DNA from: Terribacillus halophilus
Lineage (GTDB): Bacteria; Bacillota; Bacilli; Bacillales; Amphibacillaceae
Assembly: GCF_900162685.1 (NCBI RefSeq)
Contig: NZ_LT727827.1
Location: 661,971 to 725,970 of the forward strand
Direction of reading: 5' to 3'
DNA length: 64,000 nt
A program made the translations under genes and the position numbers. The notes below the pieces were generated by a model that searched no databases, was not told the DNA's origin, and saw only the letters and a list, made by a program, of their open reading frames with translations. Below are positions 1 to 64,000 of the stretch, piece by piece; the stretch's first letter is position 1; each line of letters opens with the position of its first letter.

Positions 1-554
1 GCTGGAATACATCGGATTAAACCACGAGAAGCCCACCATTGAACTATTTTGAGTTTATAAGGGGCTAACTCATAGAAGTTCTGCAGCTACAGAATTAAGC
101 GAAATATAGCAGATTTGGGATGGTGTTATATTTCATGCTTTTACTCAATTTCTTATTGATTTCACCAAAACAAAAAAGCGTACAAACTGTATGGTTGAGC
201 CACTTTTTATTCCTTTGAATTTCTCTGAAGGAATGGTTCCTGGTACAAATTCGAGTTAAATATAACACTTTTGGGACATGATGGAGAGAAAAAATAAGGA
301 AAAGAAGAGATAATCCTACAGATTCCTAAGGACAAAAGAAACCGAAATACTACTGGAATCGCATAAGAAAGGGCTTTAAAGCTTACAATAAAAAAAGACC
401 GGATCGATTACTGATCCAGCCTTCGAAATGATATTGGATTTGAGAAAAGCACCTTACGTACTTACTCCCACTCTTCCCTCAACTATCGGTACCGACTATA
501 TAACAGCAGATACCGACTTTTTAGCGTGGGGAAGAAGAATTTAGCAGGGAGATA
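1..554. repeat. Diverged, partial copy 1 of the 900-bp island repeat
   Basis: This stretch aligns by eye with the 3' part of the 900-bp repeats at 18493-19392 and 56498-57397, with scattered substitutions and small indels. It stops at the same boundary as they do (GCAGGGAGATA, ending at 554). Its 5' part lies outside the window. The end keeps two inverted-orientation sites, TACCGACTATATAACAGC and ATACCGACTTTTTAGC. I see no gene in it. It lies immediately outside the Tn7-type left end at 569. Confidence 0.8.
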
Positions 555-568
555 TTAGGTATATCCCT

Positions 569-690
569 TTTAAATAAAGTCGGCAAGGAAAAACAGAAAG
601 AAACCTTTATTCTAGCGCTTTGTTAAAAGAAGAAAATTTAAACAAAGTCAGCAAGTGATTTTTCTGAGCATTTAAACAAAGTTGGCAAGT
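569..690 (+). other. Tn7-like left end: three spaced TnsB-type sites
   Basis: Three copies of one site, all reading inward, lie at 569-588, 637-656 and 671-690; the core is AAAYAAAGTYRGCAAG. They are inverted relative to the four tandem copies at 57522-57601 beside glmS. Three spaced sites at one end and four tandem sites at the other is the arrangement known for Tn7L and Tn7R. I infer this is the left end of the island, bound by TnsB1 or TnsB2. The exact terminus and target duplication could not be fixed; no TGT terminus is obvious. Confidence 0.75.
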
Positions 691-801
691 GATTTCATTT
701 GATATGAATAAGATTCTTATTGCCCTATCCATTTAAAGCACTCAGTTATCTATCTATTCTGTTTTAAATTTTATATTCCTTGTTGAGAATAAAAATAAAT
801 A

Positions 802-838
802 AAAGCGCAACGAGAATATACATTTCACGTAGCGCTTT
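802..838. terminator. Hairpin, possible terminator
   Basis: The arms AAAGCGCAACG and CGTAGCGCTTT form an 11-bp stem with one mismatch in non-coding DNA between the Tn7-like end and the first cargo gene. It could be a terminator or a structural part of the transposon end. Confidence 0.4.
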
Positions 839-854
839 AGGACAATCACACCAG

Positions 855-926
855 AGAAACCCCCATATGCTTAGTGTATGGAGGGTTTCTGTAGGGGGAA
901 CAGGACTTCTAATTATAGGAAGTCCT
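855..926 (-). terminator. Two tandem hairpins downstream of the nucleotidyltransferase gene
   Basis: The first hairpin (855-890) pairs AGAAACCC with GGGTTTCT. The second (902-926) pairs AGGACTTC with GAAGTCCT. Both lie just past the 3' end of the leftward gene at 985 and probably end its transcript. Read leftward, neither has a strong T-run. Confidence 0.45.
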
Positions 927-984
927 GTAATGAACTAATGTCTTATTAAACTAATGCTCTCTTCAAGTGAAAAGTGAGACAATA

Positions 985-1827
985 TCAAAGCGGTAAATGA
1001 ATTTCCCTTGTTGGGTTATATACATTTAGCCACTTTTCTGTTTCCGCCTCTATCCACTTTCCAAAATGACTCAAGAATTTTAATGTTTCTTCTGAACTTG
1101 ATAAGGGGTTAATTGAGTACCAAAGGGCTACTCTCATCTCTTGCTCTTTTTCAGGATAATGCTTGGAAAATAGTTCGAAAGCTGGGAATAGGTCCCTTGT
1201 GTACGACTGCTCTTTATCAATAACAAGTACGCCACCAGCCCTTACAATAATTCTCATTACCCACGAGCACCATTCTTTAATGTCTTCTATGTCGTTATTA
1301 CCCGACAAACCTTGCTTAGCTGTATCCATAAGAGATGTTAAGTGAATGAGGTGTTCGTTCGCCAAGGATATGTCAGGTTTATAATCAGGGAGTTTATTTA
1401 TTAGGTTTTCACCAAAGACACAAATTCCGTATGTTTTTAGAAGAAAGGGAATCATCGAGCAATATTTGGACTCCTCAAACTCACTTAAAGGAGAGAATAC
1501 TAATTCCACACCCTTGATAAAATGAAATTTTCGGTCAATAAATTGTTGAGTCTCCTCAACCCAATCAAGGTCAATATCTTGAGGATTAGAATAGGTTACT
1601 ACGATTACGTCAACGTCTGATATACCCTCAATATCTAATCCTCTTGGCACAGACCCTCTTATATAAATGCTGTGAATTTCCTTTGATAAAGCGGAAAGAC
1701 AACTTTCATTTATTAGTTGGATTACCTCTCGAAATTTATTATTTATCTTTTCGGGATCAGACTGGTTTACTATATATCCTTTATCGTCTAAAGCACACAA
1801 AGAACCTACTTCTCTAATTTTAGTCAT
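985..1827 (-). CDS. Nucleotidyltransferase-fold protein (aminoglycoside-nucleotidyltransferase-like)
   Basis: The N-terminal third carries the polymerase-beta-type nucleotidyltransferase signature: RGSVPRG, then SDVDVIVV, giving the G-S-x2-R-G and D-x-D metal-binding residues at about residues 58-78. The rest is mostly helical and resembles the C-terminal domain of ANT/kanamycin-type enzymes, which move a nucleotide onto a small hydroxylated substrate. Substrate is unknown; resistance is only a possibility. An in-frame ATG exists at 1848, but the ATG at 1827 has a GGGG about nine bases upstream, so I prefer it. The gene stands alone as the leftmost cargo gene inside the island's left end. Confidence 0.7.
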   Translation of the reverse strand: MTKIREVGSLCALDDKGYIVNQSDPEKINNKFREVIQLINESCLSALSKEIHSIYIRGSVPRGLDIEGISDVDVIVVTYSNPQDIDLDWVEETQQFIDRKFHFIKGVELVFSPLSEFEESKYCSMIPFLLKTYGICVFGENLINKLPDYKPDISLANEHLIHLTSLMDTAKQGLSGNNDIEDIKEWCSWVMRIIVRAGGVLVIDKEQSYTRDLFPAFELFSKHYPEKEQEMRVALWYSINPLSSSEETLKFLSHFGKWIEAETEKWLNVYNPTREIHLPL

Positions 1828-2079
1828 ACTTAAAAGTCCCCATTTCAATGAATTTATTCAATATAATAGGCTCATAAATAAAGATAACTTAATTTGCTAG
1901 TCATCCTTATTCTCCTATTTTTTTAGGGACTACGTAGTTTGTAGGGGGCTTATACGCTTCCCTTAAATTAATTGAACCCCAATTACAGTTATCTTCATTT
2001 TCATAAACAACGTCTCCTTTAAGAATCTATATAGTCTAAAAAAGCAGTATTATTTACACCTTGAACTTAAGATAGCTTA

Positions 2080-2654
2080 AGTGTATCATAAGTTTCCACA
2101 CTTGGAATTAAATTTCCTTTTATTATATATTTCATTGCCACTTCGTTTTTCTGATGATGAATTGCTCTCCAATATTTGAAAATACGCAGCATAATTGTCC
2201 AAATACTTGGTCGCCACATCGTTAAAACGCTGTATTCACCCCTTCAATCTTGGTAGTTGTTGACGTTCTGGATGTGATACAAACCTTTGGTACGTATTTT
2301 GCCGTCAGATTTGAATTGATAAGTATCTATACCGTTTTCAGCAGCATAGGTATTAAAGGCACGCCAAGCATCGGTACATAACACATTCTCACTCGAAATC
2401 TTATGTCCAATGGAAAAGGTCACCTTGTCACGGTCTCTTGCAACCAGCACACATATCCGTTCGTTGCTTATGCCGCGTGTATTGGCGAACCCGCCACGTT
2501 TGCGAGGCTTTCTATCCTTAATCTTTCTTTGTCCTTTCTGAGAGTAGAGAAAATAGGCCTCGTCCATTTCAACGATACCTTGGAAGATTGAGATTTCTAC
2601 TATTGTATATAAGATAGTAGTAACAGTAGCGGCGTTTCTAAAAAATGAAAGCAT
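2080..2654 (-). pseudogene. IS1595/ISXO2-family transposase remnant
   Basis: The readable frame (2244-2654) contains VEMDEAYFLYSQKGQRK and then CTDAWRAFNTYAAENG, the DDE-core segments of ISXO2-like transposases. It ends in HIQNVNNY followed by a frameshift. The next conserved block, RFNDVATKYLDNYAAYF, continues in another frame down to about 2080. The normal N-terminal region is missing. The gene is therefore deleted at the 5' end and frameshifted at the 3' end and cannot encode a working transposase. I found no terminal repeats. Confidence 0.75.
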
Positions 2655-2679
2655 TGTGCTATTAAGTCCAGCACAATGC
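2649..2679 (-). terminator. Terminator of the SIR2 gene
   Basis: A perfect 11-bp stem, AGCATTGTGCT and AGCACAATGCT with a 9-base loop, lies just downstream of the leftward gene ending at 2696. In that direction it is followed by a T-rich run, fitting an intrinsic terminator. Confidence 0.65.
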
Positions 2680-2695
2680 TAAATATGTTCATATA

Positions 2696-4732
2696 TTATA
2701 CATTTTCACTTGCTATAAATTTCTTTATATTGTCTAAAATAAATTCCTTGGTTTGTTCAATCTCTAATTCATCTTTTAAATACATTGAGTTTTCTCCAAT
2801 GTTAAACTGAACCTTTCTCAATTCATAATTGATAAAAACATCTAGTTTTATAATTTCAGCATTAAAATAGAATTCAATTTCAATAGAACCAGAAGTATTT
2901 AAGGTCCTATAACCGATGACCTTCTGATCTTTCTTAACGAACATTTCTTCTAAATCTTCATCTACTTCATATTCGAATCCTTCTTTATCAACAAATTCCT
3001 CTTTAAGGTACTTGTATAGCGACCTGTACGTCTTTACTTCAAATAATGGTTTCATAATGTGAGTGAAGTATAATACCATCTGGTCATCTACCGAATCTAA
3101 ATAGGAGATAATCGCACCTATCTGTTCTATTTCGAATTTATTTTTTGTGCTTGATGGATAATGATCTACTATTTCTTTAACTATCTCATAATCCAAATTC
3201 GCTTTATCCAATTCTTCCTCTACTTCATTTAAGCTATTATACGAATATCCTAGGCTTTTAGAGCGAGTCATATACCTATAGTTACTATAGAAAGCTTTAG
3301 TAAAATCATTTCTATATTCTCCTAATTCACCTTCAAACAACCTATAATATGTTAGAAGTCCAATGGAATAGATCTTATAATAATAAAAATCATTTACAGT
3401 AATGGCTCTGGACAACAAGCTTCTTAAAAGCGACGATGAATAGAGCGGATTAACTAAGAACAGTTCTTTGATCTCAGCATCTTTTTCTATAAGTTCTAAA
3501 ATACCCAATAAATGATTATCTTCCGTACCCAGAATATCAGTAACCATTACGTTTATTTGTTGTTGCTCCCGTTGAGACGGATCCATTGCAGATAATATCT
3601 TAAAGAATGCTGTGTCAGCTTGCACTCTTGCACCGGAATCCACGTTAAACTGACTATATATGTGCTTTAGTACTTGCTCTGTCATTCCTGACTGCACGAC
3701 TTCGTCTACTAGATGCTTAAATACTGGTGCGGTTAGCTTAGTATCTTTTAATAACCTATCTCCAACTTCGGTCCAGCGTTCTATCAGTGTCTCACCTTCA
3801 ATCACTTTATACTCAGATAATACATTTAATGTAGTAAGGAATTGATCTAGTTCTATCTCGTCGATTATTTGTACGGAATAATTTGTCCTGTAAAAAGTTT
3901 TATCTATTTCGTTTACTTTATCTCTATTTATCCAGTAAACTTTCTTTTTCTCATCTAATTTAGCTTTTTTAGTTTCATCTATAATCTCTTTTAAAAGACT
4001 TCTAATGTTAGGATCAGATAGACTGTATCCAATAAAAACAATATTGTTTTCCATAAAAGTAGAATATAACTTGTTAAATAGATACGTATTACTCATATTG
4101 AATTCTTGATAATCTTTTTCAGTTATAACTATCTGGGTATTCTCATCAGTTATGCAGCCGTGGATTTTATATAACTTGACGTTTTCTCTAGGATTATATC
4201 TAGTACTATTATTAATACTCTTAAGATTTCTATGTATTACAGAAACTGAATCCAAACAATGTTCTAAATTAGTATCATAGTTTGTGGTAATTATTTCACT
4301 TATATAAGGTTTTAACTGTTGAAATAACTTCTTGTAAGATTGGTACTTTTCACCTGATATTTGGCGCTTATGTTCATACGTCCTTATCTTATTCACTATT
4401 TCTGCTCGAATATTTGTATTTGCATATTCTTCGAGCAATATGTCCACATAACCAGCTAATCTCAGGAAATCTACACCTATAAGATTATTTAGCATCATAT
4501 CATTGATCTTGGCATAATCCTCGTGTTCTGCTTCAGTAAGCATATAGAATAGATTTGATTCTTTAATTTTATCCATAAGTTGGTGATCTGAGATAATCTG
4601 TTTTAGTAACTCTCCCCACCCCGGATACCCTAAATCTCTTGAAAATCCTGCTCCTACAAAAAATACAGTCTTATTTGCTACTAAGTCTGAGGCTATATTA
4701 CCTATGATACCTACTTGATTTTCTGTCGCCAT
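2696..4732 (-). CDS. SIR2-domain protein, probable NADase-type defence effector
   Basis: The N-terminal 270 residues form a bacterial SIR2-like domain. FFVGAGFSRDLGYPGW is the NAD-binding glycine loop, TTNYDTNLEH is the TxNYD motif, KIHG carries the catalytic histidine at about residue 191, and FIGYSLSDPNIRSLL completes the Rossmann fold. The remaining 400 residues are helical and not recognised, probably a sensor or oligomerisation part. Stand-alone SIR2 proteins of this build (DSR-like, ThsA-like) are known to deplete NAD during phage infection; that role here is inference. The ATG at 4732 follows GGAGA at good spacing and is preferred over the one at 4756. It is cargo of Tn7-like set 1, beside a second unknown gene. 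Confidence 0.75.
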   Translation of the reverse strand: MATENQVGIIGNIASDLVANKTVFFVGAGFSRDLGYPGWGELLKQIISDHQLMDKIKESNLFYMLTEAEHEDYAKINDMMLNNLIGVDFLRLAGYVDILLEEYANTNIRAEIVNKIRTYEHKRQISGEKYQSYKKLFQQLKPYISEIITTNYDTNLEHCLDSVSVIHRNLKSINNSTRYNPRENVKLYKIHGCITDENTQIVITEKDYQEFNMSNTYLFNKLYSTFMENNIVFIGYSLSDPNIRSLLKEIIDETKKAKLDEKKKVYWINRDKVNEIDKTFYRTNYSVQIIDEIELDQFLTTLNVLSEYKVIEGETLIERWTEVGDRLLKDTKLTAPVFKHLVDEVVQSGMTEQVLKHIYSQFNVDSGARVQADTAFFKILSAMDPSQREQQQINVMVTDILGTEDNHLLGILELIEKDAEIKELFLVNPLYSSSLLRSLLSRAITVNDFYYYKIYSIGLLTYYRLFEGELGEYRNDFTKAFYSNYRYMTRSKSLGYSYNSLNEVEEELDKANLDYEIVKEIVDHYPSSTKNKFEIEQIGAIISYLDSVDDQMVLYFTHIMKPLFEVKTYRSLYKYLKEEFVDKEGFEYEVDEDLEEMFVKKDQKVIGYRTLNTSGSIEIEFYFNAEIIKLDVFINYELRKVQFNIGENSMYLKDELEIEQTKEFILDNIKKFIASENV

Positions 4733-4836
4733 ATACGATTCTCCAATTCCAATCATTTTTAAAATAGTAAATATAAGTTATGTTTATTACATATAATAGT
4801 AATATACTATACTTTTGTACTAATCATATAGGGAAT

Positions 4837-5460
4837 TTAAACATAAGGGCTTTCCATCTGGACTTTTGTTAAAGAATAACTACTAAAAACAAGTAACTCA
4901 TTGGAAAAGTGCTTATACAATGATGTATATAAGTTAATAGATAAGTCAGATGTATTACTGAACAGCATTCTCACTTGATACTCTGCTTTAGCACTAATCT
5001 CATCGTAGAATGTGTTTGGCTTATTTGAGACACAGCTTGTATAATCCTTATGAGAAATAAATGATACAAGTAGATTACTCTTAGTAATTAGTCCCCATTC
5101 CATCAACTCAAGCTGGTTATCAAAATCGCAAAGATATTTTTTACTCTTAAAGAACTTAATAGAAGAGATAGCCTTATTAGGTGTATTATTCAATTCACCA
5201 TTTAGCTGAAACTCCGAGGAATAGAGATCCGTAAAATATCTATATTTAGAGTACCAATTACAATTAAGTGCCAGTCCTCCAAATGGTGTATTTGATGTTA
5301 TTTCTCTCAGGTTTTCGAACCAATCCACAAAATATACACTCGTTCTTTTGAGTAATTTATCGTTGCTAATCTCACTTACCTTTATCCAAGGGATAAAAGA
5401 GGAGCTCGGAAAGTCTCCTCTATATTCCCGCACAATTGCATCCCTTTTATTTCTATCCAT
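4837..5460 (-). CDS. Unknown protein downstream of tnsD1
   Basis: This is a 207-residue soluble protein that I do not recognise. It has no membrane segment and no obvious catalytic motif, and is rich in Ser, Asn and aromatic residues. It follows tnsD1 by about 75 bp in the same direction, where Tn7 itself carries tnsE, but it is far shorter than TnsE (over 500 residues) and shows no visible resemblance. It is 100 bp upstream of the SIR2 gene, so it could be a partner of that system or an accessory transposition gene. Confidence 0.5.
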   Translation of the reverse strand: MDRNKRDAIVREYRGDFPSSSFIPWIKVSEISNDKLLKRTSVYFVDWFENLREITSNTPFGGLALNCNWYSKYRYFTDLYSSEFQLNGELNNTPNKAISSIKFFKSKKYLCDFDNQLELMEWGLITKSNLLVSFISHKDYTSCVSNKPNTFYDEISAKAEYQVRMLFSNTSDLSINLYTSLYKHFSNELLVFSSYSLTKVQMESPYV

Positions 5461-5533
5461 TTACCAGACCTCGATTCAGTGTTTATTAGCATTGTTAACT
5501 GAATTCAAGAGGTCTATACCAGCCCTACGCAAA

Positions 5534-7426
5534 TCAATCTATTAAAGTATTTTCAAGTAAATTATATACAAATTCCCTTATCCTCCAGCTGGCTTTCTCC
5601 TTAGAAACCGCAGCTTTACTATATATTAAGTGTTCAGTAATCTTGATTCTTTCAGCAATAATATCTTGATATGCCTTTTCTATCTTTCTTAATTTATAGT
5701 TCTCTACAGGTTCTTCTACTTCAGCAATATACGCCATTGTTTTGGGTATTTTATGAGGTAGCTTATCTATAAGATGAGGCTTTGATGTCCTTGAAGCTAT
5801 CCTCGTCTTATTCATCCACACTAGTTCTTGAGCAGTTTTCCAAGAATCTATAATCTCTCTGACTTCACGTAAAAGTTTTAAATCTACCGGCGACCAATCA
5901 TATGACCTATTGTTTCCTTTCCTCGAAGATTTAGGTTTGTGTACTTCTAGCCAGTCTTTATCATATTTAAATAGCCAAGTATACAAGGCAGAATGTTCAA
6001 TACGTATCTGGTTGGTTGTAAAAGAAGGATTCAATTCTAGAATACTCAGCCATTGATCACGTTTTGTCTCTCTTTTTTCTTCGAAATGAGCTTTATCATT
6101 TTCAGCAAAAGAGTACCGTTCGTTCATCTTTGCCGTTTCTATATCTTCTCCCCTCCATCCAAATGTCACATTGTTTTTTATGGCGTACTTTTTGACAGTA
6201 AGGGGATCTACACCCAACTCATCAGCAATTGACGTAAGGGTTCTATTTTCCTTGGCTTTCTTTATTAACTCTCTCTCCCAGACTGCTCCAAAACTTATCA
6301 CCTTTCCTTTAAATATATCGCCTGAATGTAAGTGAGTTGGTGCAGTTCTAGTGTAGATAAAGCCGCACTCACACTCAAATCGTCCGAGAGTTCTCTTGGC
6401 AGTAGAATTATAAGAAATACTAACTTGATCTATAACCATCTCTTTATATTTATGGACAGGGTTCAAACAAGGCCAGGGACCATTTCCAAATGGTTCGTAC
6501 TTATTTGTACTTTTTAAGAATTCCTGTATATTTTCACTTAAAAAGTTTATTACAAGTAAGTGCCTCATAGGGTGAAAGCTCTTTCTGTTCTTTTGGAATA
6601 TCATTCTGAACCAGTTAGTTTCTTTATCTTCAACAACAGATTGATTAAGCTCTAACAGTTTTTCTGAATAAACTTTCTTAAATGCTCTTAGCAGTAAATC
6701 AGAGTTTACTCTGCCATTAACATTTGCCAACTCTTTATATTTTAAAAAAACTAAATATCTATCTCTGTAAAAGTTAAGATTAGGAATGCTTATTGGATTA
6801 CATAGTATCCAATAGGCCTGTTCCGCTAAGCCTATCTGTTGTTCAATGATTTCTGGATCTATCTTTTGGGTGGTAGCTCTCTCAAGGAATGCATTGTCAG
6901 GCATTACGTACTGGTGCTGGTTATATTCATATAGCAGTTTATCATCAACTATTAATTCGCAATGATGATCGGGACAGATATGAATACTAGGTAATTGGTG
7001 TTTCCTATGCCAATAGTATTCTCCGAATTTTGAATAATCTTCATACATACACCTTTCACAATGGCGGAGTCTTTGCTCATTTGATATTGAACTAGCCGAA
7101 ATTCCTAATGCATTATGAATTGCACCTCCTCTGCTTTTTATCATCTTACTTCTAACGCTGTTTATAGTATCCTCTGAGTTAAAAGATTGATAAAACGGCA
7201 ATAGCGTGTGATTGTCTATAAGTTCATCCAATGATAGATGGTGTTCTCCAACCCTTGTTGCTAAGTAACCAAGATTAGCAGGCAAGTCTAATACTGATCG
7301 TTGTGTTGTTTTCCCGAAAAGGTCTTTAATCGTATGCTTAAATCTTAGGTTTCCTGTATGCCTATGGTACCTTCCAATAAGACTATACAAAAGTTCATCG
7401 GGATACGGAGTAGGAAAATATCTCAT
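5534..7426 (-). CDS. tnsD: TnsD-type TniQ target-site selector, set 1
   Basis: This 630-residue protein opens with FPTPYPDELLYSLIGRYH, the TniQ-family start. A first zinc site follows (CERC, then CPDHH, about residues 128-160) and a second at about 320-360 (CLNPVH, CECGF). An HTH-like segment, SIADELGVDPLTVKKYA, lies near residue 400. The length fits TnsD rather than the short TniQ of CRISPR-associated elements. In Tn7, TnsD binds the 3' end of glmS and recruits TnsC; the position of the island beside glmS fits that role. Its ATG overlaps, as ATGA, the stop of the short reading frame that continues tnsC1. It is clearly paralogous to the protein at 23304. Confidence 0.9.
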   Translation of the reverse strand: MRYFPTPYPDELLYSLIGRYHRHTGNLRFKHTIKDLFGKTTQRSVLDLPANLGYLATRVGEHHLSLDELIDNHTLLPFYQSFNSEDTINSVRSKMIKSRGGAIHNALGISASSISNEQRLRHCERCMYEDYSKFGEYYWHRKHQLPSIHICPDHHCELIVDDKLLYEYNQHQYVMPDNAFLERATTQKIDPEIIEQQIGLAEQAYWILCNPISIPNLNFYRDRYLVFLKYKELANVNGRVNSDLLLRAFKKVYSEKLLELNQSVVEDKETNWFRMIFQKNRKSFHPMRHLLVINFLSENIQEFLKSTNKYEPFGNGPWPCLNPVHKYKEMVIDQVSISYNSTAKRTLGRFECECGFIYTRTAPTHLHSGDIFKGKVISFGAVWERELIKKAKENRTLTSIADELGVDPLTVKKYAIKNNVTFGWRGEDIETAKMNERYSFAENDKAHFEEKRETKRDQWLSILELNPSFTTNQIRIEHSALYTWLFKYDKDWLEVHKPKSSRKGNNRSYDWSPVDLKLLREVREIIDSWKTAQELVWMNKTRIASRTSKPHLIDKLPHKIPKTMAYIAEVEEPVENYKLRKIEKAYQDIIAERIKITEHLIYSKAAVSKEKASWRIREFVYNLLENTLID

Positions 7427-7563
7427 TGATTTGCCCCGATGAAAGTAGAATATGGATCTTGTATGTTCCCATTCTTTTTTAACAGGCTGTACATTGATTT
7501 CTTTTCCTTGTCCTTTGAAAAGTAGACTTTTCTTAAATCACCTTCTGAGTAGACTATTTTCAT
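7423..7563 (-). pseudogene. tnsC: C-terminal piece of tnsC1, split off by an in-frame stop
   Basis: This 46-codon frame is exactly in register with tnsC1 and is separated from it only by the TAA at 7603-7605 and 13 further sense codons. Its sequence (DLRKVYFSKDKEKKSMYSLL) lines up with the C-terminus of TnsC2 (NDLRVIIKNGKEQQVTAYQA), so it is the missing end of TnsC1 and not an independent gene family. It has its own ATG, with AGGAAAG about 15 bases upstream, and overlaps tnsD1 as ATGA. It could be translated separately, by reinitiation, by readthrough, or not at all. Confidence 0.75.
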
Positions 7564-7602
7564 ACGTCTATTTTTTGGTTCTTTCCTAACCTTTTCAAAC
7601 CC

Positions 7603-9081
7603 TTACAAGTCCGAGGTAGCCTCTCTTACCAACACAGCAAACTCGACATCTTGCCCTTTGTACTTCTCTAAGACCTTTTCGGCACTTCTTAAAACTTTGG
7701 TTTCTTTCTCTCCGTATTCATTTAGCAGCTTAATTAATTTAATCAATAATTCATTTGAATTAGATTTTTCGATCTTTTCCTTCTGGCGACTTTTCTTCTC
7801 CAACAATCCAACAATTTCTTCACTTTCTCTGAATGTTTTGAACCTTTCGTCTATGTCGATTGGCTTAATGTCGTCATACAACTCCAATTGTGACAAGTCA
7901 TTAGTTTTTAACGCATCAAGCATTGGCTGAACCAACTGAAGATTTTCTTTTGCAACTCTCCTAATTAATTTAACTGAGAGTTTTTCCTCCCTATTACCAA
8001 TAGCCTTTAACTGTGCCAACATATACAATTTCAAAGCAATATCTAAGATCCCCTGACTCTCTTCATACAGTACATCACTAAACTCAGTATCTAAATCAAT
8101 TGAAACCCGAGTCCATTGATATTTCTCAATACCTCTAATAAAGATATCCCACATCTTATCTTTCTCCATCTTTCCCCAAATGAGATCACCTTGGCCAGAT
8201 GCTCTTCTAGCTTGTCTAAAATCTCTCTTTAGAATTTTCGCGGCTTTGTTGGTGCCTATAAGAATCACTGGAACACCAATTGTGTTTACTAGCGTAACAA
8301 AGAAATTAAGCATACTATCCGGTCCATTTTTCCCCGATAACATAAGATGCTGTATCTCATCCACCACTAGGACTCCAATGTTATGCAGTCTCGCAAGATG
8401 ACTCATCAGTTGTATCTTAGTAGCAATGTTATGCCGCGTTCCATATCTTATAAAATATTCAGTATCCCCGAGTAGTTCATCCAACTTTTTGAAAAATGAA
8501 TCACATAATGAACCGAGAGAACCACTATAAGGGCAATCTAGTTTCAGATACGGGATCTGAACAAAATTTACATTCATACCATCATAGAATGTATGTTTTA
8601 TTATTTTTGGATACAACGACAATACCCTCTCAATTCCGGTTGTTTTTCCTATTCCAGATAAGCCTACAATAGCAAACCCAGAAGTTGTCTTAGAGAAATT
8701 AAATTCATTTGGATTTAGTGTTTCTCTATCACGAATCGCTTCATAGCTTTTATTTAAGAACTGTTTAGATTCTCTATTTAATGGATTCCTAGTCACGTAA
8801 CCCTGTCTCATTACAATTGAAATTAGGCTCTCTAATTCAAAATGCGTTTTAAATGGCTGAAAAAAATGAAAGAGTCTTTGTAACAAATGCACTCTCAACT
8901 CGCTGCTTAATTCCCTTTCAGAGGAATGATACGGTGGATAGACTGCTAAAAGATCTAAAACTTCCTCCATAGAATATATTGGAGGAAGAGCCTCAATAAG
9001 TGGGTTCCCCTCAAACTCCTTAATATCTTGTTTCAAATAAGTTGCACCACTTCTCTCAATGACACTTTTCGCTATTTCCAT
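7603..9081 (-). CDS. tnsC: TnsC AAA+ regulator, set 1 (C-terminally cut by a stop codon)
   Basis: TnsC is the ATPase that links target recognition (TnsD) to the TnsAB transposase. The Walker A motif is GLSGIGKTT (about residue 155) and the Walker B motif is VLVVDEIQHL (about 240). The N-terminal segment GNPLIEALPPIY is nearly identical to that of TnsC2. The reading frame ends at a TAA at 7603, about 59 codons short of the end expected from TnsC2, and the missing part continues in frame downstream (7423-7563). The start overlaps the tnsB1 stop by one base. If the C-terminal tail contacts TnsD or TnsAB, set 1 may be impaired or may work with a two-piece TnsC. Confidence 0.88.
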   Translation of the reverse strand: MEIAKSVIERSGATYLKQDIKEFEGNPLIEALPPIYSMEEVLDLLAVYPPYHSSERELSSELRVHLLQRLFHFFQPFKTHFELESLISIVMRQGYVTRNPLNRESKQFLNKSYEAIRDRETLNPNEFNFSKTTSGFAIVGLSGIGKTTGIERVLSLYPKIIKHTFYDGMNVNFVQIPYLKLDCPYSGSLGSLCDSFFKKLDELLGDTEYFIRYGTRHNIATKIQLMSHLARLHNIGVLVVDEIQHLMLSGKNGPDSMLNFFVTLVNTIGVPVILIGTNKAAKILKRDFRQARRASGQGDLIWGKMEKDKMWDIFIRGIEKYQWTRVSIDLDTEFSDVLYEESQGILDIALKLYMLAQLKAIGNREEKLSVKLIRRVAKENLQLVQPMLDALKTNDLSQLELYDDIKPIDIDERFKTFRESEEIVGLLEKKSRQKEKIEKSNSNELLIKLIKLLNEYGEKETKVLRSAEKVLEKYKGQDVEFAVLVREATSDL

Positions 9082-11231
9082 TATTTCAAACCTTCTTTCT
9101 GTTTTCCCATTAATAGATTATAAATATGATCTTGCCCTTGATCTTGCTCTTTCTCCTCAATTAAATAATCCGGTTCGAGCACTGTTTCATCATCATTAAG
9201 TGAAGGGGCATCTACAGTAAATGCTTCTGCGTTACGATTCAATCTCTTTTCTTCCGCCCTATTACTTCTAATCCCATCTTTTCTTCTCTTCTTAGAGCCT
9301 TTGGCTTTCCTATTTTTTTCTTCCTCCATTAACTCCTGGATAAAAGCATCCGTACTAGCTTCTGATTCCAGCTCTGCCTTTTTATTCTCTTCTCTTAACC
9401 TACTATTCTTATTTCGCAAGAATTCATATTCGTCCCAAGAATAATCCTCATATTGAGCATTTTTGCTAAGTAAAGTGCACACTTCATAGGTTCCGTCTTC
9501 ATTAATTATATAGATGTACTTCACCGTTCTAGGATCAAAGGCTACCTCCACAGCCCAGCTTCCTTTGATTGACGCATCGGAGAGCCAACTCTCTTTTTGT
9601 GCACGTTCACACGTATAAAATAACTTTCTCTTAAAATGAATACCTTCAGAAGTAACTCTCGCAGTGAGCCTTGGCATTAAGAACACTTTTACAAGGTTTT
9701 CATTTTGACTTCTTAAAGCACCCCCTGTTCTCGAAACTCCATACCTCCATAAGTCATTCGGGATTAGTGGAATATCCTTTTGAATTATATCGATCTCAGG
9801 TTCATAGTTATTCAGCCAATGTCGCTTGTTATAGTGAAGAATAGTTTTGATAATAACTTTTCTAAACTCTGCCAAGTTTAAACTCGCTTCCAATGCATAA
9901 TCTTTTTCACCTCGCACTCCATAATCTTTGTCTATGGTTCCTGAGATGAACGGTTTTACATAACCCTGAATCGTTCCAAACTGACGTTCAATTATGCCTT
10001 TCCAATCAGGTCTGAATGGTGGAGTATTTTGGATTTTAACATCAAATCTATCAATAATACCTTTGACTTTCTCACTTATCATCTCACCCCTATCAGCTGT
10101 TATATAATGCGGGAGATGCTTAGCTGGCCACTCTTCTGGTCTTATAGTTATCCCGTGTTTTTCACAATAGTTCACTTTATCTTCAGTAGCATTTTGAATA
10201 GCCATCATAGCCCCTATCCAAGAAGGCCCCTCAAGACCAACATAAACACCCGCAATCATCCTTGTGTAGACATCAATAACGGCATAGATAACTGGTCTAC
10301 CAATAATTACCTCCGCATCATACTCAGATAACAAATAAACATCGGCTATCGTCGCATCAATTTGATAACTCTGAACAGGCCCCAATTTATCTTCATCAGA
10401 ACGATTAGGGGTTGGACGATCTTCCCTATCGTATTTTCTTTGAGTCTTTTTGTTTATAGTTCTTTCCGTCGGCGTATAAGTTTTGTTATACCAGTAATAA
10501 AATTGCTTAAATGAAGGTGTCTGATCCTCAAATATATACTGTAAATTTCCGTCGTCATCATAATAGGTATCTTTTGTGAAATAAGTCCGGAGAACCAAGT
10601 TATAAGCCTTGGAAAGCGATACATCTTTTTTATACAAATAGTGCCGCTTTATAATTGTCCTGAATTTTTCCTTTAGCTCTTCAGTTACAATGATACAATT
10701 CTTTGCTGACACAACATTTGGTCTACCTGTTCTTGTGGTATAAGATCTCTCCTTCCCTCTTGCACCGGAGTTCATATAATCGGGTAACAGAGCATTCTTG
10801 ACTGTACCTCCTTGCCAAAAAAGACGCAGATACTTGTAATAATATTTATCGTCCTCGTTTGATTCTACATCTTTATTTTTGTGCTCTTTGATTAATGAAT
10901 AGCGTAAATCACTTTCATATATGTTCGGTTCTTTAATTACTAAGTCTTTTATCTTCTCCCATCGTTTATCTCTTAACTTCTGAGATCTTTCTGTAGGATT
11001 TTTTATAAGTACTTTGCGAAGAAATGGGTCTTCATCTATAAAACTCAGCTGATTGGATACTAGTAGCTGTTCTAACCTTTCAGTGTCCCTTAATATAGGC
11101 AATGCATTTTTATGATTGATATCAATCGAGTATAATTTTTTAACCTTATGATCAACGAACAATATACGTTCGTAGACAGTCTTATCCCCGATACTTATTT
11201 CAAATATTTGGTTCACTTCAAAAATCAACAT
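9081..11231 (-). CDS. tnsB: TnsB DDE transposase, set 1
   Basis: TnsB is the retroviral-integrase-like transposase that cuts and joins the 3' ends. The catalytic triad is D292 (in YQIDATIAD), D380 (in ITADRGE) and E415 (in KGIIERQFG). The spacing of 88 and 35 residues equals that of Tn7 TnsB (D273, D361, E396). An HTH-rich N-terminal half and a charged, coiled-coil-prone C-terminal tail that would contact TnsC are visible. Length is 716 residues. It lies 15 bp downstream of tnsA1 and overlaps tnsC1 by one base, so the set is one operon. It presumably binds the AAAYAAAGTYRGCAAG sites at the island ends, though set 2 is the alternative owner. Confidence 0.93.
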   Translation of the reverse strand: MLIFEVNQIFEISIGDKTVYERILFVDHKVKKLYSIDINHKNALPILRDTERLEQLLVSNQLSFIDEDPFLRKVLIKNPTERSQKLRDKRWEKIKDLVIKEPNIYESDLRYSLIKEHKNKDVESNEDDKYYYKYLRLFWQGGTVKNALLPDYMNSGARGKERSYTTRTGRPNVVSAKNCIIVTEELKEKFRTIIKRHYLYKKDVSLSKAYNLVLRTYFTKDTYYDDDGNLQYIFEDQTPSFKQFYYWYNKTYTPTERTINKKTQRKYDREDRPTPNRSDEDKLGPVQSYQIDATIADVYLLSEYDAEVIIGRPVIYAVIDVYTRMIAGVYVGLEGPSWIGAMMAIQNATEDKVNYCEKHGITIRPEEWPAKHLPHYITADRGEMISEKVKGIIDRFDVKIQNTPPFRPDWKGIIERQFGTIQGYVKPFISGTIDKDYGVRGEKDYALEASLNLAEFRKVIIKTILHYNKRHWLNNYEPEIDIIQKDIPLIPNDLWRYGVSRTGGALRSQNENLVKVFLMPRLTARVTSEGIHFKRKLFYTCERAQKESWLSDASIKGSWAVEVAFDPRTVKYIYIINEDGTYEVCTLLSKNAQYEDYSWDEYEFLRNKNSRLREENKKAELESEASTDAFIQELMEEEKNRKAKGSKKRRKDGIRSNRAEEKRLNRNAEAFTVDAPSLNDDETVLEPDYLIEEKEQDQGQDHIYNLLMGKQKEGLK

Positions 11232-11246
11232 ATTATCTCCACCTAA

Positions 11247-12017
11247 TTAGATTATTCTTTCAAACATATCCACGCGGCATATACCTTTGGCTAAAGAATG
11301 TCTGAGCAATGTAATAGCGGTACCTTCTGGTAGGTTATAACCTTTATCAAATTCAGTTAATATTTCAGGGTTACTTCTCCCCATTGAATTCTGTTTAAGA
11401 ATTTCTTTATTTAGTGCTTGAGCGAGAATATTTGCTTTTTTATCATCCAGGATTGTCTGCTGCCTAAAATGGCTATGAATCCAGGCCATATTCTGAGAAA
11501 AAGTCTTACTAATATCAAGTTCTGTTAGGATAAGCCAATCAACACCTTTACTATCCCAATAGGATCTTTCTATTTCGAGTTTTTCAATATTTCTCTTCTT
11601 CTCCAGTTCTACAGATGGCTTTACTGTAATCGCCTTATACTTATACTGATCTTCCTCTTCCACAGTTATTAAGAAGTCTGTTGTCATAACAGTATATATA
11701 TCGGTTCTGGGGTATTTTGGATGAGAAATCCCTAATTCTTCAGCAATGTTGATAGTTTCTGGTCGTGGTAAAGGATACTGCTCTCTTATATCTATCACTT
11801 CATTGGACCACTCAAGAATGTAAAAAACATCAGTCTCAATATTTGATAACAAGTGATGCACCCTTTTAGTCTTCCAACCTTTTATTCGCGTAGAAAGACC
11901 TTTGGAGGGCACCTCAGAAACTTTAAGCCAGGGTTTATACTCGGCTTGTGTTCCAGATCCTCTGCCTTCCTTCAGTAATTTCTCGATTCTTTCTTCCATC
12001 CAATTAATTCGCGGCAT
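11247..12017 (-). CDS. tnsA: TnsA endonuclease, set 1 (catalytic residues intact)
   Basis: TnsA is the restriction-enzyme-like subunit that cuts the 5' ends, so that Tn7 moves by cut and paste. Counting from the ATG at 12017 (AAAGGAGAG six bases upstream; another in-frame ATG at 12041 lacks such a site), E69 lies in ILEWSNEV, D114 in TTDFLI and K133 in TVKPS. These match Tn7 TnsA E63, D114 and K132. A typical IDIREQYPL segment follows the Glu. It is first in the tnsABCD1 operon, behind a 750-bp region with paired palindromes. Confidence 0.92.
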   Translation of the reverse strand: MPRINWMEERIEKLLKEGRGSGTQAEYKPWLKVSEVPSKGLSTRIKGWKTKRVHHLLSNIETDVFYILEWSNEVIDIREQYPLPRPETINIAEELGISHPKYPRTDIYTVMTTDFLITVEEEDQYKYKAITVKPSVELEKKRNIEKLEIERSYWDSKGVDWLILTELDISKTFSQNMAWIHSHFRQQTILDDKKANILAQALNKEILKQNSMGRSNPEILTEFDKGYNLPEGTAITLLRHSLAKGICRVDMFERII

Positions 12018-12170
12018 ATTAATCTCTCCTTTTTTCGACATATTACATCAATATTGAGCACTTATGAACAACCTGCAAAAGCGATATATTTTTTAGCCTT
12101 TTTATGAATATCACAAAAAAAATATCTATTTTTAAAAACTTTGTCGTTAAAGCATAATTAGTTACATTTA

Positions 12171-12232
12171 ATTACGATAACGGACGTAATCTAGTAAAAA
12201 TATGTCCATTAAATTACGTTAATAAACGTAAT
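12171..12232. promoter_or_regulatory. Two phased palindromes upstream of tnsA1 (candidate operators)
   Basis: Two 20-bp dyads of the form ATTACG-N8-CGTAAT occupy 12171-12190 and 12213-12232. Their 42-bp spacing is four helical turns. They lie about 155 bp upstream of the tnsA1 start. This is what a dimeric repressor binding cooperatively on one DNA face would use. I see no matching regulator gene next to them except the 42-codon frame at 12397. Confidence 0.55.
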
Positions 12233-12247
12233 GGTAAAAATAAAAAA

Positions 12248-12274
12248 ACAAAGCTCCTAAACGAAGCTTTGTTA
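12248..12274 (-). terminator. Terminator hairpin upstream of tnsA1
   Basis: The arms AACAAAGCT and AGCTTTGTT (9 bp, perfect) are followed, reading leftward, by a TTTTTTTATTTTT run. It would stop leftward transcription entering the tnsABCD1 operon from the right. Confidence 0.6.
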
Positions 12275-12396
12275 TTCTAAAATTCATCGACTTACTAACT
12301 ATTACTCAATATTCTACTATACATATTATTTATATTTATACCGGAATGGTATAATATGGACATAAAATCAAAACGAAGGTGTGGTCTTTATTATTA

Positions 12397-12525
12397 ATGG
12401 TTGGAAGAGATTTGATGGCTGTTTTAGAGAAGAGAATTGACTTAGTAGAACTACTTTCACTGAAAAAAGGCTGCATCCCCAAAAGGCAATATCTATCTCA
12501 GGTAGAGGATATCCTCATTGTTTAA
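12397..12525 (+). CDS. Possible 42-residue protein
   Basis: This short frame starts at an ATG about 45 bp after a good -10 box (TATAAT in the 12348-12355 area) and is strongly charged (LEKRIDLVELLSLKKG). It diverges from tnsA1 across the paired palindromes, where a small transposition regulator could sit. No family is recognised and no strong ribosome site is seen, so it may be chance or a gene fragment. Confidence 0.25.
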   Translation: MVGRDLMAVLEKRIDLVELLSLKKGCIPKRQYLSQVEDILIV

Positions 12526-12792
12526 GGATGTTTACATCAGTAGCTGACAATCACCTTTCAACCAATTTGCATTTCTTTACCACAAACACAAATAAAGTTC
12601 AAAACCCCGGTACCACGGGTTTTGAGCTTATTATTCTATCAGTTTTTAATAGGCGCTTGGGGTGAAGTTGAGAACAAATCACTCACTTCAATATATGCAA
12701 TTAGTTAACAACAGACTAGTCTACCTAAAATATTAAAATAGTATTAATAAACGATGCCTAAATATATAAAGAAAAACGAGGGGTTAACTGAA
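12526..12792. other. Non-coding, one hairpin
   Basis: CAAAACCC pairs with GGGTTTTG around 12601-12625, a probable terminator. Nothing else is recognised before the next gene. Confidence 0.4.
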
Positions 12793-13287
12793 ATGGAATG
12801 GAGTACACTTCTAACATTCGCCGCGGGAGCTATAACACCGTTAGTAGCAAATTGGGTAAATGCAAAATTAAAGTTTCACTATGAATATAAAGGTAAGATA
12901 GTTGATCAATACAAGAAAGAAATTCGAACTTACTATCTTGTAAGGCCTAGTTTAGCCGCTGCGGAAGATTCCTTGGAATATATAACCGAAAATAATTTTT
13001 ATATTGAGATTAATGAAATCGAAAATAAATTCTTAGAAGAGGCAGTGAATAAATTAAAAGAAATATCTAATAATGATATTCCGCTTTCTGTTTTTGATTC
13101 TTATTATGATTGTTTAGGTAGTCTTCAATACCTAGTTACTAATGGAAACGATGTACACAACGAGATATATAGTCAGCACCTCAGAGATGCTATGAAAGAA
13201 GTACACAACGAAACCCAGCGTAAGTTGGCTTTTTTAATAGAAAGTTATGACAGTTATATCAACAAAGCAAAAAAAGAGTTGATATAA
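12793..13287 (+). CDS. Small membrane-anchored protein, unknown
   Basis: This 164-residue protein has one N-terminal hydrophobic segment (LLTFAAGAITPLVANWVNA), then a charged helical region. An upstream in-frame ATG exists at 12754, but the ATG at 12793 follows AGGGG at good spacing. I do not recognise the family. It may be a single-pass cargo protein with its bulk in the cytoplasm. The next gene in the same direction starts 440 bp later. Confidence 0.55.
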   Translation: MEWSTLLTFAAGAITPLVANWVNAKLKFHYEYKGKIVDQYKKEIRTYYLVRPSLAAAEDSLEYITENNFYIEINEIENKFLEEAVNKLKEISNNDIPLSVFDSYYDCLGSLQYLVTNGNDVHNEIYSQHLRDAMKEVHNETQRKLAFLIESYDSYINKAKKELI

Positions 13288-13724
13288 AACATTTTGAGAT
13301 TGGCCCTCAAATAATACACTTATATTATAGTTGAACAATCGTATACGAAAAGTATATTCAGTTAGGCAAGTGAGAGGTAGTTCGATTAAATGCTTTTCTA
13401 ATATTGTTATTTATTAATCATTCTACCTTTTTAGTATAAACCTGTTATGTATAGTATTTTACCCTCCTGAAGAAAGATGAAAATACGAAGAAACACTCCG
13501 CAGCGTCGCAAAAAGAAAAGGTGATTCACGTTAAAAACTATAAAAGTAACTTTATATTACTCCGACTCACTGTGTATGCTCTCCCAACTACCTGCCGTAT
13601 GGTAAAATATTCTTATAAAGTCTTGTTTTATTGGTAGACTTGCATACGGAATTCAAATGATAATCCATTATAAGGAAATGTATCAGAACAAAGGGATAAT
13701 CTCCTTTTTTAACTTATTATTAAG
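13288..13724. other. Non-coding gap
   Basis: AT-rich DNA between two rightward genes. No recognisable RNA, repeat or gene is seen. A promoter for the gene at 13725 is expected here but I cannot place it with confidence. Confidence 0.3.
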
Positions 13725-15206
13725 ATGGTGATTAAGATTAATATAGAATCTTGTAACTTAGAGTATTTTTATATGTTAACTCCAATAAAGGAACGGAATG
13801 AAGAATTAGGGTTTAAAGATTTCAGAAGATTTCTAGATGTACTCGCTAAAGATAAGGTTAGAATATCCTCTGAAAATGATAATAGTGAATTATATTTTAC
13901 TGAATGGTTTAATGAAGAAATAGAGGAGCGGCTTAAAGTCTTTCGAAAACTTAATTCAGAAGAGAAAGAAATACCTGAGTTTCTAGCGAGGTCTCTTGAA
14001 TTAGGAAGCCTCAGAGTTGTTCCCGAGGATAATAAGATTAGTATTTACGATGAAAGTATCGACTATCTAGAAGAGTCACAAAGAAATGGCTTAGGAAAAT
14101 TGGCAGGATTGCTTAATCAAGAAGAACTATATACAGGGCACTACAGTAAGGATAATAAGAACAGATATCTACTTTCTCCTCCACAATTAATAATCTATGA
14201 TGAATTAGTTATTCCAATAATCATACTAACTTTGTTTAAAAGCGGACATATCCTAGTTCACTTTTCATTTGAGTTAAAAAAAGTATCAGCAAATAAAATA
14301 AGCAGTAACGCCTGGAATTTGAGTATTGATAATTATGAACTACCTACTGAAATTAGAGAGAACGTAAGGGTAGGTGAAGTTAAATCAATGCAAGCAATTG
14401 CAAACATATATATTGAATATTTTGAGGCTATCTTTAAGACTGAATGGTCTGTTAGTTATATGCAACATTTATGTTTATCAGAGTATAGTTATCAACCAGA
14501 TGTTTTTAAAAATAAAGAGTCCAAGAACTTTAATGAAGCAATTTATAGAATACTATTTGCTCCCATATTTAAACATCAGTTAAAAAGTGAGGAGAAGTAT
14601 GAAGATCTTTTAAGGAATCAACTCTATGACTTTTCAAAATACTATAATCTCTATGCAGGTTATAATCGAATTGTCTCTTGTTTTAGTAAACACTATAAAG
14701 ATGCAACAAAAGAACAGTTACAGTTTAATGGATACTCAGAGGAAGAATTAAAGGAATTGCAATTATCCAATGAAAATATTTATAATACTGCTACTCAAGC
14801 CACAATAACAGCGATTGAAAATATTCTCATAAAGAAATCAAATATAGAACAAGTAAGTTCCTCAAATGCAAATAAGTTAAATATAAATATGCCATTTAAC
14901 CAATTAATTGATATTGAAGTTTTAGATACTAAGCTATATCTAGGAGAGTTCTATAAGAACTTCTATACTTACGAATCAGTTATTCGATTTAGTGAATTCT
15001 TAGAAGAAAAATGCGGAAACTATTTGAGGTTTAATGAAGCTAAAATATACAAAGAAAAAATCGAATCAATCATAAAAATCAAAAAAGAAAAGCTGGTATA
15101 TAACGCTACTTTATTAGGTTCCTTATTAACAATCTTTTTAACCTTATTGTTTTCCTATTCAGCCCTCGAAAGTATAACTAAAGGTTTCGGTGTAAAGAAA
15201 TTGTAA
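13725..15206 (+). CDS. Large unknown protein with a C-terminal membrane segment
   Basis: This 493-residue protein has a long, mostly charged and aromatic body and ends in a basic helix followed by one hydrophobic span (ATLLGSLLTIFLTLLFSYSA), so it is probably tail-anchored with the body in the cytoplasm. No catalytic motif or family is recognised. Its stop codon lies only about 15 bp before the left end of the IS21 element, so the extreme C-terminus might have been altered by that insertion. Its position among defence cargo makes a defence role possible but unproven. Confidence 0.6.
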   Translation: MVIKINIESCNLEYFYMLTPIKERNEELGFKDFRRFLDVLAKDKVRISSENDNSELYFTEWFNEEIEERLKVFRKLNSEEKEIPEFLARSLELGSLRVVPEDNKISIYDESIDYLEESQRNGLGKLAGLLNQEELYTGHYSKDNKNRYLLSPPQLIIYDELVIPIIILTLFKSGHILVHFSFELKKVSANKISSNAWNLSIDNYELPTEIRENVRVGEVKSMQAIANIYIEYFEAIFKTEWSVSYMQHLCLSEYSYQPDVFKNKESKNFNEAIYRILFAPIFKHQLKSEEKYEDLLRNQLYDFSKYYNLYAGYNRIVSCFSKHYKDATKEQLQFNGYSEEELKELQLSNENIYNTATQATITAIENILIKKSNIEQVSSSNANKLNINMPFNQLIDIEVLDTKLYLGEFYKNFYTYESVIRFSEFLEEKCGNYLRFNEAKIYKEKIESIIKIKKEKLVYNATLLGSLLTIFLTLLFSYSALESITKGFGVKKL

Positions 15207-15317
15207 ACGCTAGAATAAAGTTGACACTTTTTGCTCGATAGGAATTTACACTTTTGCTCAATCAACCTACTACTTTAGTAAAATAGATTTGACGTTATTT
15301 TACTGGAGGTTAGTATT

Positions 15318-16874
15318 TTGGAGGAGAAGTTAGTGTTATATATTAAGATTAAGGAATTACATAAGAGAAAGTTTAAAGTAGCACAAATCTCTAAGGAGCT
15401 TAAGATCTCAAGACCGACTGTCTATAAGTATTTAGAAATGACATTCGATGAGGCAAAGGCCTATACTGAACAGCCCTCGAGAAAGATGAAAAAATTAGAT
15501 CACTATAAGGACTGGATACTGGCCTGGCTAGAAGAGTATCCCCACCTAAGCAGTGCTCAGATCCATGATTGGCTTTTAGAAAGATACCCCGACCTAGTGG
15601 TCGGCGGAAGTACTGTAAGAACATATGTAAGGGATATTCGAGAAGTCTATCAGATTGAGAAAAAGATGATTGTTCGTCAATACGAAGCAGTTCCTGAGCA
15701 GCCAATGGGTAAACAACTCCAGGTAGATTGGGGAGAAACAAAACAGAAAAACGTGAACAATAAGGAAATCAAACTATACTTTATTGCCTTTGTACTCGCT
15801 AACTCACGACACAAATATATGGAATGGCAAGCACGTCCATTCACTACAAGAGATGCGATTCGTTGTCACGAAAACGCATTCCAGTTCTATGGGGGACGAA
15901 CAGAAGAAATTGTCTATGATCAGGATCACTTAATCTCAGTAAGTGAAAATGCAGGTCAACTACTTTTAACAGCTGAGTTTCAAAGCTATGTAAACGAGCG
16001 TAAATTCAAAGTTCACCTGTGCCGAAGAGCGGATCCAGAATCTAAAGGTATGATTGAAAATGTAGTGAAATACATAAAAGGCAACTTCGCTGATAGTCGT
16101 GTGTTTAGAGATATAGAAGATTGGAATAAACGGGCAAGGCAGTGGCTCGAGCGTACTGGAAACCACCAGGTTCACCAGACAATGAAAAAAAGACCAGCAG
16201 AAGTGTTTCTCCTCGAAAAGCAACACTTACAGCCAGTCTCTTCGTTACTTTCATATGAAAGTACCAATAACCAAAGTATAACAAGAAGTGTCAGCAAGGA
16301 CAACACGATCCGGTACAAGTCAAACCGTTACTCTGTCCCACTGGGGACTTATCAAAATATGAGTGAGAATCTTGTGTGGATTGAAATCAGGGAAGATGAT
16401 CAGGCCCTGATCATCCGTAAAGAAGCAAATGGTGAAGTGATTGGCGAGCATATGATCAGTTCTGAAAAGGGAAAGCTGATTCAAAACCGTCACCATACTC
16501 GTGATCGCTCCAAAGGTGTGGAAGAGCTTAAACAACGCCTCATTTCCCACTTTGGAGATCAGGTTCGCGCAGCTGCATATTTAGATGAGATTAGCCAAAG
16601 ATACCCTAGGTATCGGAGAGATCAATTTACAATTATTCATAAGGTGATCCAACAATACCCAGCTTTAATTGATACTGTTTTAACCAAGTGCACGACAGAA
16701 AAGCTCTACAATGCGAATGACTTTCGCGATATCGCTCATCACCTTGATGCTTTACGAGATGAGCCGATTGAAGAAGTACAATCTTATTACACGAGTCCGC
16801 CAAAACATTCTCATATCAAAGCCTCTACCCGTTCTCTAAATGCCTATACTAGCATTTTAGGAGGTAGAGCATGA
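15318..16874 (+). CDS. istA: IS21 transposase IstA
   Basis: This 518-residue transposase has an N-terminal HTH (AQISKELKISRPTVYKYL) and a DDE integrase core. The first Asp is in QVDWGETK and the last acid in ADPESKGMIENVVKYIKG. It performs strand cleavage and joining for the surrounding IS. The reading frame is complete and overlaps istB by 4 bp. An ACTGGAGG ribosome site precedes the TTG/GTG-type start region at 15318. Confidence 0.93.
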   Translation: MEEKLVLYIKIKELHKRKFKVAQISKELKISRPTVYKYLEMTFDEAKAYTEQPSRKMKKLDHYKDWILAWLEEYPHLSSAQIHDWLLERYPDLVVGGSTVRTYVRDIREVYQIEKKMIVRQYEAVPEQPMGKQLQVDWGETKQKNVNNKEIKLYFIAFVLANSRHKYMEWQARPFTTRDAIRCHENAFQFYGGRTEEIVYDQDHLISVSENAGQLLLTAEFQSYVNERKFKVHLCRRADPESKGMIENVVKYIKGNFADSRVFRDIEDWNKRARQWLERTGNHQVHQTMKKRPAEVFLLEKQHLQPVSSLLSYESTNNQSITRSVSKDNTIRYKSNRYSVPLGTYQNMSENLVWIEIREDDQALIIRKEANGEVIGEHMISSEKGKLIQNRHHTRDRSKGVEELKQRLISHFGDQVRAAAYLDEISQRYPRYRRDQFTIIHKVIQQYPALIDTVLTKCTTEKLYNANDFRDIAHHLDALRDEPIEEVQSYYTSPPKHSHIKASTRSLNAYTSILGGRA

Positions 16875-17638
16875 TGAATAAGACAGTACATGAACTACAA
16901 AATCAATTCCGGCAGCTACGCTTAGCAGAAACGGCGGAGGAGCTACCACAGCTTCTTCGCGAAGCTGAAAAAGCATCGTGGACTTACTTGGAATTTTTAG
17001 AGTCTATCACTCGCTTTGAATTAGCCAAGCGTGAAGCGAAAAGTCTGGAGAAAAGAATGAAATGGGCACGCTTCCCTTTCGTGAAGTCATTAGACGAGTT
17101 TGAGCTGAAAGGCCAAAACATTCTGACGGCTCGCCAGCTCTCTCAACTGCGAGAATTAAGCTGGCTGGAGCAACAGTACAATCTCATTCTTTTAGGTCCT
17201 CCCGGCATCGGAAAAACGTATATCGCAATTGGTCTTGGATTGGAGGCTGTTTACAGAGGGTTCAATGTTAATTTCGCTACAATGGGAGAACTTGTGCAGC
17301 TTCTAAAATCAGAAGAATACCTGAACAAATCTAAAGTTCAGCTTAAGAGAATTAGAAATGCCGACCTAGTGATCATTGATGATTTAATGTATATGGCCAT
17401 GGATCAAAGAGAAGCAAACCTATTCTTTCATTTGATTAATCATCTGTACGAACGAAGTTCGATTATCCTGACGTCAAATAAAAGTCCAGATGAATGGGGC
17501 AATTTAATCGGAGACCAAGGTATCACCACAGCGATTTTAGACCGTTTACTTCATCGAGTGGAAGTGATTCATGGAGGCGAGGAAGAGGAAAGCTATCGGA
17601 TGAAAAATCGGAAGAGCATCTTTTCAGCAGAAGTGTAA
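16871..17638 (+). CDS. istB: IS21 helper ATPase IstB
   Basis: This 255-residue DnaC-like AAA+ ATPase assists IstA in target capture. Walker A is LGPPGIGKTY, Walker B is LVIIDDLMYM, and the sensor region LTSNKSPDEWG is present. It overlaps istA (ATGATG), showing translational coupling. The frame is intact. Confidence 0.93.
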   Translation: MMNKTVHELQNQFRQLRLAETAEELPQLLREAEKASWTYLEFLESITRFELAKREAKSLEKRMKWARFPFVKSLDEFELKGQNILTARQLSQLRELSWLEQQYNLILLGPPGIGKTYIAIGLGLEAVYRGFNVNFATMGELVQLLKSEEYLNKSKVQLKRIRNADLVIIDDLMYMAMDQREANLFFHLINHLYERSSIILTSNKSPDEWGNLIGDQGITTAILDRLLHRVEVIHGGEEEESYRMKNRKSIFSAEV

Positions 17639-17662
17639 AAAGGAAACGAGCAAAAAGTGTAA

Positions 17663-18073
17663 AATTCAACTTGACGTCTACAGAAATATTTAAATGATAT
17701 TTACGTATATTTTAATATCATATTTTATATAATATTATTTCTAATATTTAAAGGTCAATTTAGAGACCTTTTTTATGCGATAAATAAACTTTTAAATAGA
17801 CTATCTATTCTCTTAAAAAGTCTTGGACCTCCTATGCGAAAGATATTCTTAAAGTTTAAATCCTTTGTTTCAAAGATACCCATTAAGTGGTGAGTTATTA
17901 TAAAACTAAAAAACAGATTCTGAAAAATGATATGAAAATGAATTATTGGTTTCTATAATAGATAATAGCAAAAAATTATTAAGGCGGAAATAGATTCCGC
18001 CTTTTGTTATATCAACTATTACACTGTTAACCATTTAATTTAGTTACTTTATTAATTTTTCGATGGTATATCA
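17663..18073. other. Non-coding, with a terminator hairpin
   Basis: AT-rich DNA after the IS. GGCGGAA pairs with TTCCGCC at about 17982-18003, followed by TTTTGTT, a good rightward terminator. No gene is seen. Confidence 0.55.
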
Positions 18074-18466
18074 TTAACTTTCCTTTTTCCTATTAATCCA
18101 ACTTAGAAACTCCAATAGAGTTTCTAACTCTTTTTTAGTTTTGTCCTTTTCATTAGATAAACTAATAGAAAGTACTTGAGTAATTATCTTATTTAATATT
18201 AACAAGTGATCCCGATTCAATTCATTGTGGTTGATACCCTCGCTGTAAATTAACTGAGCAAGATTTGCCACATTAGTATTTTTGAACCTAGGTTCTCCAT
18301 ATAAAAGAGAATTAATAGCACCATTTGCATAAAGTTCATCTAGTGCATATAAATAAGAATTTAGATAATCATAAGAAAAATCGTGTCCTTCACCGTTAAT
18401 TATTTTCCAAACTCTATTCTCAAACTCTCCTCTTCTTGGAGAAGGATTCTTTAGTTCATTCGACAT
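18074..18466 (-). CDS. Small unknown protein
   Basis: This 130-residue, mostly helical acidic protein has no membrane segment and no recognised motif. It stands alone between the IS21 element and copy 2 of the 900-bp repeat, whose left boundary is 27 bp upstream of its start. The repeat may therefore have separated it from its original promoter. Confidence 0.5.
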   Translation of the reverse strand: MSNELKNPSPRRGEFENRVWKIINGEGHDFSYDYLNSYLYALDELYANGAINSLLYGEPRFKNTNVANLAQLIYSEGINHNELNRDHLLILNKIITQVLSISLSNEKDKTKKELETLLEFLSWINRKKES

Positions 18467-18492
18467 ATATTTAAGAGCTTTGTCTATAAAAT

Positions 18493-19392
18493 TATATCCC
18501 TGCCAAAAAGTCGGTACCCAACCCCAAATCTCCCCAATCCCTTGTCTCCCAAGGCTTCCGCCCTCTTATCTCCCACTTTCTCTTCCATCCATTATGTTAT
18601 TAAGTACTTCCCCAAAACACCTGATTTTCCTCCCTTTTTTCCGTTCTGGGTTGTATCGAATTTTCGGACAATGTTATTAAGTTGGTATCGATAATGGAAT
18701 GAGGAGATAGGAGAAAAGATTGAAATATAACGTTTTTGGGATCGCATAGAAACAAGAAAAACAAAAGAGGAAATAAGGCTCGAATATAGGATTAAACCAC
18801 AGAGAAGCCCACCATTGAGCTATTTCGAGCTTATAAGGGGCTAACTCATAGAAATTCTGCAGCTACACAATTAAGCGAAATATAACAGATTTGGGATGAT
18901 GTTATATTCCATGCTTTCACTCAATTTCTTATTGGTTTCACCAAAACAAAAAGGGGTATAAACCGCTTGGTTGAGCCATTTCTTATTTCTATGATCTTCT
19001 CTGAAAGGAATGATCCCTGGTACAAATTTGAGTTAAATGTAACAATTTTGGGACATGATGGAGAGAAAAAATAAGGAAAAGAAGAGATAATCCTACGGAT
19101 TCCTAAGGACAACAAAAGCAAAAAGAAACCCGGAAAGCTACTGAAATCGTATAAGAAAGGCATAATACACAGAAATATAACGGATTTGGGATGAGACAGA
19201 CGGAAGGAAGAAAAAAAGACTGGACCCATATTGGATCCAGCCTGGATTTTGATTGTTTTTATTGAATATGGATTGAGTACATAACGTCTGCCTGCTCTTT
19301 TTTCTTCTCTCTTCCTTCCGCTTCGGATACCAACTATTTAACAGCAGATACCGACTTTTTAGCGTGGGGAAGAAGAATTTAGCAGGGAGATA
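18493..19392. mobile_element. 900-bp non-coding repeat, copy 2
   Basis: It is identical over 900 bp, as far as I can read, to 56498-57397, in the same orientation and exactly 38005 bp away. The ends are TATCCCTGCC and GCAGGGAGATA. Each end has inward-facing sites: AAAAAGTCGGTACC and AGTTGGTATCGA on the left, AAAAAGTCGGTATC and ATAGTTGGTATCC on the right. The interior contains four copies of a unit like AAATATAACRGATTTGGGAT and no convincing gene. I interpret it as a non-autonomous mobile element. No clear target duplication is seen. Confidence 0.7.
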
Positions 19393-19467
19393 TATTAGAA
19401 AAAGGAATACGGAGATAAGATGACTAATTGTACCCTAAGGCTTATTGAATTCACAAGTTTCTTACAT

Positions 19468-20142
19468 TCATTGTAATTCTAGACCATCTTTTAACAATTT
19501 CCCTAGGTTTATTGATATTATTTCCTCCTCAGCTGATTCTTTAAACATAAGCAAGATTTCAAACTTACATATGACTTGTTCTTTTAGAGGTTCTATTAAG
19601 CGAGAATCTTTTAAAAGCTCCTTGAGTCTATCTCTGGTAATATTTATCGCCAAGAAAACACCTTTTTGATATTCATATTTGTTTATAAACTGATCAATCT
19701 TCAATATATCCTTTTTCATATCTTTAATGGTAAGACGGGGGTTAGCTTTGACTTCGATAATTAAACCATTATTCATCTGATTAGGTTCATGTACTAAGAA
19801 GTCCGGATAATAAACTTTATCAATGCTTTTCACTTCGCAATATGCTTCAATTTCACTACCTATCGGTCCTTTGCGGGGTTCACCCTGTAAGATCCACTCT
19901 TCCGTTAGCTCATTTTGTTTTTGTTCCAAGATTTTGCGGAATTGATGATAAAGCTCATAACAGAAGACTCGCTCTTGATGCCTACTCAAATATGGTATTA
20001 ACTCATTCCTGTTATCCTGAGATTTTATTTTATTGTCATGATAATTAAGCATAGATTCAATCCACGCCTTATTTCCATAATACACGCATTCAACATTTTT
20101 AATTGCTTTCCGAAGAAAATCTATATATTTACGAATATCCAA
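19468..20142 (-). CDS. PD-(D/E)XK nuclease-like protein
   Basis: This 224-residue protein has the motif YYPDFLVHEP, then LIIEVKANP about 12 residues on, i.e. the D and ExK of the PD-(D/E)XK nuclease fold (about residues 115-135). No other domain is visible. It starts with TTG at 20142, preceded by AAAGGAG. It lies downstream of the RloC-like ATPase gene in the same direction, with a 440-bp gap, so an operon is uncertain. A defence nuclease role is inference. Confidence 0.6.
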   Translation of the reverse strand: MDIRKYIDFLRKAIKNVECVYYGNKAWIESMLNYHDNKIKSQDNRNELIPYLSRHQERVFCYELYHQFRKILEQKQNELTEEWILQGEPRKGPIGSEIEAYCEVKSIDKVYYPDFLVHEPNQMNNGLIIEVKANPRLTIKDMKKDILKIDQFINKYEYQKGVFLAINITRDRLKELLKDSRLIEPLKEQVICKFEILLMFKESAEEEIISINLGKLLKDGLELQ

Positions 20143-20583
20143 GTATCATCACTCCTTTATCATATAATTTCAAAGTTATTAATAATACAGATTAAGAAAT
20201 CTTTTTTTAAAGTAAACCGCCCATCAAAACAGTAAGCAGAGCTTCAAAAATAATGCAGAAAATTATCATTTACACAGTTTCACTTTGAGTAATAATTTCA
20301 TTAGTAACTGCACTGCAAAACACCTCATTCCAGTAATTAATAGTAAGAAGGACTTTATGACCTTTTCATTCAACTTGATTTACTCTGTAAACCTTTAAAG
20401 GTTATAAATTTCTTTCTAAAAGGCTTGTCAGTGTCTACCAAGAAAAACTCAAGGTTTTTCCATCCCATGCACTAATAGAAATATATATTACCTCTTCTCT
20501 GAAATCCTCTTGAGCGACGATTTACTTTCAATCCTCTTAAACCTTCCACTTAATATATATCGGATAATCCATACCATACTTAT
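20143..20583. other. Non-coding gap
   Basis: AT-rich DNA between two leftward genes. Several AAAAC-containing words occur on the plus strand (for instance ATCAAAACAGTAAGC near 20225), but no array I would call a transposon end. No gene is seen. Confidence 0.3.
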
Positions 20584-23148
20584 TTATTTGTACTGCTCAT
20601 ATAAGTGATGGATATAACTCATATCCTCATTGAAAGCCTCTTTAGTTGCCCGATTATGTTGAGTTTCCGTAGGCTGACTGTGACCCGCCATCCAACGGCA
20701 CGCTTTGTCAAATAGTTCATTAACTGGGGTTAATTCCTCTACAAACTCACTTTTAATTGAATTGACCTTTGTAAACATAATATTTGGTTCATATCGGCGT
20801 ATAACCGATTTAAAGAAGCCTTCTTCCACGATTAATTCACACCAAGTTCTAATATCTGCATAAGCCTTCTTTAGTGCTTCCTCTAAGGTATCGCCAAAAC
20901 ATACTTTAGAATTAATGGTTTGTTCCTGTACCTTTAATTTGCTCATTATTTCCTTCAAGTTTTCTAACCTTCCATTAAAAGTCTCTGAAACATATCCTTT
21001 ATTCAGCTTGTCAATTTCATCTACCTTAAAGAACTTATTGTTTTCATCATTTTTCTTCTTTGGACTGGCATTGTACAGATAATAATAAAACATAATATTG
21101 TGTGTAAAAACTACAACCTGTCTATCTGATGATAGCTCACAAATTAAGTTTGCAATAATTTCTGATCGTTTATAATCCAATGATGTTACAGGATCATCAA
21201 ATAGAACTGTATTAAAATCTTTGCGCATAGTTAAATCAGTTGCGAATTCTGCCATCGCTACAGCTTTCTGTTCACCTTCACTCATAATTTGAGATACCTT
21301 GTACTCCTCTGAGCTAACAAACTTTTTTCTTAAAGTATTCCCTTTTTTAGGAACAATCCTTAGATTAACATCTGTCACTTTGAGTTCATTAGCAAAACGT
21401 TCAAATGTTTCAAAATACTCATCTTGAACAATTTCTTGAAAGGCAGCAGACTGTTTTTGGGTTAAAGCATGAGTGGAAAACTTGCCTTTCGCTTTACTGT
21501 ATTCATTAATATCCTTATCAATATCAAACCATCTTACAAAAGACTCCAGTGATGAATGAAGTTTTTCATTCTTTTTCAGTGTTTCTCTTGCAGCCTTACG
21601 CAAAGCTATAATTTCACCTGCTTCTGCACTTGATTTTTTTAAGTTTCCTATCCTTACGTCCAATACATCTATTTCCTGATCAATTTCTTCAATAACATCC
21701 GTTAAATCCAGTATTATCTCTTTAGGAATACTATGTTTAGAGTTGAGAAGGGAGTTAAATAATTCTCTATTGCGGTTTACAAGTTGAATAGCCGATTTAA
21801 TTTTCCCTAAAAACTTTTCACTTTCAAACAAGGCGACCTCTTCTTCAGATAAATTAATCCTTATATTATCTGTATCTTGTTTATTAATTTCCTTTTCAAG
21901 TGAACCCAATAACCCATCGTTGCTTTTAGTAATATGTTTAAAATTATTTTCAATTATATTCACACTTGTAGAATGAAGGGACTGGCTACAGAAAATACAT
22001 GCCTCGCCTTCATGAACATGATCCTGACTAATGGATTCATAATACTTCTTGCCCTTCTTCACGAACTCAAACCATTCATTGTTTACAACTTCAAGAAAAG
22101 ACACGTTTTGCCGGAAAGTTTCATTGTACTCTTGCTCTTCTTGTATCTTTTTCTCGTAATCTTTAATTAACTCATTAACCTTTTCTATATTATCTCTACT
22201 TAGTACAGTTGCAAACTTCTTCAGGGAAGTTTTAATTGATTTAAGTTTTTTCTGTTGAGCAGTTAGTATAGTAATTTTATCTTCGGGATTAACAGAATCT
22301 AACTCTTTAATTTGAGTCTCAATCTCTTCCAAAACCTCATCATATGAATCACTACGTGGATAGTTGATATTAAGATACTCTTGTAAACCATCTGAATCTT
22401 TAACTTCTTCTTTAATTCTAACGATCTCTTCTCGTATGTAGTCAAAAGAAGAATCACAGAATATCCTTTCTTGCTTCTCTTTTTCTGCCCCGATAGTAGC
22501 TGAAATTTCTTTGCGTAGAGAATCTAGCAACTCAGAAACCATCTGGAACTTCTCAAATCCCTTTGGTAGTATGCTAAATGTAAGATCACTATTAATTAAT
22601 GGAGAAACAGACTCACTATCAAAAACATTTATCTTACATAATTCAGCATGTGCTTTGTTTAAATCTACAAGATCATCTTTTGATTTTTCATCCAATAGAT
22701 ACTTAATTTCAACTGTTTGAGGTATATTGTCTTCTGCCGAATCTTCTTGGTAAACATTTGGTAGTATGGCAAGGTCTTTGTCTGAAGTAAAATAGTGATC
22801 AGCTAACTTACGAAACATACGAACATATGATGACTTCCCTGAACCATTTTCGCCATAAAATACATTGAGATTTTTTCCTAAAGAAAATTTAGCATCACCC
22901 GATATAGCATTAACATTTTTGGGAGACTTTATTTCACTTATAATTAGTTTCTTTCTTTCCAAAATCTCACTACTCGTACTAGCTTCGCCATCATGATCAA
23001 CTGCTTCTTTTGTTTTCATTAGGTGCAACACTTCGACCAACAGTTGCGAGGGATTAATTTCACTATTCCTTTTTACTTCATTAACAACGTGAACCTTCCA
23101 GGCTTCTTTACCTGCCCATTCAGTTAAAAAATCAACTGCTATCTTCAC
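20584..23148 (-). CDS. RloC/PrrC-like AAA_13 ATPase with zinc hook and Rx4H motif
   Basis: This 854-residue SMC/Rad50-like ATPase has Walker A GENGSGKSS (Lys105) and long coiled coils flanking a zinc-hook CIFC (Cys384, Cys387). The ABC signature is MSEGEQKAVA (about 625) and Walker B is VLFDDPVTSLD (about 650). The C-terminal tail carries RWMAGH (R818, H823), an Rx4-6H motif of HEPN-type RNases. This plan matches the RloC branch of anticodon nucleases, which cut tRNA on phage infection or DNA damage. The catalytic assignment is inference. The GTG at 23148, six bases after AGGAGG, is better placed than an ATG 12 codons upstream. Downstream is a PD-(D/E)XK protein. Confidence 0.75.
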   Translation of the reverse strand: MKIAVDFLTEWAGKEAWKVHVVNEVKRNSEINPSQLLVEVLHLMKTKEAVDHDGEASTSSEILERKKLIISEIKSPKNVNAISGDAKFSLGKNLNVFYGENGSGKSSYVRMFRKLADHYFTSDKDLAILPNVYQEDSAEDNIPQTVEIKYLLDEKSKDDLVDLNKAHAELCKINVFDSESVSPLINSDLTFSILPKGFEKFQMVSELLDSLRKEISATIGAEKEKQERIFCDSSFDYIREEIVRIKEEVKDSDGLQEYLNINYPRSDSYDEVLEEIETQIKELDSVNPEDKITILTAQQKKLKSIKTSLKKFATVLSRDNIEKVNELIKDYEKKIQEEQEYNETFRQNVSFLEVVNNEWFEFVKKGKKYYESISQDHVHEGEACIFCSQSLHSTSVNIIENNFKHITKSNDGLLGSLEKEINKQDTDNIRINLSEEEVALFESEKFLGKIKSAIQLVNRNRELFNSLLNSKHSIPKEIILDLTDVIEEIDQEIDVLDVRIGNLKKSSAEAGEIIALRKAARETLKKNEKLHSSLESFVRWFDIDKDINEYSKAKGKFSTHALTQKQSAAFQEIVQDEYFETFERFANELKVTDVNLRIVPKKGNTLRKKFVSSEEYKVSQIMSEGEQKAVAMAEFATDLTMRKDFNTVLFDDPVTSLDYKRSEIIANLICELSSDRQVVVFTHNIMFYYYLYNASPKKKNDENNKFFKVDEIDKLNKGYVSETFNGRLENLKEIMSKLKVQEQTINSKVCFGDTLEEALKKAYADIRTWCELIVEEGFFKSVIRRYEPNIMFTKVNSIKSEFVEELTPVNELFDKACRWMAGHSQPTETQHNRATKEAFNEDMSYIHHLYEQYK

Positions 23149-23244
23149 TGTTCTCCTCCTCATTTGTCTAATTTCTTTAACCACTTATGTAAAAATTTGT
23201 TGTATAAAGATCATCTTATCACACAAAACACTTAACAATAATCT

Positions 23245-23291
23245 ATAAAAGAAAAAGCTCCTTAATATTCTAATCAAGGGGCTTTTTCTAT
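23245..23291. terminator. Terminator downstream of tnsD2
   Basis: GAAAAAGC with CCTT pairs with AAGG and GGCTTTTTC, making a strong stem flanked by A- and T-rich runs. It lies between the tnsD2 stop and the upstream region of the RloC-like gene and could work in both directions. Confidence 0.6.
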
Positions 23292-23303
23292 GTTATAAGA
23301 TAA

Positions 23304-25151
23304 TTAAAATATATGAACCTTCTTTATCTGATCTAACTCTTTAAGAAATTTCTTTTTTATACTTGCCCTTCTCAATACCTTCCACGACTTTACTACTTCA
23401 CCCGCTTTACTCATGTCTTGGATAACATGCTCTACCCTACGTAGACGAAATTCTTGTTCAGATTCCCAAACCTCATTAATAAATGCTTTAGTTTTAGGCA
23501 TCTTATCCAAATGTTGCTCTAATAACGCTCTTTTACCTATTGCATCCGCAATGCCTTTAACTGATATCCTCTTTGGTTTTTCATTCCGGTTTCTAGGTTC
23601 CCATGTTGCCTTCTTAACCCTATCTAATATTTCCTGATCTCGTTTATCCCAATCTACTCGATTATTTATGCTATTTGCTCTTCGTAATTTAGGTGAATTA
23701 TTATCCAACCATTCTTTATCATTCCTATATAAATAAGCATATGTTGATGGTTTTTTGTATCTCAATTCTGTCTTTGATAAATTTGGATATTCTTGTTGCA
23801 ATTGCAACCATTTATGGCGATTATGCTGCACTGAATCAGCATTATTCATTTTATTAGGTGATTTCTCAATTTTAGTTCTACCTACTTCAATATTTGCATA
23901 TTTAATAACCGTATTAGCATCAACGTGTAATCTACGAGCTATTTCCCGATAACTTAATTTCTCTTCAAGCAATACACTAAGCTCCTTTTTCCAAAGGAAA
24001 CCAAAATTCATTATCTTTGTATATCTAAAACGATCTACTTCATTCTGCTGCTGACCTTTTCTGGTATAAATAAAACCACAGTGTTTACAAGAAAACTTAC
24101 CAATAGGCTGTTTCGTTCTATCACAGCTTCTAATCGAGACTTCCTGTATAACATCTTTCTTGTAACTCGGACATACTACGTTTAAGCAGGGCCACTTGGG
24201 TTTTCCAAATGGCTCAACCACTAATAAAGTTTCTTGGAAAACATCATTAACAGATAAACCAAGAAAGTTAAGCATTAAAAAATGGTAATAGGGATGAAAT
24301 GATTTCCGGTGTTTTCTTGTTATTGATGTTAACCATAATTCTGTTGATTTCACTCCAACATTGATGTTTTGAAGAAATTCATCTAAATATTTTTCCAGAA
24401 AAGCACTGAGTAATCTCCTTTGATAAACACGACCATTTAACGTAGCATACCCTGCTTCAATCAAATGTTTACGGTAGAAGTTCGTTAAATAGGAAAACGA
24501 TTTACACCTAAATTCCCACCTTAACAACGACTCTGCTTGTGAAATAAAATGTTTATATTGCTTCAATACATTGTTATCCACCAAACTTACTTTCGTAAGA
24601 TCGCAGTTGTTTGAAGTAGGTAATATAAAACTATGCTTATTTGAATTAATGATAGCAACATCGCTATCTTCCAACCAAATACCATGTTTCAAACATACCA
24701 ATTTCCCTGGAAGCTGATGCACACGATGCCAATATAGCTCGCCAAATTTATGAAGATCTTCTCTAAAACAGGCTGAGCAATATTTGAAATGTTTGTTCTG
24801 TGGTATTGAACTCGCCATAATGCCTGCTTGCATATAAATCCCTTTTCCATCATCACTTAACATAGAATCGTAAATGGATTGAGCCTTTTCTTTTGGTAGG
24901 AACACTGTATAGAATGGATACATTGTATGTTTCTTTATAAGTACCTGTTCATTCAATGTCGTATTTTTAGGTAAGTGCTTTACAAGAGCGCCAATTCCTG
25001 ATGGCAACATTACCGAAGCACTTATGGTTCTCTTTCCAAATAAATCTTCCAATGTATGTTTCCAGAAGACATTTCCAGATCGAATGTGATACCGAGCCAC
25101 AATACTATATAAAAGTTCATCAGGATACGGGGTGGGGAATTGTATGATCAT
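23304..25151 (-). CDS. tnsD: TnsD-type TniQ target-site selector, set 2
   Basis: This 615-residue paralogue of the protein at 5534 opens with FPTPYPDELLYSIVARYH. Its first zinc site is CSACF with CLKHG, the second CLNVVC with CKHCGF, and an HTH-like block, REIARRLHVDANTVIKYA, lies near 390. The length and zinc sites are those of TnsD, so it too should direct insertion next to glmS or another fixed site. Its start overlaps the tnsC2 stop as ATGA, showing coupling. All key Cys residues are present. Confidence 0.9.
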   Translation of the reverse strand: MIIQFPTPYPDELLYSIVARYHIRSGNVFWKHTLEDLFGKRTISASVMLPSGIGALVKHLPKNTTLNEQVLIKKHTMYPFYTVFLPKEKAQSIYDSMLSDDGKGIYMQAGIMASSIPQNKHFKYCSACFREDLHKFGELYWHRVHQLPGKLVCLKHGIWLEDSDVAIINSNKHSFILPTSNNCDLTKVSLVDNNVLKQYKHFISQAESLLRWEFRCKSFSYLTNFYRKHLIEAGYATLNGRVYQRRLLSAFLEKYLDEFLQNINVGVKSTELWLTSITRKHRKSFHPYYHFLMLNFLGLSVNDVFQETLLVVEPFGKPKWPCLNVVCPSYKKDVIQEVSIRSCDRTKQPIGKFSCKHCGFIYTRKGQQQNEVDRFRYTKIMNFGFLWKKELSVLLEEKLSYREIARRLHVDANTVIKYANIEVGRTKIEKSPNKMNNADSVQHNRHKWLQLQQEYPNLSKTELRYKKPSTYAYLYRNDKEWLDNNSPKLRRANSINNRVDWDKRDQEILDRVKKATWEPRNRNEKPKRISVKGIADAIGKRALLEQHLDKMPKTKAFINEVWESEQEFRLRRVEHVIQDMSKAGEVVKSWKVLRRASIKKKFLKELDQIKKVHIF

Positions 25152-26761
25152 AAAACATCACGCTCAGGGTAATCTTGATTAATTATTCCTGCGTCTAGTA
25201 ATGCTTGATAAGCAGTTACTTGCTGCTCTTTCCCATTTTTTATAATGACCCTTAGGTCGTTACTTATTACTCTATCCGTACCTATTTCATTATTGTTTAA
25301 TAGAAGAAAAGTATCTTTTACTACTTGTGATACATCCCCAATTTGATTGTTCTCTGAAACAACTTTTTCAACTGCCTTAATTGCAACATCCTTATTAAAA
25401 CCTAGCATCCCTAATCGGATAACTGCATCATCAATCAATCTCTCCTGCTCACCTTTCCGCTTCACTCCTTCTTTGAGCGACTCCATTACCTGTTTTTGAT
25501 CAAGATTAATTCGTTCTTGTTCAATAAGGTCTTCCATATCCGGCAGCATCAAATCGTCATATTTTGCTAGTTTGCTATAGTCTTTGCTTTTCAAAGTATT
25601 TAACATCGGTTGAACCATTTTTAATTCTTCTTGAGCAACTTGTTTAATTAATGCAGTTGTAATTTTCTCTCCACCACTGGTAATGGCTCGTAGCTGCACC
25701 ATCATAGTGAGCTTAATTGCGATATCAGCAATTCCTTGAGATTCATTATACAGAATTGAAGAAATTTCTTCTGTAAAAGGTACTTCCACTTTTGTCCACT
25801 GATATTTCCACATCCCCTGAACAAAAAGATCCCAAATTGCATCTTTTTCAAATCTCTCCCACATGATGTTCCCCATATTAGTGCTTCTTCTTGCTTGTCT
25901 GAACTGTGACTGTAAGACATCCTTTGCCTTTGGAGTTCCAACCATGACGAGAGGGATATTTATCGTATTGATTAACGCTGTAAAAAAGTTTAATATCTGT
26001 GCTGAGCTAGAGGATTTAATACCTTTTAAATGTTGTAACTCATCCAAGAATAGCATGCCAAGATTTATACTTTTAGCAATCTGAGCCATAATGGGCATTA
26101 GCTGACTTGTTGACAAATGGCTGTTTACGTATCTATTAAAATAGTTGGAGCCTAGTAGTAGATCTACTTGATACATAAAATCGTAAATAATGGTTTTTAC
26201 AGAACCATCAAAAGGGGTTTCAATTTTTAAATAGGTTACTTGGTAATGATTCAATGCCTGCCCTTTATACGACACATGAGAAATGACCTGTGGTATGGTT
26301 TGCAAAATCCGCTGTAATGTACGTGTTTTTCCAACACCAGACACCCCTAAAATACTCAGTGTTTGTCCTGTCTGGATAATAGAATGATCAAAGGATTTAT
26401 TCTTTATATTATTCCAGTTATCCACAAAAGTTTGTGCATAGTTAGCATTTATCGGATTACGATAGGTATATCCTGTCCTAATCAACCTAGATAAAGCTGA
26501 CTCAATTCTAAGATGGATCGGTATAGCTTGAAAATAATGTAGCAACCTAGAAATAAGATGTACCCTCTGATGATCATTCAAATATCTTTCTTCTTTGTTA
26601 TATGGAGGATATATACTTAGACGGTCAATGACTTCCTCCTGAGTATAGATTGGAGGCAAAGCCTCTATAAGAGGATTTCCTTGGTATTCCAATATGTCTT
26701 GTTCCTTATAATCTGCAACTTGGGCCTGGGTTCCATTATGTAATTCAATTATCCTCGTCAT
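25148..26761 (-). CDS. tnsC: TnsC AAA+ regulator, set 2 (full length)
   Basis: This 537-residue ATPase, counted from the ATG at 26761 (GGAAG upstream; an in-frame ATG at 26785 is less likely), has Walker A GVSGVGKTR and Walker B MLFLDELQHL. It bridges TnsD to TnsAB. It contains the C-terminal tail (NDLRVIIKNGKEQQVTAYQA) that is cut off in TnsC1, so this set has an intact regulator. The start overlaps tnsB2 by 17 bp and the end overlaps tnsD2 by 4 bp. Confidence 0.92.
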   Translation of the reverse strand: MTRIIELHNGTQAQVADYKEQDILEYQGNPLIEALPPIYTQEEVIDRLSIYPPYNKEERYLNDHQRVHLISRLLHYFQAIPIHLRIESALSRLIRTGYTYRNPINANYAQTFVDNWNNIKNKSFDHSIIQTGQTLSILGVSGVGKTRTLQRILQTIPQVISHVSYKGQALNHYQVTYLKIETPFDGSVKTIIYDFMYQVDLLLGSNYFNRYVNSHLSTSQLMPIMAQIAKSINLGMLFLDELQHLKGIKSSSSAQILNFFTALINTINIPLVMVGTPKAKDVLQSQFRQARRSTNMGNIMWERFEKDAIWDLFVQGMWKYQWTKVEVPFTEEISSILYNESQGIADIAIKLTMMVQLRAITSGGEKITTALIKQVAQEELKMVQPMLNTLKSKDYSKLAKYDDLMLPDMEDLIEQERINLDQKQVMESLKEGVKRKGEQERLIDDAVIRLGMLGFNKDVAIKAVEKVVSENNQIGDVSQVVKDTFLLLNNNEIGTDRVISNDLRVIIKNGKEQQVTAYQALLDAGIINQDYPERDVL

Positions 26762-28856
26762 AAAGCACTTCCTTCTGTTTTTCACGGAAAATATCCATCA
26801 CTTTCATCGTTCCAGCATTATCATTTACTTTGTTCAATTGCTTTCCATTATTATTTTGCTTTTCCCTTTTCAATATTTCTCTCTCGTTTTCTCGATTTTC
26901 TCTAATATTTCTTATATCTTTAGGTACCTCATTATTTGAAATTTGTTTGCTAGTCTCTTTTTTTGCTTTTCTAACAATCTCCTCTATCTCCTGAGCTAGC
27001 TGAACTTCTCCATTCAAACTGCTTTCCTCATAATCGGCCTCTTGTTGTTTTCTTTCTGTTTTCAAACTCTCAACTTCCTCCATCTTTGCACCACGATACA
27101 TTGCATATTGTTCTATTAGTGTACAGACCTCATAGTTATGTCTATCTATTCGAATGTAAATATTCGAGACATCTTGAGGATCAAAATGCACGCCCATATC
27201 CCAACTACCTTGTATACGAGCCTTAGAAAACCACCGTTCTTGCAATGCCATCGAACAAGTATAGAATAGACTTCCAAATTTAATTCCTTTCGGAGTAATT
27301 TTTGCACTACCTTTAGGTAAAACACTGCTTCTAATCGCATTTAAAGGTAGCGTCCTTAATAAGCCTGTTCCTTGATGTAACCCCCACTTAAATATTTCAA
27401 TTGGTATCGGTGGTATTTTTTCTTCTATCATACTTTGTGTTAAGGGGTAGCCTGCTATATAATTATGATTGTTATAATAAAGCACCGTTCGAACTAATAT
27501 TTGAACGTATTCGTTTAGGTTTAACACTGCCTTTTTTCTATAATCTTTCCCCCCACGCTTCATAAAATCTTTTTGAACCGCTCCAGGAAGGAAGGGAGAA
27601 ATGTGTCCTTGAAGAATATCAAAATATTTTTCACATACAGCTTTAAGTTCGGGTCTGTATGGCCCTAAATTTTGGATTTTAATATTTAAGTCCTCTGTGA
27701 TTTGTGTTAACTCATTGGAAATTAATTCACTACCCCGATCCGCCACAATAGTATGTGGAAGATAATGAATGGGCCAATCATTTTCATCAATATCCATATC
27801 GAGTGTCCGCTTACAAAATTCCTTTTTATCTTCAAAAGCATTTGCCAGAGCCAATCTCAATGATTCCTTCGACATATTTTGAATTCCTGCATATACAGAG
27901 ACAATACACCTGGAAAATATGTCTACAGTTAAATATATTACTGGGCGGCCAATCACTTTATTTCTATCAATGCTAGAAACTAAATATATATCACCTATAG
28001 TTGCATCAATGGCATATGTACCTATCCCCATAGAGTCTTCTGTAGCCGAACCAGTTATGGCACGATAGTTTTGCAAAAATTCTCTTCTTCCCTCTCTCTT
28101 ATGAATGGCATCTTCCGGTTTAAACCACTTCCTATACCAATAATAAAATTGGTCATATGAAATAATTGGTCTACCTATATCCAATACTTTATAGCCAGTT
28201 TTTTCATCCTTCTTAGAGAAATACTCTTTCACCATCTGCTGATAAGCGTGTTTTAATGAAGGCTTTGAACGTATAAAGTAGTATTTTTCCAGGCTAATTC
28301 TAATGATTTTCTTCCACTCATCAGTGATTGCTGCTCTCTGAATAGTCGAGGAATAGACAAATGGTCTTCCTGCTTTTTTAGTGTATTGACGTTCCTTCTC
28401 CTTTTGTTTCCCGCAATTATTAAAATCAGGTAAGAGTGCATTCTTTACCATTCCTCTAGCCCAATATCGTTTTAAATATTGTCGAACCGTCTTTGTACTT
28501 AGAGAAGAACTTTTACTAGCCGCATTAATTAACTCTGATCTCTGTTTCGGGATAAAAATATCAGGAATTAGATAGATTTGGTTTATTACTGTCCATGCTT
28601 TTGCACGTTTTTCAATTTCTATCTCAGATAATTCATCATCATTCACACTGATAGCCCATGGATCAGTTGCAACCTTTGTAATCTCCCCTGTGTTTAAGGA
28701 TGTTTCTATGTTGTGTATTTCCTTACTGTAAGGAAATGACGGTTCGTTAACATTAACAAGGAAACAAAGTTGATACTCCTTATCTATCCAGACTACCCTT
28801 TGAATGAATTTTGGATTTCCAGTGCTTTGTAACAAATCGTTAACTACCAACTGCAT
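26745..28856 (-). CDS. tnsB: TnsB DDE transposase, set 2
   Basis: Counted from the ATG at 28856 (GGAG nine bases upstream; longer starts exist up to 28883), the catalytic acids are D284 (YAIDATIGD), D373 (VADRGSE) and E409 (VCEKYFD). The spacing of 89 and 36 is one residue longer at each step than in Tn7 and TnsB1. The C-terminal 100 residues are highly charged and suit TnsC contact. It overlaps tnsA2 and tnsC2 by 17 bp each. It is clearly homologous to TnsB1 but diverged, so it should recognise different or drifted end sites. Confidence 0.92.
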   Translation of the reverse strand: MQLVVNDLLQSTGNPKFIQRVVWIDKEYQLCFLVNVNEPSFPYSKEIHNIETSLNTGEITKVATDPWAISVNDDELSEIEIEKRAKAWTVINQIYLIPDIFIPKQRSELINAASKSSSLSTKTVRQYLKRYWARGMVKNALLPDFNNCGKQKEKERQYTKKAGRPFVYSSTIQRAAITDEWKKIIRISLEKYYFIRSKPSLKHAYQQMVKEYFSKKDEKTGYKVLDIGRPIISYDQFYYWYRKWFKPEDAIHKREGRREFLQNYRAITGSATEDSMGIGTYAIDATIGDIYLVSSIDRNKVIGRPVIYLTVDIFSRCIVSVYAGIQNMSKESLRLALANAFEDKKEFCKRTLDMDIDENDWPIHYLPHTIVADRGSELISNELTQITEDLNIKIQNLGPYRPELKAVCEKYFDILQGHISPFLPGAVQKDFMKRGGKDYRKKAVLNLNEYVQILVRTVLYYNNHNYIAGYPLTQSMIEEKIPPIPIEIFKWGLHQGTGLLRTLPLNAIRSSVLPKGSAKITPKGIKFGSLFYTCSMALQERWFSKARIQGSWDMGVHFDPQDVSNIYIRIDRHNYEVCTLIEQYAMYRGAKMEEVESLKTERKQQEADYEESSLNGEVQLAQEIEEIVRKAKKETSKQISNNEVPKDIRNIRENRENEREILKREKQNNNGKQLNKVNDNAGTMKVMDIFREKQKEVLYDEDN

Positions 28857-29685
28857 AACTTTTATCTCCATCATTTTTACCATTTAATTGAACATGATAA
28901 TCATCTATTTTATTAGTCAAATTGATTTTCTTTCTTAAATCCATCCTTACTTCTTTATGGGCAACCAAATGTTTAAATAAAATTAGACCTAACCCTTCAT
29001 CCAGAATATATTCTTTTTCCAATCGAGAAAAAATGCTTTGAAAAGAATCCGCCTTACTCGACAAATACTGAAGCATATCACTTTTTAAGTGGGGCAAATT
29101 CAAAGTAAGCGATGGATAATCTTGAATATCATAAGAGTTCAATATCCACCCAATATTCCGTGCCAGCTGTTTATCAATCTCTTTTTCTGTTACAACTCCA
29201 AAATCGATCTCCTTCTTTTTAAAATACCTTCTTTGCAGTTCCAATCTCTGTAAGACTGCATTTTTCTCTAGCTCCTGTGATTGCTTAATTATCCTTGCTT
29301 CATCATAATACTCACCATTTTCCGTCTTCCTTGTAACCAAGAAAGAAACCGTGAAGATATGTGGTACCTGCGTCTTATTATCAAATAGTTTCTTTGTAAG
29401 CTCCTCGTCTACATGAATATTCATGTCGTGAAAATCTAATAAAGGGTATTGCTCCCTGATATCAATAACATTTTCGTCAAACTCCAATAAATAGAAATAA
29501 TATAACTGCAAATCGCTTAATAAGTGATGCACCCGTTGTGTCGTATGCCCAAGTGTACGAGTAGATCTTCCTTTAGATGCAATGTCTTGAACTTGCAGCC
29601 ATGGCTTATAGTCTTTTTTTATCCCTTGTCCTCGTTTCTCTTTCAGTAATCTACTGATAGTTGTTTCATTCCATTCTCTAATCAA
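28840..29685 (-). CDS. tnsA: TnsA-family protein, set 2, with catalytic Asp replaced by Ser
   Basis: Homologous to TnsA1 along its length, with the IDIREQYPL hallmark. E68 (LLEFDEN) and K134 (RIIKQS) of the endonuclease active site are kept. The residue aligned with Asp114 of TnsA1 and Tn7 is Ser114 (TVSFLV, codon TCT), a change that needs two base substitutions from either Asp codon. In Tn7, loss of Asp114 stops 5' cleavage, and TnsB alone then yields cointegrates. This gene is intact otherwise and heads the tnsABCD2 operon. Directly upstream is a serine resolvase that could resolve such products. Whether Ser114 abolishes activity is inference. Confidence 0.88.
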   Translation of the reverse strand: MIREWNETTISRLLKEKRGQGIKKDYKPWLQVQDIASKGRSTRTLGHTTQRVHHLLSDLQLYYFYLLEFDENVIDIREQYPLLDFHDMNIHVDEELTKKLFDNKTQVPHIFTVSFLVTRKTENGEYYDEARIIKQSQELEKNAVLQRLELQRRYFKKKEIDFGVVTEKEIDKQLARNIGWILNSYDIQDYPSLTLNLPHLKSDMLQYLSSKADSFQSIFSRLEKEYILDEGLGLILFKHLVAHKEVRMDLRKKINLTNKIDDYHVQLNGKNDGDKSYAVGS

Positions 29686-29721
29686 TTGTTATCCTCACCT
29701 TTCAAACAAGGGGAAATAAAA

Positions 29722-29796
29722 AACCACAATTCCTTTAGTCAGTGCCTGTAGTCAAAAAACCTTGTTTTTTTTACAGTATGACTAAGAAATTGTGGT
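29722..29796. repeat. Inverted repeat between tnsA2 and the resolvase gene
   Basis: ACCACAATTCCTTTAGTCA and TGACTAAGAAATTGTGGT form arms of 18-19 bp with one or two mismatches, separated by about 37 bp. The right arm overlaps the last codons of the resolvase gene. It may be a terminator for that gene, part of a resolution site, or the scar of an insertion. Confidence 0.5.
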
Positions 29797-30393
29797 AATT
29801 TCTTTATTATTCAATTTGAGATTGTCCATATTCTGGCTCCCTACTAGCTTTTTTACTTTACGATAAAAAGATGTTCTGCTAATATTCAACTTTTTGTATG
29901 TGGCAACTGCTGTTTGTTTACCTTCTTTCCAGCGTTTATACTCCTGCAAGAAATTATCATCTATTTGAATTGCTGGTCTTCCAAATGCCACACCTTTTTC
30001 TTTGGCAATTGTAATACCTTCTAGCTGGCGTTGCCTTATACTATCTCGTTCGAGTTCATATAAAGCTCCAAATATAGTACAAATGAATTTCCCTTGGGGT
30101 GTAGAAGTATCAATATTTTCCTTTAGACTAACAACCTCGATTCCTCTTTCAGTTAAATCATTTACTATCTCGAGAAAATCTTTTGTGTTACGAGCTAATC
30201 GTGAAATAGATTCAATAATTAAAATATCACCTTCACGGATAAAACTTAGCATTTCTTGTAACTGTGGACGATTCCTATCACTACCACTTAACTTATCAAG
30301 AAAAATTTTTTCTACATTTTGTTCCTCTAAAGCTTTTATCTGCCTTGATTCATTTTGTGTTTTATGGGAAATTCTGCAATATCCTATTTTTAT
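29782..30393 (-). CDS. Serine resolvase, non-ATG start
   Basis: A resolvase/invertase of 203 residues. IGYCRISHKTQNESRQIKAL at the N-terminus carries the catalytic serine, SRLARNTKDFLEIV is the Arg-rich active-site helix, and TAVATYKKLNISRTSFYRKV is the C-terminal HTH. The catalytic serine lies upstream of the first ATG (30252), so the real start must be further up. The only candidates in frame are ATA at 30393, eight bases after AGGAGG, or ATT at 30399. This is a rare start and suggests very low expression. Its place beside tnsA2 suggests cointegrate resolution for set 2; it could also be the resolvase of a former plasmid. Confidence 0.85.
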   Translation of the reverse strand: MKIGYCRISHKTQNESRQIKALEEQNVEKIFLDKLSGSDRNRPQLQEMLSFIREGDILIIESISRLARNTKDFLEIVNDLTERGIEVVSLKENIDTSTPQGKFICTIFGALYELERDSIRQRQLEGITIAKEKGVAFGRPAIQIDDNFLQEYKRWKEGKQTAVATYKKLNISRTSFYRKVKKLVGSQNMDNLKLNNKEITTIS

Positions 30394-30436
30394 TGTAATC
30401 CCCTCCTATAGAATGTACGTTTTATATTTCTATTAT

Positions 30437-30532
30437 AAAGGGTCCCAAAAGGTCTGTGAAGGTCTTGAAACATTCCAAAAGTAGGAACGCAAAGTTTTGG
30501 AACACTATTTTTCACATTCCCAAAAAGTATAC
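30437..30532. other. Candidate resolution (res) site
   Basis: About 45 bp upstream of the resolvase start lies a cluster of related words: TCCCAAAAGG, TTCCAAAA and TTTTGGAA forming a dyad at about 30474-30503, and TTCCCAAAAAG. Resolvases of this family normally act at dyad clusters next to their gene. The assignment rests on position and symmetry only. Confidence 0.4.
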
Positions 30533-30670
30533 TTTTGTGCTACTGATTTTTGGCTTCTTTACATCAACGATGAACTGTTGTTTATTTATATTTTATGAAC
30601 AAGCAGTCTTCGATGCATTTATGCTATCATCTAATCAAATATTTAAATTTGTATAGGAGGGTGAGATGAA

Positions 30671-31567
30671 ATGGACTTAAATATATTAATATCCACGATC
30701 GTAACAGCTACTTCAGCACTTGTAGCCATAATTGGTGGATTCTTAGTGAGTAGAGTTATTACTTTGGCTGGTGAAAAAAATGCAATAGTTCGCAGACTAC
30801 ATGAGCTAGACAACGATATGACTGCAAAAGAAAGGATATTAAGCGAGATAGAGATTGAATTACTAGAAGAGGATGTAGATGACTTTATATATGAACATTG
30901 CGAGGAATTAATTATAGAAAGAAAGCCTATTGAAGAGATTTTTGAAGGAGATAGTTCAATTAGTCTTTCTTTAGAGAAAGTAAGACCGTACATAGATGAG
31001 TTATTATCCATAGGCGATTATATAATAAAATTAATAGATGAATCTAAGACTTTTCCAGAAGAATTTGATGACTTCTTAAAAGAGAATAATATAAAGATTG
31101 ATAGAAGAAGAGATTGGCATAAGTTAGTTTATCAAACAATTTGGGCTGAGATACCTAAGACATCTGACAATCCATTTGGGATAAACTTCCCTCCCCCCAG
31201 TATAAATGCAGAACTTCTTTTTAGAAGCAACCCGGTTAACCAGCAAATATACAGAGACAAAATCAAGCAGTTAAATAATTTAGAGAATGAATTGACCATT
31301 CTGAAGTTACGAAGAGAAGAGCAAACGAAAATTTTAAATGATTACGGAAAACCAACTGGATTATGGGGAGGTCTTTGGGTTCTTATATATGCTTGCATAG
31401 TTGGCATAGCTTATCCAAGCACTCTCCTACCATATCCTCAAAACACGTACAATGATGGTATAACTAAGTGGTTCTTAATATCTTTATTTATTAGTCAGTT
31501 ACTTGCTTTATTCTTATATTTGGGAATATCTATGTCTAAATTAACTAAACAAGAAACATACAAATAA
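30671..31567 (+). CDS. Three-span membrane protein, unknown
   Basis: This 298-residue protein has one N-terminal hydrophobic segment (about 5-30), a 190-residue charged central region, and two C-terminal spans (WGGLWVLIYACIVGIAYP and FLISLFISQLLALFLYLGI). It has a strong ribosome site, AGGAGGGTG. I do not recognise the family. It is transcribed away from the resolvase. The architecture, with a large cytoplasmic loop and paired C-terminal helices, is common among uncharacterised defence-island membrane proteins, but no function can be assigned. Confidence 0.6.
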   Translation: MDLNILISTIVTATSALVAIIGGFLVSRVITLAGEKNAIVRRLHELDNDMTAKERILSEIEIELLEEDVDDFIYEHCEELIIERKPIEEIFEGDSSISLSLEKVRPYIDELLSIGDYIIKLIDESKTFPEEFDDFLKENNIKIDRRRDWHKLVYQTIWAEIPKTSDNPFGINFPPPSINAELLFRSNPVNQQIYRDKIKQLNNLENELTILKLRREEQTKILNDYGKPTGLWGGLWVLIYACIVGIAYPSTLLPYPQNTYNDGITKWFLISLFISQLLALFLYLGISMSKLTKQETYK

Positions 31568-31699
31568 CTCTAAGTTATGTTGAAAGATAGAAATTTTCAC
31601 AAACACAAGAATGCGGGCTCACTTAATTTCACTGCTAAATAATCAAACCAAAACTATATACATAACTTTTTGAAGCCCTATTGGATATCATTTCAATGA

Positions 31700-31735
31700 T
31701 ATTGCTCGTTTCACTCTTTTGTGGAACGAGCAATT
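31700..31735. terminator. Hairpin between convergent genes
   Basis: ATTGCTCGTT and AACGAGCAAT form a perfect 10-bp stem midway between genes ending at 31567 and 31804, in the right place for a bidirectional terminator. No T-run is strong. Confidence 0.5.
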
Positions 31736-31803
31736 GCGTAGTTAAGCTAGTCTCCTTCGCAAAGAATAATCAGCAAGAACTCCTATATACTCTATCAAAA
31801 GGC

Positions 31804-32871
31804 TTAACTTACTTTCTCACCACTAATTCTTTTCATGTTCGTTGAAAGTACATTTCTTATAGATATCCTAACTTCATCTATCTCTTTCAAAGACTTCCCA
31901 GGGATAATACCTTTACTTACCGAGGTTTCCAACGCACTTTCCAACCCTCTTAGTGCTTTCAAAGAATCATTAAAGAAACGAAATTTCTTTTTAATATGTA
32001 ATTGATGTGCTTCGGCAACGTTAGCCATACATGAAGTAGCGTGCTTTCTCATTTTGCTTACAAGGTCCTTTTCCTTCCAAAACTCTTTTCTTCTTGTAAC
32101 TTCATATATTCTTTCTACCAACAGCAAAGCATTCTTATATGCTCCAAAGTTTTTCACATTAGGAGTATATGGGTTTGGCAGATTTAATCCTTTACCCTCT
32201 TTTTCTTTAATATTGGATAAGGTCTTCGTTAGAATACGTACCACTTGATTAACCATGTTATCTAATTCCTCGAATTGGGTCTGGGTGATATACTTTTGGC
32301 CCAATGAGACCTGGATCCATGCAGAAGTTTCTTTTGCAGATCCTATTGCTATACTGTATTGGTTAAACTTTTCTCGTATATAGATTTGCTCCCCTATTTG
32401 TATTCTTCTTTTAATCGACTCTGCACTCCTCATAATTTGATTAACAATATGGTCAACCTCAAATGAAGGAAATTTCCTGCATAATTCTATGATTCGCTCT
32501 TCTAATTCCTTTGCCTTCTTGTAGCCAATAAATTGTTTTACATCTCTTACTTCAAGGGAATGCTGAGGGTTTTGTAGAGGGTTGGTTCTTTTTGTGGATT
32601 TTAATGGAGTACTTGCACGTTCATCAATTGAAGGAGGGATGTGGAATACGTCCTGGAGATTATCGTAAATTTGAACAGCTCTATATTTATGTAGGTAGTA
32701 GTTAATCACAATCTCTTCGGTCTCTGTTAAATCTTTTAAATCTTTAAGAACCCAAATTAATCCTTTCTCAGCTAGGTTTCTCAATTTTTCACCAATGTCA
32801 ATGATACTGTAGTTAGATAATTCTCTTTCATTTCGATACCAGTTTTGTATTTGTACTACTGTTTTATTCAA
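31804..32871 (-). CDS. Tandem four-helix-bundle protein (S23/IVP-like, two copies fused)
   Basis: This 355-residue protein has an N-terminal 115 residues of unknown type, then two successive domains of the 23S rRNA intervening-sequence protein fold. The first runs from about IGYKKAKELEERIIELCRKF, the second from about FGAYKNALLLVERIYEVTRR. Each shows the usual conserved helices, SxExI near the middle and an ALRGLESALE-type helix near the end. Such bundles occur in rRNA-inserted genes and as the Avd accessory protein of diversity-generating retroelements, where they form nucleic-acid-binding pentamers. No reverse transcriptase is present, so an Avd role is not supported. A fused pair is unusual. 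Confidence 0.65.
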   Translation of the reverse strand: MNKTVVQIQNWYRNERELSNYSIIDIGEKLRNLAEKGLIWVLKDLKDLTETEEIVINYYLHKYRAVQIYDNLQDVFHIPPSIDERASTPLKSTKRTNPLQNPQHSLEVRDVKQFIGYKKAKELEERIIELCRKFPSFEVDHIVNQIMRSAESIKRRIQIGEQIYIREKFNQYSIAIGSAKETSAWIQVSLGQKYITQTQFEELDNMVNQVVRILTKTLSNIKEKEGKGLNLPNPYTPNVKNFGAYKNALLLVERIYEVTRRKEFWKEKDLVSKMRKHATSCMANVAEAHQLHIKKKFRFFNDSLKALRGLESALETSVSKGIIPGKSLKEIDEVRISIRNVLSTNMKRISGEKVS

Positions 32872-33109
32872 TTTCTTTCGACTCCTTTTTTCTAATAAGT
32901 ATTGATTTTTTCCTTCTTTATAAGTCTATTCTACTACCTCGCTTCTCGAATAAATAGTTTAATAGGTTTGACCATGTTCTAGTATCACTTATGAAACTTA
33001 TGAAAATATCACACTTGCTCGAACCAAATAATATGATTTCTTCTTATATTTATGATTAAGGTACATAGTATAAATTGTTAAATCTATTAAATAAAAGGAA
33101 GTGGTTTAG
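32872..33109. promoter_or_regulatory. Upstream region of the parM-parR pair
   Basis: This AT-rich 238-bp gap lies between divergent genes and should carry the promoters of both. In actin-type segregation systems the centromere often lies upstream of parM. I see short repeats such as TTATGAAACTTATGAAA at about 32989-33005, but no clear iteron array. Confidence 0.35.
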
Positions 33110-34084
33110 ATGAAAGAAACTATAATGATTGCCATCGATTGTGGCAAATATCAGACCAAATCAATTGCCCGCTACAAAGGAAGTACCTTCAAGACCAATT
33201 TTCGTACTAAATTAATGTCAGTTTCTCGATTAGGGATGGAAATTCAACCCAAGTCCTACTTAGTGAAGTATAACGGGGGTGAATATTTAATAGGCGATAT
33301 GGTGAGTGAACAGTTCGCAGACTTTTCTCTAAACAAAGCCTCCCTCATCCACCAGATCTCCATTTACACTGCAATTTCACATATGCTGCAGAAAGCAAAC
33401 GCACCTTCTAATGTTGAGATTAGATTGGCTGTAAATGTTCCTATTCCTACGTACAAGGATTCTGTTCAAAAGGAAAATTTCAAGCAGATGGTAGAAAACC
33501 AAGGACGAACTGTACACTTGGTGGTTAATGAAAAAGCCTACTCATTCGGATTATCAAACGTAACCCTAGCATTTGAATGTATGGGTGAGATTTACGCCAA
33601 ACCAGAAGCGTACAAAAACAAGAACACAATTGTAATTGATTTAGGCGGACTAAATACAACTCTTTGTCAATTCAGTGGGATACAACCGCTCATTAATACC
33701 ATGATAGTCAGCGATTTAGGTGTTAATAGTGCCCTAAAGGGAAAGATAGGAAAGGTTATTAATGAACGTTATGGCCTTTCAGTTTCTTCCGATGATTTAG
33801 AACAAGTTCTTCGAAACGGATATTTTGCAAGTAGGGGAGAGATATTCGAAGACAGCAAAATATTTATTGAGGAACTAAAATATGAACATTTACAGCAGAT
33901 TATTCAATTTGCAAAGAGCCGAGGGTATACTTTCAATATGTCTGATATCCACTTTGTAGGTGGTGGAGCAATTATTCTTAGAAGGTATATCAAACAGGAA
34001 TTTCCTCATGCAGTCATTACTGATAACGCTCAGTTTAGCAATTGCCTGTCTTTCCTCAAAATCCTCGAGGTCAAATATGCCTAA
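33110..34084 (+). CDS. parM: ParM-like actin-family segregation ATPase
   Basis: This 324-residue actin-fold protein has phosphate-1 motif IAIDCGKYQTKS (residues 6-17), phosphate-2 motif TIVIDLGGLNTTL (about 178-190) and adenosine motif FVGGGAIIL (about 284-292). It belongs to the ParM/StbA/Alp group of plasmid segregation filaments. It is followed, with an 8-bp overlap, by a small DNA-binding protein, the usual ParR adaptor position. A strong AAGGAAGTGG ribosome site precedes the ATG. A segregation module in a chromosomal island suggests part of the cargo came from a plasmid. Confidence 0.8.
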   Translation: MKETIMIAIDCGKYQTKSIARYKGSTFKTNFRTKLMSVSRLGMEIQPKSYLVKYNGGEYLIGDMVSEQFADFSLNKASLIHQISIYTAISHMLQKANAPSNVEIRLAVNVPIPTYKDSVQKENFKQMVENQGRTVHLVVNEKAYSFGLSNVTLAFECMGEIYAKPEAYKNKNTIVIDLGGLNTTLCQFSGIQPLINTMIVSDLGVNSALKGKIGKVINERYGLSVSSDDLEQVLRNGYFASRGEIFEDSKIFIEELKYEHLQQIIQFAKSRGYTFNMSDIHFVGGGAIILRRYIKQEFPHAVITDNAQFSNCLSFLKILEVKYA

Positions 34085-34355
34085 TGCCAGGTATACCATT
34101 AGCATCCTCTCTAAAGACTCTGATTTAATCCATTATATTGAGAACAAAAGAAGGTCAATTGGATTAAGTGCATACATCCGGGAATTGATTCGTAAAGACA
34201 TGGAAAATCAAGATACCTCAGATTTAGAGCAAATATATGAATATGTAGCAAAGAGAATGAAAGAAGATGGATTTCATATAGATGATACAAGTGCTCACAA
34301 AGCAGCCGAATTTATTGATGAGCAAGTTAAGGATGTTGTCATGGACCTCTTCTAA
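34077..34355 (+). CDS. parR: ParR-like DNA-binding adaptor
   Basis: This 92-residue protein starts at the ATG at 34077, inside the end of parM, with CGAGG upstream. Its N-terminus, NARYTISILSKDSDLIHYIE followed by RRSIGLSAYIRELIRKDM, has the strand-helix-helix pattern of ribbon-helix-helix proteins. The acidic C-terminal tail (FIDEQVKDVVMDLF) would contact ParM filaments. It presumably binds the centromere and represses the pair. Confidence 0.75.
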   Translation: MPNARYTISILSKDSDLIHYIENKRRSIGLSAYIRELIRKDMENQDTSDLEQIYEYVAKRMKEDGFHIDDTSAHKAAEFIDEQVKDVVMDLF

Positions 34356-34374
34356 GGAATCTTATACAAACTAA

Positions 34375-34399
34375 AAAGGACCCGTATGGTCCTTTTTGT
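34375..34399. terminator. Bidirectional terminator between parR and hsdR
   Basis: AAAAGGAC and GTCCTTTT flank a six-base loop, with A-rich and T-rich runs on either side. It serves the rightward parMR and the leftward hsdMSR operons, which converge here. Confidence 0.75.
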
Positions 34400-34408
34400 T
34401 GTACTGAT

Positions 34409-37399
34409 TTATGTGCGTTCATTTAAGCCATCGTATACTTCTTCAAACATATCATCCATAACAAACGATCTAAATTCACCGTTTTCTAACATCTTCATAA
34501 AGAACTTTTCATTTTGCGACATTCTTGATATTACAAAGTCCAAAAAGGCTTTATCGTAGGCAAATTTAAAATTCTCTCGTGTATTATTCTGTGCCTTTTG
34601 AGCTAAATCCTCATCATTTATCATATCTTCTTTTATTTGATCTCTGGATAGCTTATCTGTTTCTGAAAACTCCGTTCCAAATCTTTCATTAAGTCTGTTA
34701 ATAATAGAAGAAAGCCTTTCGTTTTCCTCTTCACCAGTTTGTCCTTTACCGTGACTTGGAGGTTTTAGTGTAGATTCTCCGTTGGGATGAAGTGATATAT
34801 TACCTTCAAATACTTTATCGTTCCGGTAGTATTGCAGTGCAATATCATCTGCTAGATACACACCATCAGAAACGTTTTTAGGCAGTTTTCTTAATAGATA
34901 ATTTAGATATACATATAACTTATGTAAGTCGATATCTGCAAATGGCCCTATCTGCAAGATAAAAGCATACGTTCGAACAAATTTAGTAGTAGCTCCCTTA
35001 AAGTCTTCTTGCTGCTCTTTTGATAATTCTTTATTATAACGATTCACAGCTTTATCTAGGATAGAATTCAACTTCTCCTGTGTCTTAGTTGTCTTCCTAT
35101 TCTCACTAAATTCTAATTTACAAACCTCTTCGATTTCTTCCTTTGTGTACAACTGACAAGCATCTAATTCTCTTTCTAAATCATATAACAAGTTAGGATC
35201 TGTTGTACTTTCTAAACCCGTAACTTCGTAATATGGTTGAAAAGCCTTCTGTATATCTTCTGCCTCATTCACAAAATCAAGCACAAAGGTATCATTTTTA
35301 CCCTTACAAGTTCTGTTTAGCCTAGAAAGCGTCTGTACCGCCTTTATCCCATCTAGTGGCTTATCAACATACATGGAGTGAAGTAACGGTTCATCAAAAC
35401 CTGTTTGGTATTTCTCAGCAACCAATAGAACTTGATAGTTATCGGTATGAAACTTGTCTGGTAATTCTTTTTCTCCAAAACCGTTCATCTCAGGTTCTGT
35501 AAATGGCACTCCCTTGTCCTCAACTGTTCCTGAAAATGCTACTAAAGTGCTTAAATCACCATAGCCTTTTGCTTTGATATACTTATCAAATGCTTGCTTA
35601 TATCTAACAGCATGCAGACGACTACCTGTAACTACCATGGCCTTAGCACGACCACCAATCTTATGCCTAGTTACTTGTCGAAAGTGTTCCACAATAATTT
35701 CAGTTTTCTGAGCAATGTTATGTGGATGTAAAGATACATACTTAGCAATTTGCTTCGTGGCTTTCTTACTAGAAACCTCTGGATCATCTTCAATACTTTT
35801 GGCTACTTTATAGAAGGTTTTATACGTTGTATAATTCTTTAATACATCTAAAATGAAACCTTCTTCAATTGCTTGTCGCATAGAGTAAACATGGAAAGCA
35901 TGTGGCATTCCATCCTCATCATAAGTTCCAAACCGTTCAATAGTTTTCGGTTTTGGTGTAGCAGTAAAAGCAAAGAAAGAGATATTATCTTGTTTTCCAC
36001 TTTTTGCGATGGTTTCTGCAATCTTCTCATCTACATCTTCCATGTTTTCTTCGGCTAATCTATCAGCCTCAAAAGCATCCTCTAACGATTTATCCGATAA
36101 GATGTTAGTCATTGCTGTCGAAGCCTTGCCACCTTGGGAAGAGTGAGCTTCATCTATTACTATTCCATACTTACCAGCAGAAAACTCTCCTAACTTTTCT
36201 ATAATGAATGGGAACTTTTGAAGGGTGGTAATGATTACTCTCGTGCCATTGGCTATAGCTCTTGCTAATTGAGCGGAGTCTTTATCTATCTTCTCTACCA
36301 TACCTGCTTTATGCTCCAATTGGTAAACAGCGTCTTGCAGTTGCTTATCTAATACCCGTCTGTCTGTAATAACGATAACGCTGGTAAACATTGCGTTATC
36401 TATTTCATCATGGAGTTTAGCAAGACGATGAGCTAACCAAGAAATACTATTGGTCTTACCACTACCCGCACTATGTTGTATCAAGTAGTTTTGGCCAGCT
36501 CCTTTCTCTTTCACATCTAGCTCTATCTTTCTTACTGCATCCAACTGATGGTATCGAGGGAAGATAACCGTTTCTCTTTTATCTATAATTTCTCCAGTAG
36601 AATCTAATATGTCTTCTTGGTTTACATAGACGAACCGAAAGAGAATATCTAGTAAGCTATCTTTTTGAAGGATATCATTCCATAGATATGACGTACGGTA
36701 ATCATTATAAACAACAGGGTTTCCCTTGCCTCCATCATTCCCTCTATTGAAAGGCAAGAAGAACGTTTTCTCCCTATTCAGTTGTGTCGTCATATAAACC
36801 TCATCCGTATCCACAGCAAAGTAAACAATGGCTCGTTTCTTGAACTGGAATAGCAACTCTCTAGGATCCCGATCTTTTCTAAACTGATTCTTGGAATCTT
36901 CTACCGTTTGATTAGTTAGTTGATTCTTTAACTCCATAACAACTATGGGTAAGCCATTAAGAGAGAGCATCATATCAATGCTATTATTATTTTTACTACT
37001 GTAGAATACTTGTCTACTAACCGTAAAGGTATTTTTTCCATACAGATCAATTAACATTTGATTCATGTCACTAACAGGCTTATTGTATGCTAGCTTTAAG
37101 GTTACTCCATAATCTTTTACTCCATGACGCAAACAATCAATCATTCCACGTTTATCCAGTTCTTTGTGTACACGGTCTAAGATCTTCTTTTTGTATTGGT
37201 CTTTATAGGCTTTTCGTAAGCGTTCTAGTGACTTCGGTTGTGAATTCTCCAGAAACTCGAAAAAAGTCTCCACATCAATTGCGTACCTTCTAAAATCATC
37301 TAAGGCTTGACCAGAAAGGCTTCTTTGAATATAACCTGAATTAATTAGATTAGTTTCTATATTACATTCGAAACCTTTTTCAGAAGTGTCTACAGCCAC
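34409..37399 (-). CDS. hsdR: Type I restriction enzyme, HsdR subunit
   Basis: This 996-residue translocase/nuclease subunit has an N-terminal PD-(D/E)XK nuclease part ending in VVMELKNQL. The SF2 helicase core includes Walker A QHSAGSGKTNS, DEAH box VIDEAHSSQGG and motif III TATPKPKT, and a later RecA-like domain contains ALSRLNRTCKGK-like motif VI (TLSRLNRT). With HsdS and HsdM it cuts unmodified DNA after ATP-driven translocation. It is last in the hsdMSR operon, 19 bp after hsdS. The length is normal and no lesion is visible. Confidence 0.95.
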   Translation of the reverse strand: MAVDTSEKGFECNIETNLINSGYIQRSLSGQALDDFRRYAIDVETFFEFLENSQPKSLERLRKAYKDQYKKKILDRVHKELDKRGMIDCLRHGVKDYGVTLKLAYNKPVSDMNQMLIDLYGKNTFTVSRQVFYSSKNNNSIDMMLSLNGLPIVVMELKNQLTNQTVEDSKNQFRKDRDPRELLFQFKKRAIVYFAVDTDEVYMTTQLNREKTFFLPFNRGNDGGKGNPVVYNDYRTSYLWNDILQKDSLLDILFRFVYVNQEDILDSTGEIIDKRETVIFPRYHQLDAVRKIELDVKEKGAGQNYLIQHSAGSGKTNSISWLAHRLAKLHDEIDNAMFTSVIVITDRRVLDKQLQDAVYQLEHKAGMVEKIDKDSAQLARAIANGTRVIITTLQKFPFIIEKLGEFSAGKYGIVIDEAHSSQGGKASTAMTNILSDKSLEDAFEADRLAEENMEDVDEKIAETIAKSGKQDNISFFAFTATPKPKTIERFGTYDEDGMPHAFHVYSMRQAIEEGFILDVLKNYTTYKTFYKVAKSIEDDPEVSSKKATKQIAKYVSLHPHNIAQKTEIIVEHFRQVTRHKIGGRAKAMVVTGSRLHAVRYKQAFDKYIKAKGYGDLSTLVAFSGTVEDKGVPFTEPEMNGFGEKELPDKFHTDNYQVLLVAEKYQTGFDEPLLHSMYVDKPLDGIKAVQTLSRLNRTCKGKNDTFVLDFVNEAEDIQKAFQPYYEVTGLESTTDPNLLYDLERELDACQLYTKEEIEEVCKLEFSENRKTTKTQEKLNSILDKAVNRYNKELSKEQQEDFKGATTKFVRTYAFILQIGPFADIDLHKLYVYLNYLLRKLPKNVSDGVYLADDIALQYYRNDKVFEGNISLHPNGESTLKPPSHGKGQTGEEENERLSSIINRLNERFGTEFSETDKLSRDQIKEDMINDEDLAQKAQNNTRENFKFAYDKAFLDFVISRMSQNEKFFMKMLENGEFRSFVMDDMFEEVYDGLNERT

Positions 37400-37418
37400 A
37401 TTTCATCCCCCCACTCAT

Positions 37419-38621
37419 TTATGATGATACTTGATTGTATTCACGGACATCTATTTTTCCAGTGACAGCTTCATAGATGAGAGATTGGCGGTATTCCTTT
37501 AAATTGTTAATTTGTTGTTTAATTTCTATGATTATTTCAGAGATTTTAGTGGTTTTACTCTCTAACAACTCAACAATTTGTTTTTGTTCATTCAAGTGAG
37601 GTACCGCCCAAAACTCATTTTCAATATCAGTTCCTACAATACTTGGTAATGCTGTTTTTGTTACATGTAAATTCCACGGAAAGACATTAAACATATAATA
37701 AAACCATTTAGGCAACATCCCTTGATAAAACTTTGTAAAATACATTGTATCAACAGTCCAAAATTCCCCTTCGACATAAATGGGCTTGCCTATTGTTCCT
37801 TTTCGGCCAAATAAAACTGATTGTCCATTGTATAGAAAATTGTCAGTTTTTTTAAAAACCCCTCCTGATCCAAAAACATTTACTCCTCCTGGATCGTCAA
37901 CGCCTACCTCACTTTGTATCTCTCTTCCGTTCATGACCTTCAAACATCTTTTTAACTTTATTAAATCCCAATGCTCAGGTATCTCCCCAATCCAATCCAC
38001 ACCAGAATCCTTCATTTTTACATCAGGATTTAACCCTTTTGTTACCGCTTCGCTAATAATTGCTTGCCGTTTTTCCTCAAGTAATGTGATGAGCTTTTCT
38101 TTGTCGGTTATGAGTAAGTCTATCTCAGTGGTTTTATTATCCAATAGTTTAACTATTTCCTGTTGTTCACGTAGATCTGGTACGGCCCAAAACTCATTCT
38201 CTATATCAGTACCTACAATACTAGGCAATGCAGTTTTTGTCGTATATAAGTCCCAAGGGAACACATTAAACATATAATAAAACCACTTCGGCTGCATTCC
38301 TTTATGAAATTTCGTGTAATACATTGTATCCACTGTCCAAAACTTTCCGTCGACGTATAATGGTTTTCCAATAGTTCCTTTTCGACCGAACAAAACTGAT
38401 TGTCCATTATATAAAAATTGATTAGTTTTTTTAAAAACCCCTCCGGAACCGAAAACATTTATTCCTTCTGAATCGTTAATATCTATTTCATTTCGTATTT
38501 CTTTTCCATTCATTATCTTAAAACTTCTTTTTAATTTTATTAAATTCCAATGCTCCGGTATCTGCCCTATCCATTCAACCCCACTATCTTTATACGATGG
38601 GTATTTCTTTATTATTTCCAT
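37419..38621 (-). CDS. hsdS: Type I specificity subunit HsdS with two near-identical recognition domains
   Basis: A 400-residue specificity subunit with the usual plan: TRD1 (about 15-155), a conserved spacer helix, TRD2 (about 205-345) and a C-terminal helix. Each half starts with KDSGV(E/D)WIG(Q/E)IPEHW. Unusually, the two TRDs are about 80 percent identical by eye; FGSGGVFKKT, NGQSVLFGRKGTIGKP and SIVGTDIENEFWAVP occur in both. Normal HsdS proteins carry different TRDs and read a bipartite asymmetric site. This one should read a site whose two halves are inverted copies. The start overlaps the hsdM stop by one base. Confidence 0.95.
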   Translation of the reverse strand: MEIIKKYPSYKDSGVEWIGQIPEHWNLIKLKRSFKIMNGKEIRNEIDINDSEGINVFGSGGVFKKTNQFLYNGQSVLFGRKGTIGKPLYVDGKFWTVDTMYYTKFHKGMQPKWFYYMFNVFPWDLYTTKTALPSIVGTDIENEFWAVPDLREQQEIVKLLDNKTTEIDLLITDKEKLITLLEEKRQAIISEAVTKGLNPDVKMKDSGVDWIGEIPEHWDLIKLKRCLKVMNGREIQSEVGVDDPGGVNVFGSGGVFKKTDNFLYNGQSVLFGRKGTIGKPIYVEGEFWTVDTMYFTKFYQGMLPKWFYYMFNVFPWNLHVTKTALPSIVGTDIENEFWAVPHLNEQKQIVELLESKTTKISEIIIEIKQQINNLKEYRQSLIYEAVTGKIDVREYNQVSS

Positions 38622-40630
38622 TATCCCATCACCTTCTTCAACTTCTCCAAAATACTCTCTTCCAACTCTTTTATCTCTTCTTTTATCTCTTCTGAACTTC
38701 TCAATTTCGTATATTCATAAAAGTGACGTGTAAACGGAATTTCATAACCTACTTTTGTCTTAGATTCATCAACCCAAGCATCTGGAACATGTGGCTTTAC
38801 TTCTCTTTCAAAGTAATCATGAATAGATTCTTTCAATGGTACAATCTCCGTATCACGTAAGTCCGCATCTGGTTCAGGGGTTCCTTTACTATCTACGCAA
38901 ATATCAGCTGTATCGTCTTTCTCAGACAACGCAGCTAGAATAGCTTTAAATAAAGGGGCACCAACCTTGATATCGTTTTCTTTAAACTTCTTCTTCAGCT
39001 TCTTCGTGAACTCTTCTCTATTTTTATATGTCTCATCCGATTTCATTGCTAGCAAAGCATTCACTATGGCTCTTTGCTGTTGTTTACCTAACTCTATAGC
39101 CTCTAAACCAGCCTCGCCTTTTTTCTTAGACTTTGCTAAGTTTGCAAAAGCAGTCTGATTATTTAATTCTTCTACTCTTTCTTCGTTAATCTTGAAGTTT
39201 AATCGCAACGGTCTTTCTACTGTAATCTTTTGATAACCAAAGTCTTCATTATCAAAAATCTTTACCTGCTTACCTTCTTTAAAATCTCCATACAATCTAA
39301 TTATTTCAGCAATGTGCTCCTCCGATAGTTCCTTTCGTTTGCTACCTAAACTCTTTCTCATCTTTTGATAGAACTCTACGGCATTTACAAGTTGAATTTT
39401 CCCTTTACGAAATGGACTCTTGTTATTAGTTAGTATCCATACATAAGTTGAAATCCCAGTATTGTAGAAAAGGTCCGTTGGCATAGCAACAATTCCTTCA
39501 ACCAGATCGTTCTCGATTAAATATCTACGTATTTCAGACTCTCCACTTCCCGCATCACCAGTAAATAAAGGAGACCCATTCATGATAATGGCAAGACGGG
39601 ATCCCTTTGGATTATCTTCTGTTACGGGTTTCATCTTGGATACAAGATGTTGTAAGAAAAGAAGTTGTCCATCATTTATACGAGGCAGACCTGCTCCGAA
39701 TCTTCCATTATAACCCTTTTCCTCATATTCAGCCTTCACCGCTTTTTCTGCTGGCTTCCATTCCACTCCATATGGTGGATTAGTTATTAGATAGTCAAAG
39801 GTCATTTCAGAGAAGGCATCATTTGATAAGGTGTTCCCAAATCGAATATTTTTGGCTTCCTCGCCCTTAATCAAAACATCAGCCTTACTAATCGCATAGG
39901 ATTCCTCGTTGAATTCTTGTGCAAAAAATTCTAATTCGGCTGTTGGGTTTAATTCCTTTAAATATTCTTGTGCAACTGAGCCCATACCACCTGTACCTGC
40001 ACATGAATCGTATAATGTTTGTGTTATCCCTTGTTTCGTTAAGATATCTTCATCATCTAAGAATAATAGATTTACCATCAAACGCACGACCTCACGAGGA
40101 GTGTAATGATCACCAGCCTCTGCATGCTCACTGAAACGACGAATTAACTCTTCAAATATGTATCCCATTTCTACATTAGATACAATACTTGGATGTAAGT
40201 CTATTTCGCCAAAACGTTTCACAACCAGATAAAGTAAATCATTGCGTTCCATCTTATCTATTTGCTTATCAAAGTCGAAATACTCAATGATGTCTCTTGC
40301 TGTCTTAGAAAATCCATTTATATAATCACGCAAGTTATCAGCTATGTTATCTGCATCACTTAGTAATTTTGAAAAATCATAGTTACTTACATTACTAAAT
40401 CTTTGCTTTGCCACTCGGTTTAGTATTTCATCCCTAGACTCTTCTGGCATGTTTTTAAATTGCTCATATTTGTCTAGTACATCTTCTTTAGTGCTATCCA
40501 GCACGCTGTCAAAACGTCTTAATACAGCCATCGGTAAAACTACTTTCCCGTAATCTTCTGGCTTATATGGGCCTCTAAGCAGCTCTGCTATAGACCAAAT
40601 AAAAGAAACTTTTTCTTGAAAATTTATCAT
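38621..40630 (-). CDS. hsdM: Type I methyltransferase HsdM
   Basis: This 669-residue N6-adenine methyltransferase subunit has an N-terminal helical domain (WSIAELLRGPYKPEDYG). SAM-binding motif I is CAGTGGMGSVAQ and catalytic motif IV is NPPYGVEW. The long C-terminal part contacts HsdS. It heads the operon hsdM-hsdS-hsdR. It methylates the site set by HsdS, protecting host DNA. It is longer than the common 500-residue HsdM, with an extended C-terminal region, but no lesion is evident. Confidence 0.95.
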   Translation of the reverse strand: MINFQEKVSFIWSIAELLRGPYKPEDYGKVVLPMAVLRRFDSVLDSTKEDVLDKYEQFKNMPEESRDEILNRVAKQRFSNVSNYDFSKLLSDADNIADNLRDYINGFSKTARDIIEYFDFDKQIDKMERNDLLYLVVKRFGEIDLHPSIVSNVEMGYIFEELIRRFSEHAEAGDHYTPREVVRLMVNLLFLDDEDILTKQGITQTLYDSCAGTGGMGSVAQEYLKELNPTAELEFFAQEFNEESYAISKADVLIKGEEAKNIRFGNTLSNDAFSEMTFDYLITNPPYGVEWKPAEKAVKAEYEEKGYNGRFGAGLPRINDGQLLFLQHLVSKMKPVTEDNPKGSRLAIIMNGSPLFTGDAGSGESEIRRYLIENDLVEGIVAMPTDLFYNTGISTYVWILTNNKSPFRKGKIQLVNAVEFYQKMRKSLGSKRKELSEEHIAEIIRLYGDFKEGKQVKIFDNEDFGYQKITVERPLRLNFKINEERVEELNNQTAFANLAKSKKKGEAGLEAIELGKQQQRAIVNALLAMKSDETYKNREEFTKKLKKKFKENDIKVGAPLFKAILAALSEKDDTADICVDSKGTPEPDADLRDTEIVPLKESIHDYFEREVKPHVPDAWVDESKTKVGYEIPFTRHFYEYTKLRSSEEIKEEIKELEESILEKLKKVMG

Positions 40631-40965
40631 TTGTATACTCCTCGATGTTAATTGCTTCTTAATGAATCCAATACTTTTATACTACCAAATTTTTGAACAA
40701 ATAATAAGATAGTAAGCGCAATTTACTTATTTAGGAAAGCATAGTTTAATTATAAGTGTCGTTCGTATTGTTTAAAGACTTCTTGTTCATTGAATGTATA
40801 GAATTGCTTTAACTTTTCTATATCTGCTTGTAGCATGCAGTCTTTTCGTTCTGCATAAGTACTCCCATATAAGAGGAGAAAAATGTCCACTTTAGATAAT
40901 TACTTCAACACTATTAACAGAATTACCGCAAATCTATCCACATCACAACAAAAATAGAAGGCTCA
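40631..40965 (-). pseudogene. Gap containing a gene remnant
   Basis: Between hsdM and the replication gene, the leftward strand at about 40752-40880 reads STYAERKDCMLQADIEKLKQ, then FYTFNEQEVFKQYERHL and a stop, with no start codon in a sensible place. It looks like the 3' tail of a lost gene. A GAAGGCT/AGCCTTC hairpin at about 40956-40981 overlaps the stop of the next gene. Confidence 0.35.
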
Positions 40966-42567
40966 TTAAACTAAGCCTTCCTTTTCCATCTCTCTCATTC
41001 TTCTTTGCAATGTCTTGGGTTTAATACTTAGTATATTGCTGATTTCTTTTTTCTTGATTCCTTCATCCCATAAAGCCTTTATTTCCAGCTTCTCTGCTTC
41101 AATTAATGACCTTTTGCTTATAATCGGATTTCCATAAGCTTCTTCTCGATACCGCCTAGACTTATTCACTCTATTTCTCCGCTTTTTCTCTGTACTGCTG
41201 ATTATAGTCTTTAAATTCAACTTCTCTTCCAGCTCTGGAGTAATGCTAAGCCTCTCCAATATGTTTTTACTCTTGTAAGCATACTGTTTTCTTTCAACAT
41301 TTCGGGTGTCTTGCTCAATGAGGGGTTCTTTTAAGGGGGATTTAAAGCGGTTGTTAAGATCAAACATCATATCTTTTGCTTCTTCAGACGTGTATCCGGC
41401 CATTATAGCTTGCGAGCGAACCGTGAAGCAGAGAAACCTCCTTCCATCTAGGTCGCCATTGAAATAGTCTACAATGCGAAAGAAATCATTTAACCTTTTT
41501 ATATTTAAGGTATAGGTACCGGGAAGATATCTGATTTTACTTTTTCCTTTCCGTTTAGCCTTCCAATCATAATACCAGTCTGGGAGAGGGTCTAACCACT
41601 CCTCTTTTATAGTTTCAATTTCATAACTATATCCAAACATCTCTAACTGAATTTTACTCCCGTCTTTGCTATTGATGCTGCCAGGTATTCTTCCATGGGA
41701 TGTAATAGGTTGACCTTCTGCTCCATATTGAGACAACCTTTTGGCAAATGTAGCAGATATTCTTGTAGCTACGTTTTTGGAAGAGCTTGAACCCTTTTTC
41801 ATGTAAAGGTCTTTTATCTTGTATAACAATCGTAGTTGATGTCCATATTCAATTGCGGAAGGGTGGGGAATAGTGTTACCAACTTCTTTTTCGAGGATAA
41901 GTTGGGACACTTGCTCAGGAGTTTTTTCTCTGTATCGAGGAATCTTTCGGTAATCCACGTCCACCTGTATTAACGGGATAGAAAACACGCTTTCTTCAGT
42001 CGCATTTTTCATTGTTTTAAAGGTTGATAAAGAATACATGAGATCATTGTTTCTTCTAAACCGATGGGAGTGTAGGATAGAGGTTAATTTGACTTTATCT
42101 TTTAAAGATTCAGCAGGTTGGAAGTAAGTATCTCCAGTCTCCTTATTCAGCAAATGAACGAAGACACTTGCATCAGTATCAAAAACAGATGAAAAGAATT
42201 CAGCCACCTCTGTTAGTCTTTTGTTTCGGGGTTCATATTTAATAGCCTTATCTTTATTGTTCTTTTTCTTCTTAACTCTTGCATCTGATAAATTTAACTT
42301 TTGATAAGCATATTCTCGTTGTTGCCAATAACCGAATTTAATTAGGTTACTATCTAAATCTTTTTTTGAGATACTTTTCAATGGTTGTAATAAGTCGTCG
42401 ATGCTCCTGGGCTCGTAAACGCAGTATACTTTCTTCGTTGTAACATCAAACCTCGGACTCATATTAGGGAACTTCATTAACTTTTCTTTATTTCTTTTAG
42501 AGTAATCCGCTATAGCCAGATCAGATTCTGACAATTGGTGTTCATATGACTTTTCCGCTAAGCACAT
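40966..42567 (-). CDS. Plasmid-type replication protein (primase-like)
   Basis: This 533-residue protein has a central region (about 195-330) containing LIQVDVDYR, then SHGRIPGSINSKDGSK. This arrangement resembles the catalytic core and nucleotide-binding RxPGSxNxK block of archaeo-eukaryotic-type primases in plasmid replication initiators. The C-terminus ends in an HTH (KKKEISNILSIKPKTLQRRM) that could bind the origin. It presumably started replication of an element now trapped in the island. The 167-bp repeat at 42725-42891, with iteron-like words, lies about 160 bp upstream of its start. Confidence 0.6.
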   Translation of the reverse strand: MCLAEKSYEHQLSESDLAIADYSKRNKEKLMKFPNMSPRFDVTTKKVYCVYEPRSIDDLLQPLKSISKKDLDSNLIKFGYWQQREYAYQKLNLSDARVKKKKNNKDKAIKYEPRNKRLTEVAEFFSSVFDTDASVFVHLLNKETGDTYFQPAESLKDKVKLTSILHSHRFRRNNDLMYSLSTFKTMKNATEESVFSIPLIQVDVDYRKIPRYREKTPEQVSQLILEKEVGNTIPHPSAIEYGHQLRLLYKIKDLYMKKGSSSSKNVATRISATFAKRLSQYGAEGQPITSHGRIPGSINSKDGSKIQLEMFGYSYEIETIKEEWLDPLPDWYYDWKAKRKGKSKIRYLPGTYTLNIKRLNDFFRIVDYFNGDLDGRRFLCFTVRSQAIMAGYTSEEAKDMMFDLNNRFKSPLKEPLIEQDTRNVERKQYAYKSKNILERLSITPELEEKLNLKTIISSTEKKRRNRVNKSRRYREEAYGNPIISKRSLIEAEKLEIKALWDEGIKKKEISNILSIKPKTLQRRMREMEKEGLV

Positions 42568-42724
42568 AACATATAAATCCTCTCTTGTTTTTTCATATCA
42601 TACTCTGAAGAAACAAGCCGTATATATTTTTTTACGTCTTAGCAGGTTCTAGTAATACTTTTTTATAAAGATTGATGGTGTACGAACGTTCTTGTAAAAC
42701 AACTAATATCCATATTACTTCGCT

Positions 42725-42891
42725 ATCATAAATTTACTCCCGTTTTGTCATTAGTCAAAACGACTAATACTTACACCATCCAAAAACGACAATATTTAAA
42801 ACTTCTGCCACAAACACCGTCCAAAACAGCAACTTTTTTGTCTATTGTCAAAACGCAGTTTAGTTGTACCGTTCTAAACTGCAGTTTACAA
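42725..42891. repeat. 167-bp repeat, copy B1 (iteron-like words)
   Basis: It shares about 95 percent identity with 43474-43640 in the same orientation. It opens with the dyad CGTTTTG-N8-CAAAACG, contains CAAAACGAC, CCAAAAACGAC, CCAAAACAGC and CAAAACGCAG, and ends with the palindrome AAACTGCAGTTT. Lying just upstream of the replication gene, it may be its origin/operator. An array of TnsB2 sites is the alternative. Confidence 0.7.
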
Positions 42892-42914
42892 GAAATAAGT
42901 CAATCTCAAGAATG

Positions 42915-43215
42915 CCAATCTTTTTTTGATTTACAGCACCTACAGCTATTACATCATCATAAGCAGTTGGATAGCTATATTCGTTTGTCTCAATGGAGCC
43001 ATCACCATTGTTACCTGTTCTGGGACATTAAGATTGACCGCTCTGGTAATAGCCTTTTCGAGTTCATATAAGTGGCTCGGAAAACTTAACGACATAGAGA
43101 TAATGTCTACCTTTTCTCTTTTCTCTATTTGGTCCACCCAAATCTAAAACATAATTAAAATCTTCAATTAGGCTAGATACAGTACCATTAGGATTTTCAT
43201 TATTGATTTTGAGGA
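42915..43215 (-). pseudogene. Subtilisin-like protease remnant 1
   Basis: On the leftward strand, KVDIISMSLSFPSHLYELEK matches the IxMSLG region of S8 proteases. After a frameshift, TGNNGDGSIETNEYSYPTAY and DDVIAVGAV match the oxyanion Asn block (AAGN) and the YPAxYxxVIAVGA block. Only a central segment survives, with neither the catalytic Asp/His nor the Ser region recognisable. It lies between the two 167-bp repeats. Confidence 0.65.
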
Positions 43216-43473
43216 ACCCACCCAATTTCTCGGAATCGCATCTTCGGAGACTTTAGATTGACTGCAGCACTTGTGGACCCTGTCATTCATCATGCCCATA
43301 TCCTAAATTTCACGGGTGACAGTTTTGAATTGCTCATACTCTATCGAGGAAAAACTAAAACTTTGGCTATGTATAATTATGTTGCAATCTTATGTACTTT
43401 TATCTTGCAAAATACAGCTCTCTCCTATGTATCCTGTATGGGGTTTAACTTACATGTAATTATTCCATTGGAA

Positions 43474-43640
43474 ATCATAAATTTACTCCCGTTTTGTCAT
43501 TAGTCAAAACGACTAATACTTATATCATCCAAAAACGGCAATATTCAAAACTTCTGCCACAAACATTGTCCAAAACAGCAACTTTTTTGTCTATTGTCAA
43601 AACGCTGTTTAGTTCTACCGTTCTAAACTGCAGTTTACAA
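43474..43640. repeat. 167-bp repeat, copy B2
   Basis: Direct repeat of 42725-42891, offset 749 bp, differing at roughly eight positions. It has the same opening dyad, CAAAACG words and closing AAACTGCAGTTT palindrome. It is followed by decayed DNA instead of a replication gene. Confidence 0.7.
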
Positions 43641-44680
43641 TTAATTCTGGTCCTGCAACAGCGCATTTCAGAGAAAACAAAATCTCAATCCATTAATCCA
43701 TGTTAACAAGGACAGTTTCTCCTACTCTCACCAAAAAAATCATATGTTCGATGTAAATTCCCTTAGATTCAATTCGTTCCTCTTGAGTGAGAGTACTAAA
43801 CCAATTTAATCATCTAGGTTTACTGATCTATTTAATACTATCTCGTCAAATCCTACTTCATTTCATATCACCAAATATATATTCACTAAACAATTCTCCA
43901 CTAATTGTGTTATGTAAGTCTGCTCCCACCTTCAAATACTAATTAATTTGTTATCAACGTCGCATATGCTCATAAATCACATCTAGGATAAATGAAGCCA
44001 GGACTTACTTTTGAACTTTTTGGTTAAAAAGTGCCTCATTTAATCAAACTCTGCTATTGGTATGAGTATTCTTGAATATATTTAACTCAATTGATACCTA
44101 TCTTAAATCATTTCACTCAAGGGCATCGTTCCTACTATATAAGACTACTAGTTTTATTATATATATTTGTATAGGGTTATGATTCGGGAATCCTGATTTA
44201 GTATTGATATTCTTAATTCATCTAACCTCCACTAATTTTCTGTGATACGTAAATTGGTTGAGACAGCTATAGACCAGCTTCTTTGAGTTGCTGCGAAATT
44301 ATTCTCGATTAAATCCCTTCCTCCTCATAGTTGCATCCTATAGGGTTTTGGCTTCAATCATATTGAAATTCAAGATATTAAAGACCTTGAACGCAACCTT
44401 CGCTTATATATTTCCATCACCTTTGTTACTCGTAGCTACGCTTGTAATAACAGGATTTTGATCCGTTTTTGTTATAATGGTGGTATATATCCTAATGTAT
44501 TATCTATTTATCCTCCAGCAATTTTGTCCTCAAACCAATTCAGATATAAGATAATTTAAATGAAAGTGTGGAAAGAAACGTAACTGAGTTTTGAGGCAAT
44601 AGGAGCACGATTAAAGCATGTAAATGCTCAACAATTTAAATAGGACGACCATTAAATGTATATTTAAGGTGGTGGTGTAT
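43641..44680 (-). pseudogene. Decayed region with gene scraps
   Basis: Short leftward open stretches in different frames at about 43695-43940 read VGADLHNTISGELFSEYIFG, GFDEIVLNRSVNLDD and STLTQEERIESKGIYIEHMI. They look like one former gene broken by several frameshifts; I do not recognise it. From about 43950 to 44680 I see no gene. One copy of the 26-bp TATAGGGTTATGATTCGG unit lies at 44170-44195. Confidence 0.4.
44170..44195 (+). repeat. GATTCGGGAATC unit, copy 1
   Basis: The 26-bp unit starts TATAGGGTTATG and contains the palindrome GATTCGGGAATC. A second copy lies in the same orientation at 46082 and an inverted one at 46571. With flanks, the match to the 46082 copy extends over 37 bp with one mismatch. 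Confidence 0.7.
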
Positions 44681-44848
44681 ATGATTAATAAAGTAAATAC
44701 AAAAAGAAAAAGCCTTAACTTACCACTTGCAAAAACATGCGAATCCAACGGTGTAAAAAGACTAAGAAAAGAAAATGCCTTATTGCTGAAAAGGATTCGA
44801 GAGCTTCAGTCTGGTCCATTTGGAATACACTCATGGTTTAAAAAATAG
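44681..44848 (+). CDS. Small GPF-motif protein 1
   Basis: This 55-residue basic protein has RLRKENALLLKRIRELQ, a short coiled-coil helix, followed by SGPFGIHSWFKK. The ending is shared with the protein at 47424 (LRKDNERLI, then DGPFKIKKFFK), so the two are paralogues. The ATG at 44681 has AAGGTGGTG upstream. Size and composition fit a regulator or a phage/plasmid accessory protein. No function is known to me. Confidence 0.5.
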   Translation: MINKVNTKRKSLNLPLAKTCESNGVKRLRKENALLLKRIRELQSGPFGIHSWFKK

Positions 44849-44975
44849 CTCACTCATTACTTTAAATGTAATGGAGTTGTTAGGATACAAAGAAGAGCAA
44901 TCCAATTGGGATTGCTCTTCGCTAACCTTCATCTTTATTACTATAAGGCTATGTGGCTTTCGTAACTCATGTCGC

Positions 44976-45272
44976 CTACTTATTCCTCTTTACCAACAGA
45001 TAAATTCCCACTCCAAAGGTTGCGATTCCAGGAATTATATAAAAGACAGATAACCCATAAAAACCAGTTATAGCCGTAACAATTAATAAAAGACTTGCAA
45101 TCAATGGACGTTTCTTCATTAACGAAGCTCCAATAATAGCACCAATGCCACTAACCATGCCTACCATTCCATCGTTTCCAAAACCATAAGAATCATCAAC
45201 AACTGCAAACAACTGCGCCAATAAAGATATTAAAAATCCTAAAACACCGCCAGTTATAGCTACTATTTTATA
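44976..45272 (-). pseudogene. Small membrane protein, start codon apparently lost
   Basis: The frame encodes four hydrophobic stretches (for example MVGMVSGIGAIIGASLM and IASLLLIVTAITGFYGL) ending in LVKRNK. It can be extended upstream of the TTG at 45221 through KIVAITGGVLGFLISLLAQL, which is a natural N-terminus behind AAGGAG. There the expected ATG reads ATAT, suggesting a start-codon lesion. Translation from TTG 45221 would give a shortened 81-residue product. It may be a remnant of a DUF4064-like membrane protein. Confidence 0.5.
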
Positions 45273-45446
45273 TTAATTTATCTCCTTTTGTTTTCTAAGA
45301 AAAAAGAAAACCTAGCAAGAAAAATATATCAAAACTTAAAAGTGACCAAGAAACTCCTCTTTAAAGCCCACAAGCGATAGAGAATTAAAAGGCTCATCAT
45401 CATTACTCATTCTTTGACACTTTCTAGTAAATAACTAAATTCTAAT

Positions 45447-45695
45447 TCACATATGAGCAATACCAAAACCTAATGTAAACACAATAAATATTGATAATAT
45501 TGCGCCATAAAAACTGAGCAAGATTATTCTTGGTCGTCCTTCACTAAATATGGCTGATAAAATCGCAAGTGATGCACCAAACATTAAAAATAACATTCCT
45601 ATAATTCCTGGCAATTTATAGACCACTGCAAGTTGAAATAAAGTAATAGTTAATATGAGCATAGCGACAGAGACAATCCATAAATATCCTCTCAA
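45447..45695 (-). CDS. Small three-span membrane protein
   Basis: This 82-residue, very hydrophobic protein has three predicted spans (WIVSVAMLILTITLFQLAV, GIIGMLFLMFGASLAILSA, LSFYGAILSIFIVFTLGF). It starts with TTG at 45695, six bases after GGGAGG. The family is not recognised. It neighbours another small membrane protein, in the same direction, in a decayed zone. Confidence 0.55.
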   Translation of the reverse strand: MRGYLWIVSVAMLILTITLFQLAVVYKLPGIIGMLFLMFGASLAILSAIFSEGRPRIILLSFYGAILSIFIVFTLGFGIAHM

Positions 45696-45924
45696 TGTGA
45701 ATCCTCCCTATAATTCCTTTTCTTTCCATTATATTACCGTATGCTTTAAATTTATTGGGATTACCTTGTTAAACAATTAAAAGCACTCATATTGTGATCA
45801 ATAGAAAATCCAAGGTTTCCAAGTAAGATAGTGCATTGAGGGATATTTCGCATTCGTTAAAACACCATTATTTAACGTATAAGTAAATCTTTTTGTTGGT
45901 GTTTGATAAGAAGACCAATCCGTT

Positions 45925-46040
45925 TTACTGATTAAATGCACCTACCGCTATTACATCTTCATAAGCAGCGGGATAACTATTTTCGTTTGTTTCTAATAAT
46001 CCACTCCCCACAACTATAACTTTCAAATCAAGGATATGCT
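45925..46040 (-). pseudogene. Subtilisin-like protease remnant 2
   Basis: KVIVVGSGLLETNENSYPAA, then YEDVIAVGAFNQ, matches the same S8 protease segment as the remnant at 42915 (NEYSYPTAYDDVIAVGAV). The downstream DNA (about 45795-45920) is open in another frame (FTYTLNNGVLTNAKYPSMHY) and seems unrelated. Only this scrap survives, so the gene is dead. Confidence 0.6.
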
Positions 46041-46081
46041 CTTCATGTATAATACCTAAAAAATATTTTGTTATATACTTG

Positions 46082-46107
46082 TATAGGGTTATGATTCGGG
46101 AATCCTG
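46082..46107 (+). repeat. GATTCGGGAATC unit, copy 2
   Basis: Same orientation as 44170 and inverted relative to 46571. With the latter it brackets the HTH gene at 46162-46443, giving a 515-bp unit with inverted ends, like a small non-autonomous element. Confidence 0.7.
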
Positions 46108-46161
46108 ATTCAAATAAATAGAAAAGGCTGCGCACTTTGCGTCACAGCCTTTTTGGTGCAA

Positions 46162-46443
46162 TTAATCTGTAATTTTTTTCAATGCTTCTTTATTCCGAAT
46201 AACAGCCTTTAAATATTTTTCTGCCTCTTGTTCCATGCCAAAACCATTTAGTAAGATGTTCAGTTTTGTAGTCAATTCACATCCTCTATACCCTTTTACT
46301 AAGCGAAATATATAACTAGGGGACAGATTTGTTCTTTCCGATATTTCATGCAAACTATAACCTCGTTTTTTCTTTAAAATTTCAACTAATTCTCCAAATC
46401 GTTCATCAATCATCTGGACTATATCAACCTCTGCGTGTCCCAT
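46162..46443 (-). CDS. Xre-family HTH regulator
   Basis: This 93-residue protein has a Cro/CI-type helix-turn-helix (YSLHEISERTNLSPSYIFRL, about residues 32-51). The short C-terminal helical part (EKYLKAVIRNKEALKKITD) suits dimerisation. It is framed by inverted 26-bp repeats. It may regulate a mobile element; the target is unknown. A TTTCGGGAGG-like site (GGAGGGAAAG) precedes the ATG. Confidence 0.75.
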   Translation of the reverse strand: MGHAEVDIVQMIDERFGELVEILKKKRGYSLHEISERTNLSPSYIFRLVKGYRGCELTTKLNILLNGFGMEQEAEKYLKAVIRNKEALKKITD

Positions 46444-46792
46444 TCTTTCCCTCCTAAGAATTGCAATTATGCAATACCTGTCTTTTAATACCTCTTATAC
46501 TAAGCAATACAAATAAAATAATTACTCATTGAGAGGTTTAATTAATAGGAGAGGGCGTACTTTTTAAAAACAGGATTCCCGAATCATAACCCTATATAAA
46601 TTATTTACTAAATTTTGCTACCAGCTTCTAATAAAAGCTCCCCATGAGTTTGATAATACACATAGACTAAAGAGCTAGAACAGCCTGCTACAATTTGCTA
46701 TTATTATTTTACTAATCGCCGCATATATTAAGGAAACCTTTGCTTTTACATTAACTTTCCCCAGCAATATATACCCTCTGCCATCAGGTATA
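46444..46792. other. Non-coding gap
   Basis: It contains the inverted 26-bp unit at 46571-46596. Nothing else is recognised. Confidence 0.4.
46571..46596 (-). repeat. GATTCGGGAATC unit, copy 3 (inverted)
   Basis: CAGGATTCCCGAATCATAAC followed by CCTATA is the exact reverse complement of the 26-bp unit at 46082. Confidence 0.7.
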
Positions 46793-47038
46793 CTACCTCT
46801 GTTCCGAAACGATTTGTAACAAGAATTCTTCAAAATGCTCATCGTCAAGATAATATAAATCAATAAATGAGAACGGCTGCTTATCTCCTTTTGCTAAGAT
46901 CTCTACTCCTTCTCTTTTTCCAAAACTGTTATTTCTTGAGGAATACTCATGCTCCAACCAATCCAGCAATTGAAAGAAGCGCATTGTAGGATGATGTTGC
47001 CAAACCTCATGAATCAGATCTAATACCTTACTTTCCAT
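46793..47038 (-). CDS. Small unknown soluble protein
   Basis: This 81-residue acidic protein has VLDLIHEVWQHHPTMRFFQL and ends in DLYYLDDEHFEEFLLQIVSE. The general pattern (WQxxPxxRFxQLLxWL, then a DxYYLxDExFxxxL tail) recalls small DUF1040-type proteins, but this is a weak resemblance. The ATG at 47038 follows GGGGTG, better than an upstream in-frame start at 47074. Confidence 0.5.
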   Translation of the reverse strand: MESKVLDLIHEVWQHHPTMRFFQLLDWLEHEYSSRNNSFGKREGVEILAKGDKQPFSFIDLYYLDDEHFEEFLLQIVSEQR

Positions 47039-47218
47039 ATCTTCACCCCCTCTTCTTCCCTTAGTAATAACCACTCTTTTTTGCCGTATCCTTTCGCCAA
47101 ATGACAGCTCATTTGCTAATTAAGTATCAGAGCATTGTTTCTATTTTAGCTATCAGTAGTCTCGGATAAAATTTAATATTTTGATCAAATACTCTACATT
47201 TTTAACGACCGTCAATTT

Positions 47219-47334
47219 TGTATACATTTTTGCACATGGTTGCTGTTCCCAAGGGGATAGTAAGCGATATCATGTATACATTAAGCGTAATTTTCATACA
47301 GAAAACATAGTAAAAAACGAAGAGAATGTATACA
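47219..47334. promoter_or_regulatory. Three TGTATACA palindromes spaced exactly 54 bp
   Basis: TGTATACA occurs at 47219-47226, 47273-47280 and 47327-47334, each followed by TT. The intervals are exactly 54 bp, about five helical turns, while the sequences between are unrelated. They lie upstream of the small gene at 47424. This looks like a phased operator, or iterons, for a dimeric DNA-binding protein. Confidence 0.6.
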
Positions 47335-47423
47335 TTTCTACTTCTATCTTGCTAAATAACATCTCCTTATGGCTTTATATCCATTTCAACCCATTATATA
47401 ATATCTGTAAGAGGTGATTGACA

Positions 47424-47657
47424 ATGAAAAGATACAAAAAAGCAGCTGTAATTATCCCAGTTGATCACCGCATAAAACAAGGTACGGATAGGCATAAACA
47501 ACGCACAGATGTCCAAATCCCAAAGATCACTCCCTCTCTCTCCACGATTAAACTTCGTAAAGATAACGAAAGGCTAATTCAGTATTGCGAGATACTAGAA
47601 GACGGCCCCTTTAAGATCAAAAAGTTTTTTAAAAGCCTCCTTAGCCAATTTAAATAG
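47424..47657 (+). CDS. Small GPF-motif protein 2
   Basis: This 77-residue basic protein has an N-terminal KRYKKAAVIIPVDHRIKQG and a helix KLRKDNERLIQYCEILEDGP that ends in FKIKKFFKSLL. It shares its C-terminal plan with the protein at 44681. The ATG at 47424 is seven bases after AGAGGTG. Its promoter region holds the three phased TGTATACA sites, so it may be tightly controlled, perhaps by its own product. The function is unknown. Confidence 0.5.
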   Translation: MKRYKKAAVIIPVDHRIKQGTDRHKQRTDVQIPKITPSLSTIKLRKDNERLIQYCEILEDGPFKIKKFFKSLLSQFK

Positions 47658-47792
47658 AAAATTAATCCAAGTGGTTTATGCTAATGCTCTCTTCGACTAC
47701 CTAATCCAACTGATTAACCTATACACACGACTTTTTAACTTCTTATTTAGAAAGATAAGCAATATCATAAAATTAAATCAAGGAGAGACAAA

Positions 47793-47993
47793 ATGCCCAT
47801 TGGAAAAGAAATAAGACAAAATATAATTAAAAGCGCCAAGAAGTCTAAAGCTCGACACGAAAAGTTCAAAGAAAGCCTTAATAGCTTCTATCTTAATAAC
47901 AAAGAAGAAGAATATCAAAAACTACAAGAAGAGTTCAAGAAATTATTAAAGGGCTCCGAAGAAGATCTTGCTGATAAATATCCTTCCCCTTAA
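47793..47993 (+). CDS. Small helical protein, unknown
   Basis: This 66-residue, highly charged protein is helical throughout (EEEYQKLQEEFKKLLKGSEE). It has a strong AAGGAGAG ribosome site and is 135 bp behind the GPF-motif gene in the same direction. I do not recognise it. The next 270 bp are non-coding with nothing recognised. Confidence 0.5.
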   Translation: MPIGKEIRQNIIKSAKKSKARHEKFKESLNSFYLNNKEEEYQKLQEEFKKLLKGSEEDLADKYPSP

Positions 47994-48264
47994 TATAATA
48001 TATAGTTTTTAACTTTTTGGTTTAAAAGTCCATCAATCCCATAAACAAAAGAAATGCTCATGGATTTTATTCAGAAACAGATGCAGTAAAAACTCGGTTT
48101 AAGTATCCCTTCAACATATGTGTCAAACTGGAAATTAAAAGACTTCCATTAAACGATTGCATTTGGCATAAGTAGAAAAGCCTCAATAGCAATGTGGATG
48201 AGTTCGATATATTATTATTGGAATTAGAAAAAGGAACTAGTACTCATAGCCAGTTCCTCCTTCT

Positions 48265-48603
48265 TCATTCCATATTGTGGTCTTCATAAGTAACCGATAT
48301 CTGCTGCTCTTTCATTTCTGCTACTTGCTCATTAAATGTAGTTACAGCTTTGTTTATTTTCCTGGTAACATCTTCACATAGTCCTTCATCATGATTCATC
48401 CGATTTGCCGTTTCTTTCTTCATCGCATCAATGATTTTACCTTTTTGATCTTCACTAATGATTATCTTATTAACATAGGAGTAGAACCGTTCATCATTTT
48501 CTCTAATCCCATCAATCGGAGCCTTTAGAGCCTTTTTCTTGTCGGAGTAATCCTTGTTAGGAATTAGCTGTTCGGTAACTCGGAATGTACGTTGCTGTCC
48601 CAT
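48265..48603 (-). CDS. Small partner protein of the lipase-like gene
   Basis: This 112-residue helical, charged protein has no membrane segment. Its ATG abuts the stop of the upstream 613-residue gene (TAAATG) and follows AGGAGG, so the two are cotranslated. It may be a chaperone or immunity-type partner. No family is recognised. Confidence 0.55.
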   Translation of the reverse strand: MGQQRTFRVTEQLIPNKDYSDKKKALKAPIDGIRENDERFYSYVNKIIISEDQKGKIIDAMKKETANRMNHDEGLCEDVTRKINKAVTTFNEQVAEMKEQQISVTYEDHNME

Positions 48604-50436
48604 TTAGAACCTCCTGGAAAAATCGAATAGCCTGGATACATTGTCCTCTTCGTCAAATAAACCCTCGATGGCTTTTCGGTACTTTTCGATATATAGCTTG
48701 CCGCTCTCAACCGATTTCTTCAGCGCATGGATTTCCTCATCAAAATCCCTATTCTCTAATAGGTAAAAGACTTCATGTACTTTAATGGACTTCATTTCTT
48801 TATTAAATGTTGGTAAATGTCCATGTTTGGCTAATAAGTCACGGTAACTACTTGGACTTGATTCCATACGATCGATCTCGTCCTGTACTTTCCGCTTTTC
48901 ATCCTTATAACTATCATCCAATTCCTCTTTTACCGCCTGTTCGAAATTCCGTATCTTGGTTTCTTTTTCTTCTAGGATGGGGAGGGTCTCTCGATACATG
49001 CGGAGTGCTGCGGAGATGTTTACTTTGATAGGGTCGCCATTGGTTGCTGTGTAGACCATATCTGTTCCGAAATAACTCTTTTTTCCGTCGGACATTGCAG
49101 CAAGTAGTTCTGGTATACTATGGCTATGTGCTATATTATTGAGGCTATCAAAAAAACCGCTTTCCTTCATTCGTTCTAGTGATGAAGCCAGAGACGATTT
49201 CATCCATAACAGACTTCCACCGAATGAGACAGTAGAAATATCTTGCATAAATTGAAACCCAGATAATTTAGCATTCGTATTTAATCCATCCTCAATTGTT
49301 GAGAGGTGTGACTCTATCAGTTCCAGTTCTTCAATCATCGTATCTTTTTCTTTAACTGAAATATAACCAGCTTCTTGTAAACGCCCAAAAATTATGTCTT
49401 TATTATCCAAAACGACCCTTACCTTACCAAGTATAGGCGGAACACTCTCATTTAGAGCTTTAACCGTTTCATCAAATTCTCCTTGGTTAAACGTATACCA
49501 ACTCAAGAAACTCCCTAAGCCGTTTACATCCTTCAGATAGTCCATATTCACTCCAAAGAGCTGATTAGCAACTGCTTTTGTACCGCCTGCATTATCAGCT
49601 TGGGCATAAGCTATAGCTAAATCTTGAACATCCTTTATAACATTCTGTGGGATGTCCTTGGCTAATTCTCCAATGCCTGGAACATTAGGGTTAGTATCAA
49701 TGACTTCAACTTGTCCAAATTCCACTATTCCAGGAACGGAAGGGGTTAAACCGTTTAAAGGGTCATCTGATGATATAGTTTGATGGATGTTACCAGATTT
49801 GTCTTTGAAATAGTCTTTCGTAAAGCTCTCAAACTCTTCGACTGGTACCAATTTTCGAAGATCTTCTTTACTTCTAATGTTAAATTCATTTAAAACTGCT
49901 TTCCTGAAATTACGATTCATACTATAAATTTGATAAGCATTAACTTGGGCGCCGTTTATTCCATAGACTTCATCAAATGAGTCATAACCCAAATAGGCTT
50001 GGGCATTGTTGTGATGCCCCAAAGAATGGCCCCACGATATAATTTTTGTTTTATTATCCACGACAAGTTTCTTTTTCGCTTCTTTTACAAATTCGTTTGT
50101 TGCCCTTGGTTGATCAATAGATTCACCACCAAGAGGTCCTTTTGCGTTAAAACCCCAATCCGGACCATTGGTAGTACCTTGGGAAATAATATACAATTCT
50201 TCCCTTTTTCCTTCATTAAGATAGATAGCCGTTCCGTCATAACCAGTAGGGCCAATTAGGTCATTATCAGTATCAGATGAATGGATTATTTTAATTTCTG
50301 CATTTAAGAGTGTACCTGTTTCCTCTAAGTAAACCTGCCGTATTGTTGACTCCAAGTTCTTAGTAGACATATTTTTATATTCTTCATTGGTTAATCGCAT
50401 CGCAATTGACTTATAATCAAGTATGTTATCAGCCAT
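48604..50436 (-). CDS. Large lipase-like protein (alpha/beta-hydrolase motif, DUF6792-like)
   Basis: This protein of about 610 residues contains ISWGHSLGHHNNAQAY near residue 140, a GxSxG nucleophile elbow with Ser in GHSLG, within an N-terminal region (LYIISQGTTNGPDWGF) resembling fungal-lipase-type folds found in Bacillus DUF6792 proteins. The C-terminal 300 residues are helical and coiled-coil rich. It sits between a lipoprotein gene (overlap) and a small helical gene, an organisation like that of exported or cell-wall toxins with partners. Secretion cannot be judged, since there is no signal peptide. The ATG at 50436 or the GTG at 50445 may be the start. Confidence 0.6.
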   Translation of the reverse strand: MADNILDYKSIAMRLTNEEYKNMSTKNLESTIRQVYLEETGTLLNAEIKIIHSSDTDNDLIGPTGYDGTAIYLNEGKREELYIISQGTTNGPDWGFNAKGPLGGESIDQPRATNEFVKEAKKKLVVDNKTKIISWGHSLGHHNNAQAYLGYDSFDEVYGINGAQVNAYQIYSMNRNFRKAVLNEFNIRSKEDLRKLVPVEEFESFTKDYFKDKSGNIHQTISSDDPLNGLTPSVPGIVEFGQVEVIDTNPNVPGIGELAKDIPQNVIKDVQDLAIAYAQADNAGGTKAVANQLFGVNMDYLKDVNGLGSFLSWYTFNQGEFDETVKALNESVPPILGKVRVVLDNKDIIFGRLQEAGYISVKEKDTMIEELELIESHLSTIEDGLNTNAKLSGFQFMQDISTVSFGGSLLWMKSSLASSLERMKESGFFDSLNNIAHSHSIPELLAAMSDGKKSYFGTDMVYTATNGDPIKVNISAALRMYRETLPILEEKETKIRNFEQAVKEELDDSYKDEKRKVQDEIDRMESSPSSYRDLLAKHGHLPTFNKEMKSIKVHEVFYLLENRDFDEEIHALKKSVESGKLYIEKYRKAIEGLFDEEDNVSRLFDFSRRF

Positions 50437-50441
50437 TGAAG

Positions 50442-51110
50442 TCACTTACCTTTATTGTCTTTAAATTTTATAGATTTCATAACTGCCGTTACTTTCTTTC
50501 TTTCATCTTCTTTCAGAGAATTACACTGTTGCGCTTCTATGTCATTCCTGCAAATTATTTCTGTAAAAACCTGTATTTCCTGCTTATCATCATTCCATAT
50601 TAAAGCTGCCAATGATAGAGAAGAATCGTCAGATTCCACTTCTGCAACTTCCATATACTGTCCTTCATTATCTGTATCTACCGATTTAAAATCTAACTCT
50701 ATACCAGCACTCTTATTCATAACGTCTTTACTAGATTCAACATCGGACATGGAACTCAGGTAATGAATTGTGTACTCATCCATAACCTCTGCATTATTGT
50801 CATCGTAATAAAAGATAAGAGATTCTGAATTTGCCTCATTGCCTACTATGCTTGTTTCATCTACTACCATTTCTTCAGGAAAATCAAAAGTGAACGAATT
50901 TGAACCGGAAATGAATGGGTAATAACCCTCTCTAACTGGTTCGGTAGATTCCAGGTAATCTCTTGTAATTTCATCCTGGAATGCAGGTACATCCGGTAAG
51001 TCATTCGGATCCATGTCAGAAGGGGAGAGCGACTCTTTTCCATTTCTCATATTACATCCTCCTAAAATCAGTATTGTAAGTATCAGAATGATTACTAATT
51101 TATATTTCAC
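50442..51110 (-). CDS. Lipoprotein, unknown
   Basis: This 222-residue protein has a classic lipoprotein signal: MKYKLVIILILTILILGGC, with the lipobox LGGC at residues 16-19. The mature part is acidic with an S/D-rich linker and a beta-type domain (FTFDFPEEMVVDETSIVGNE). The start is GTG at 51110 behind TGGGGG. It is translationally linked to the downstream lipase-like gene, so it may act with it at the membrane surface, for example as an immunity protein. Confidence 0.65.
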   Translation of the reverse strand: MKYKLVIILILTILILGGCNMRNGKESLSPSDMDPNDLPDVPAFQDEITRDYLESTEPVREGYYPFISGSNSFTFDFPEEMVVDETSIVGNEANSESLIFYYDDNNAEVMDEYTIHYLSSMSDVESSKDVMNKSAGIELDFKSVDTDNEGQYMEVAEVESDDSSLSLAALIWNDDKQEIQVFTEIICRNDIEAQQCNSLKEDERKKVTAVMKSIKFKDNKGK

Positions 51111-51417
51111 GCAGCGTTACCCCCATAAGGTTTGGATTGTTGCTGTAGTCCATAAAAATTATACAAAACACATCCAATCATTCCCAGTGTTTGTATGGGA
51201 CTTTTCCAAAAACGGTTCTTTAGTCTTGGGGATATGTGCCAGTATGATGTTCCTGACAATAATGCTATTATCCTTTTTCGTCCTCGTTTAATGGAATAAT
51301 ATTGCCATTATGGTACTCCTTTACCAACTTGTCATCCTTTTCGTATACGATATAAGTATTATTCTTTTTTGCCTGTTCCATGGCCACTTCTCCGGTTCGT
51401 TTTATGTACTCATCCAT
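51111..51417 (-). pseudogene. Short coding scraps upstream of the lipoprotein gene
   Basis: A 49-codon leftward frame, 51268-51417, reads MDEYIKRTGEVAMEQAKKNN, then TYIVYEKDDKLVKEYHNG and a stop. It looks protein-like but has weak start signals. Directly after it another frame reads LAHIPKTKEPFLEKSHTNTG and then NDWMCFV and a stop. They resemble the tail of a larger gene and a small partner after decay. No family is recognised. Confidence 0.35.
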
Positions 51418-51530
51418 CCACGCATACTTCCTCTTTGGTTGACTGTTTTTATTATCCTATCGGTTCTTATTAACGTTATTGCCATTTCTGATAACTTATC
51501 TTGATATCTTCAGAGACGCTCAGAGGCTTC

Positions 51531-51848
51531 TCATGCAACTTTTACATTGCTCTTCCCCCTCCTTGATAGCCCAATAGGCTTTCTACTACCATTGTGAGCT
51601 GCTTTATAGAAAGGGTTATACCTCTTTTCATCTGAAATTAGAAAGCTGACAATCGGATCTATGTCCAGATTAGAATGAGAGAATAATTCCATCTTTTTAT
51701 TTATTCTCTTAGCAATATCATTAATATTTGGAAACTTCTCGAGTAGCATGCCCTCTTCATACAATAAGTCGTAGCTACCCGCCACTTGATAAGGCTGTGA
51801 GCTTAGCTGAGTTGCTGGGTGTGGTGTTGGAAGACATATACACAACAA
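51531..51848 (-). pseudogene. Fragment of an unknown gene
   Basis: The credible part is KFPNINDIAKRINKKMELFS, continuing through DIDPIVSFLISDEKRYNPFY to GLSRRGKSN. The N-terminal 30 codons are rich in Pro, Thr and Ser and look like out-of-frame DNA. It is probably the C-terminal remnant of a larger gene of the same cluster. Confidence 0.35.
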
Positions 51849-51865
51849 AGGAAGGCAATAAGTAG

Positions 51866-52804
51866 CTATCGCCTTCCTTTGTTTGTTTTTCTTCCGTGTA
51901 TGTTTTTAGGTTTAGGAGTTCGAATAGTAGAAGGATCCCGACCATTTTTTATTAATTTATGTCTTAAAATTCGTTCTATCTCCTCAACGTGGGAGTAATC
52001 ATCTTCACTGAGATAAATAAATCTATAACAACTTTTAATTTGGAAGAAGTTTATTTGCTTTACTTCAATTTCCCCTATATCAATCTTCCTATTTCTGACT
52101 CTCTTAAACCATGAAGTTGCAAACCCTTTTTGTACTAAGCACAAAGAATACTTTGGACTAAGCGGGAAATGGATCTCATCACTTAACGTAGCCATATTTT
52201 GAAATCGCTTATCTCCGTTAAACCTAGCCTGTATCTGATCTAAAGATTGTTTTTGAGCAAAAGGATGATCTGAAGTACATAAAGGAAGACTTGATGTATT
52301 CTTAAATACCACCCAATAAAAGTTTTTAAGGAGATTTTCCTTCACAAACTTTTGTAATGGGTGCCCCGCAATCAACATAGTATGTGCTACTAATGGTGAT
52401 AGTCCGATTTGAAAAGGCTCATATAGATTTATCCCCGTCCCCAATCTATAGCTTTCCTCTCTAAATCGTTTAGTGCGCAGATACTGATATGCCAAGAAGT
52501 TAGCAATAACTTCTTTATCTTTATAACTAAGTTTAAAAAAATGATGTTTTTCTACCCTTTCCATGAAATGAGGGTAAAATGAAGAGAATTCATCTTCATA
52601 GAATTGATTAATCTGGGTTTCAACTGTTTGTACCCTTCCTGGTAACAAATCATAAAAGTACCTTTCACTTGCAGCTGCTTTTGGATTCAGAGGGAAAGAA
52701 CTAAGAAATATTTTATCATATGCATGCAATTGACCTGATTGGTCGACAAATTTCTCAAGATAAAACCTAGGTACATAGTGCTGTAACTTAACGATCTGCC
52801 CCAT
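51866..52804 (-). CDS. DUF4238-family protein
   Basis: This 312-residue protein opens with KLQHYVPRFYLEKFVDQSGQ, the N-terminal signature (QHYVPxxYLxxF) of DUF4238. The middle has CTSDHPFAQK and FPLSPKYSLCLV, also usual for the family. The biochemical role of DUF4238 is not settled; members are frequent in mobile and defence islands. It is a single gene with AAGGTGAAG upstream and a normal length. Confidence 0.75.
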   Translation of the reverse strand: MGQIVKLQHYVPRFYLEKFVDQSGQLHAYDKIFLSSFPLNPKAAASERYFYDLLPGRVQTVETQINQFYEDEFSSFYPHFMERVEKHHFFKLSYKDKEVIANFLAYQYLRTKRFREESYRLGTGINLYEPFQIGLSPLVAHTMLIAGHPLQKFVKENLLKNFYWVVFKNTSSLPLCTSDHPFAQKQSLDQIQARFNGDKRFQNMATLSDEIHFPLSPKYSLCLVQKGFATSWFKRVRNRKIDIGEIEVKQINFFQIKSCYRFIYLSEDDYSHVEEIERILRHKLIKNGRDPSTIRTPKPKNIHGRKTNKGRR

Positions 52805-52932
52805 GAAACTTCACCTTCTTTTCTAATTTCACAATTCGATATATTCACCCAATATTCCTTCTAGAATTTTAGAAATTATATCACACCTTTTATTCTTTGG
52901 ATGCGATTATAGAGGTAAAAGGAGGAGATATT

Positions 52933-53185
52933 ATGTTAAGACCAATCAGAATTGAATTGTATGGAGAGTATGTTGGCAAGAATGGATATTTCGCAGGAAG
53001 CTTTACTAGCTTTTGTGGATAGTGAAGATGATGATCATAAAGTAATGCCTGAGCTGACAACGCAGCATCCGAAGCTTGCACAGTTCACGCAGGATGAAAT
53101 TGAGTCATTTGAATTTATTTATCAAAAGGATATGGCAGCAGTACATGGAATTGAAAAAAAACCTCCAATTAATAGACTAAACTAG
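52933..53185 (+). pseudogene. Small gene with a one-base insertion
   Basis: With AAGGAGGAG upstream, the ATG at 52933 opens MLRPIRIELYGEYVGK; removing one base at about 52977 joins it to MDISQEALLAFVDSEDDDHK and on to NRLN at the stop. The result would be a protein of about 83 residues. As it stands, the first frame stops early. The family is unknown. The stop is 5 bp before the IS3 remnant. Confidence 0.5.
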
Positions 53186-53190
53186 TCAAA

Positions 53191-54150
53191 TGGGACATAA
53201 AAAACACCCTTCAAGTGATACACTAAGAATAAGTGTACATTTGGAGGGTATTTTTATGGAGAAAAATAGATATTCGGCAGAAACGAAATAGGCAGTGGTA
53301 AAAGATAAATTAAGTGGTCAGTATACCAACCAACAATTAATGGAGAAGCATGGGATTAAAAATGTCTCGCAGATTAAGACGTGGATGAAATGGTATCGGG
53401 ATAATCAGATGCATCGATTTGATCAGCCGATTGGAAAGCAATACAGCTACGGCTACGGACCGGAATATGCTTCTAAAGAGGAAAGAACGAACAGACAAAT
53501 CGAGCACTTAAAAGTAGAAAATGAAATTCTAAAAAAGTACTTGGAGATAGAAAAGGAGTTGAAAAAGAGATGGAAATCGCAGGGGGAGTCTGTCATCATC
53601 GCCCCGAACCTTCTGAATCGGGACTTCACGGCTATGCACCCTAATACAAAATGGGGCACAGATATAACATATATCCAATACGGACCAAGAACGTTGTATC
53701 TCTCTACCATCATGGACTTATACAACAATGAAATCGTCGCATACAGTTTGGATAATCATCAACAGATATCACTTGTCCTGAATACATTGAGAAAAGCCGT
53801 AGTGAGCCGAAATAATCCAGAAGGCTTTATTGTACATTCCGATCAGGGAAGTGTGTACACGTCTTATGGTTATCAACAAGAGTTAGCAGAACGAAGACTA
53901 ACCAGCAGCATGTCAAGGAGAGGAAATTGTTGGGATAATACGGTAATTGAATCGTTCCATTCGAGTTTAAAGTCTGAGGAGTTTATGTACACAAGATTCA
54001 ATTCCACAACAGAGAAAGAAGTTATCGAACGGATTCACCGATACATGAAGTATTATAATGAAGAGCGTATCCAAAAAAAAATTAGGCTGCCATGCACCAA
54101 AGGAATATGGTAGCATGGCAGCCTAATAAGGGTGTTTTGTTTGTGCCTCA
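53191..54150 (+). mobile_element. Decayed IS3-family element
   Basis: Imperfect inverted ends TGGGACATAAAAAACACCCT and TGAGGCACAAACAAAACACC bound one transposase gene. At 960 bp it is about 300 bp shorter than usual because of an internal deletion. No target duplication was recognised. Confidence 0.75.
53256..54116 (+). pseudogene. IS3-family transposase with three lesions
   Basis: The frame opens at ATG 53256 (MEKNRYSAETK) but hits TAG at 53289. It then runs from 53295 through the OrfA HTH and coiled coil (EHLKVENEILKKYLEIEKEL). This joins directly to the OrfB core without the normal intervening region: NTKWGTDITYI (first D), VHSDQGSVYTS (second D), NCWDNTVIESFHSSLKSEE (E). Near the end, an A-run at about 54073-54081 shifts the frame so that the usual KLGCHAPKEY ending is lost. 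It has a nonsense mutation, an internal deletion and a frameshift, so it is inactive. Confidence 0.85.
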
Positions 54151-54239
54151 CATCGCTAGGTCAGTCTAAGGACTTTTAAATTAGAAAGCTTTTGTTGCCA
54201 CATAAACTCGCCAACTCTGCATTTAGAGTCAAAGTCTGT

Positions 54240-54279
54240 GGAATTACAAGGAGAAACCACTATGTTACCTTGTAATTCT
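54240..54279. terminator. Strong hairpin downstream of the small membrane peptide
   Basis: GAATTACAAGG and CCTTGTAATTC form a perfect 11-bp stem with a 17-base loop. It ends the leftward transcript of the 27-residue peptide gene at 54289. It could also end an antisense RNA. Confidence 0.55.
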
Positions 54280-54288
54280 CAAATTGAT

Positions 54289-54372
54289 TTATCTGTTTTT
54301 TAGTGTGATAATCAGTGACCCTATTGAGACAATAATTGCTAAAACAGAAATCACAATAGTCCATGCTGCCAT
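54289..54372 (-). CDS. 27-residue single-span membrane peptide
   Basis: MAAWTIVISVLAIIVSIGSL continues to ITLKNR: a short hydrophobic helix with a basic C-terminus. An excellent GAAAGGAG ribosome site lies nine bases upstream and a strong hairpin follows. Such peptides are typical of type I toxins (Fst/TxpA-like) or small regulators of membrane complexes. No antisense partner has been identified, so toxin activity is only a possibility. Confidence 0.5.
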   Translation of the reverse strand: MAAWTIVISVLAIIVSIGSLIITLKNR

Positions 54373-54719
54373 AGCTATTACTCCTTTCATATACTTTCAT
54401 TTAATTACCTGCCTCTATAGTTTCTCCTATCACCCCCTTTATTTCCATCTTCTACTTTGCTTCTTGTATCTCTCTTTTGACACCCATTGACTATTGTCAA
54501 AATAAAAAATGCCCGCATCCTATTGTTAGAATGCGAGCTAATGTGGTGCTATTATTTTGGTTCTTGTCTTTATTCTCTTCTGCATTTATTCTCTATCCTT
54601 CCTTTGATATTTTCACCCATTTGAACGATCTTTCATTTAAGCTTACACGAGCTTCATACAAACAATAAAGTGCCCAGCAAGTGCCCTATTTATTTCTATC
54701 CTTGCCTTATTAAATCTAT
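54373..54719. other. Non-coding gap with one hairpin
   Basis: CGCAT/ATGCG-centred dyad at about 54510-54538. No gene is seen. Confidence 0.3.
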
Positions 54720-54944
54720 TTAATTCTTCTTCAAACGTACTCCGCTTCCTGGCCTGTTCAGGAGTAATTCTAAAGTAACTCTTTGGAATTCTCCAACCCC
54801 ACTTCCTAACGCAACAGCATCCGGATACTTCCCTTTCTTACACCAATTTCGAATAGTTTGATCTTTAACACCCATAATCTCAGCTGCTTCAAGAGTATTA
54901 TAGCTAGAGACATGCTTCAGCTTTTCTTTATTCTCTTTTACCAA
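54720..54944 (-). CDS. Small MerR/excisionase-like HTH protein
   Basis: This 74-residue protein has NTLEAAEIMGVKDQTIRNWC, then KKGKYPDAVALGSG, the HTH and wing pattern of excisionase-type DNA-binding domains (helix-turn-helix about residues 16-38). The ribosome site is weak and the start is probably TTG. A partial second copy of its 5' part lies at about 55205-55255. It may be a leftover of an integrative element. Confidence 0.6.
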   Translation of the reverse strand: MVKENKEKLKHVSSYNTLEAAEIMGVKDQTIRNWCKKGKYPDAVALGSGVGEFQRVTLELLLNRPGSGVRLKKN

Positions 54945-54980
54945 TATAAAATAAATGAAATTTGTTAAAATATCTTTTTA

Positions 54981-55175
54981 TTACGATTCGAGAAATTGTT
55001 CTAGTTCTTTCCGACTCAAGTTTTTTGGTTCTACACCTTTTTGTTTACAATAATTTGACAGATCCCTAACTTTCACTCTTGGCTTTTGTAAATCTGTTGG
55101 AATAGTATAGATACCATCAGGAAATGCATCATCAAATTCCTTAATATCCTTAATCAGTTTCTTGTCTATTTTCAT
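54981..55175 (-). CDS. Small unknown protein
   Basis: This 64-residue protein is highly charged. Its C-terminal VKVRDLSNYCKQKGVEPKNL looks like a small helix-loop-helix. It is upstream of the HTH gene in the same direction, with AGGAGG before the ATG. No function is recognised. Confidence 0.45.
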   Translation of the reverse strand: MKIDKKLIKDIKEFDDAFPDGIYTIPTDLQKPRVKVRDLSNYCKQKGVEPKNLSRKELEQFLES

Positions 55176-55496
55176 TTCCTCCTATCTTTTACACTATAAT
55201 GAAATTCACTTAATATCTCTGCTGCTTTGAGTGTGTTATAGCTAGGCATCGTACTCTAAATACGTTTCATGTTTTTTTCATATGAACGCTCCTCCTACTA
55301 TGCCATTGGATATTACACTCATATCCTTCTATTACCAATCACTAACAGTACATAAATTTCTCTTGAACAGTTTTATTACAATTAGTGCGCTTCCCCCCAT
55401 GTTACTCTCAACTATACAGCACCGACTAATTTACAATAAACATTGTCTTTTTAGCAGAGCGAACGGGAAAGCGGTAGGCAGATAATAATTGAATTC
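55176..55496. other. Gap with a duplicated HTH-gene fragment
   Basis: At about 55205-55255, leftward, the sequence repeats the NTLEAAEI coding segment of the 54720 gene in degenerate form (NTLKAAEI). Nothing else is recognised up to the end of the hisK-like pseudogene. Confidence 0.4.
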
Positions 55497-56353
55497 TTAA
55501 TTATTCGTCGTCAAAAATACATCGTAGCTTCTTCCTACATCTTCTACTTTGTGAGCATCGGATCAATATTCAAATTGTATGCCTAATTTATCTGCTTGAT
55601 ACACAATCCAATCCGAAGGATAAGGTTCGTTACAATATGCTTTATAAAGACCTGCAACGTTATAGTCTATTTTCTTATTTTTGCTTTTAATTAATCGTAA
55701 TGAAGATAAAATCTCATTTTCTACAGCTTGCGTCAATTTTGTTTCTTCATTTTTTAAGAAATAATGTTGAAATTTTTGACACAATGATATATGTCCAATT
55801 TTTCGAGGTGTATACCTTCCGTAATCTGTAGAAATCCCTTCTTTTAGTACTCTATAATACTCTAATTGTACTTTTTCAAAACTTTTGTAGAAATCTAGCA
55901 AACCTTCTTTGAAATCTTCAGGATTTAAATCTACGCAACGCCAGCCTCTATTTCCCTTCAAAAAATGGATAGATAGTATAGATTCATCTAAATATTCACC
56001 ATATTCATTTAGAATATCCCTAGTCCATGAAATATGATTCGGTAAAAAATCTAATTCAAGCCCAACTTTTATATCTATTTGATCTTTATATTTCTCTTTA
56101 AGTCTGTGCATTTCTTTAAAATATTTATCTAAATCCTGTTCTTCCATTGCTAACAAGTTTATTATAGCATCGTCATAAGGCAGTGATTGCTTAAATGAAT
56201 CTGGAAGTGGTGAATGTTCAGTTAAGGAATAACTATCAAAGTTAAGTGTTCTATAGCTCTTTTAATAAAATCCTCAGCATTTTCACCAGAGCCGTGAGGA
56301 CAAAATTGAGTATGTGTATGACCGTCTTTTTTCAATTTGGTTTCTCCTTTCAT
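55497..56353 (-). pseudogene. hisK: Histidinol-phosphatase (PHP family) pseudogene
   Basis: The N-terminus, KKDGHTHTQFCPHGSGENAE, has the HxH metal motif of PHP phosphatases (HisJ/HisK type), which release histidinol in histidine synthesis. After FIKRAIE a one-base frameshift moves the frame to FDSYSLTEHSPLPDSFKQSL. The body continues with VGLELDFLP, DESILSIHFLKG and the DIxxH-like region. At 55563-55565 a TGA replaces the Gly codon of the conserved YGSDAH motif (FEY, stop, SDAHKVEDVGRSYDVF). The true stop is at 55497. Two lesions make it inactive unless suppressed. Confidence 0.85.
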
Positions 56354-56497
56354 TCCAAGATCATCTTCATTTCTATTAAAGATCAATCTTTTGCAATACA
56401 TAGAAGATTTTACCACAGATGTTTTTTACACTATAGGCATTAATTATAATTTATTAATCCCGATTTCTTTCTCTAAACCTCACTCTTTCCTCTACTA

Positions 56498-57397
56498 TAT
56501 ATCCCTGCCAAAAAGTCGGTACCCAACCCCAAATCTCCCCAATCCCTTGTCTCCCAAGGCTTCCGCCCTCTTATCTCCCACTTTCTCTTCCATCCATTAT
56601 GTTATTAAGTACTTCCCCAAAACACCTGATTTTCCTCCCTTTTTTCCGTTCTGGGTTGTATCGAATTTTCGGACAATGTTATTAAGTTGGTATCGATAAT
56701 GGAATGAGGAGATAGGAGAAAAGATTGAAATATAACGTTTTTGGGATCGCATAGAAACAAGAAAAACAAAAGAGGAAATAAGGCTCGAATATAGGATTAA
56801 ACCACAGAGAAGCCCACCATTGAGCTATTTCGAGCTTATAAGGGGCTAACTCATAGAAATTCTGCAGCTACACAATTAAGCGAAATATAACAGATTTGGG
56901 ATGATGTTATATTCCATGCTTTCACTCAATTTCTTATTGGTTTCACCAAAACAAAAAGGGGTATAAACCGCTTGGTTGAGCCATTTCTTATTTCTATGAT
57001 CTTCTCTGAAAGGAATGATCCCTGGTACAAATTTGAGTTAAATGTAACAATTTTGGGACATGATGGAGAGAAAAAATAAGGAAAAGAAGAGATAATCCTA
57101 CGGATTCCTAAGGACAACAAAAGCAAAAAGAAACCCGGAAAGCTACTGAAATCGTATAAGAAAGGCATAATACACAGAAATATAACGGATTTGGGATGAG
57201 ACAGACGGAAGGAAGAAAAAAAGACTGGACCCATATTGGATCCAGCCTGGATTTTGATTGTTTTTATTGAATATGGATTGAGTACATAACGTCTGCCTGC
57301 TCTTTTTTCTTCTCTCTTCCTTCCGCTTCGGATACCAACTATTTAACAGCAGATACCGACTTTTTAGCGTGGGGAAGAAGAATTTAGCAGGGAGATA
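56498..57397. mobile_element. 900-bp non-coding repeat, copy 3
   Basis: A perfect direct copy of 18493-19392, lying near the glmS-side end of the island. Its right boundary cuts a reading frame (57398-57463), which shows it arrived as an insertion or through recombination. Recombination between copies 2 and 3 would delete 38 kb, including set 2 and the restriction operon. A 102-codon frame exists within it, but I do not consider it a gene. Confidence 0.75.
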
Positions 57398-57463
57398 AAA
57401 ATCAGGTAGTTTTCCATCATCAAAAACAAATTTAAAAGAAGCAATTAAATTGTCAGTATACAA
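57398..57463 (-). pseudogene. 5' stump of a gene cut by the repeat
   Basis: After AGGAGGG, a TTG at 57463 opens LYTDNLIASFKFVFDDGKLP and DF, and the frame then runs into repeat copy 3. It is the first leftward gene inside the island's right end. The rest of the gene is not found in the window. Confidence 0.5.
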
Positions 57464-57482
57464 TTGTATCCCTCCTAAACAA

Positions 57483-57511
57483 AAACCCAATGTAATGACT
57501 ACATTGGGTTT
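57483..57511. terminator. Bidirectional terminator beside the Tn7-like right end
   Basis: AAACCCAATGTA and TACATTGGGTTT form a near-perfect 12-bp stem with A- and T-runs outside. It would end leftward readthrough from glmS after the island inserted. Confidence 0.75.
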
Positions 57512-57521
57512 ATTTGCTATT

Positions 57522-57601
57522 CGCTTGCCGACTTTGTTCTACACTTGCCGTCTTTATTTAATACTTGCCAACTTTGTTTTACACTTGCTGACTTTGTTTA
57601 A
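57522..57601 (-). other. Tn7-like right end: four tandem 20-bp TnsB-type sites
   Basis: Four directly repeated 20-bp units begin at 57522, 57542, 57562 and 57582, with consensus YACTTGCCGACTTTGTTTTA. They face inward from the glmS side and match the three spaced, inverted sites at 569-690. Tn7R likewise has four abutting TnsB sites. The outermost unit ends 33 bp before the glmS stop codon, so the junction falls at the canonical attTn7 point about 25 bp past glmS. Confidence 0.85.
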
Positions 57602-57633
57602 ATTCGATAAGGTAAAGTCTTTCACTTTCTTTC

Positions 57634-59436
57634 TTATTCCACCGTAACACTCTTAGCCAAGTTCCTCGGCTTATCAACATCCGCACCACGCTGAACTGCT
57701 GCGTAATAAGCAAGCAATTGCAATGGTACGACACTTACTAATGGTGACAATAGCTCATTTACAGCTGGGATAACGAAGGCGTCTTCGTCATGCTCGAGGC
57801 CTTTCATGCTGATGAGCAGGGTGTTGGCACCGCGTGCGTTTACTTCTTGTACGTTACCACGGATAGAGTGGTTAACAGAGCTTTGTGTTGCTAGCGCGAT
57901 GACTGGTGTGCCTTCTTCGATCAAGGCGATTGTTCCGTGTTTTAGTTCTCCTCCAGCGAAGCCTTCTGCTTGGATGTAGGAGATTTCTTTTAGTTTTAGT
58001 GATCCTTCGACGCAGACGAAGTAATCGACACCGCGGCCGATGAAGAAAGCGTTACGGGATTCACTTAGATAATGTTGTGCTAGTGTTTCGAATGTTTCTT
58101 TTTGATCTGTCAGTACTTCCATTGCGTTCGCTACAATTGCAAGCTCTTGAAGCGGGTTGAAATCAAGTTTGATTTCTTTGCCGTTTGCTGTGTCTACAGC
58201 AAGTAATAGCATAACAGCCATTTGAGCTGTATATGCTTTAGTAGAGGCTACCGCGATTTCCGGGCCTGCATAAAGCGGCAATGTGAAGTCTGCTTCACGA
58301 GAAAGGGTGGATCCTGGCACGTTTGTGATTGTTAGTGCTGGGTGTCCAAGTTCTTTGACCTGTACCAATACAGCTCTGCTGTCGGCAGTTTCACCGGATT
58401 GAGATAGGAAGATGAATAATGGCTTCTCTGATAGAAGCGGCATATTATAAGAGAATTCACTTGCGATATGCACTTCAACTGGAATCTTAGCCAAGTTTTC
58501 GATAAATTGTTTACCAACTAGACCAGCATTGTAGCTCGTTCCAGCTGCAACAATGTAGATACGGTCTGCATCTAACATTGCGTTACGGATAGCAGGGTCC
58601 ATTTTGATTTCTTCTGCTTCATTCTGGTAGTGCTGAATGATTTTACGGATAACAAACGGCTGCTCATCCGTTTCTTTTAGCATGAAGTGATCGTATGTGC
58701 CTTTTTCTGTATCAGCAGCATCGATTTCCGTTTTGAACGTTTCGCGCTCTACTTTTGTGCCATCAAGCAGCTGGATTTCCACGCTGTCACGGCGCACGAT
58801 AACGATCTCTTTATCACGGATTTCTTTGTACGTATCTGTTTCGCGAAGTGTTGCCATCGCATCACTCGCTACGACGTTAAAGCCTTCACCAATACCAACT
58901 AGCAATGGGCTCTTGTTTTTCGCTACATAGATTGTCTCGTTATCTTCTGCATCAATCATTGCAAGTGCATAAGAACCAGTTAGCAAGCTAACAGCTTTAC
59001 GGAATGCTTTAGCTGTATCCTGCAATTCGTCATGCATTTTTTCGATAAGCTGTACTACGATTTCTGTATCTGTATCACTTTTCAATGTTACGTCAGAAAG
59101 GTATTCTTTACGGATTTCCACATAGTTCTCGATTACACCGTTATGCACGATAGTGAATCTGCCAGAAGCGCTTTGGTGCGGGTGCGCGTTATCTACGTTC
59201 GGTGCACCGTGTGTCGCCCAGCGTGTATGACCTATTCCCATAGTGGATGAAACGTTGTGATCTACTTTTTCACGCAATGCAGCAATACGGCCTTTCACTT
59301 TGAAAAGGTTCACGCCTTGCTCGTTCTCAATTGCGATACCAGCTGAATCATATCCGCGATACTCCAGCTTCTCTAGTCCGTTAAGCAATACTTCCTTTGT
59401 ATCATTCTGTCCAATATATCCTACAATTCCACACAT
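57634..59436 (-). CDS. glmS: Glutamine-fructose-6-phosphate aminotransferase
   Basis: A 600-residue enzyme making glucosamine-6-phosphate, the first step toward UDP-GlcNAc for cell wall. The N-terminus MCGIVGYIG exposes Cys2, the glutaminase nucleophile. The two SIS domains follow ([23 protein letters not shown]), and the sequence ends [12 protein letters not shown]. The start follows GAGGAGG. Expression is controlled by the glmS ribozyme upstream. The 3' end of the coding region is the expected TnsD recognition site, and the Tn7-like island begins within 35 bp of the stop. Confidence 0.98.
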
Positions 59437-59461
59437 GTCGTTGTTGTCCTCCTCAAGACTA

Positions 59462-59514
59462 GAAGGGGCAAACGAACGGCCTGCGCTCTAAAAGCTCGGG
59501 GCGTTGTTTGCCCC
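59462..59514 (-). promoter_or_regulatory. Large hairpin in the glmS leader
   Basis: AAGGGGCAAAC pairs with GTTTGCCCCTT across a 31-base loop, between the ribozyme and the ribosome site of glmS. It could stabilise the cleaved mRNA or act as an extra leader control. No T-run follows. Confidence 0.55.
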
Positions 59515-59529
59515 TTTCTCGTATATCTA

Positions 59530-59694
59530 TTATTTTTCACATCTTGTTCGGTCCTTATCCAGAAAGTCGCCTCTCTGCTTTCGGCTCTTGAACATAACGA
59601 CTGAGATGTGTGCAATCGGGAGGCATCCGCCGAATAACTCGATAAACCTCCACCTCGTCAACTTACCCCACCGCTCGGGATAAGTCCTGGCGCT
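59530..59694 (-). ncRNA. glmS ribozyme: glmS ribozyme-riboswitch
   Basis: Read leftward, the leader has A|GCGCCAGGACTTATCC, then AGTTGACGAGGTGGAGGTTT, ATCGAG, and TCGGCGGATGCCTCCCGATT, the conserved core of the glmS ribozyme. Self-cleavage is expected between 59694 and 59693, triggered by glucosamine-6-phosphate, which lowers glmS expression. The 3' boundary is approximate, set by the last helix pairing ACATCT with AGATGT. Confidence 0.95.
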
Positions 59695-59750
59695 TTAATT
59701 GTGTTGATAACCTCTATCCTCTCTTTCCTGCTAGAATGACTAACTTCTCC

Positions 59751-59780
59751 ATTTTACATGAAGTAATTCCAGTTGGTCAA
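59751..59780 (-). promoter_or_regulatory. glmS promoter
   Basis: TTGACC (59775-59780) and TAAAAT (59751-59756) are separated by 18 bp, a good sigma-A promoter. Transcription would begin near 59743, about 50 bases before the ribozyme cleavage site. Confidence 0.7.
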
Positions 59781-59797
59781 TTCTTTCTTGTTACATA

Positions 59798-59849
59798 AAA
59801 TAACATATGCGCAAAGGGTATGTTGCGTTCCTTTGCGCATACGTTATTT
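59798..59849 (-). terminator. Terminator after glmM
   Basis: AACGTATGCGCAAAG pairs with CTTTGCGCATATGTT around a 14-base loop, followed leftward by TTATTTTATG. It ends the cdaA-cdaR-glmM transcript. Confidence 0.8.
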
Positions 59850-61199
59850 TTACTTCGTTCCTAATACTTGTTCAATCACAGTAACGACTCGATCTGCGTA
59901 ACGCTCGCAGTCTTCTTTTGTCGGTGCTTCGACCATCACACGCACAAGTGATTCTGTTCCAGACGGCCGTACAAGCACACGGCCTTGATCGCCAAGCTCC
60001 TGTTCCACTTCAGCAATAGCGTCCAGAATCTGCTGGTTCACAAGTGCTTCCTGTTTATCTGTTACCGGGACGTTTTTAAGAATCTGCGGGAAGATCTCTA
60101 CTTCGCCGGCAAGTTCAGATAGCTTCTTGCCAGTCTCCTTCATTACATTAACAAGCTGCAACGCTGCAAGCATGCCGTCACCAGTTGTCATGTAATCTAA
60201 GAAGATGATATGTCCAGACTGCTCACCGCCGAGATTATAGTTGCCGCGGCGCATCTCTTCCATCACATACCTGTCACCAACAGCCGTTTTGTTACTCTTG
60301 ATGCCGTGCTGATCCAACGCACGGTAGAAACCAATGTTACTCATTACAGTGGAAACAACCGTGTTGTGACGCAAGCGTCCGTTGTCATTCAGGTATTTGG
60401 CACAGATGTACATAATCTTGTCCCCATCGACAATTTGACCTTTCTCATCAACAGCAATCAATCGGTCACCATCGCCATCAAATGCAAGTCCGATATCCGC
60501 CTCTTTTTCCAGAAGAAAATCACGTAATGTTTCTGGATGAGTTGAACCAACATTTTTGTTGATATTCAGTCCATCAGGGGATGTACCGATTGTGGAAATA
60601 TCTGCTTCCAGATCTGCAAACAAGTGTGTAGCAATGGAAGAAGTTGCTCCATGAGCACAGTCGATTGCGATATGAAGTCCTTCAAAATCATTATCTACTG
60701 TCTGTTTCAAATACTGGATATATTTCTGACCGCCTTCAAAGTAATCATTGATTTGGCCAAGGTCCGCTCCAGATGGGCGAGGCAGTTCATCTGTCTCTGC
60801 ATCGATTAGCTGCTCGATTTCATTCTCTTGTTCATCAGAAAGCTTGTAACCATCCGGACCAAAGAATTTGATTCCATTATCCTGAACTGGGTTATGAGAA
60901 GCAGAAATCATAATACCTGCAGCTGCCCCCATGTTCTTCGTTAAGTAGGCAACACCTGGTGTGGAGATGACACCAACTCGCATCACTTCCGCACCAATTG
61001 ATAATAGACCGGCAACTAGAGCGCCTTCTAACATTTCACCAGAGATACGTGTATCTCGCCCGATCATTACTTTCGGTCGATCTGCAGACGTTTTTGTTAG
61101 CACATAGCCGCCATATCTTCCTAGTTTGAAAGCAAGCTCAGGGGTAAGCTCCTCGTTCGCAATCCCCCTGACACCATCTGTCCCAAAATATTTTCCCAT
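59850..61199 (-). CDS. glmM: Phosphoglucosamine mutase
   Basis: A 449-residue enzyme converting glucosamine-6-P to glucosamine-1-[21 protein letters not shown] carries the phosphoserine, Ser101. The metal loop is AFDGDGDR, the sugar-binding motif GGEQSGHI and the C-terminal phosphate loop [12 protein letters not shown]. It follows cdaR by 29 bp in the conserved cdaA-cdaR-glmM operon, where GlmM also binds and restrains CdaA in related species. Confidence 0.98.
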
Positions 61200-61228
61200 T
61201 TGTTACCTCTCCTTCACATGGCTCACAG

Positions 61229-62554
61229 TCACTGTGTTTGTGTCTGTGCTTGTGTATCTGTATTTGATTCTTCTTCTGTATTCGTTTCTTCCTCGGTAGT
61301 TGTTTCTCCAGCAGTTGTTTCAGCAGCCTGCACGGTGATTGTCGCCTCATCTTGGCTTAACGAGAGCTCTGTATTATCTGGACCTGCCACATCAATTGGC
61401 ACGGTCTGCTCGCCCTCTTCCAAGTCGGCTGCATCAATCGTAGCCGTAATATCTTCAGCTGAAAGTCCTTCAATGACTTCTCTTGCACCACTTATCGTCA
61501 CATCGATCTGCTCATTCTGCGGATCATCGATTGAAGCTTCCAAGTCTTCCGGCAAGTTCTCGATTGTTACGGGCACATCATCGATTGTCGTCTCGCTTGT
61601 CTCTTCCAATTCGATTGCAACGGATACCTGCTCGTCACTCACAGCGCGCACGTCTTCCGGCAAGGTAAGCGTTGCATCTACTGTTTGGTTTTCTTTGATA
61701 GCAGACAAGTCTATTGCCTCTGTACTAATAGAATCAATACCATCTAATGCATCCTGCGATCCGTAGATGGTTACTTCATTCTTCTCCGGTGTCAAAGAAG
61801 CGACCGAGATATCTTCCGGCACCTTCCCTTTTGTTTTCACTTCTACTGGGACGGTCTTGCTTGGGTTACTCACCTGTACCGATACTTCTACTGTTTCAGG
61901 TTCTACATTCACACTTAGCTCGTTTCCTTGCGCATCATACACTTTAACAGGCGCTTGCTTGCTTGTGATATCACCATCAATACCTGTCAGATCTACATAA
62001 GCCCGTACACTGCTAATTTGATCAATGATCTCCTGTGTACTTACGATTGAAACCGTCTGAGGTTCCACTGTAGAGCTATCTACTTGATAACCTGCTGCCA
62101 TCTGGTCTTCATTGGTATAGCCTACGTTCACATTAAATTGCTGTGAAGCTTTTTCTTCAATTGTTACTTCAACCGATGCTGGCTGCATATACACTTGCAG
62201 GTTGTCCGATACATTCTCGTACTGTATTTTCACCTCATGTGTTCCGGTATTCAACTCTGTCAGATCCACGTAAGCTTGATAGTTTTTCTGCTGTATAGCA
62301 GCGCGTACATCACTTGCCGGACCAACAAGCTGCATCGAGATATCCTCCGGCACACCGCTCACAACATATCTTGAATCATCAATACGAATGCCAACTGGCG
62401 CACTAACCGTATTTGTTTCATCAGAACTTGTAACCGGAACAGACCCTGCCCGATTGTTTACATCGGCTTCCGCACTCACGTAGGCATAGAGAAGGACAGC
62501 AAACACGAGTGATACAACACGTAATGTCCATGGACTTTTTAGCCATTTATCCAT
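61229..62554 (-). CDS. cdaR: CdaA regulator with YbbR domains
   Basis: A membrane-anchored extracytoplasmic protein of 441 residues. The N-terminal span is WTLRVVSLVFAVLLYAYVSA and is followed by four YbbR-type repeats (each with a PVxV/VPV strand and VSxxPExVxVxG), then an acidic Thr/Glu-rich tail (TTAGETTTEEETNTEEESNT). It modulates c-di-AMP synthesis by CdaA. The ATG at 62554, behind GGAGGGG, overlaps the cdaA end by 8 bp; a longer frame from 62602 lacks support. Confidence 0.93.
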   Translation of the reverse strand: MDKWLKSPWTLRVVSLVFAVLLYAYVSAEADVNNRAGSVPVTSSDETNTVSAPVGIRIDDSRYVVSGVPEDISMQLVGPASDVRAAIQQKNYQAYVDLTELNTGTHEVKIQYENVSDNLQVYMQPASVEVTIEEKASQQFNVNVGYTNEDQMAAGYQVDSSTVEPQTVSIVSTQEIIDQISSVRAYVDLTGIDGDITSKQAPVKVYDAQGNELSVNVEPETVEVSVQVSNPSKTVPVEVKTKGKVPEDISVASLTPEKNEVTIYGSQDALDGIDSISTEAIDLSAIKENQTVDATLTLPEDVRAVSDEQVSVAIELEETSETTIDDVPVTIENLPEDLEASIDDPQNEQIDVTISGAREVIEGLSAEDITATIDAADLEEGEQTVPIDVAGPDNTELSLSQDEATITVQAAETTAGETTTEEETNTEEESNTDTQAQTQTQ

Positions 62555-63371
62555 TCTTACCCCTCCATCTTCTAGCCTTGGAACCGGAAGCAGGAACACC
62601 AATCTCTTTCGTTAAAATCTCCTTTAGTCCGTCCGATGTGATGTCACGGAATAATTCGCCGTTCTTCGTACAAGAAATTGCTCCGGTCTCCTCGGAAACG
62701 ATGATTGTCAATGCGTCCGTCACCTCACTGATACCCATCGCTGCACGGTGGCGCGTCCCAAGCTCTTTGGAAATAAACGGACTCTCTGACAGCGGCAAGT
62801 AACACGCAGCTGCTGCAATCTGGTTTTCTTTCAATATAACAGCTCCGTCATGCAGAGGTGTATTCGGAACAAAGATATTCGTCAGTAATTCGAATGTCAG
62901 ATGTCCATTCACTGGTATACCAGTTTCTATATAGTCCCCCATGCCCGTTTCACGTTCCAGTGTGATAAGTGCACCAATTCGCCGCTTTCCCATGTAGTTA
63001 CACGATTTAACAATTGCCTCGATCTTCCTATTCGTTTCTTCTTCCTCAGAGCGTACATTACGGGAGAAGAAGCTGCCTCGGCCAAGCTGTTCCAGCGCAC
63101 GCCTTATCTCCGGCTGGAAGAGGACGACGATGGCAACAAACCCCCACGTAATCGCCTGCGAACTCAAAAAGGCGAGCATCGGGAAGTCGAGTATCTGCTC
63201 ACTACTCAGGAAAGCAATAATAACGACGATGAAAATCCCCTTTAATAGCTGGATCGCTTTCGTTCCCCGTATGAGCATCAAGACTTTGTAAAAGATGAAC
63301 CATACTGCTGCAATGTCCACGATAATCCGCAGTATGGATATGATGGAAAGTTCACTTAATCCCCCAAACAT
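62547..63371 (-). CDS. cdaA: Diadenylate cyclase CdaA
   Basis: A 274-residue membrane enzyme making c-di-AMP from two ATP. Three N-terminal spans (IISILRIIVDIAAVWFIFY, AIQLLKGIFIVVIIAFL, AITWGFVAIVVLFQPEIRRA) precede the DAC domain with LHDGAVIL (DGA) and GTRHRAAMGISE (RHR). The start at 63371 (MFGGLSELSI, AAGGA upstream) gives the same length as the B. subtilis protein. It is the first gene of the operon after rsiW. Confidence 0.96.
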   Translation of the reverse strand: MFGGLSELSIISILRIIVDIAAVWFIFYKVLMLIRGTKAIQLLKGIFIVVIIAFLSSEQILDFPMLAFLSSQAITWGFVAIVVLFQPEIRRALEQLGRGSFFSRNVRSEEEETNRKIEAIVKSCNYMGKRRIGALITLERETGMGDYIETGIPVNGHLTFELLTNIFVPNTPLHDGAVILKENQIAAAACYLPLSESPFISKELGTRHRAAMGISEVTDALTIIVSEETGAISCTKNGELFRDITSDGLKEILTKEIGVPASGSKARRWRGKNG

Positions 63372-63533
63372 GGATACACGTCCTTTTATATATGAATAGC
63401 TCAAATTTCTTCGTTCATTATAGCACAGTTCCTCGGCCACAGTCGCTTCCGAACGGGATGGCTGTTTCCCCTTTACTGTACCCTGTTATCTTACCGTAAT
63501 ACAGGCCTGTACCGCCAATAATTAGGGTAAAAA

Positions 63534-63556
63534 AAGAGCGCTTCTTAAAAGCAGCT
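63534..63556 (-). terminator. Terminator after rsiW
   Basis: AGAGC with GCTCT stems around CTTCTTAAAAG-type loop DNA, followed leftward by TTTTTTTACCC. It separates the sigW-rsiW transcript from cdaA. Confidence 0.6.
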
Positions 63557-63569
63557 CTGGAAATGTGTA

Positions 63570-64000
63570 TTAAAATGTAAAAACTTGTTTCATGTGAAAC
63601 CATAACCAGCCAAACATTCGGTCTATCTCTTGGTATTCGCCTGTTATATTATCTGCCGCTGCCATATTTGCTTTCGCACCGGCTCCTTCTACAAGGTCTC
63701 CATTGAGAATGGTGACATCTCCGTCAACTTCTCCTCTAATATCCAAATCGCCATTTTCCACGACAAGGTCCCCCTCGACCGTCACGCCTTCTGGAACAAT
63801 AACGAGATCATTTTCTACAATTAATCCTTCTTGTTTCGAAACGCTAACACTAGCATCATTGTTCCAAGCAGAAAATACGCTTGTGAACATGAACAGGAAG
63901 AATACCGCTGCTGCAGTGATGACGGGATGTGTGCGGAACCATCTCATATATCCGACACGTTTCTTTTCTTTCGGTAACTTCGCCATAACACTGGCTGTGA
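63570..64000 (-). CDS. rsiW: Anti-sigma-W factor RsiW (5' end outside the window)
   Basis: The frame stays open to the window edge, with TASVMAKLPKEKKR before the membrane span (VITAAAVFFLFMFTSVFSAW) and an extracytoplasmic beta domain (VPEGVTVEGDLVVENGDLDI). This order and the MAKLPKEKKR...RWFRTHPVI pattern are characteristic of RsiW, which holds SigW at the membrane until cut by site-1 and RasP proteases. The N-terminal zinc anti-sigma domain lies beyond 64000. The C-terminus (FGWLWFHMKQVFTF) is shorter than in B. subtilis. Confidence 0.93.
   Translation of the reverse strand, partial: TASVMAKLPKEKKRVGYMRWFRTHPVITAAAVFFLFMFTSVFSAWNNDASVSVSKQEGLIVENDLVIVPEGVTVEGDLVVENGDLDIRGEVDGDVTILNGDLVEGAGAKANMAAADNITGEYQEIDRMFGWLWFHMKQVFTF

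Follow-up and report, generated by a model that had tools for sequence, protein, structure and literature searches.

A Tn7-like element of Terribacillus halophilus with replaced TnsA active-site residues may have integrated replicatively as a plasmid-like circle

We analyzed a 64,000-nucleotide stretch of Terribacillus halophilus DNA (hereafter the window; all coordinates are window positions) and found that the second of its Tn7-like gene sets, set 2, encodes a TnsA with replaced catalytic residues and lies in an insertion bordered by identical direct repeats and a 5-bp target duplication. We propose, as the best and a reasonably probable explanation, that a plasmid-like circle was integrated replicatively at attTn7, with TnsA kept as a structure that does not cut. 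As part of this explanation, the comparison of homologous sequences suggests that the nuclease site of TnsA was probably lost once, in the clade that holds set 2.

The region 18493-57397 is a single insertion, with the duplication and one 900-bp repeat at each border (Table 1). When the outer flanks are joined, they form one frame, the empty site, which weakly resembles the gene preceding tnsA in two elements whose TnsA retains Asp114 (E-values of 2.7e-5 and 9e-5). Given that the two 900-bp copies are identical, either the event was recent or the copies have been homogenised. The body between them would correspond to the circular donor.

Table 1. Features of the insertion and its surroundings in the window
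Feature	Position	Strand	Remarks
Resident element, left end	556..695	+	three inverted TnsB-like repeats
Interrupted gene of resident element, 3' part	18074..18492	-	resident element presumed to belong to set 1
Left 5-bp target duplication	18488..18492	+	AAAAT
Direct repeat, copy 1 (900 bp)	18493..19392	.	mini-element, TnsB-like sites inverted at both ends
Body between repeats (37,105 bp)	19393..56497	.	set 2, resolvase, ParM-like actin, cargo
tnsD2, TniQ/TnsD target selector	23304..25151	-	PF15978 E 4e-113, PF06527
tnsC2, AAA ATPase	25148..26785	-	AAA_22, TniB
tnsB2, DDE transposase	26745..28883	-	three acids opposite acids of Tn7 TnsB 7PIK
tnsA2	28840..29685	-	PF08722, PF08721; TnsA fold without Glu63 (Q60), Asp114 (S114), Glu149 (Q151); Lys132 (K134) kept
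Small serine resolvase frame, 207 codons	29785..30405	-	PF00239 E 1.4e-40; directly upstream of tnsA2
res-like block	30430..30560	-	upstream of resolvase; conserved in the same place in L064, L098, L119
23S-rRNA-IVP-domain protein	31804..32871	-	relatives recur upstream of recombinase in Asp114-less clade
ParM/Alp-type actin-like protein	33110..34084	+	PF17989; homologues in many Asp114-less elements
Small protein beside actin gene	33960..34355	+	homologues likewise placed in several Asp114-less elements
Candidate primase/replication protein	40966..42567	-	PriCT_1 below its cut-off; winged helix HTH_24
Direct repeat, copy 2	56498..57397	.	all 900 bp match copy 1
Right 5-bp target duplication	57398..57402	+	AAAAT
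Interrupted gene, 5' part, and resident element right end	57398..57607	-	four TnsB-like repeats at 57524-57598
glmS, attTn7 landmark	57634..59436	-
glmS ribozyme	59535-59705

Set 2 has the gene order and domains of the tnsABCD operon of Tn7-like transposons, and the acids with which those of TnsB2 align are presumably the catalytic triad of Tn7 TnsB. The AlphaFold model of TnsA2 (pLDDT 89.9) has 1T0F and 1F1Z as its top Foldseek matches. In the alignments, Ser114 stands opposite Tn7 Asp114 (1F1Z and 1T0F), Gln60 opposite Glu63 (1F1Z) and Gln151 opposite Glu149; therefore all three acids are replaced in TnsA2. Of the residues that we take to be catalytic in Tn7 TnsA (Glu63, Asp114 and Lys132), two are replaced and only the lysine is retained. 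A first-pass annotation of this DNA had listed E68, S114 and K134 in TnsA2 and the Asp of TnsA1, encoded by set 1 of the same window, and all of these are present. It had also taken E68 for the catalytic Glu, an assignment that we abandoned: counted on the alignment to Tn7 TnsA, E68 pairs with Glu71, and the place of Glu63 is occupied by Gln60. A sequencing slip at codon 114 was likewise rejected because Ser is common to relatives.

We also surveyed related TnsA proteins, defining those without Asp114 as 'losers' and those with it as 'keepers'. One search matched 70 places, of which 58 were fetched and 2 lay in the window, the remaining 10 (E 3.6e-41 or weaker) being outside the sample; another contributed the best 80 of 198 stretches. 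The 143 TnsA frames obtained comprised 126 distinct proteins, 120 of them with a tnsB and 115 with one long enough (at least 500 aa) for a tree. Asp114 is missing in 58 of the 126, across many species, and retained in 68; in its place the losers have Thr (26), Asn (18) or Ser (14). Glu63 is gone in 42/58 losers and retained in all 67 keepers having that column, and Glu149 is gone in 22/58 and retained in 68/68. In a quick TnsB tree of the 115 elements, which came with long-branch warnings, all 53 losers included share one branch, with a single change of state. Between genera, tnsA, tnsB and tnsC are all under purifying selection; for tnsA, dN is 0.096 and dS 0.56 between the window and L110, and dN 0.088 and dS 0.83 between the window and L109. 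It is hardly credible, then, that set 2 is merely decaying, with TnsA2 and the resolvase as dying genes and nothing functional. The resolvase frame, which lacks a standard start codon, is what such decay would produce, but the selection on the tns genes, the spread of Asp114-less TnsA among species and the identity of the 900-bp copies all speak against it.

Lys132 is invariant in the losers too (58/58), and acids are commoner in them at TnsA2 position 70 (40/58 losers vs 1/67 keepers) and, as Asp or Glu, at position 84 (56/58 vs 24/67), which therefore leaves room for a rebuilt, active site. In other words, TnsA2-type proteins could still be nucleases, with the acids at 70 and/or 84 replacing Glu63 and Asp114 in the metal site and with the recombinases as cargo or plasmid stability functions; the 23 of 50 losers that have no adjacent recombinase would fit. 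However, a lack of 5' cuts predicts direct repeats like those described below, and we consider a rebuilt site very improbable.

The window resolvase frame contains YCRIS and SRLAR, presumably its catalytic motifs, and no ATG, GTG or TTG was found before the catalytic serine; intact relatives exist (L064). Thus the gene described earlier as a complete serine resolvase directly upstream of tnsA2 has the position and the domain claimed for it, but cannot be called complete. The res-like dyad cluster reported with it was recovered: the dyad is perfect in the window and L064 and imperfect in L098, none above threshold was found in L119, and the surrounding block is conserved upstream of all three of these resolvases. 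The block, a putative res site, sits in the single-copy body, outside the duplicated repeats. The motif TTTTGGRA was considered as a res half-site of the mini-element, but with two occurrences in the 900-bp repeat and 20 across the window the case was too weak.

In 27 of 50 scorable losers but in 0 of 57 keepers, tnsA is directly preceded, within 1.3 kb, by a co-oriented recombinase gene. The Fisher p for this contrast (7e-12) exaggerates the independence of the cases, because Asp114 loss has one origin; moreover, the profiles were grown from examples adjoining losers and may have overlooked recombinases of other families next to keepers. Eight of the 115 tree elements were left out of this scoring for short upstream sequence, and a PF00239 search of 40 keeper-holding genomes extends only to the matches listed. 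Inside the loser clade, the state upstream of tnsA (serine, tyrosine or none) changed at least 11 times. The window has a serine recombinase, whereas its nearest relatives have tyrosine recombinases, so that Asp114 loss is not confined to serine-resolvase carriers. The ten other rows of the window subgroup (Gln60, Ser114, Gln151; L049-L051 and L109-L115, seven distinct) all have the tyrosine type, and in 4 of 18 Ser114 rows (L130, L133, L144 and L164) no co-oriented recombinase was found within 1.3 kb of tnsA; a recombinase beside tnsA is therefore not obligatory. The first-pass annotation had held that Ser114 homologues lacking a resolvase would count against it. Homologues without a serine resolvase do exist; those of the subgroup preserve the link to a recombinase, and the other four break it.

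Of the 17 losers whose stretch reached glmS, 15 have a pair of direct repeats (342-3191 bp long, 99.5-100% identity), the first towards glmS and the second past the tns genes. G295 has no such flanking repeat, and G290 has only a 2.8-kb repeat of 92%. No flanking repeat was found in five contigs of draft assemblies that stop short of glmS (G023, G041 C32, G041 C33, G160 and G397). In 7 keepers, whose stretches of 43-60 kb may not include both ends, there was none with a length of 300 bp or more and an identity of 95% or more. An exact 5-bp duplication was found in 7 of 14 scored losers (the window, G424, G279, G022, G798, G788 and G790), which thus combine a donor body, two identical direct copies and an outer duplication; no matching duplication was found in the other seven pairs (G097, G133, G787, G789, G791, G793 and G797). 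In all 8 losers with both genes on one contig, glmS lies upstream of tnsA and is co-oriented with it, at 24-46 kb in the six recombinase-bearing elements measured, and the repeat lies approximately 25 bp (G424, G097 and G133) or 236 bp (window and G279) after the glmS stop.

This repeat-flanked layout is a cointegrate architecture, although it can also arise in other ways, namely by a single crossover into a resident solo mini-element or by composite movement. In the former case, set 2 would move mini-elements only, and the circle would later have recombined into a resident copy, homologously or site-specifically, as a Campbell product. Such a history yields the same structure and outer duplication, offers a step at which the recombinase could act, and finds a candidate in a diverged solo mini-element at -282..555, beside the window island. 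However, that copy is merely about 81% identical, the target in the window is a gene within another transposon, and a matching solo copy (99.5-100%) would have to have been waiting in each of 15 elements; we regard this origin as unlikely. If instead the mini-elements behaved as the flanking IS of a composite transposon, the whole block would be moved by ordinary cut-and-paste, with its outermost ends as the substrate of an active TnsA. The duplications at the outer ends in half of the scored losers and the retention of Lys132 and the TnsA fold would agree with this, but the catalytic-site acids are lost or eroding in the loser clade only, the paired copies are nearly or fully identical within each element, and the layout was found in none of the 7 keepers. 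Composite movement is thus quite unlikely.

Under the replicative explanation that we prefer, the element would be a plasmid-like circle carrying one short mini-element, both ends of which are recognised by TnsB, and TnsA would assist TnsB and TnsC structurally, without cutting. TnsABCD would join both 3' ends of this mini-element to its target, either attTn7 downstream of glmS or nearby DNA. With the 5' strands left uncut by TnsA, replication would then run through the mini-element and yield a cointegrate, that is, the whole circle in the chromosome between two direct mini-element copies and a 5-bp duplication. The recombinase beside tnsA, often swapped between serine and tyrosine types, most likely keeps the circle monomeric and/or excises it. 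That a dead TnsA serves as a structural part, with copying instead of cutting, appears well supported for the whole clade, because of the single change in the tree, the purifying selection, and the contrasts between losers and keepers in recombinases and repeats. The first-pass proposal of a copy-and-resolve lifestyle with a structural TnsA thus gains clade-wide breadth in its copying and structural parts; its resolving part is at most conjectural, as the repeats are seen unresolved and the res-like block lies in the single-copy body.

Candidate plasmid functions are encoded in several of these elements. ParM-like matches were obtained in 16 fetched loci, every one a loser, and a ParM-like protein lies on the body in 7 of 11 elements; D5/DUF5906 or DnaB-type proteins occur in G133, G023, G160 and G041 C33. 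A free circular form was not found in PLSDB, where all matches were below 60% identity and the two checked at residue 114 both had Asp; these plasmid TnsAs (H1 and H4) were accordingly rejected as Asp114-less candidates. An apparent free plasmid in G172 was also rejected, its contig C3 ending inside the repeat, and no relatives were found among phages or viral contigs. We tentatively raise the idea, to which we give slightly less than even weight, that this is a distinct type of integrative element, in which a replicating circle uses a nuclease-dead Tn7 transpososome as its integrase, with cointegrate formation as integration, the swappable recombinase for excision or resolution, and the solo module as a scar.

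Compared with Tn7 of E. coli and other canonical attTn7 tnsABCD elements, set 2 shares the tnsABCD order, TnsD, the glmS landmark, the 5-bp duplication, the inverted TnsB-like sites and the TnsA fold; it differs in the missing acids of TnsA, the recombinase beside tnsA, the two direct repeats that each have both ends, and the long distance between tnsA and glmS. IS26 translocatable units and pseudo-compound transposons also insert a circle by forming a cointegrate bordered by direct copies, as proposed for set 2; to our knowledge, IS26 has no TnsABCD, attTn7 targeting or resolvase. Active-site mutants of Tn7 TnsA were reportedly studied by May and Craig in 1996. Like them, set 2 would have a TnsA that is present yet catalytically lost, with cointegrates predicted, but it belongs to a natural clade, often with a recombinase. 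Benler et al. (2021, PMC8649781) state that point mutations in the active site of TnsA prevent cut-and-paste but leave replicative transposition; they also tie the serine or tyrosine resolvase (tnsR) of Tn7-like clades 2 and 3 to a replicative pathway and to tnsA absence, and find no support for such a role in tnsA-bearing elements. Unlike clades 2 and 3 as described there, set 2 has tnsA, minus its catalytic residues. A review describes Tn5053/Tn402 and type V-K CASTs as forming cointegrates without a TnsA cut, with a recombinase in Tn5053; these lack tnsA, whereas set 2 keeps a conserved one under purifying selection.

If our explanation is true, then the clade is a natural counterpart of the laboratory TnsA mutants that switched Tn7 from cut-and-paste to replicative transposition, and evolution can retain TnsA as a scaffold once catalysis is gone. 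It opens to testing the roles of TnsA besides cutting and the handling of cointegrates by a targeted transposon without 5' cleavage; cointegrates are a practical problem for TnsA-less CAST tools. Many attTn7 islands of Bacillota would then be integrated circles rather than simple transposons, and the annotation of their borders, cargo and mobility would change accordingly.

TnsA2, encoded by the second (set 2) of the two Tn7-like gene sets in the window, was aligned with the Tn7 TnsA structures 1F1Z and 1T0F (E about 7e-38). We take the active site of Tn7 TnsA to be Glu63, Asp114, Lys132 and Glu149. In this alignment, Asp114 pairs with Ser114 of TnsA2, Lys132 with Lys134, Glu63 with Gln60 and, as counted by hand, Glu149 with Gln151. 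The first-pass annotation had correctly reported the replacement of the catalytic Asp by Ser114, the presence of Lys134, and the Asp of TnsA1 (set 1) at this position. Its choice of Glu68 as the catalytic Glu was mistaken, as this residue is counted opposite Glu71 of Tn7 TnsA. The AlphaFold model of TnsA2 (49 input sequences, mean pLDDT 89.9) indicates that the TnsA fold is retained, because structural comparison placed 1T0F, 1F1Z and the TnsABCD transpososome 9BW1 closest to it. The acids of TnsB2 align opposite three acids of Tn7 TnsB (7PIK), which are presumably its catalytic triad.

We searched 397 genomes of the order and obtained 70 matching places in 61 genomes, of which 58 were retrieved, two lie in the window and 10 weaker ones were left out; two places of genome G022 were added. 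Asp114 was absent from 19 TnsA rows of this survey and present in all others having that column. Among the best 80 of 198 stretches from a scan of named genomes, it was absent in members of Robertmurraya, Virgibacillus, Cytobacillus, Neobacillus, Alicyclobacillus, Clostridium, Thermoanaerobacter and other genera, and present in all nine cyanobacterial loci. The 126 distinct TnsAs compared comprise 58 without Asp114 (losers) and 68 retaining it (keepers). The losers carry Thr (26), Asn (18) or Ser (14) at position 114. Glu63 is replaced by Gln in 41 and by Gly in one of the 58, and is present in 67 of 67 keepers having that column. Glu149 is gone in 22 of the 58 losers versus none of the 68 keepers, and Lys132 is invariant in both. 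In a TnsB tree of 115 elements (a quick tree, with long-branch warnings), 53 losers formed one branch with a support of 99, and the Asp114 state changed once. In other words, TnsA without Asp114 marks a clade and not a single mutant.

A recombinase pointing at tnsA from no more than 1.2 kb upstream was found in 16 of the 19 order-survey losers (six serine, ten tyrosine) and in none of the 43 keeper rows; one of the other three losers, L056, has just 282 bases of upstream sequence. In the tree set, in which eight rows were not scorable, an upstream recombinase occurred in 27 of 50 losers versus 0 of 57 keepers. Pfam confirmed PF00589 in all nine tyrosine recombinases tested, as well as the serine recombinase of locus L059. 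The recombinase state (serine, tyrosine or none) changed at least 11 times within the loser clade of the TnsB tree; the window has a serine resolvase, although a tyrosine recombinase occurs in its sister L110, whose TnsB is 86% identical. Twenty of the 23 losers lacking this upstream recombinase belong to a single subclade made up of Clostridia-type and Asn-type elements. On the opposite strand, 4.3-5.0 kb upstream, six members of this subclade (L132, L135, L136, L143, L147 and L164) carry a tyrosine recombinase. Among the 18 Ser114 rows, four lack a recombinase in the vicinity.

The set 2 element is bordered by an exact direct repeat, each copy of which is a short two-ended unit (module) with TnsB-like sites at both ends, inverted relative to each other, and the termini TATCTCCCTG and TATATCCCTG. 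AAAAT flanks the pair on both outer sides. When the insertion and one AAAAT were removed in silico, the flanks fused into a single frame, weakly similar to the gene directly upstream of tnsA in keepers G077 (E 2.7e-5) and G344 (9e-5). Given the repeats, AAAAT and the rejoined frame, a single insertion within a gene of a resident element is the best reading of these 38,905 bp. The latter element ends in four repeats next to glmS and, on the other side, in three inverted repeats at 573-689; since set 1 sits between them, we take the resident element to be that of set 1. A third, diverged module copy (about 81%) stands alone to its left (L208; window -282 to 555), possibly as the scar of an earlier integrated circle. 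At 18711-19194, the module also contains a motif resembling AAATATAAC-NNN-TTTGGGA in four related copies spaced 138-157 bp apart, which could be protein-binding sites.

Location of tnsA2 and direct repeats bordering Asp114-less elements
Genome	Feature	Position or size	Remark	Exact 5-bp duplication
G000 (window)	tnsA2	28840-29685, minus strand	both TnsA Pfam domains
G000 (window)	direct repeat	18493-19392 and 56498-57397; 900 bp	exact	yes
G424	direct repeat	555 bp		yes
G097	direct repeat	567 bp		no
G133	direct repeat	404- and 443-bp parts	around masked bases	no
G279	direct repeat	475 bp		yes
G022	direct repeat	684- and 435-bp parts	exact parts	yes
G787	direct repeat	549 bp		no
G798	direct repeat	570 bp		yes
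G786	direct repeat	569 bp	with tandem copies	left out
G788	direct repeat	1027 and 1021 bp	around masked bases	yes
G789	direct repeat	2222 bp	99.8%	no
G790	direct repeat	3191 bp	99.9%	yes
G793	direct repeat	501 bp		no
G791	direct repeat	342 bp	99.7%	no
G797	direct repeat	502 bp	99.8%	no

Identical or near-identical direct repeats, on the glmS side and beyond the tns genes, were found in 15 of 17 losers whose stretch reaches glmS; the sole repeat of G290 is 2.8 kb at 92%, and G295 has none. No direct repeat was seen in five draft contigs, none reaching glmS. In seven keepers, no repeat attained both 300 bp and 95%, that of G105 being 181 bp at 91%. An exact 5-bp duplication was present in seven of the 14 scored cases. 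In all 14, the copy nearer to glmS has an inner flank starting with TAG, so the position of the module within the body, the sequence between the copies, is conserved. The adjoining body bases are sometimes an inverted repeat, such as GTTTTTGTAACTA / TAGTTACAAAAAC in G022, and look as if the module lay in a palindrome of the circle. In G786 (L235-L237), an array of tandem 782-bp units, each consisting of the module and 213 bp from the glmS side, lies beyond the tns genes; glmS is matched twice, 2.3 kb apart. Either the site was hit more than once or this is an effect of assembly. An ORF-poor stretch of about 2-4 kb lies between tnsA and glmS in L121, L123, L128 and L058; this stretch is largely the repeated module in G788, G789, G790 and G022, so that their modules are long and seem to be non-coding.

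Identical two-ended modules with the whole body between them and an outer duplication are the product expected of replicative strand transfer. A circular donor would undergo strand transfer without 5' cleavage and then replication, and its body would be carried along because TnsA would be unable to cut. The same picture would also arise if a circle recombined into a resident solo module, or if the element moved as a composite, and either may have happened.

The body looks plasmid-like. Six recombinase-bearing elements have glmS 24-46 kb upstream of tnsA, and two without recombinase have it 3-4 kb upstream. The arm between them holds cargo, often a ParM-like gene (7/11 elements), and ParM-like matches occurred in 16 retrieved loci, all losers; four arms encode D5/DUF5906 or DnaB-type proteins, and others encode helicases. 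A search for a free form was negative, with only matches below 60% identity in the plasmid collection, two of which were checked and have the Asp, and zero matches in phage and viral collections. Defence-like cargo of the window includes putative type I restriction-modification genes, judged by eye (34409-40630), an AAA_13 protein (20584-23184) and a SIR2-like protein (2696-4756). When an Asp114-bearing element already occupies attTn7, the Tn7 target next to glmS, the element lacking Asp114 lies slightly inside the right end of the occupant. The distance to the glmS stop is about 236 bp in the window (57397) and in G279 (144961); in a third genome, at the C2 contig end of G172 (L266), the insertion follows a tnsA-like start. 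This placement may be a second targeting rule.

No natural catalytically dead TnsA and no such module repeats appeared among the matches listed from PMC titles and abstract openings. Benler 2021 (PMC8649781) predicts a replicative pathway from tnsA absence plus a resolvase, and finds this role of the resolvase unsupported where tnsA is present. Cointegrates of TnsA-less elements are described in a 2024 review (PMC11406308), and Faure 2023 (PMC10293859) presents TnsF as an inactivated tyrosine recombinase serving as target selector. One B. cereus island with two Tn7 sets has been reported (PMC2359905), in a paper from which the word 'repeat' is absent.

The complete resolvase and res-like dyad described upstream of tnsA2 hold in part. 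The frame is open over 207 codons, and L064, L098 and L119 share a conserved block of approximately 130 bp upstream of it, which in the window belongs to the body and not to the repeats. The window and L064 have the dyad TTCCAAAA-14-TTTTGGAA in perfect form, L098 has an imperfect version, and that of L119 falls below threshold. However, a standard start codon is missing ahead of the catalytic serine, and expression is therefore uncertain; intact relatives exist. Given the place of the block, classical resolution between the repeats is at most a possibility. In these elements, the recombinase may serve to keep the circle monomeric or to excise it from the chromosome.
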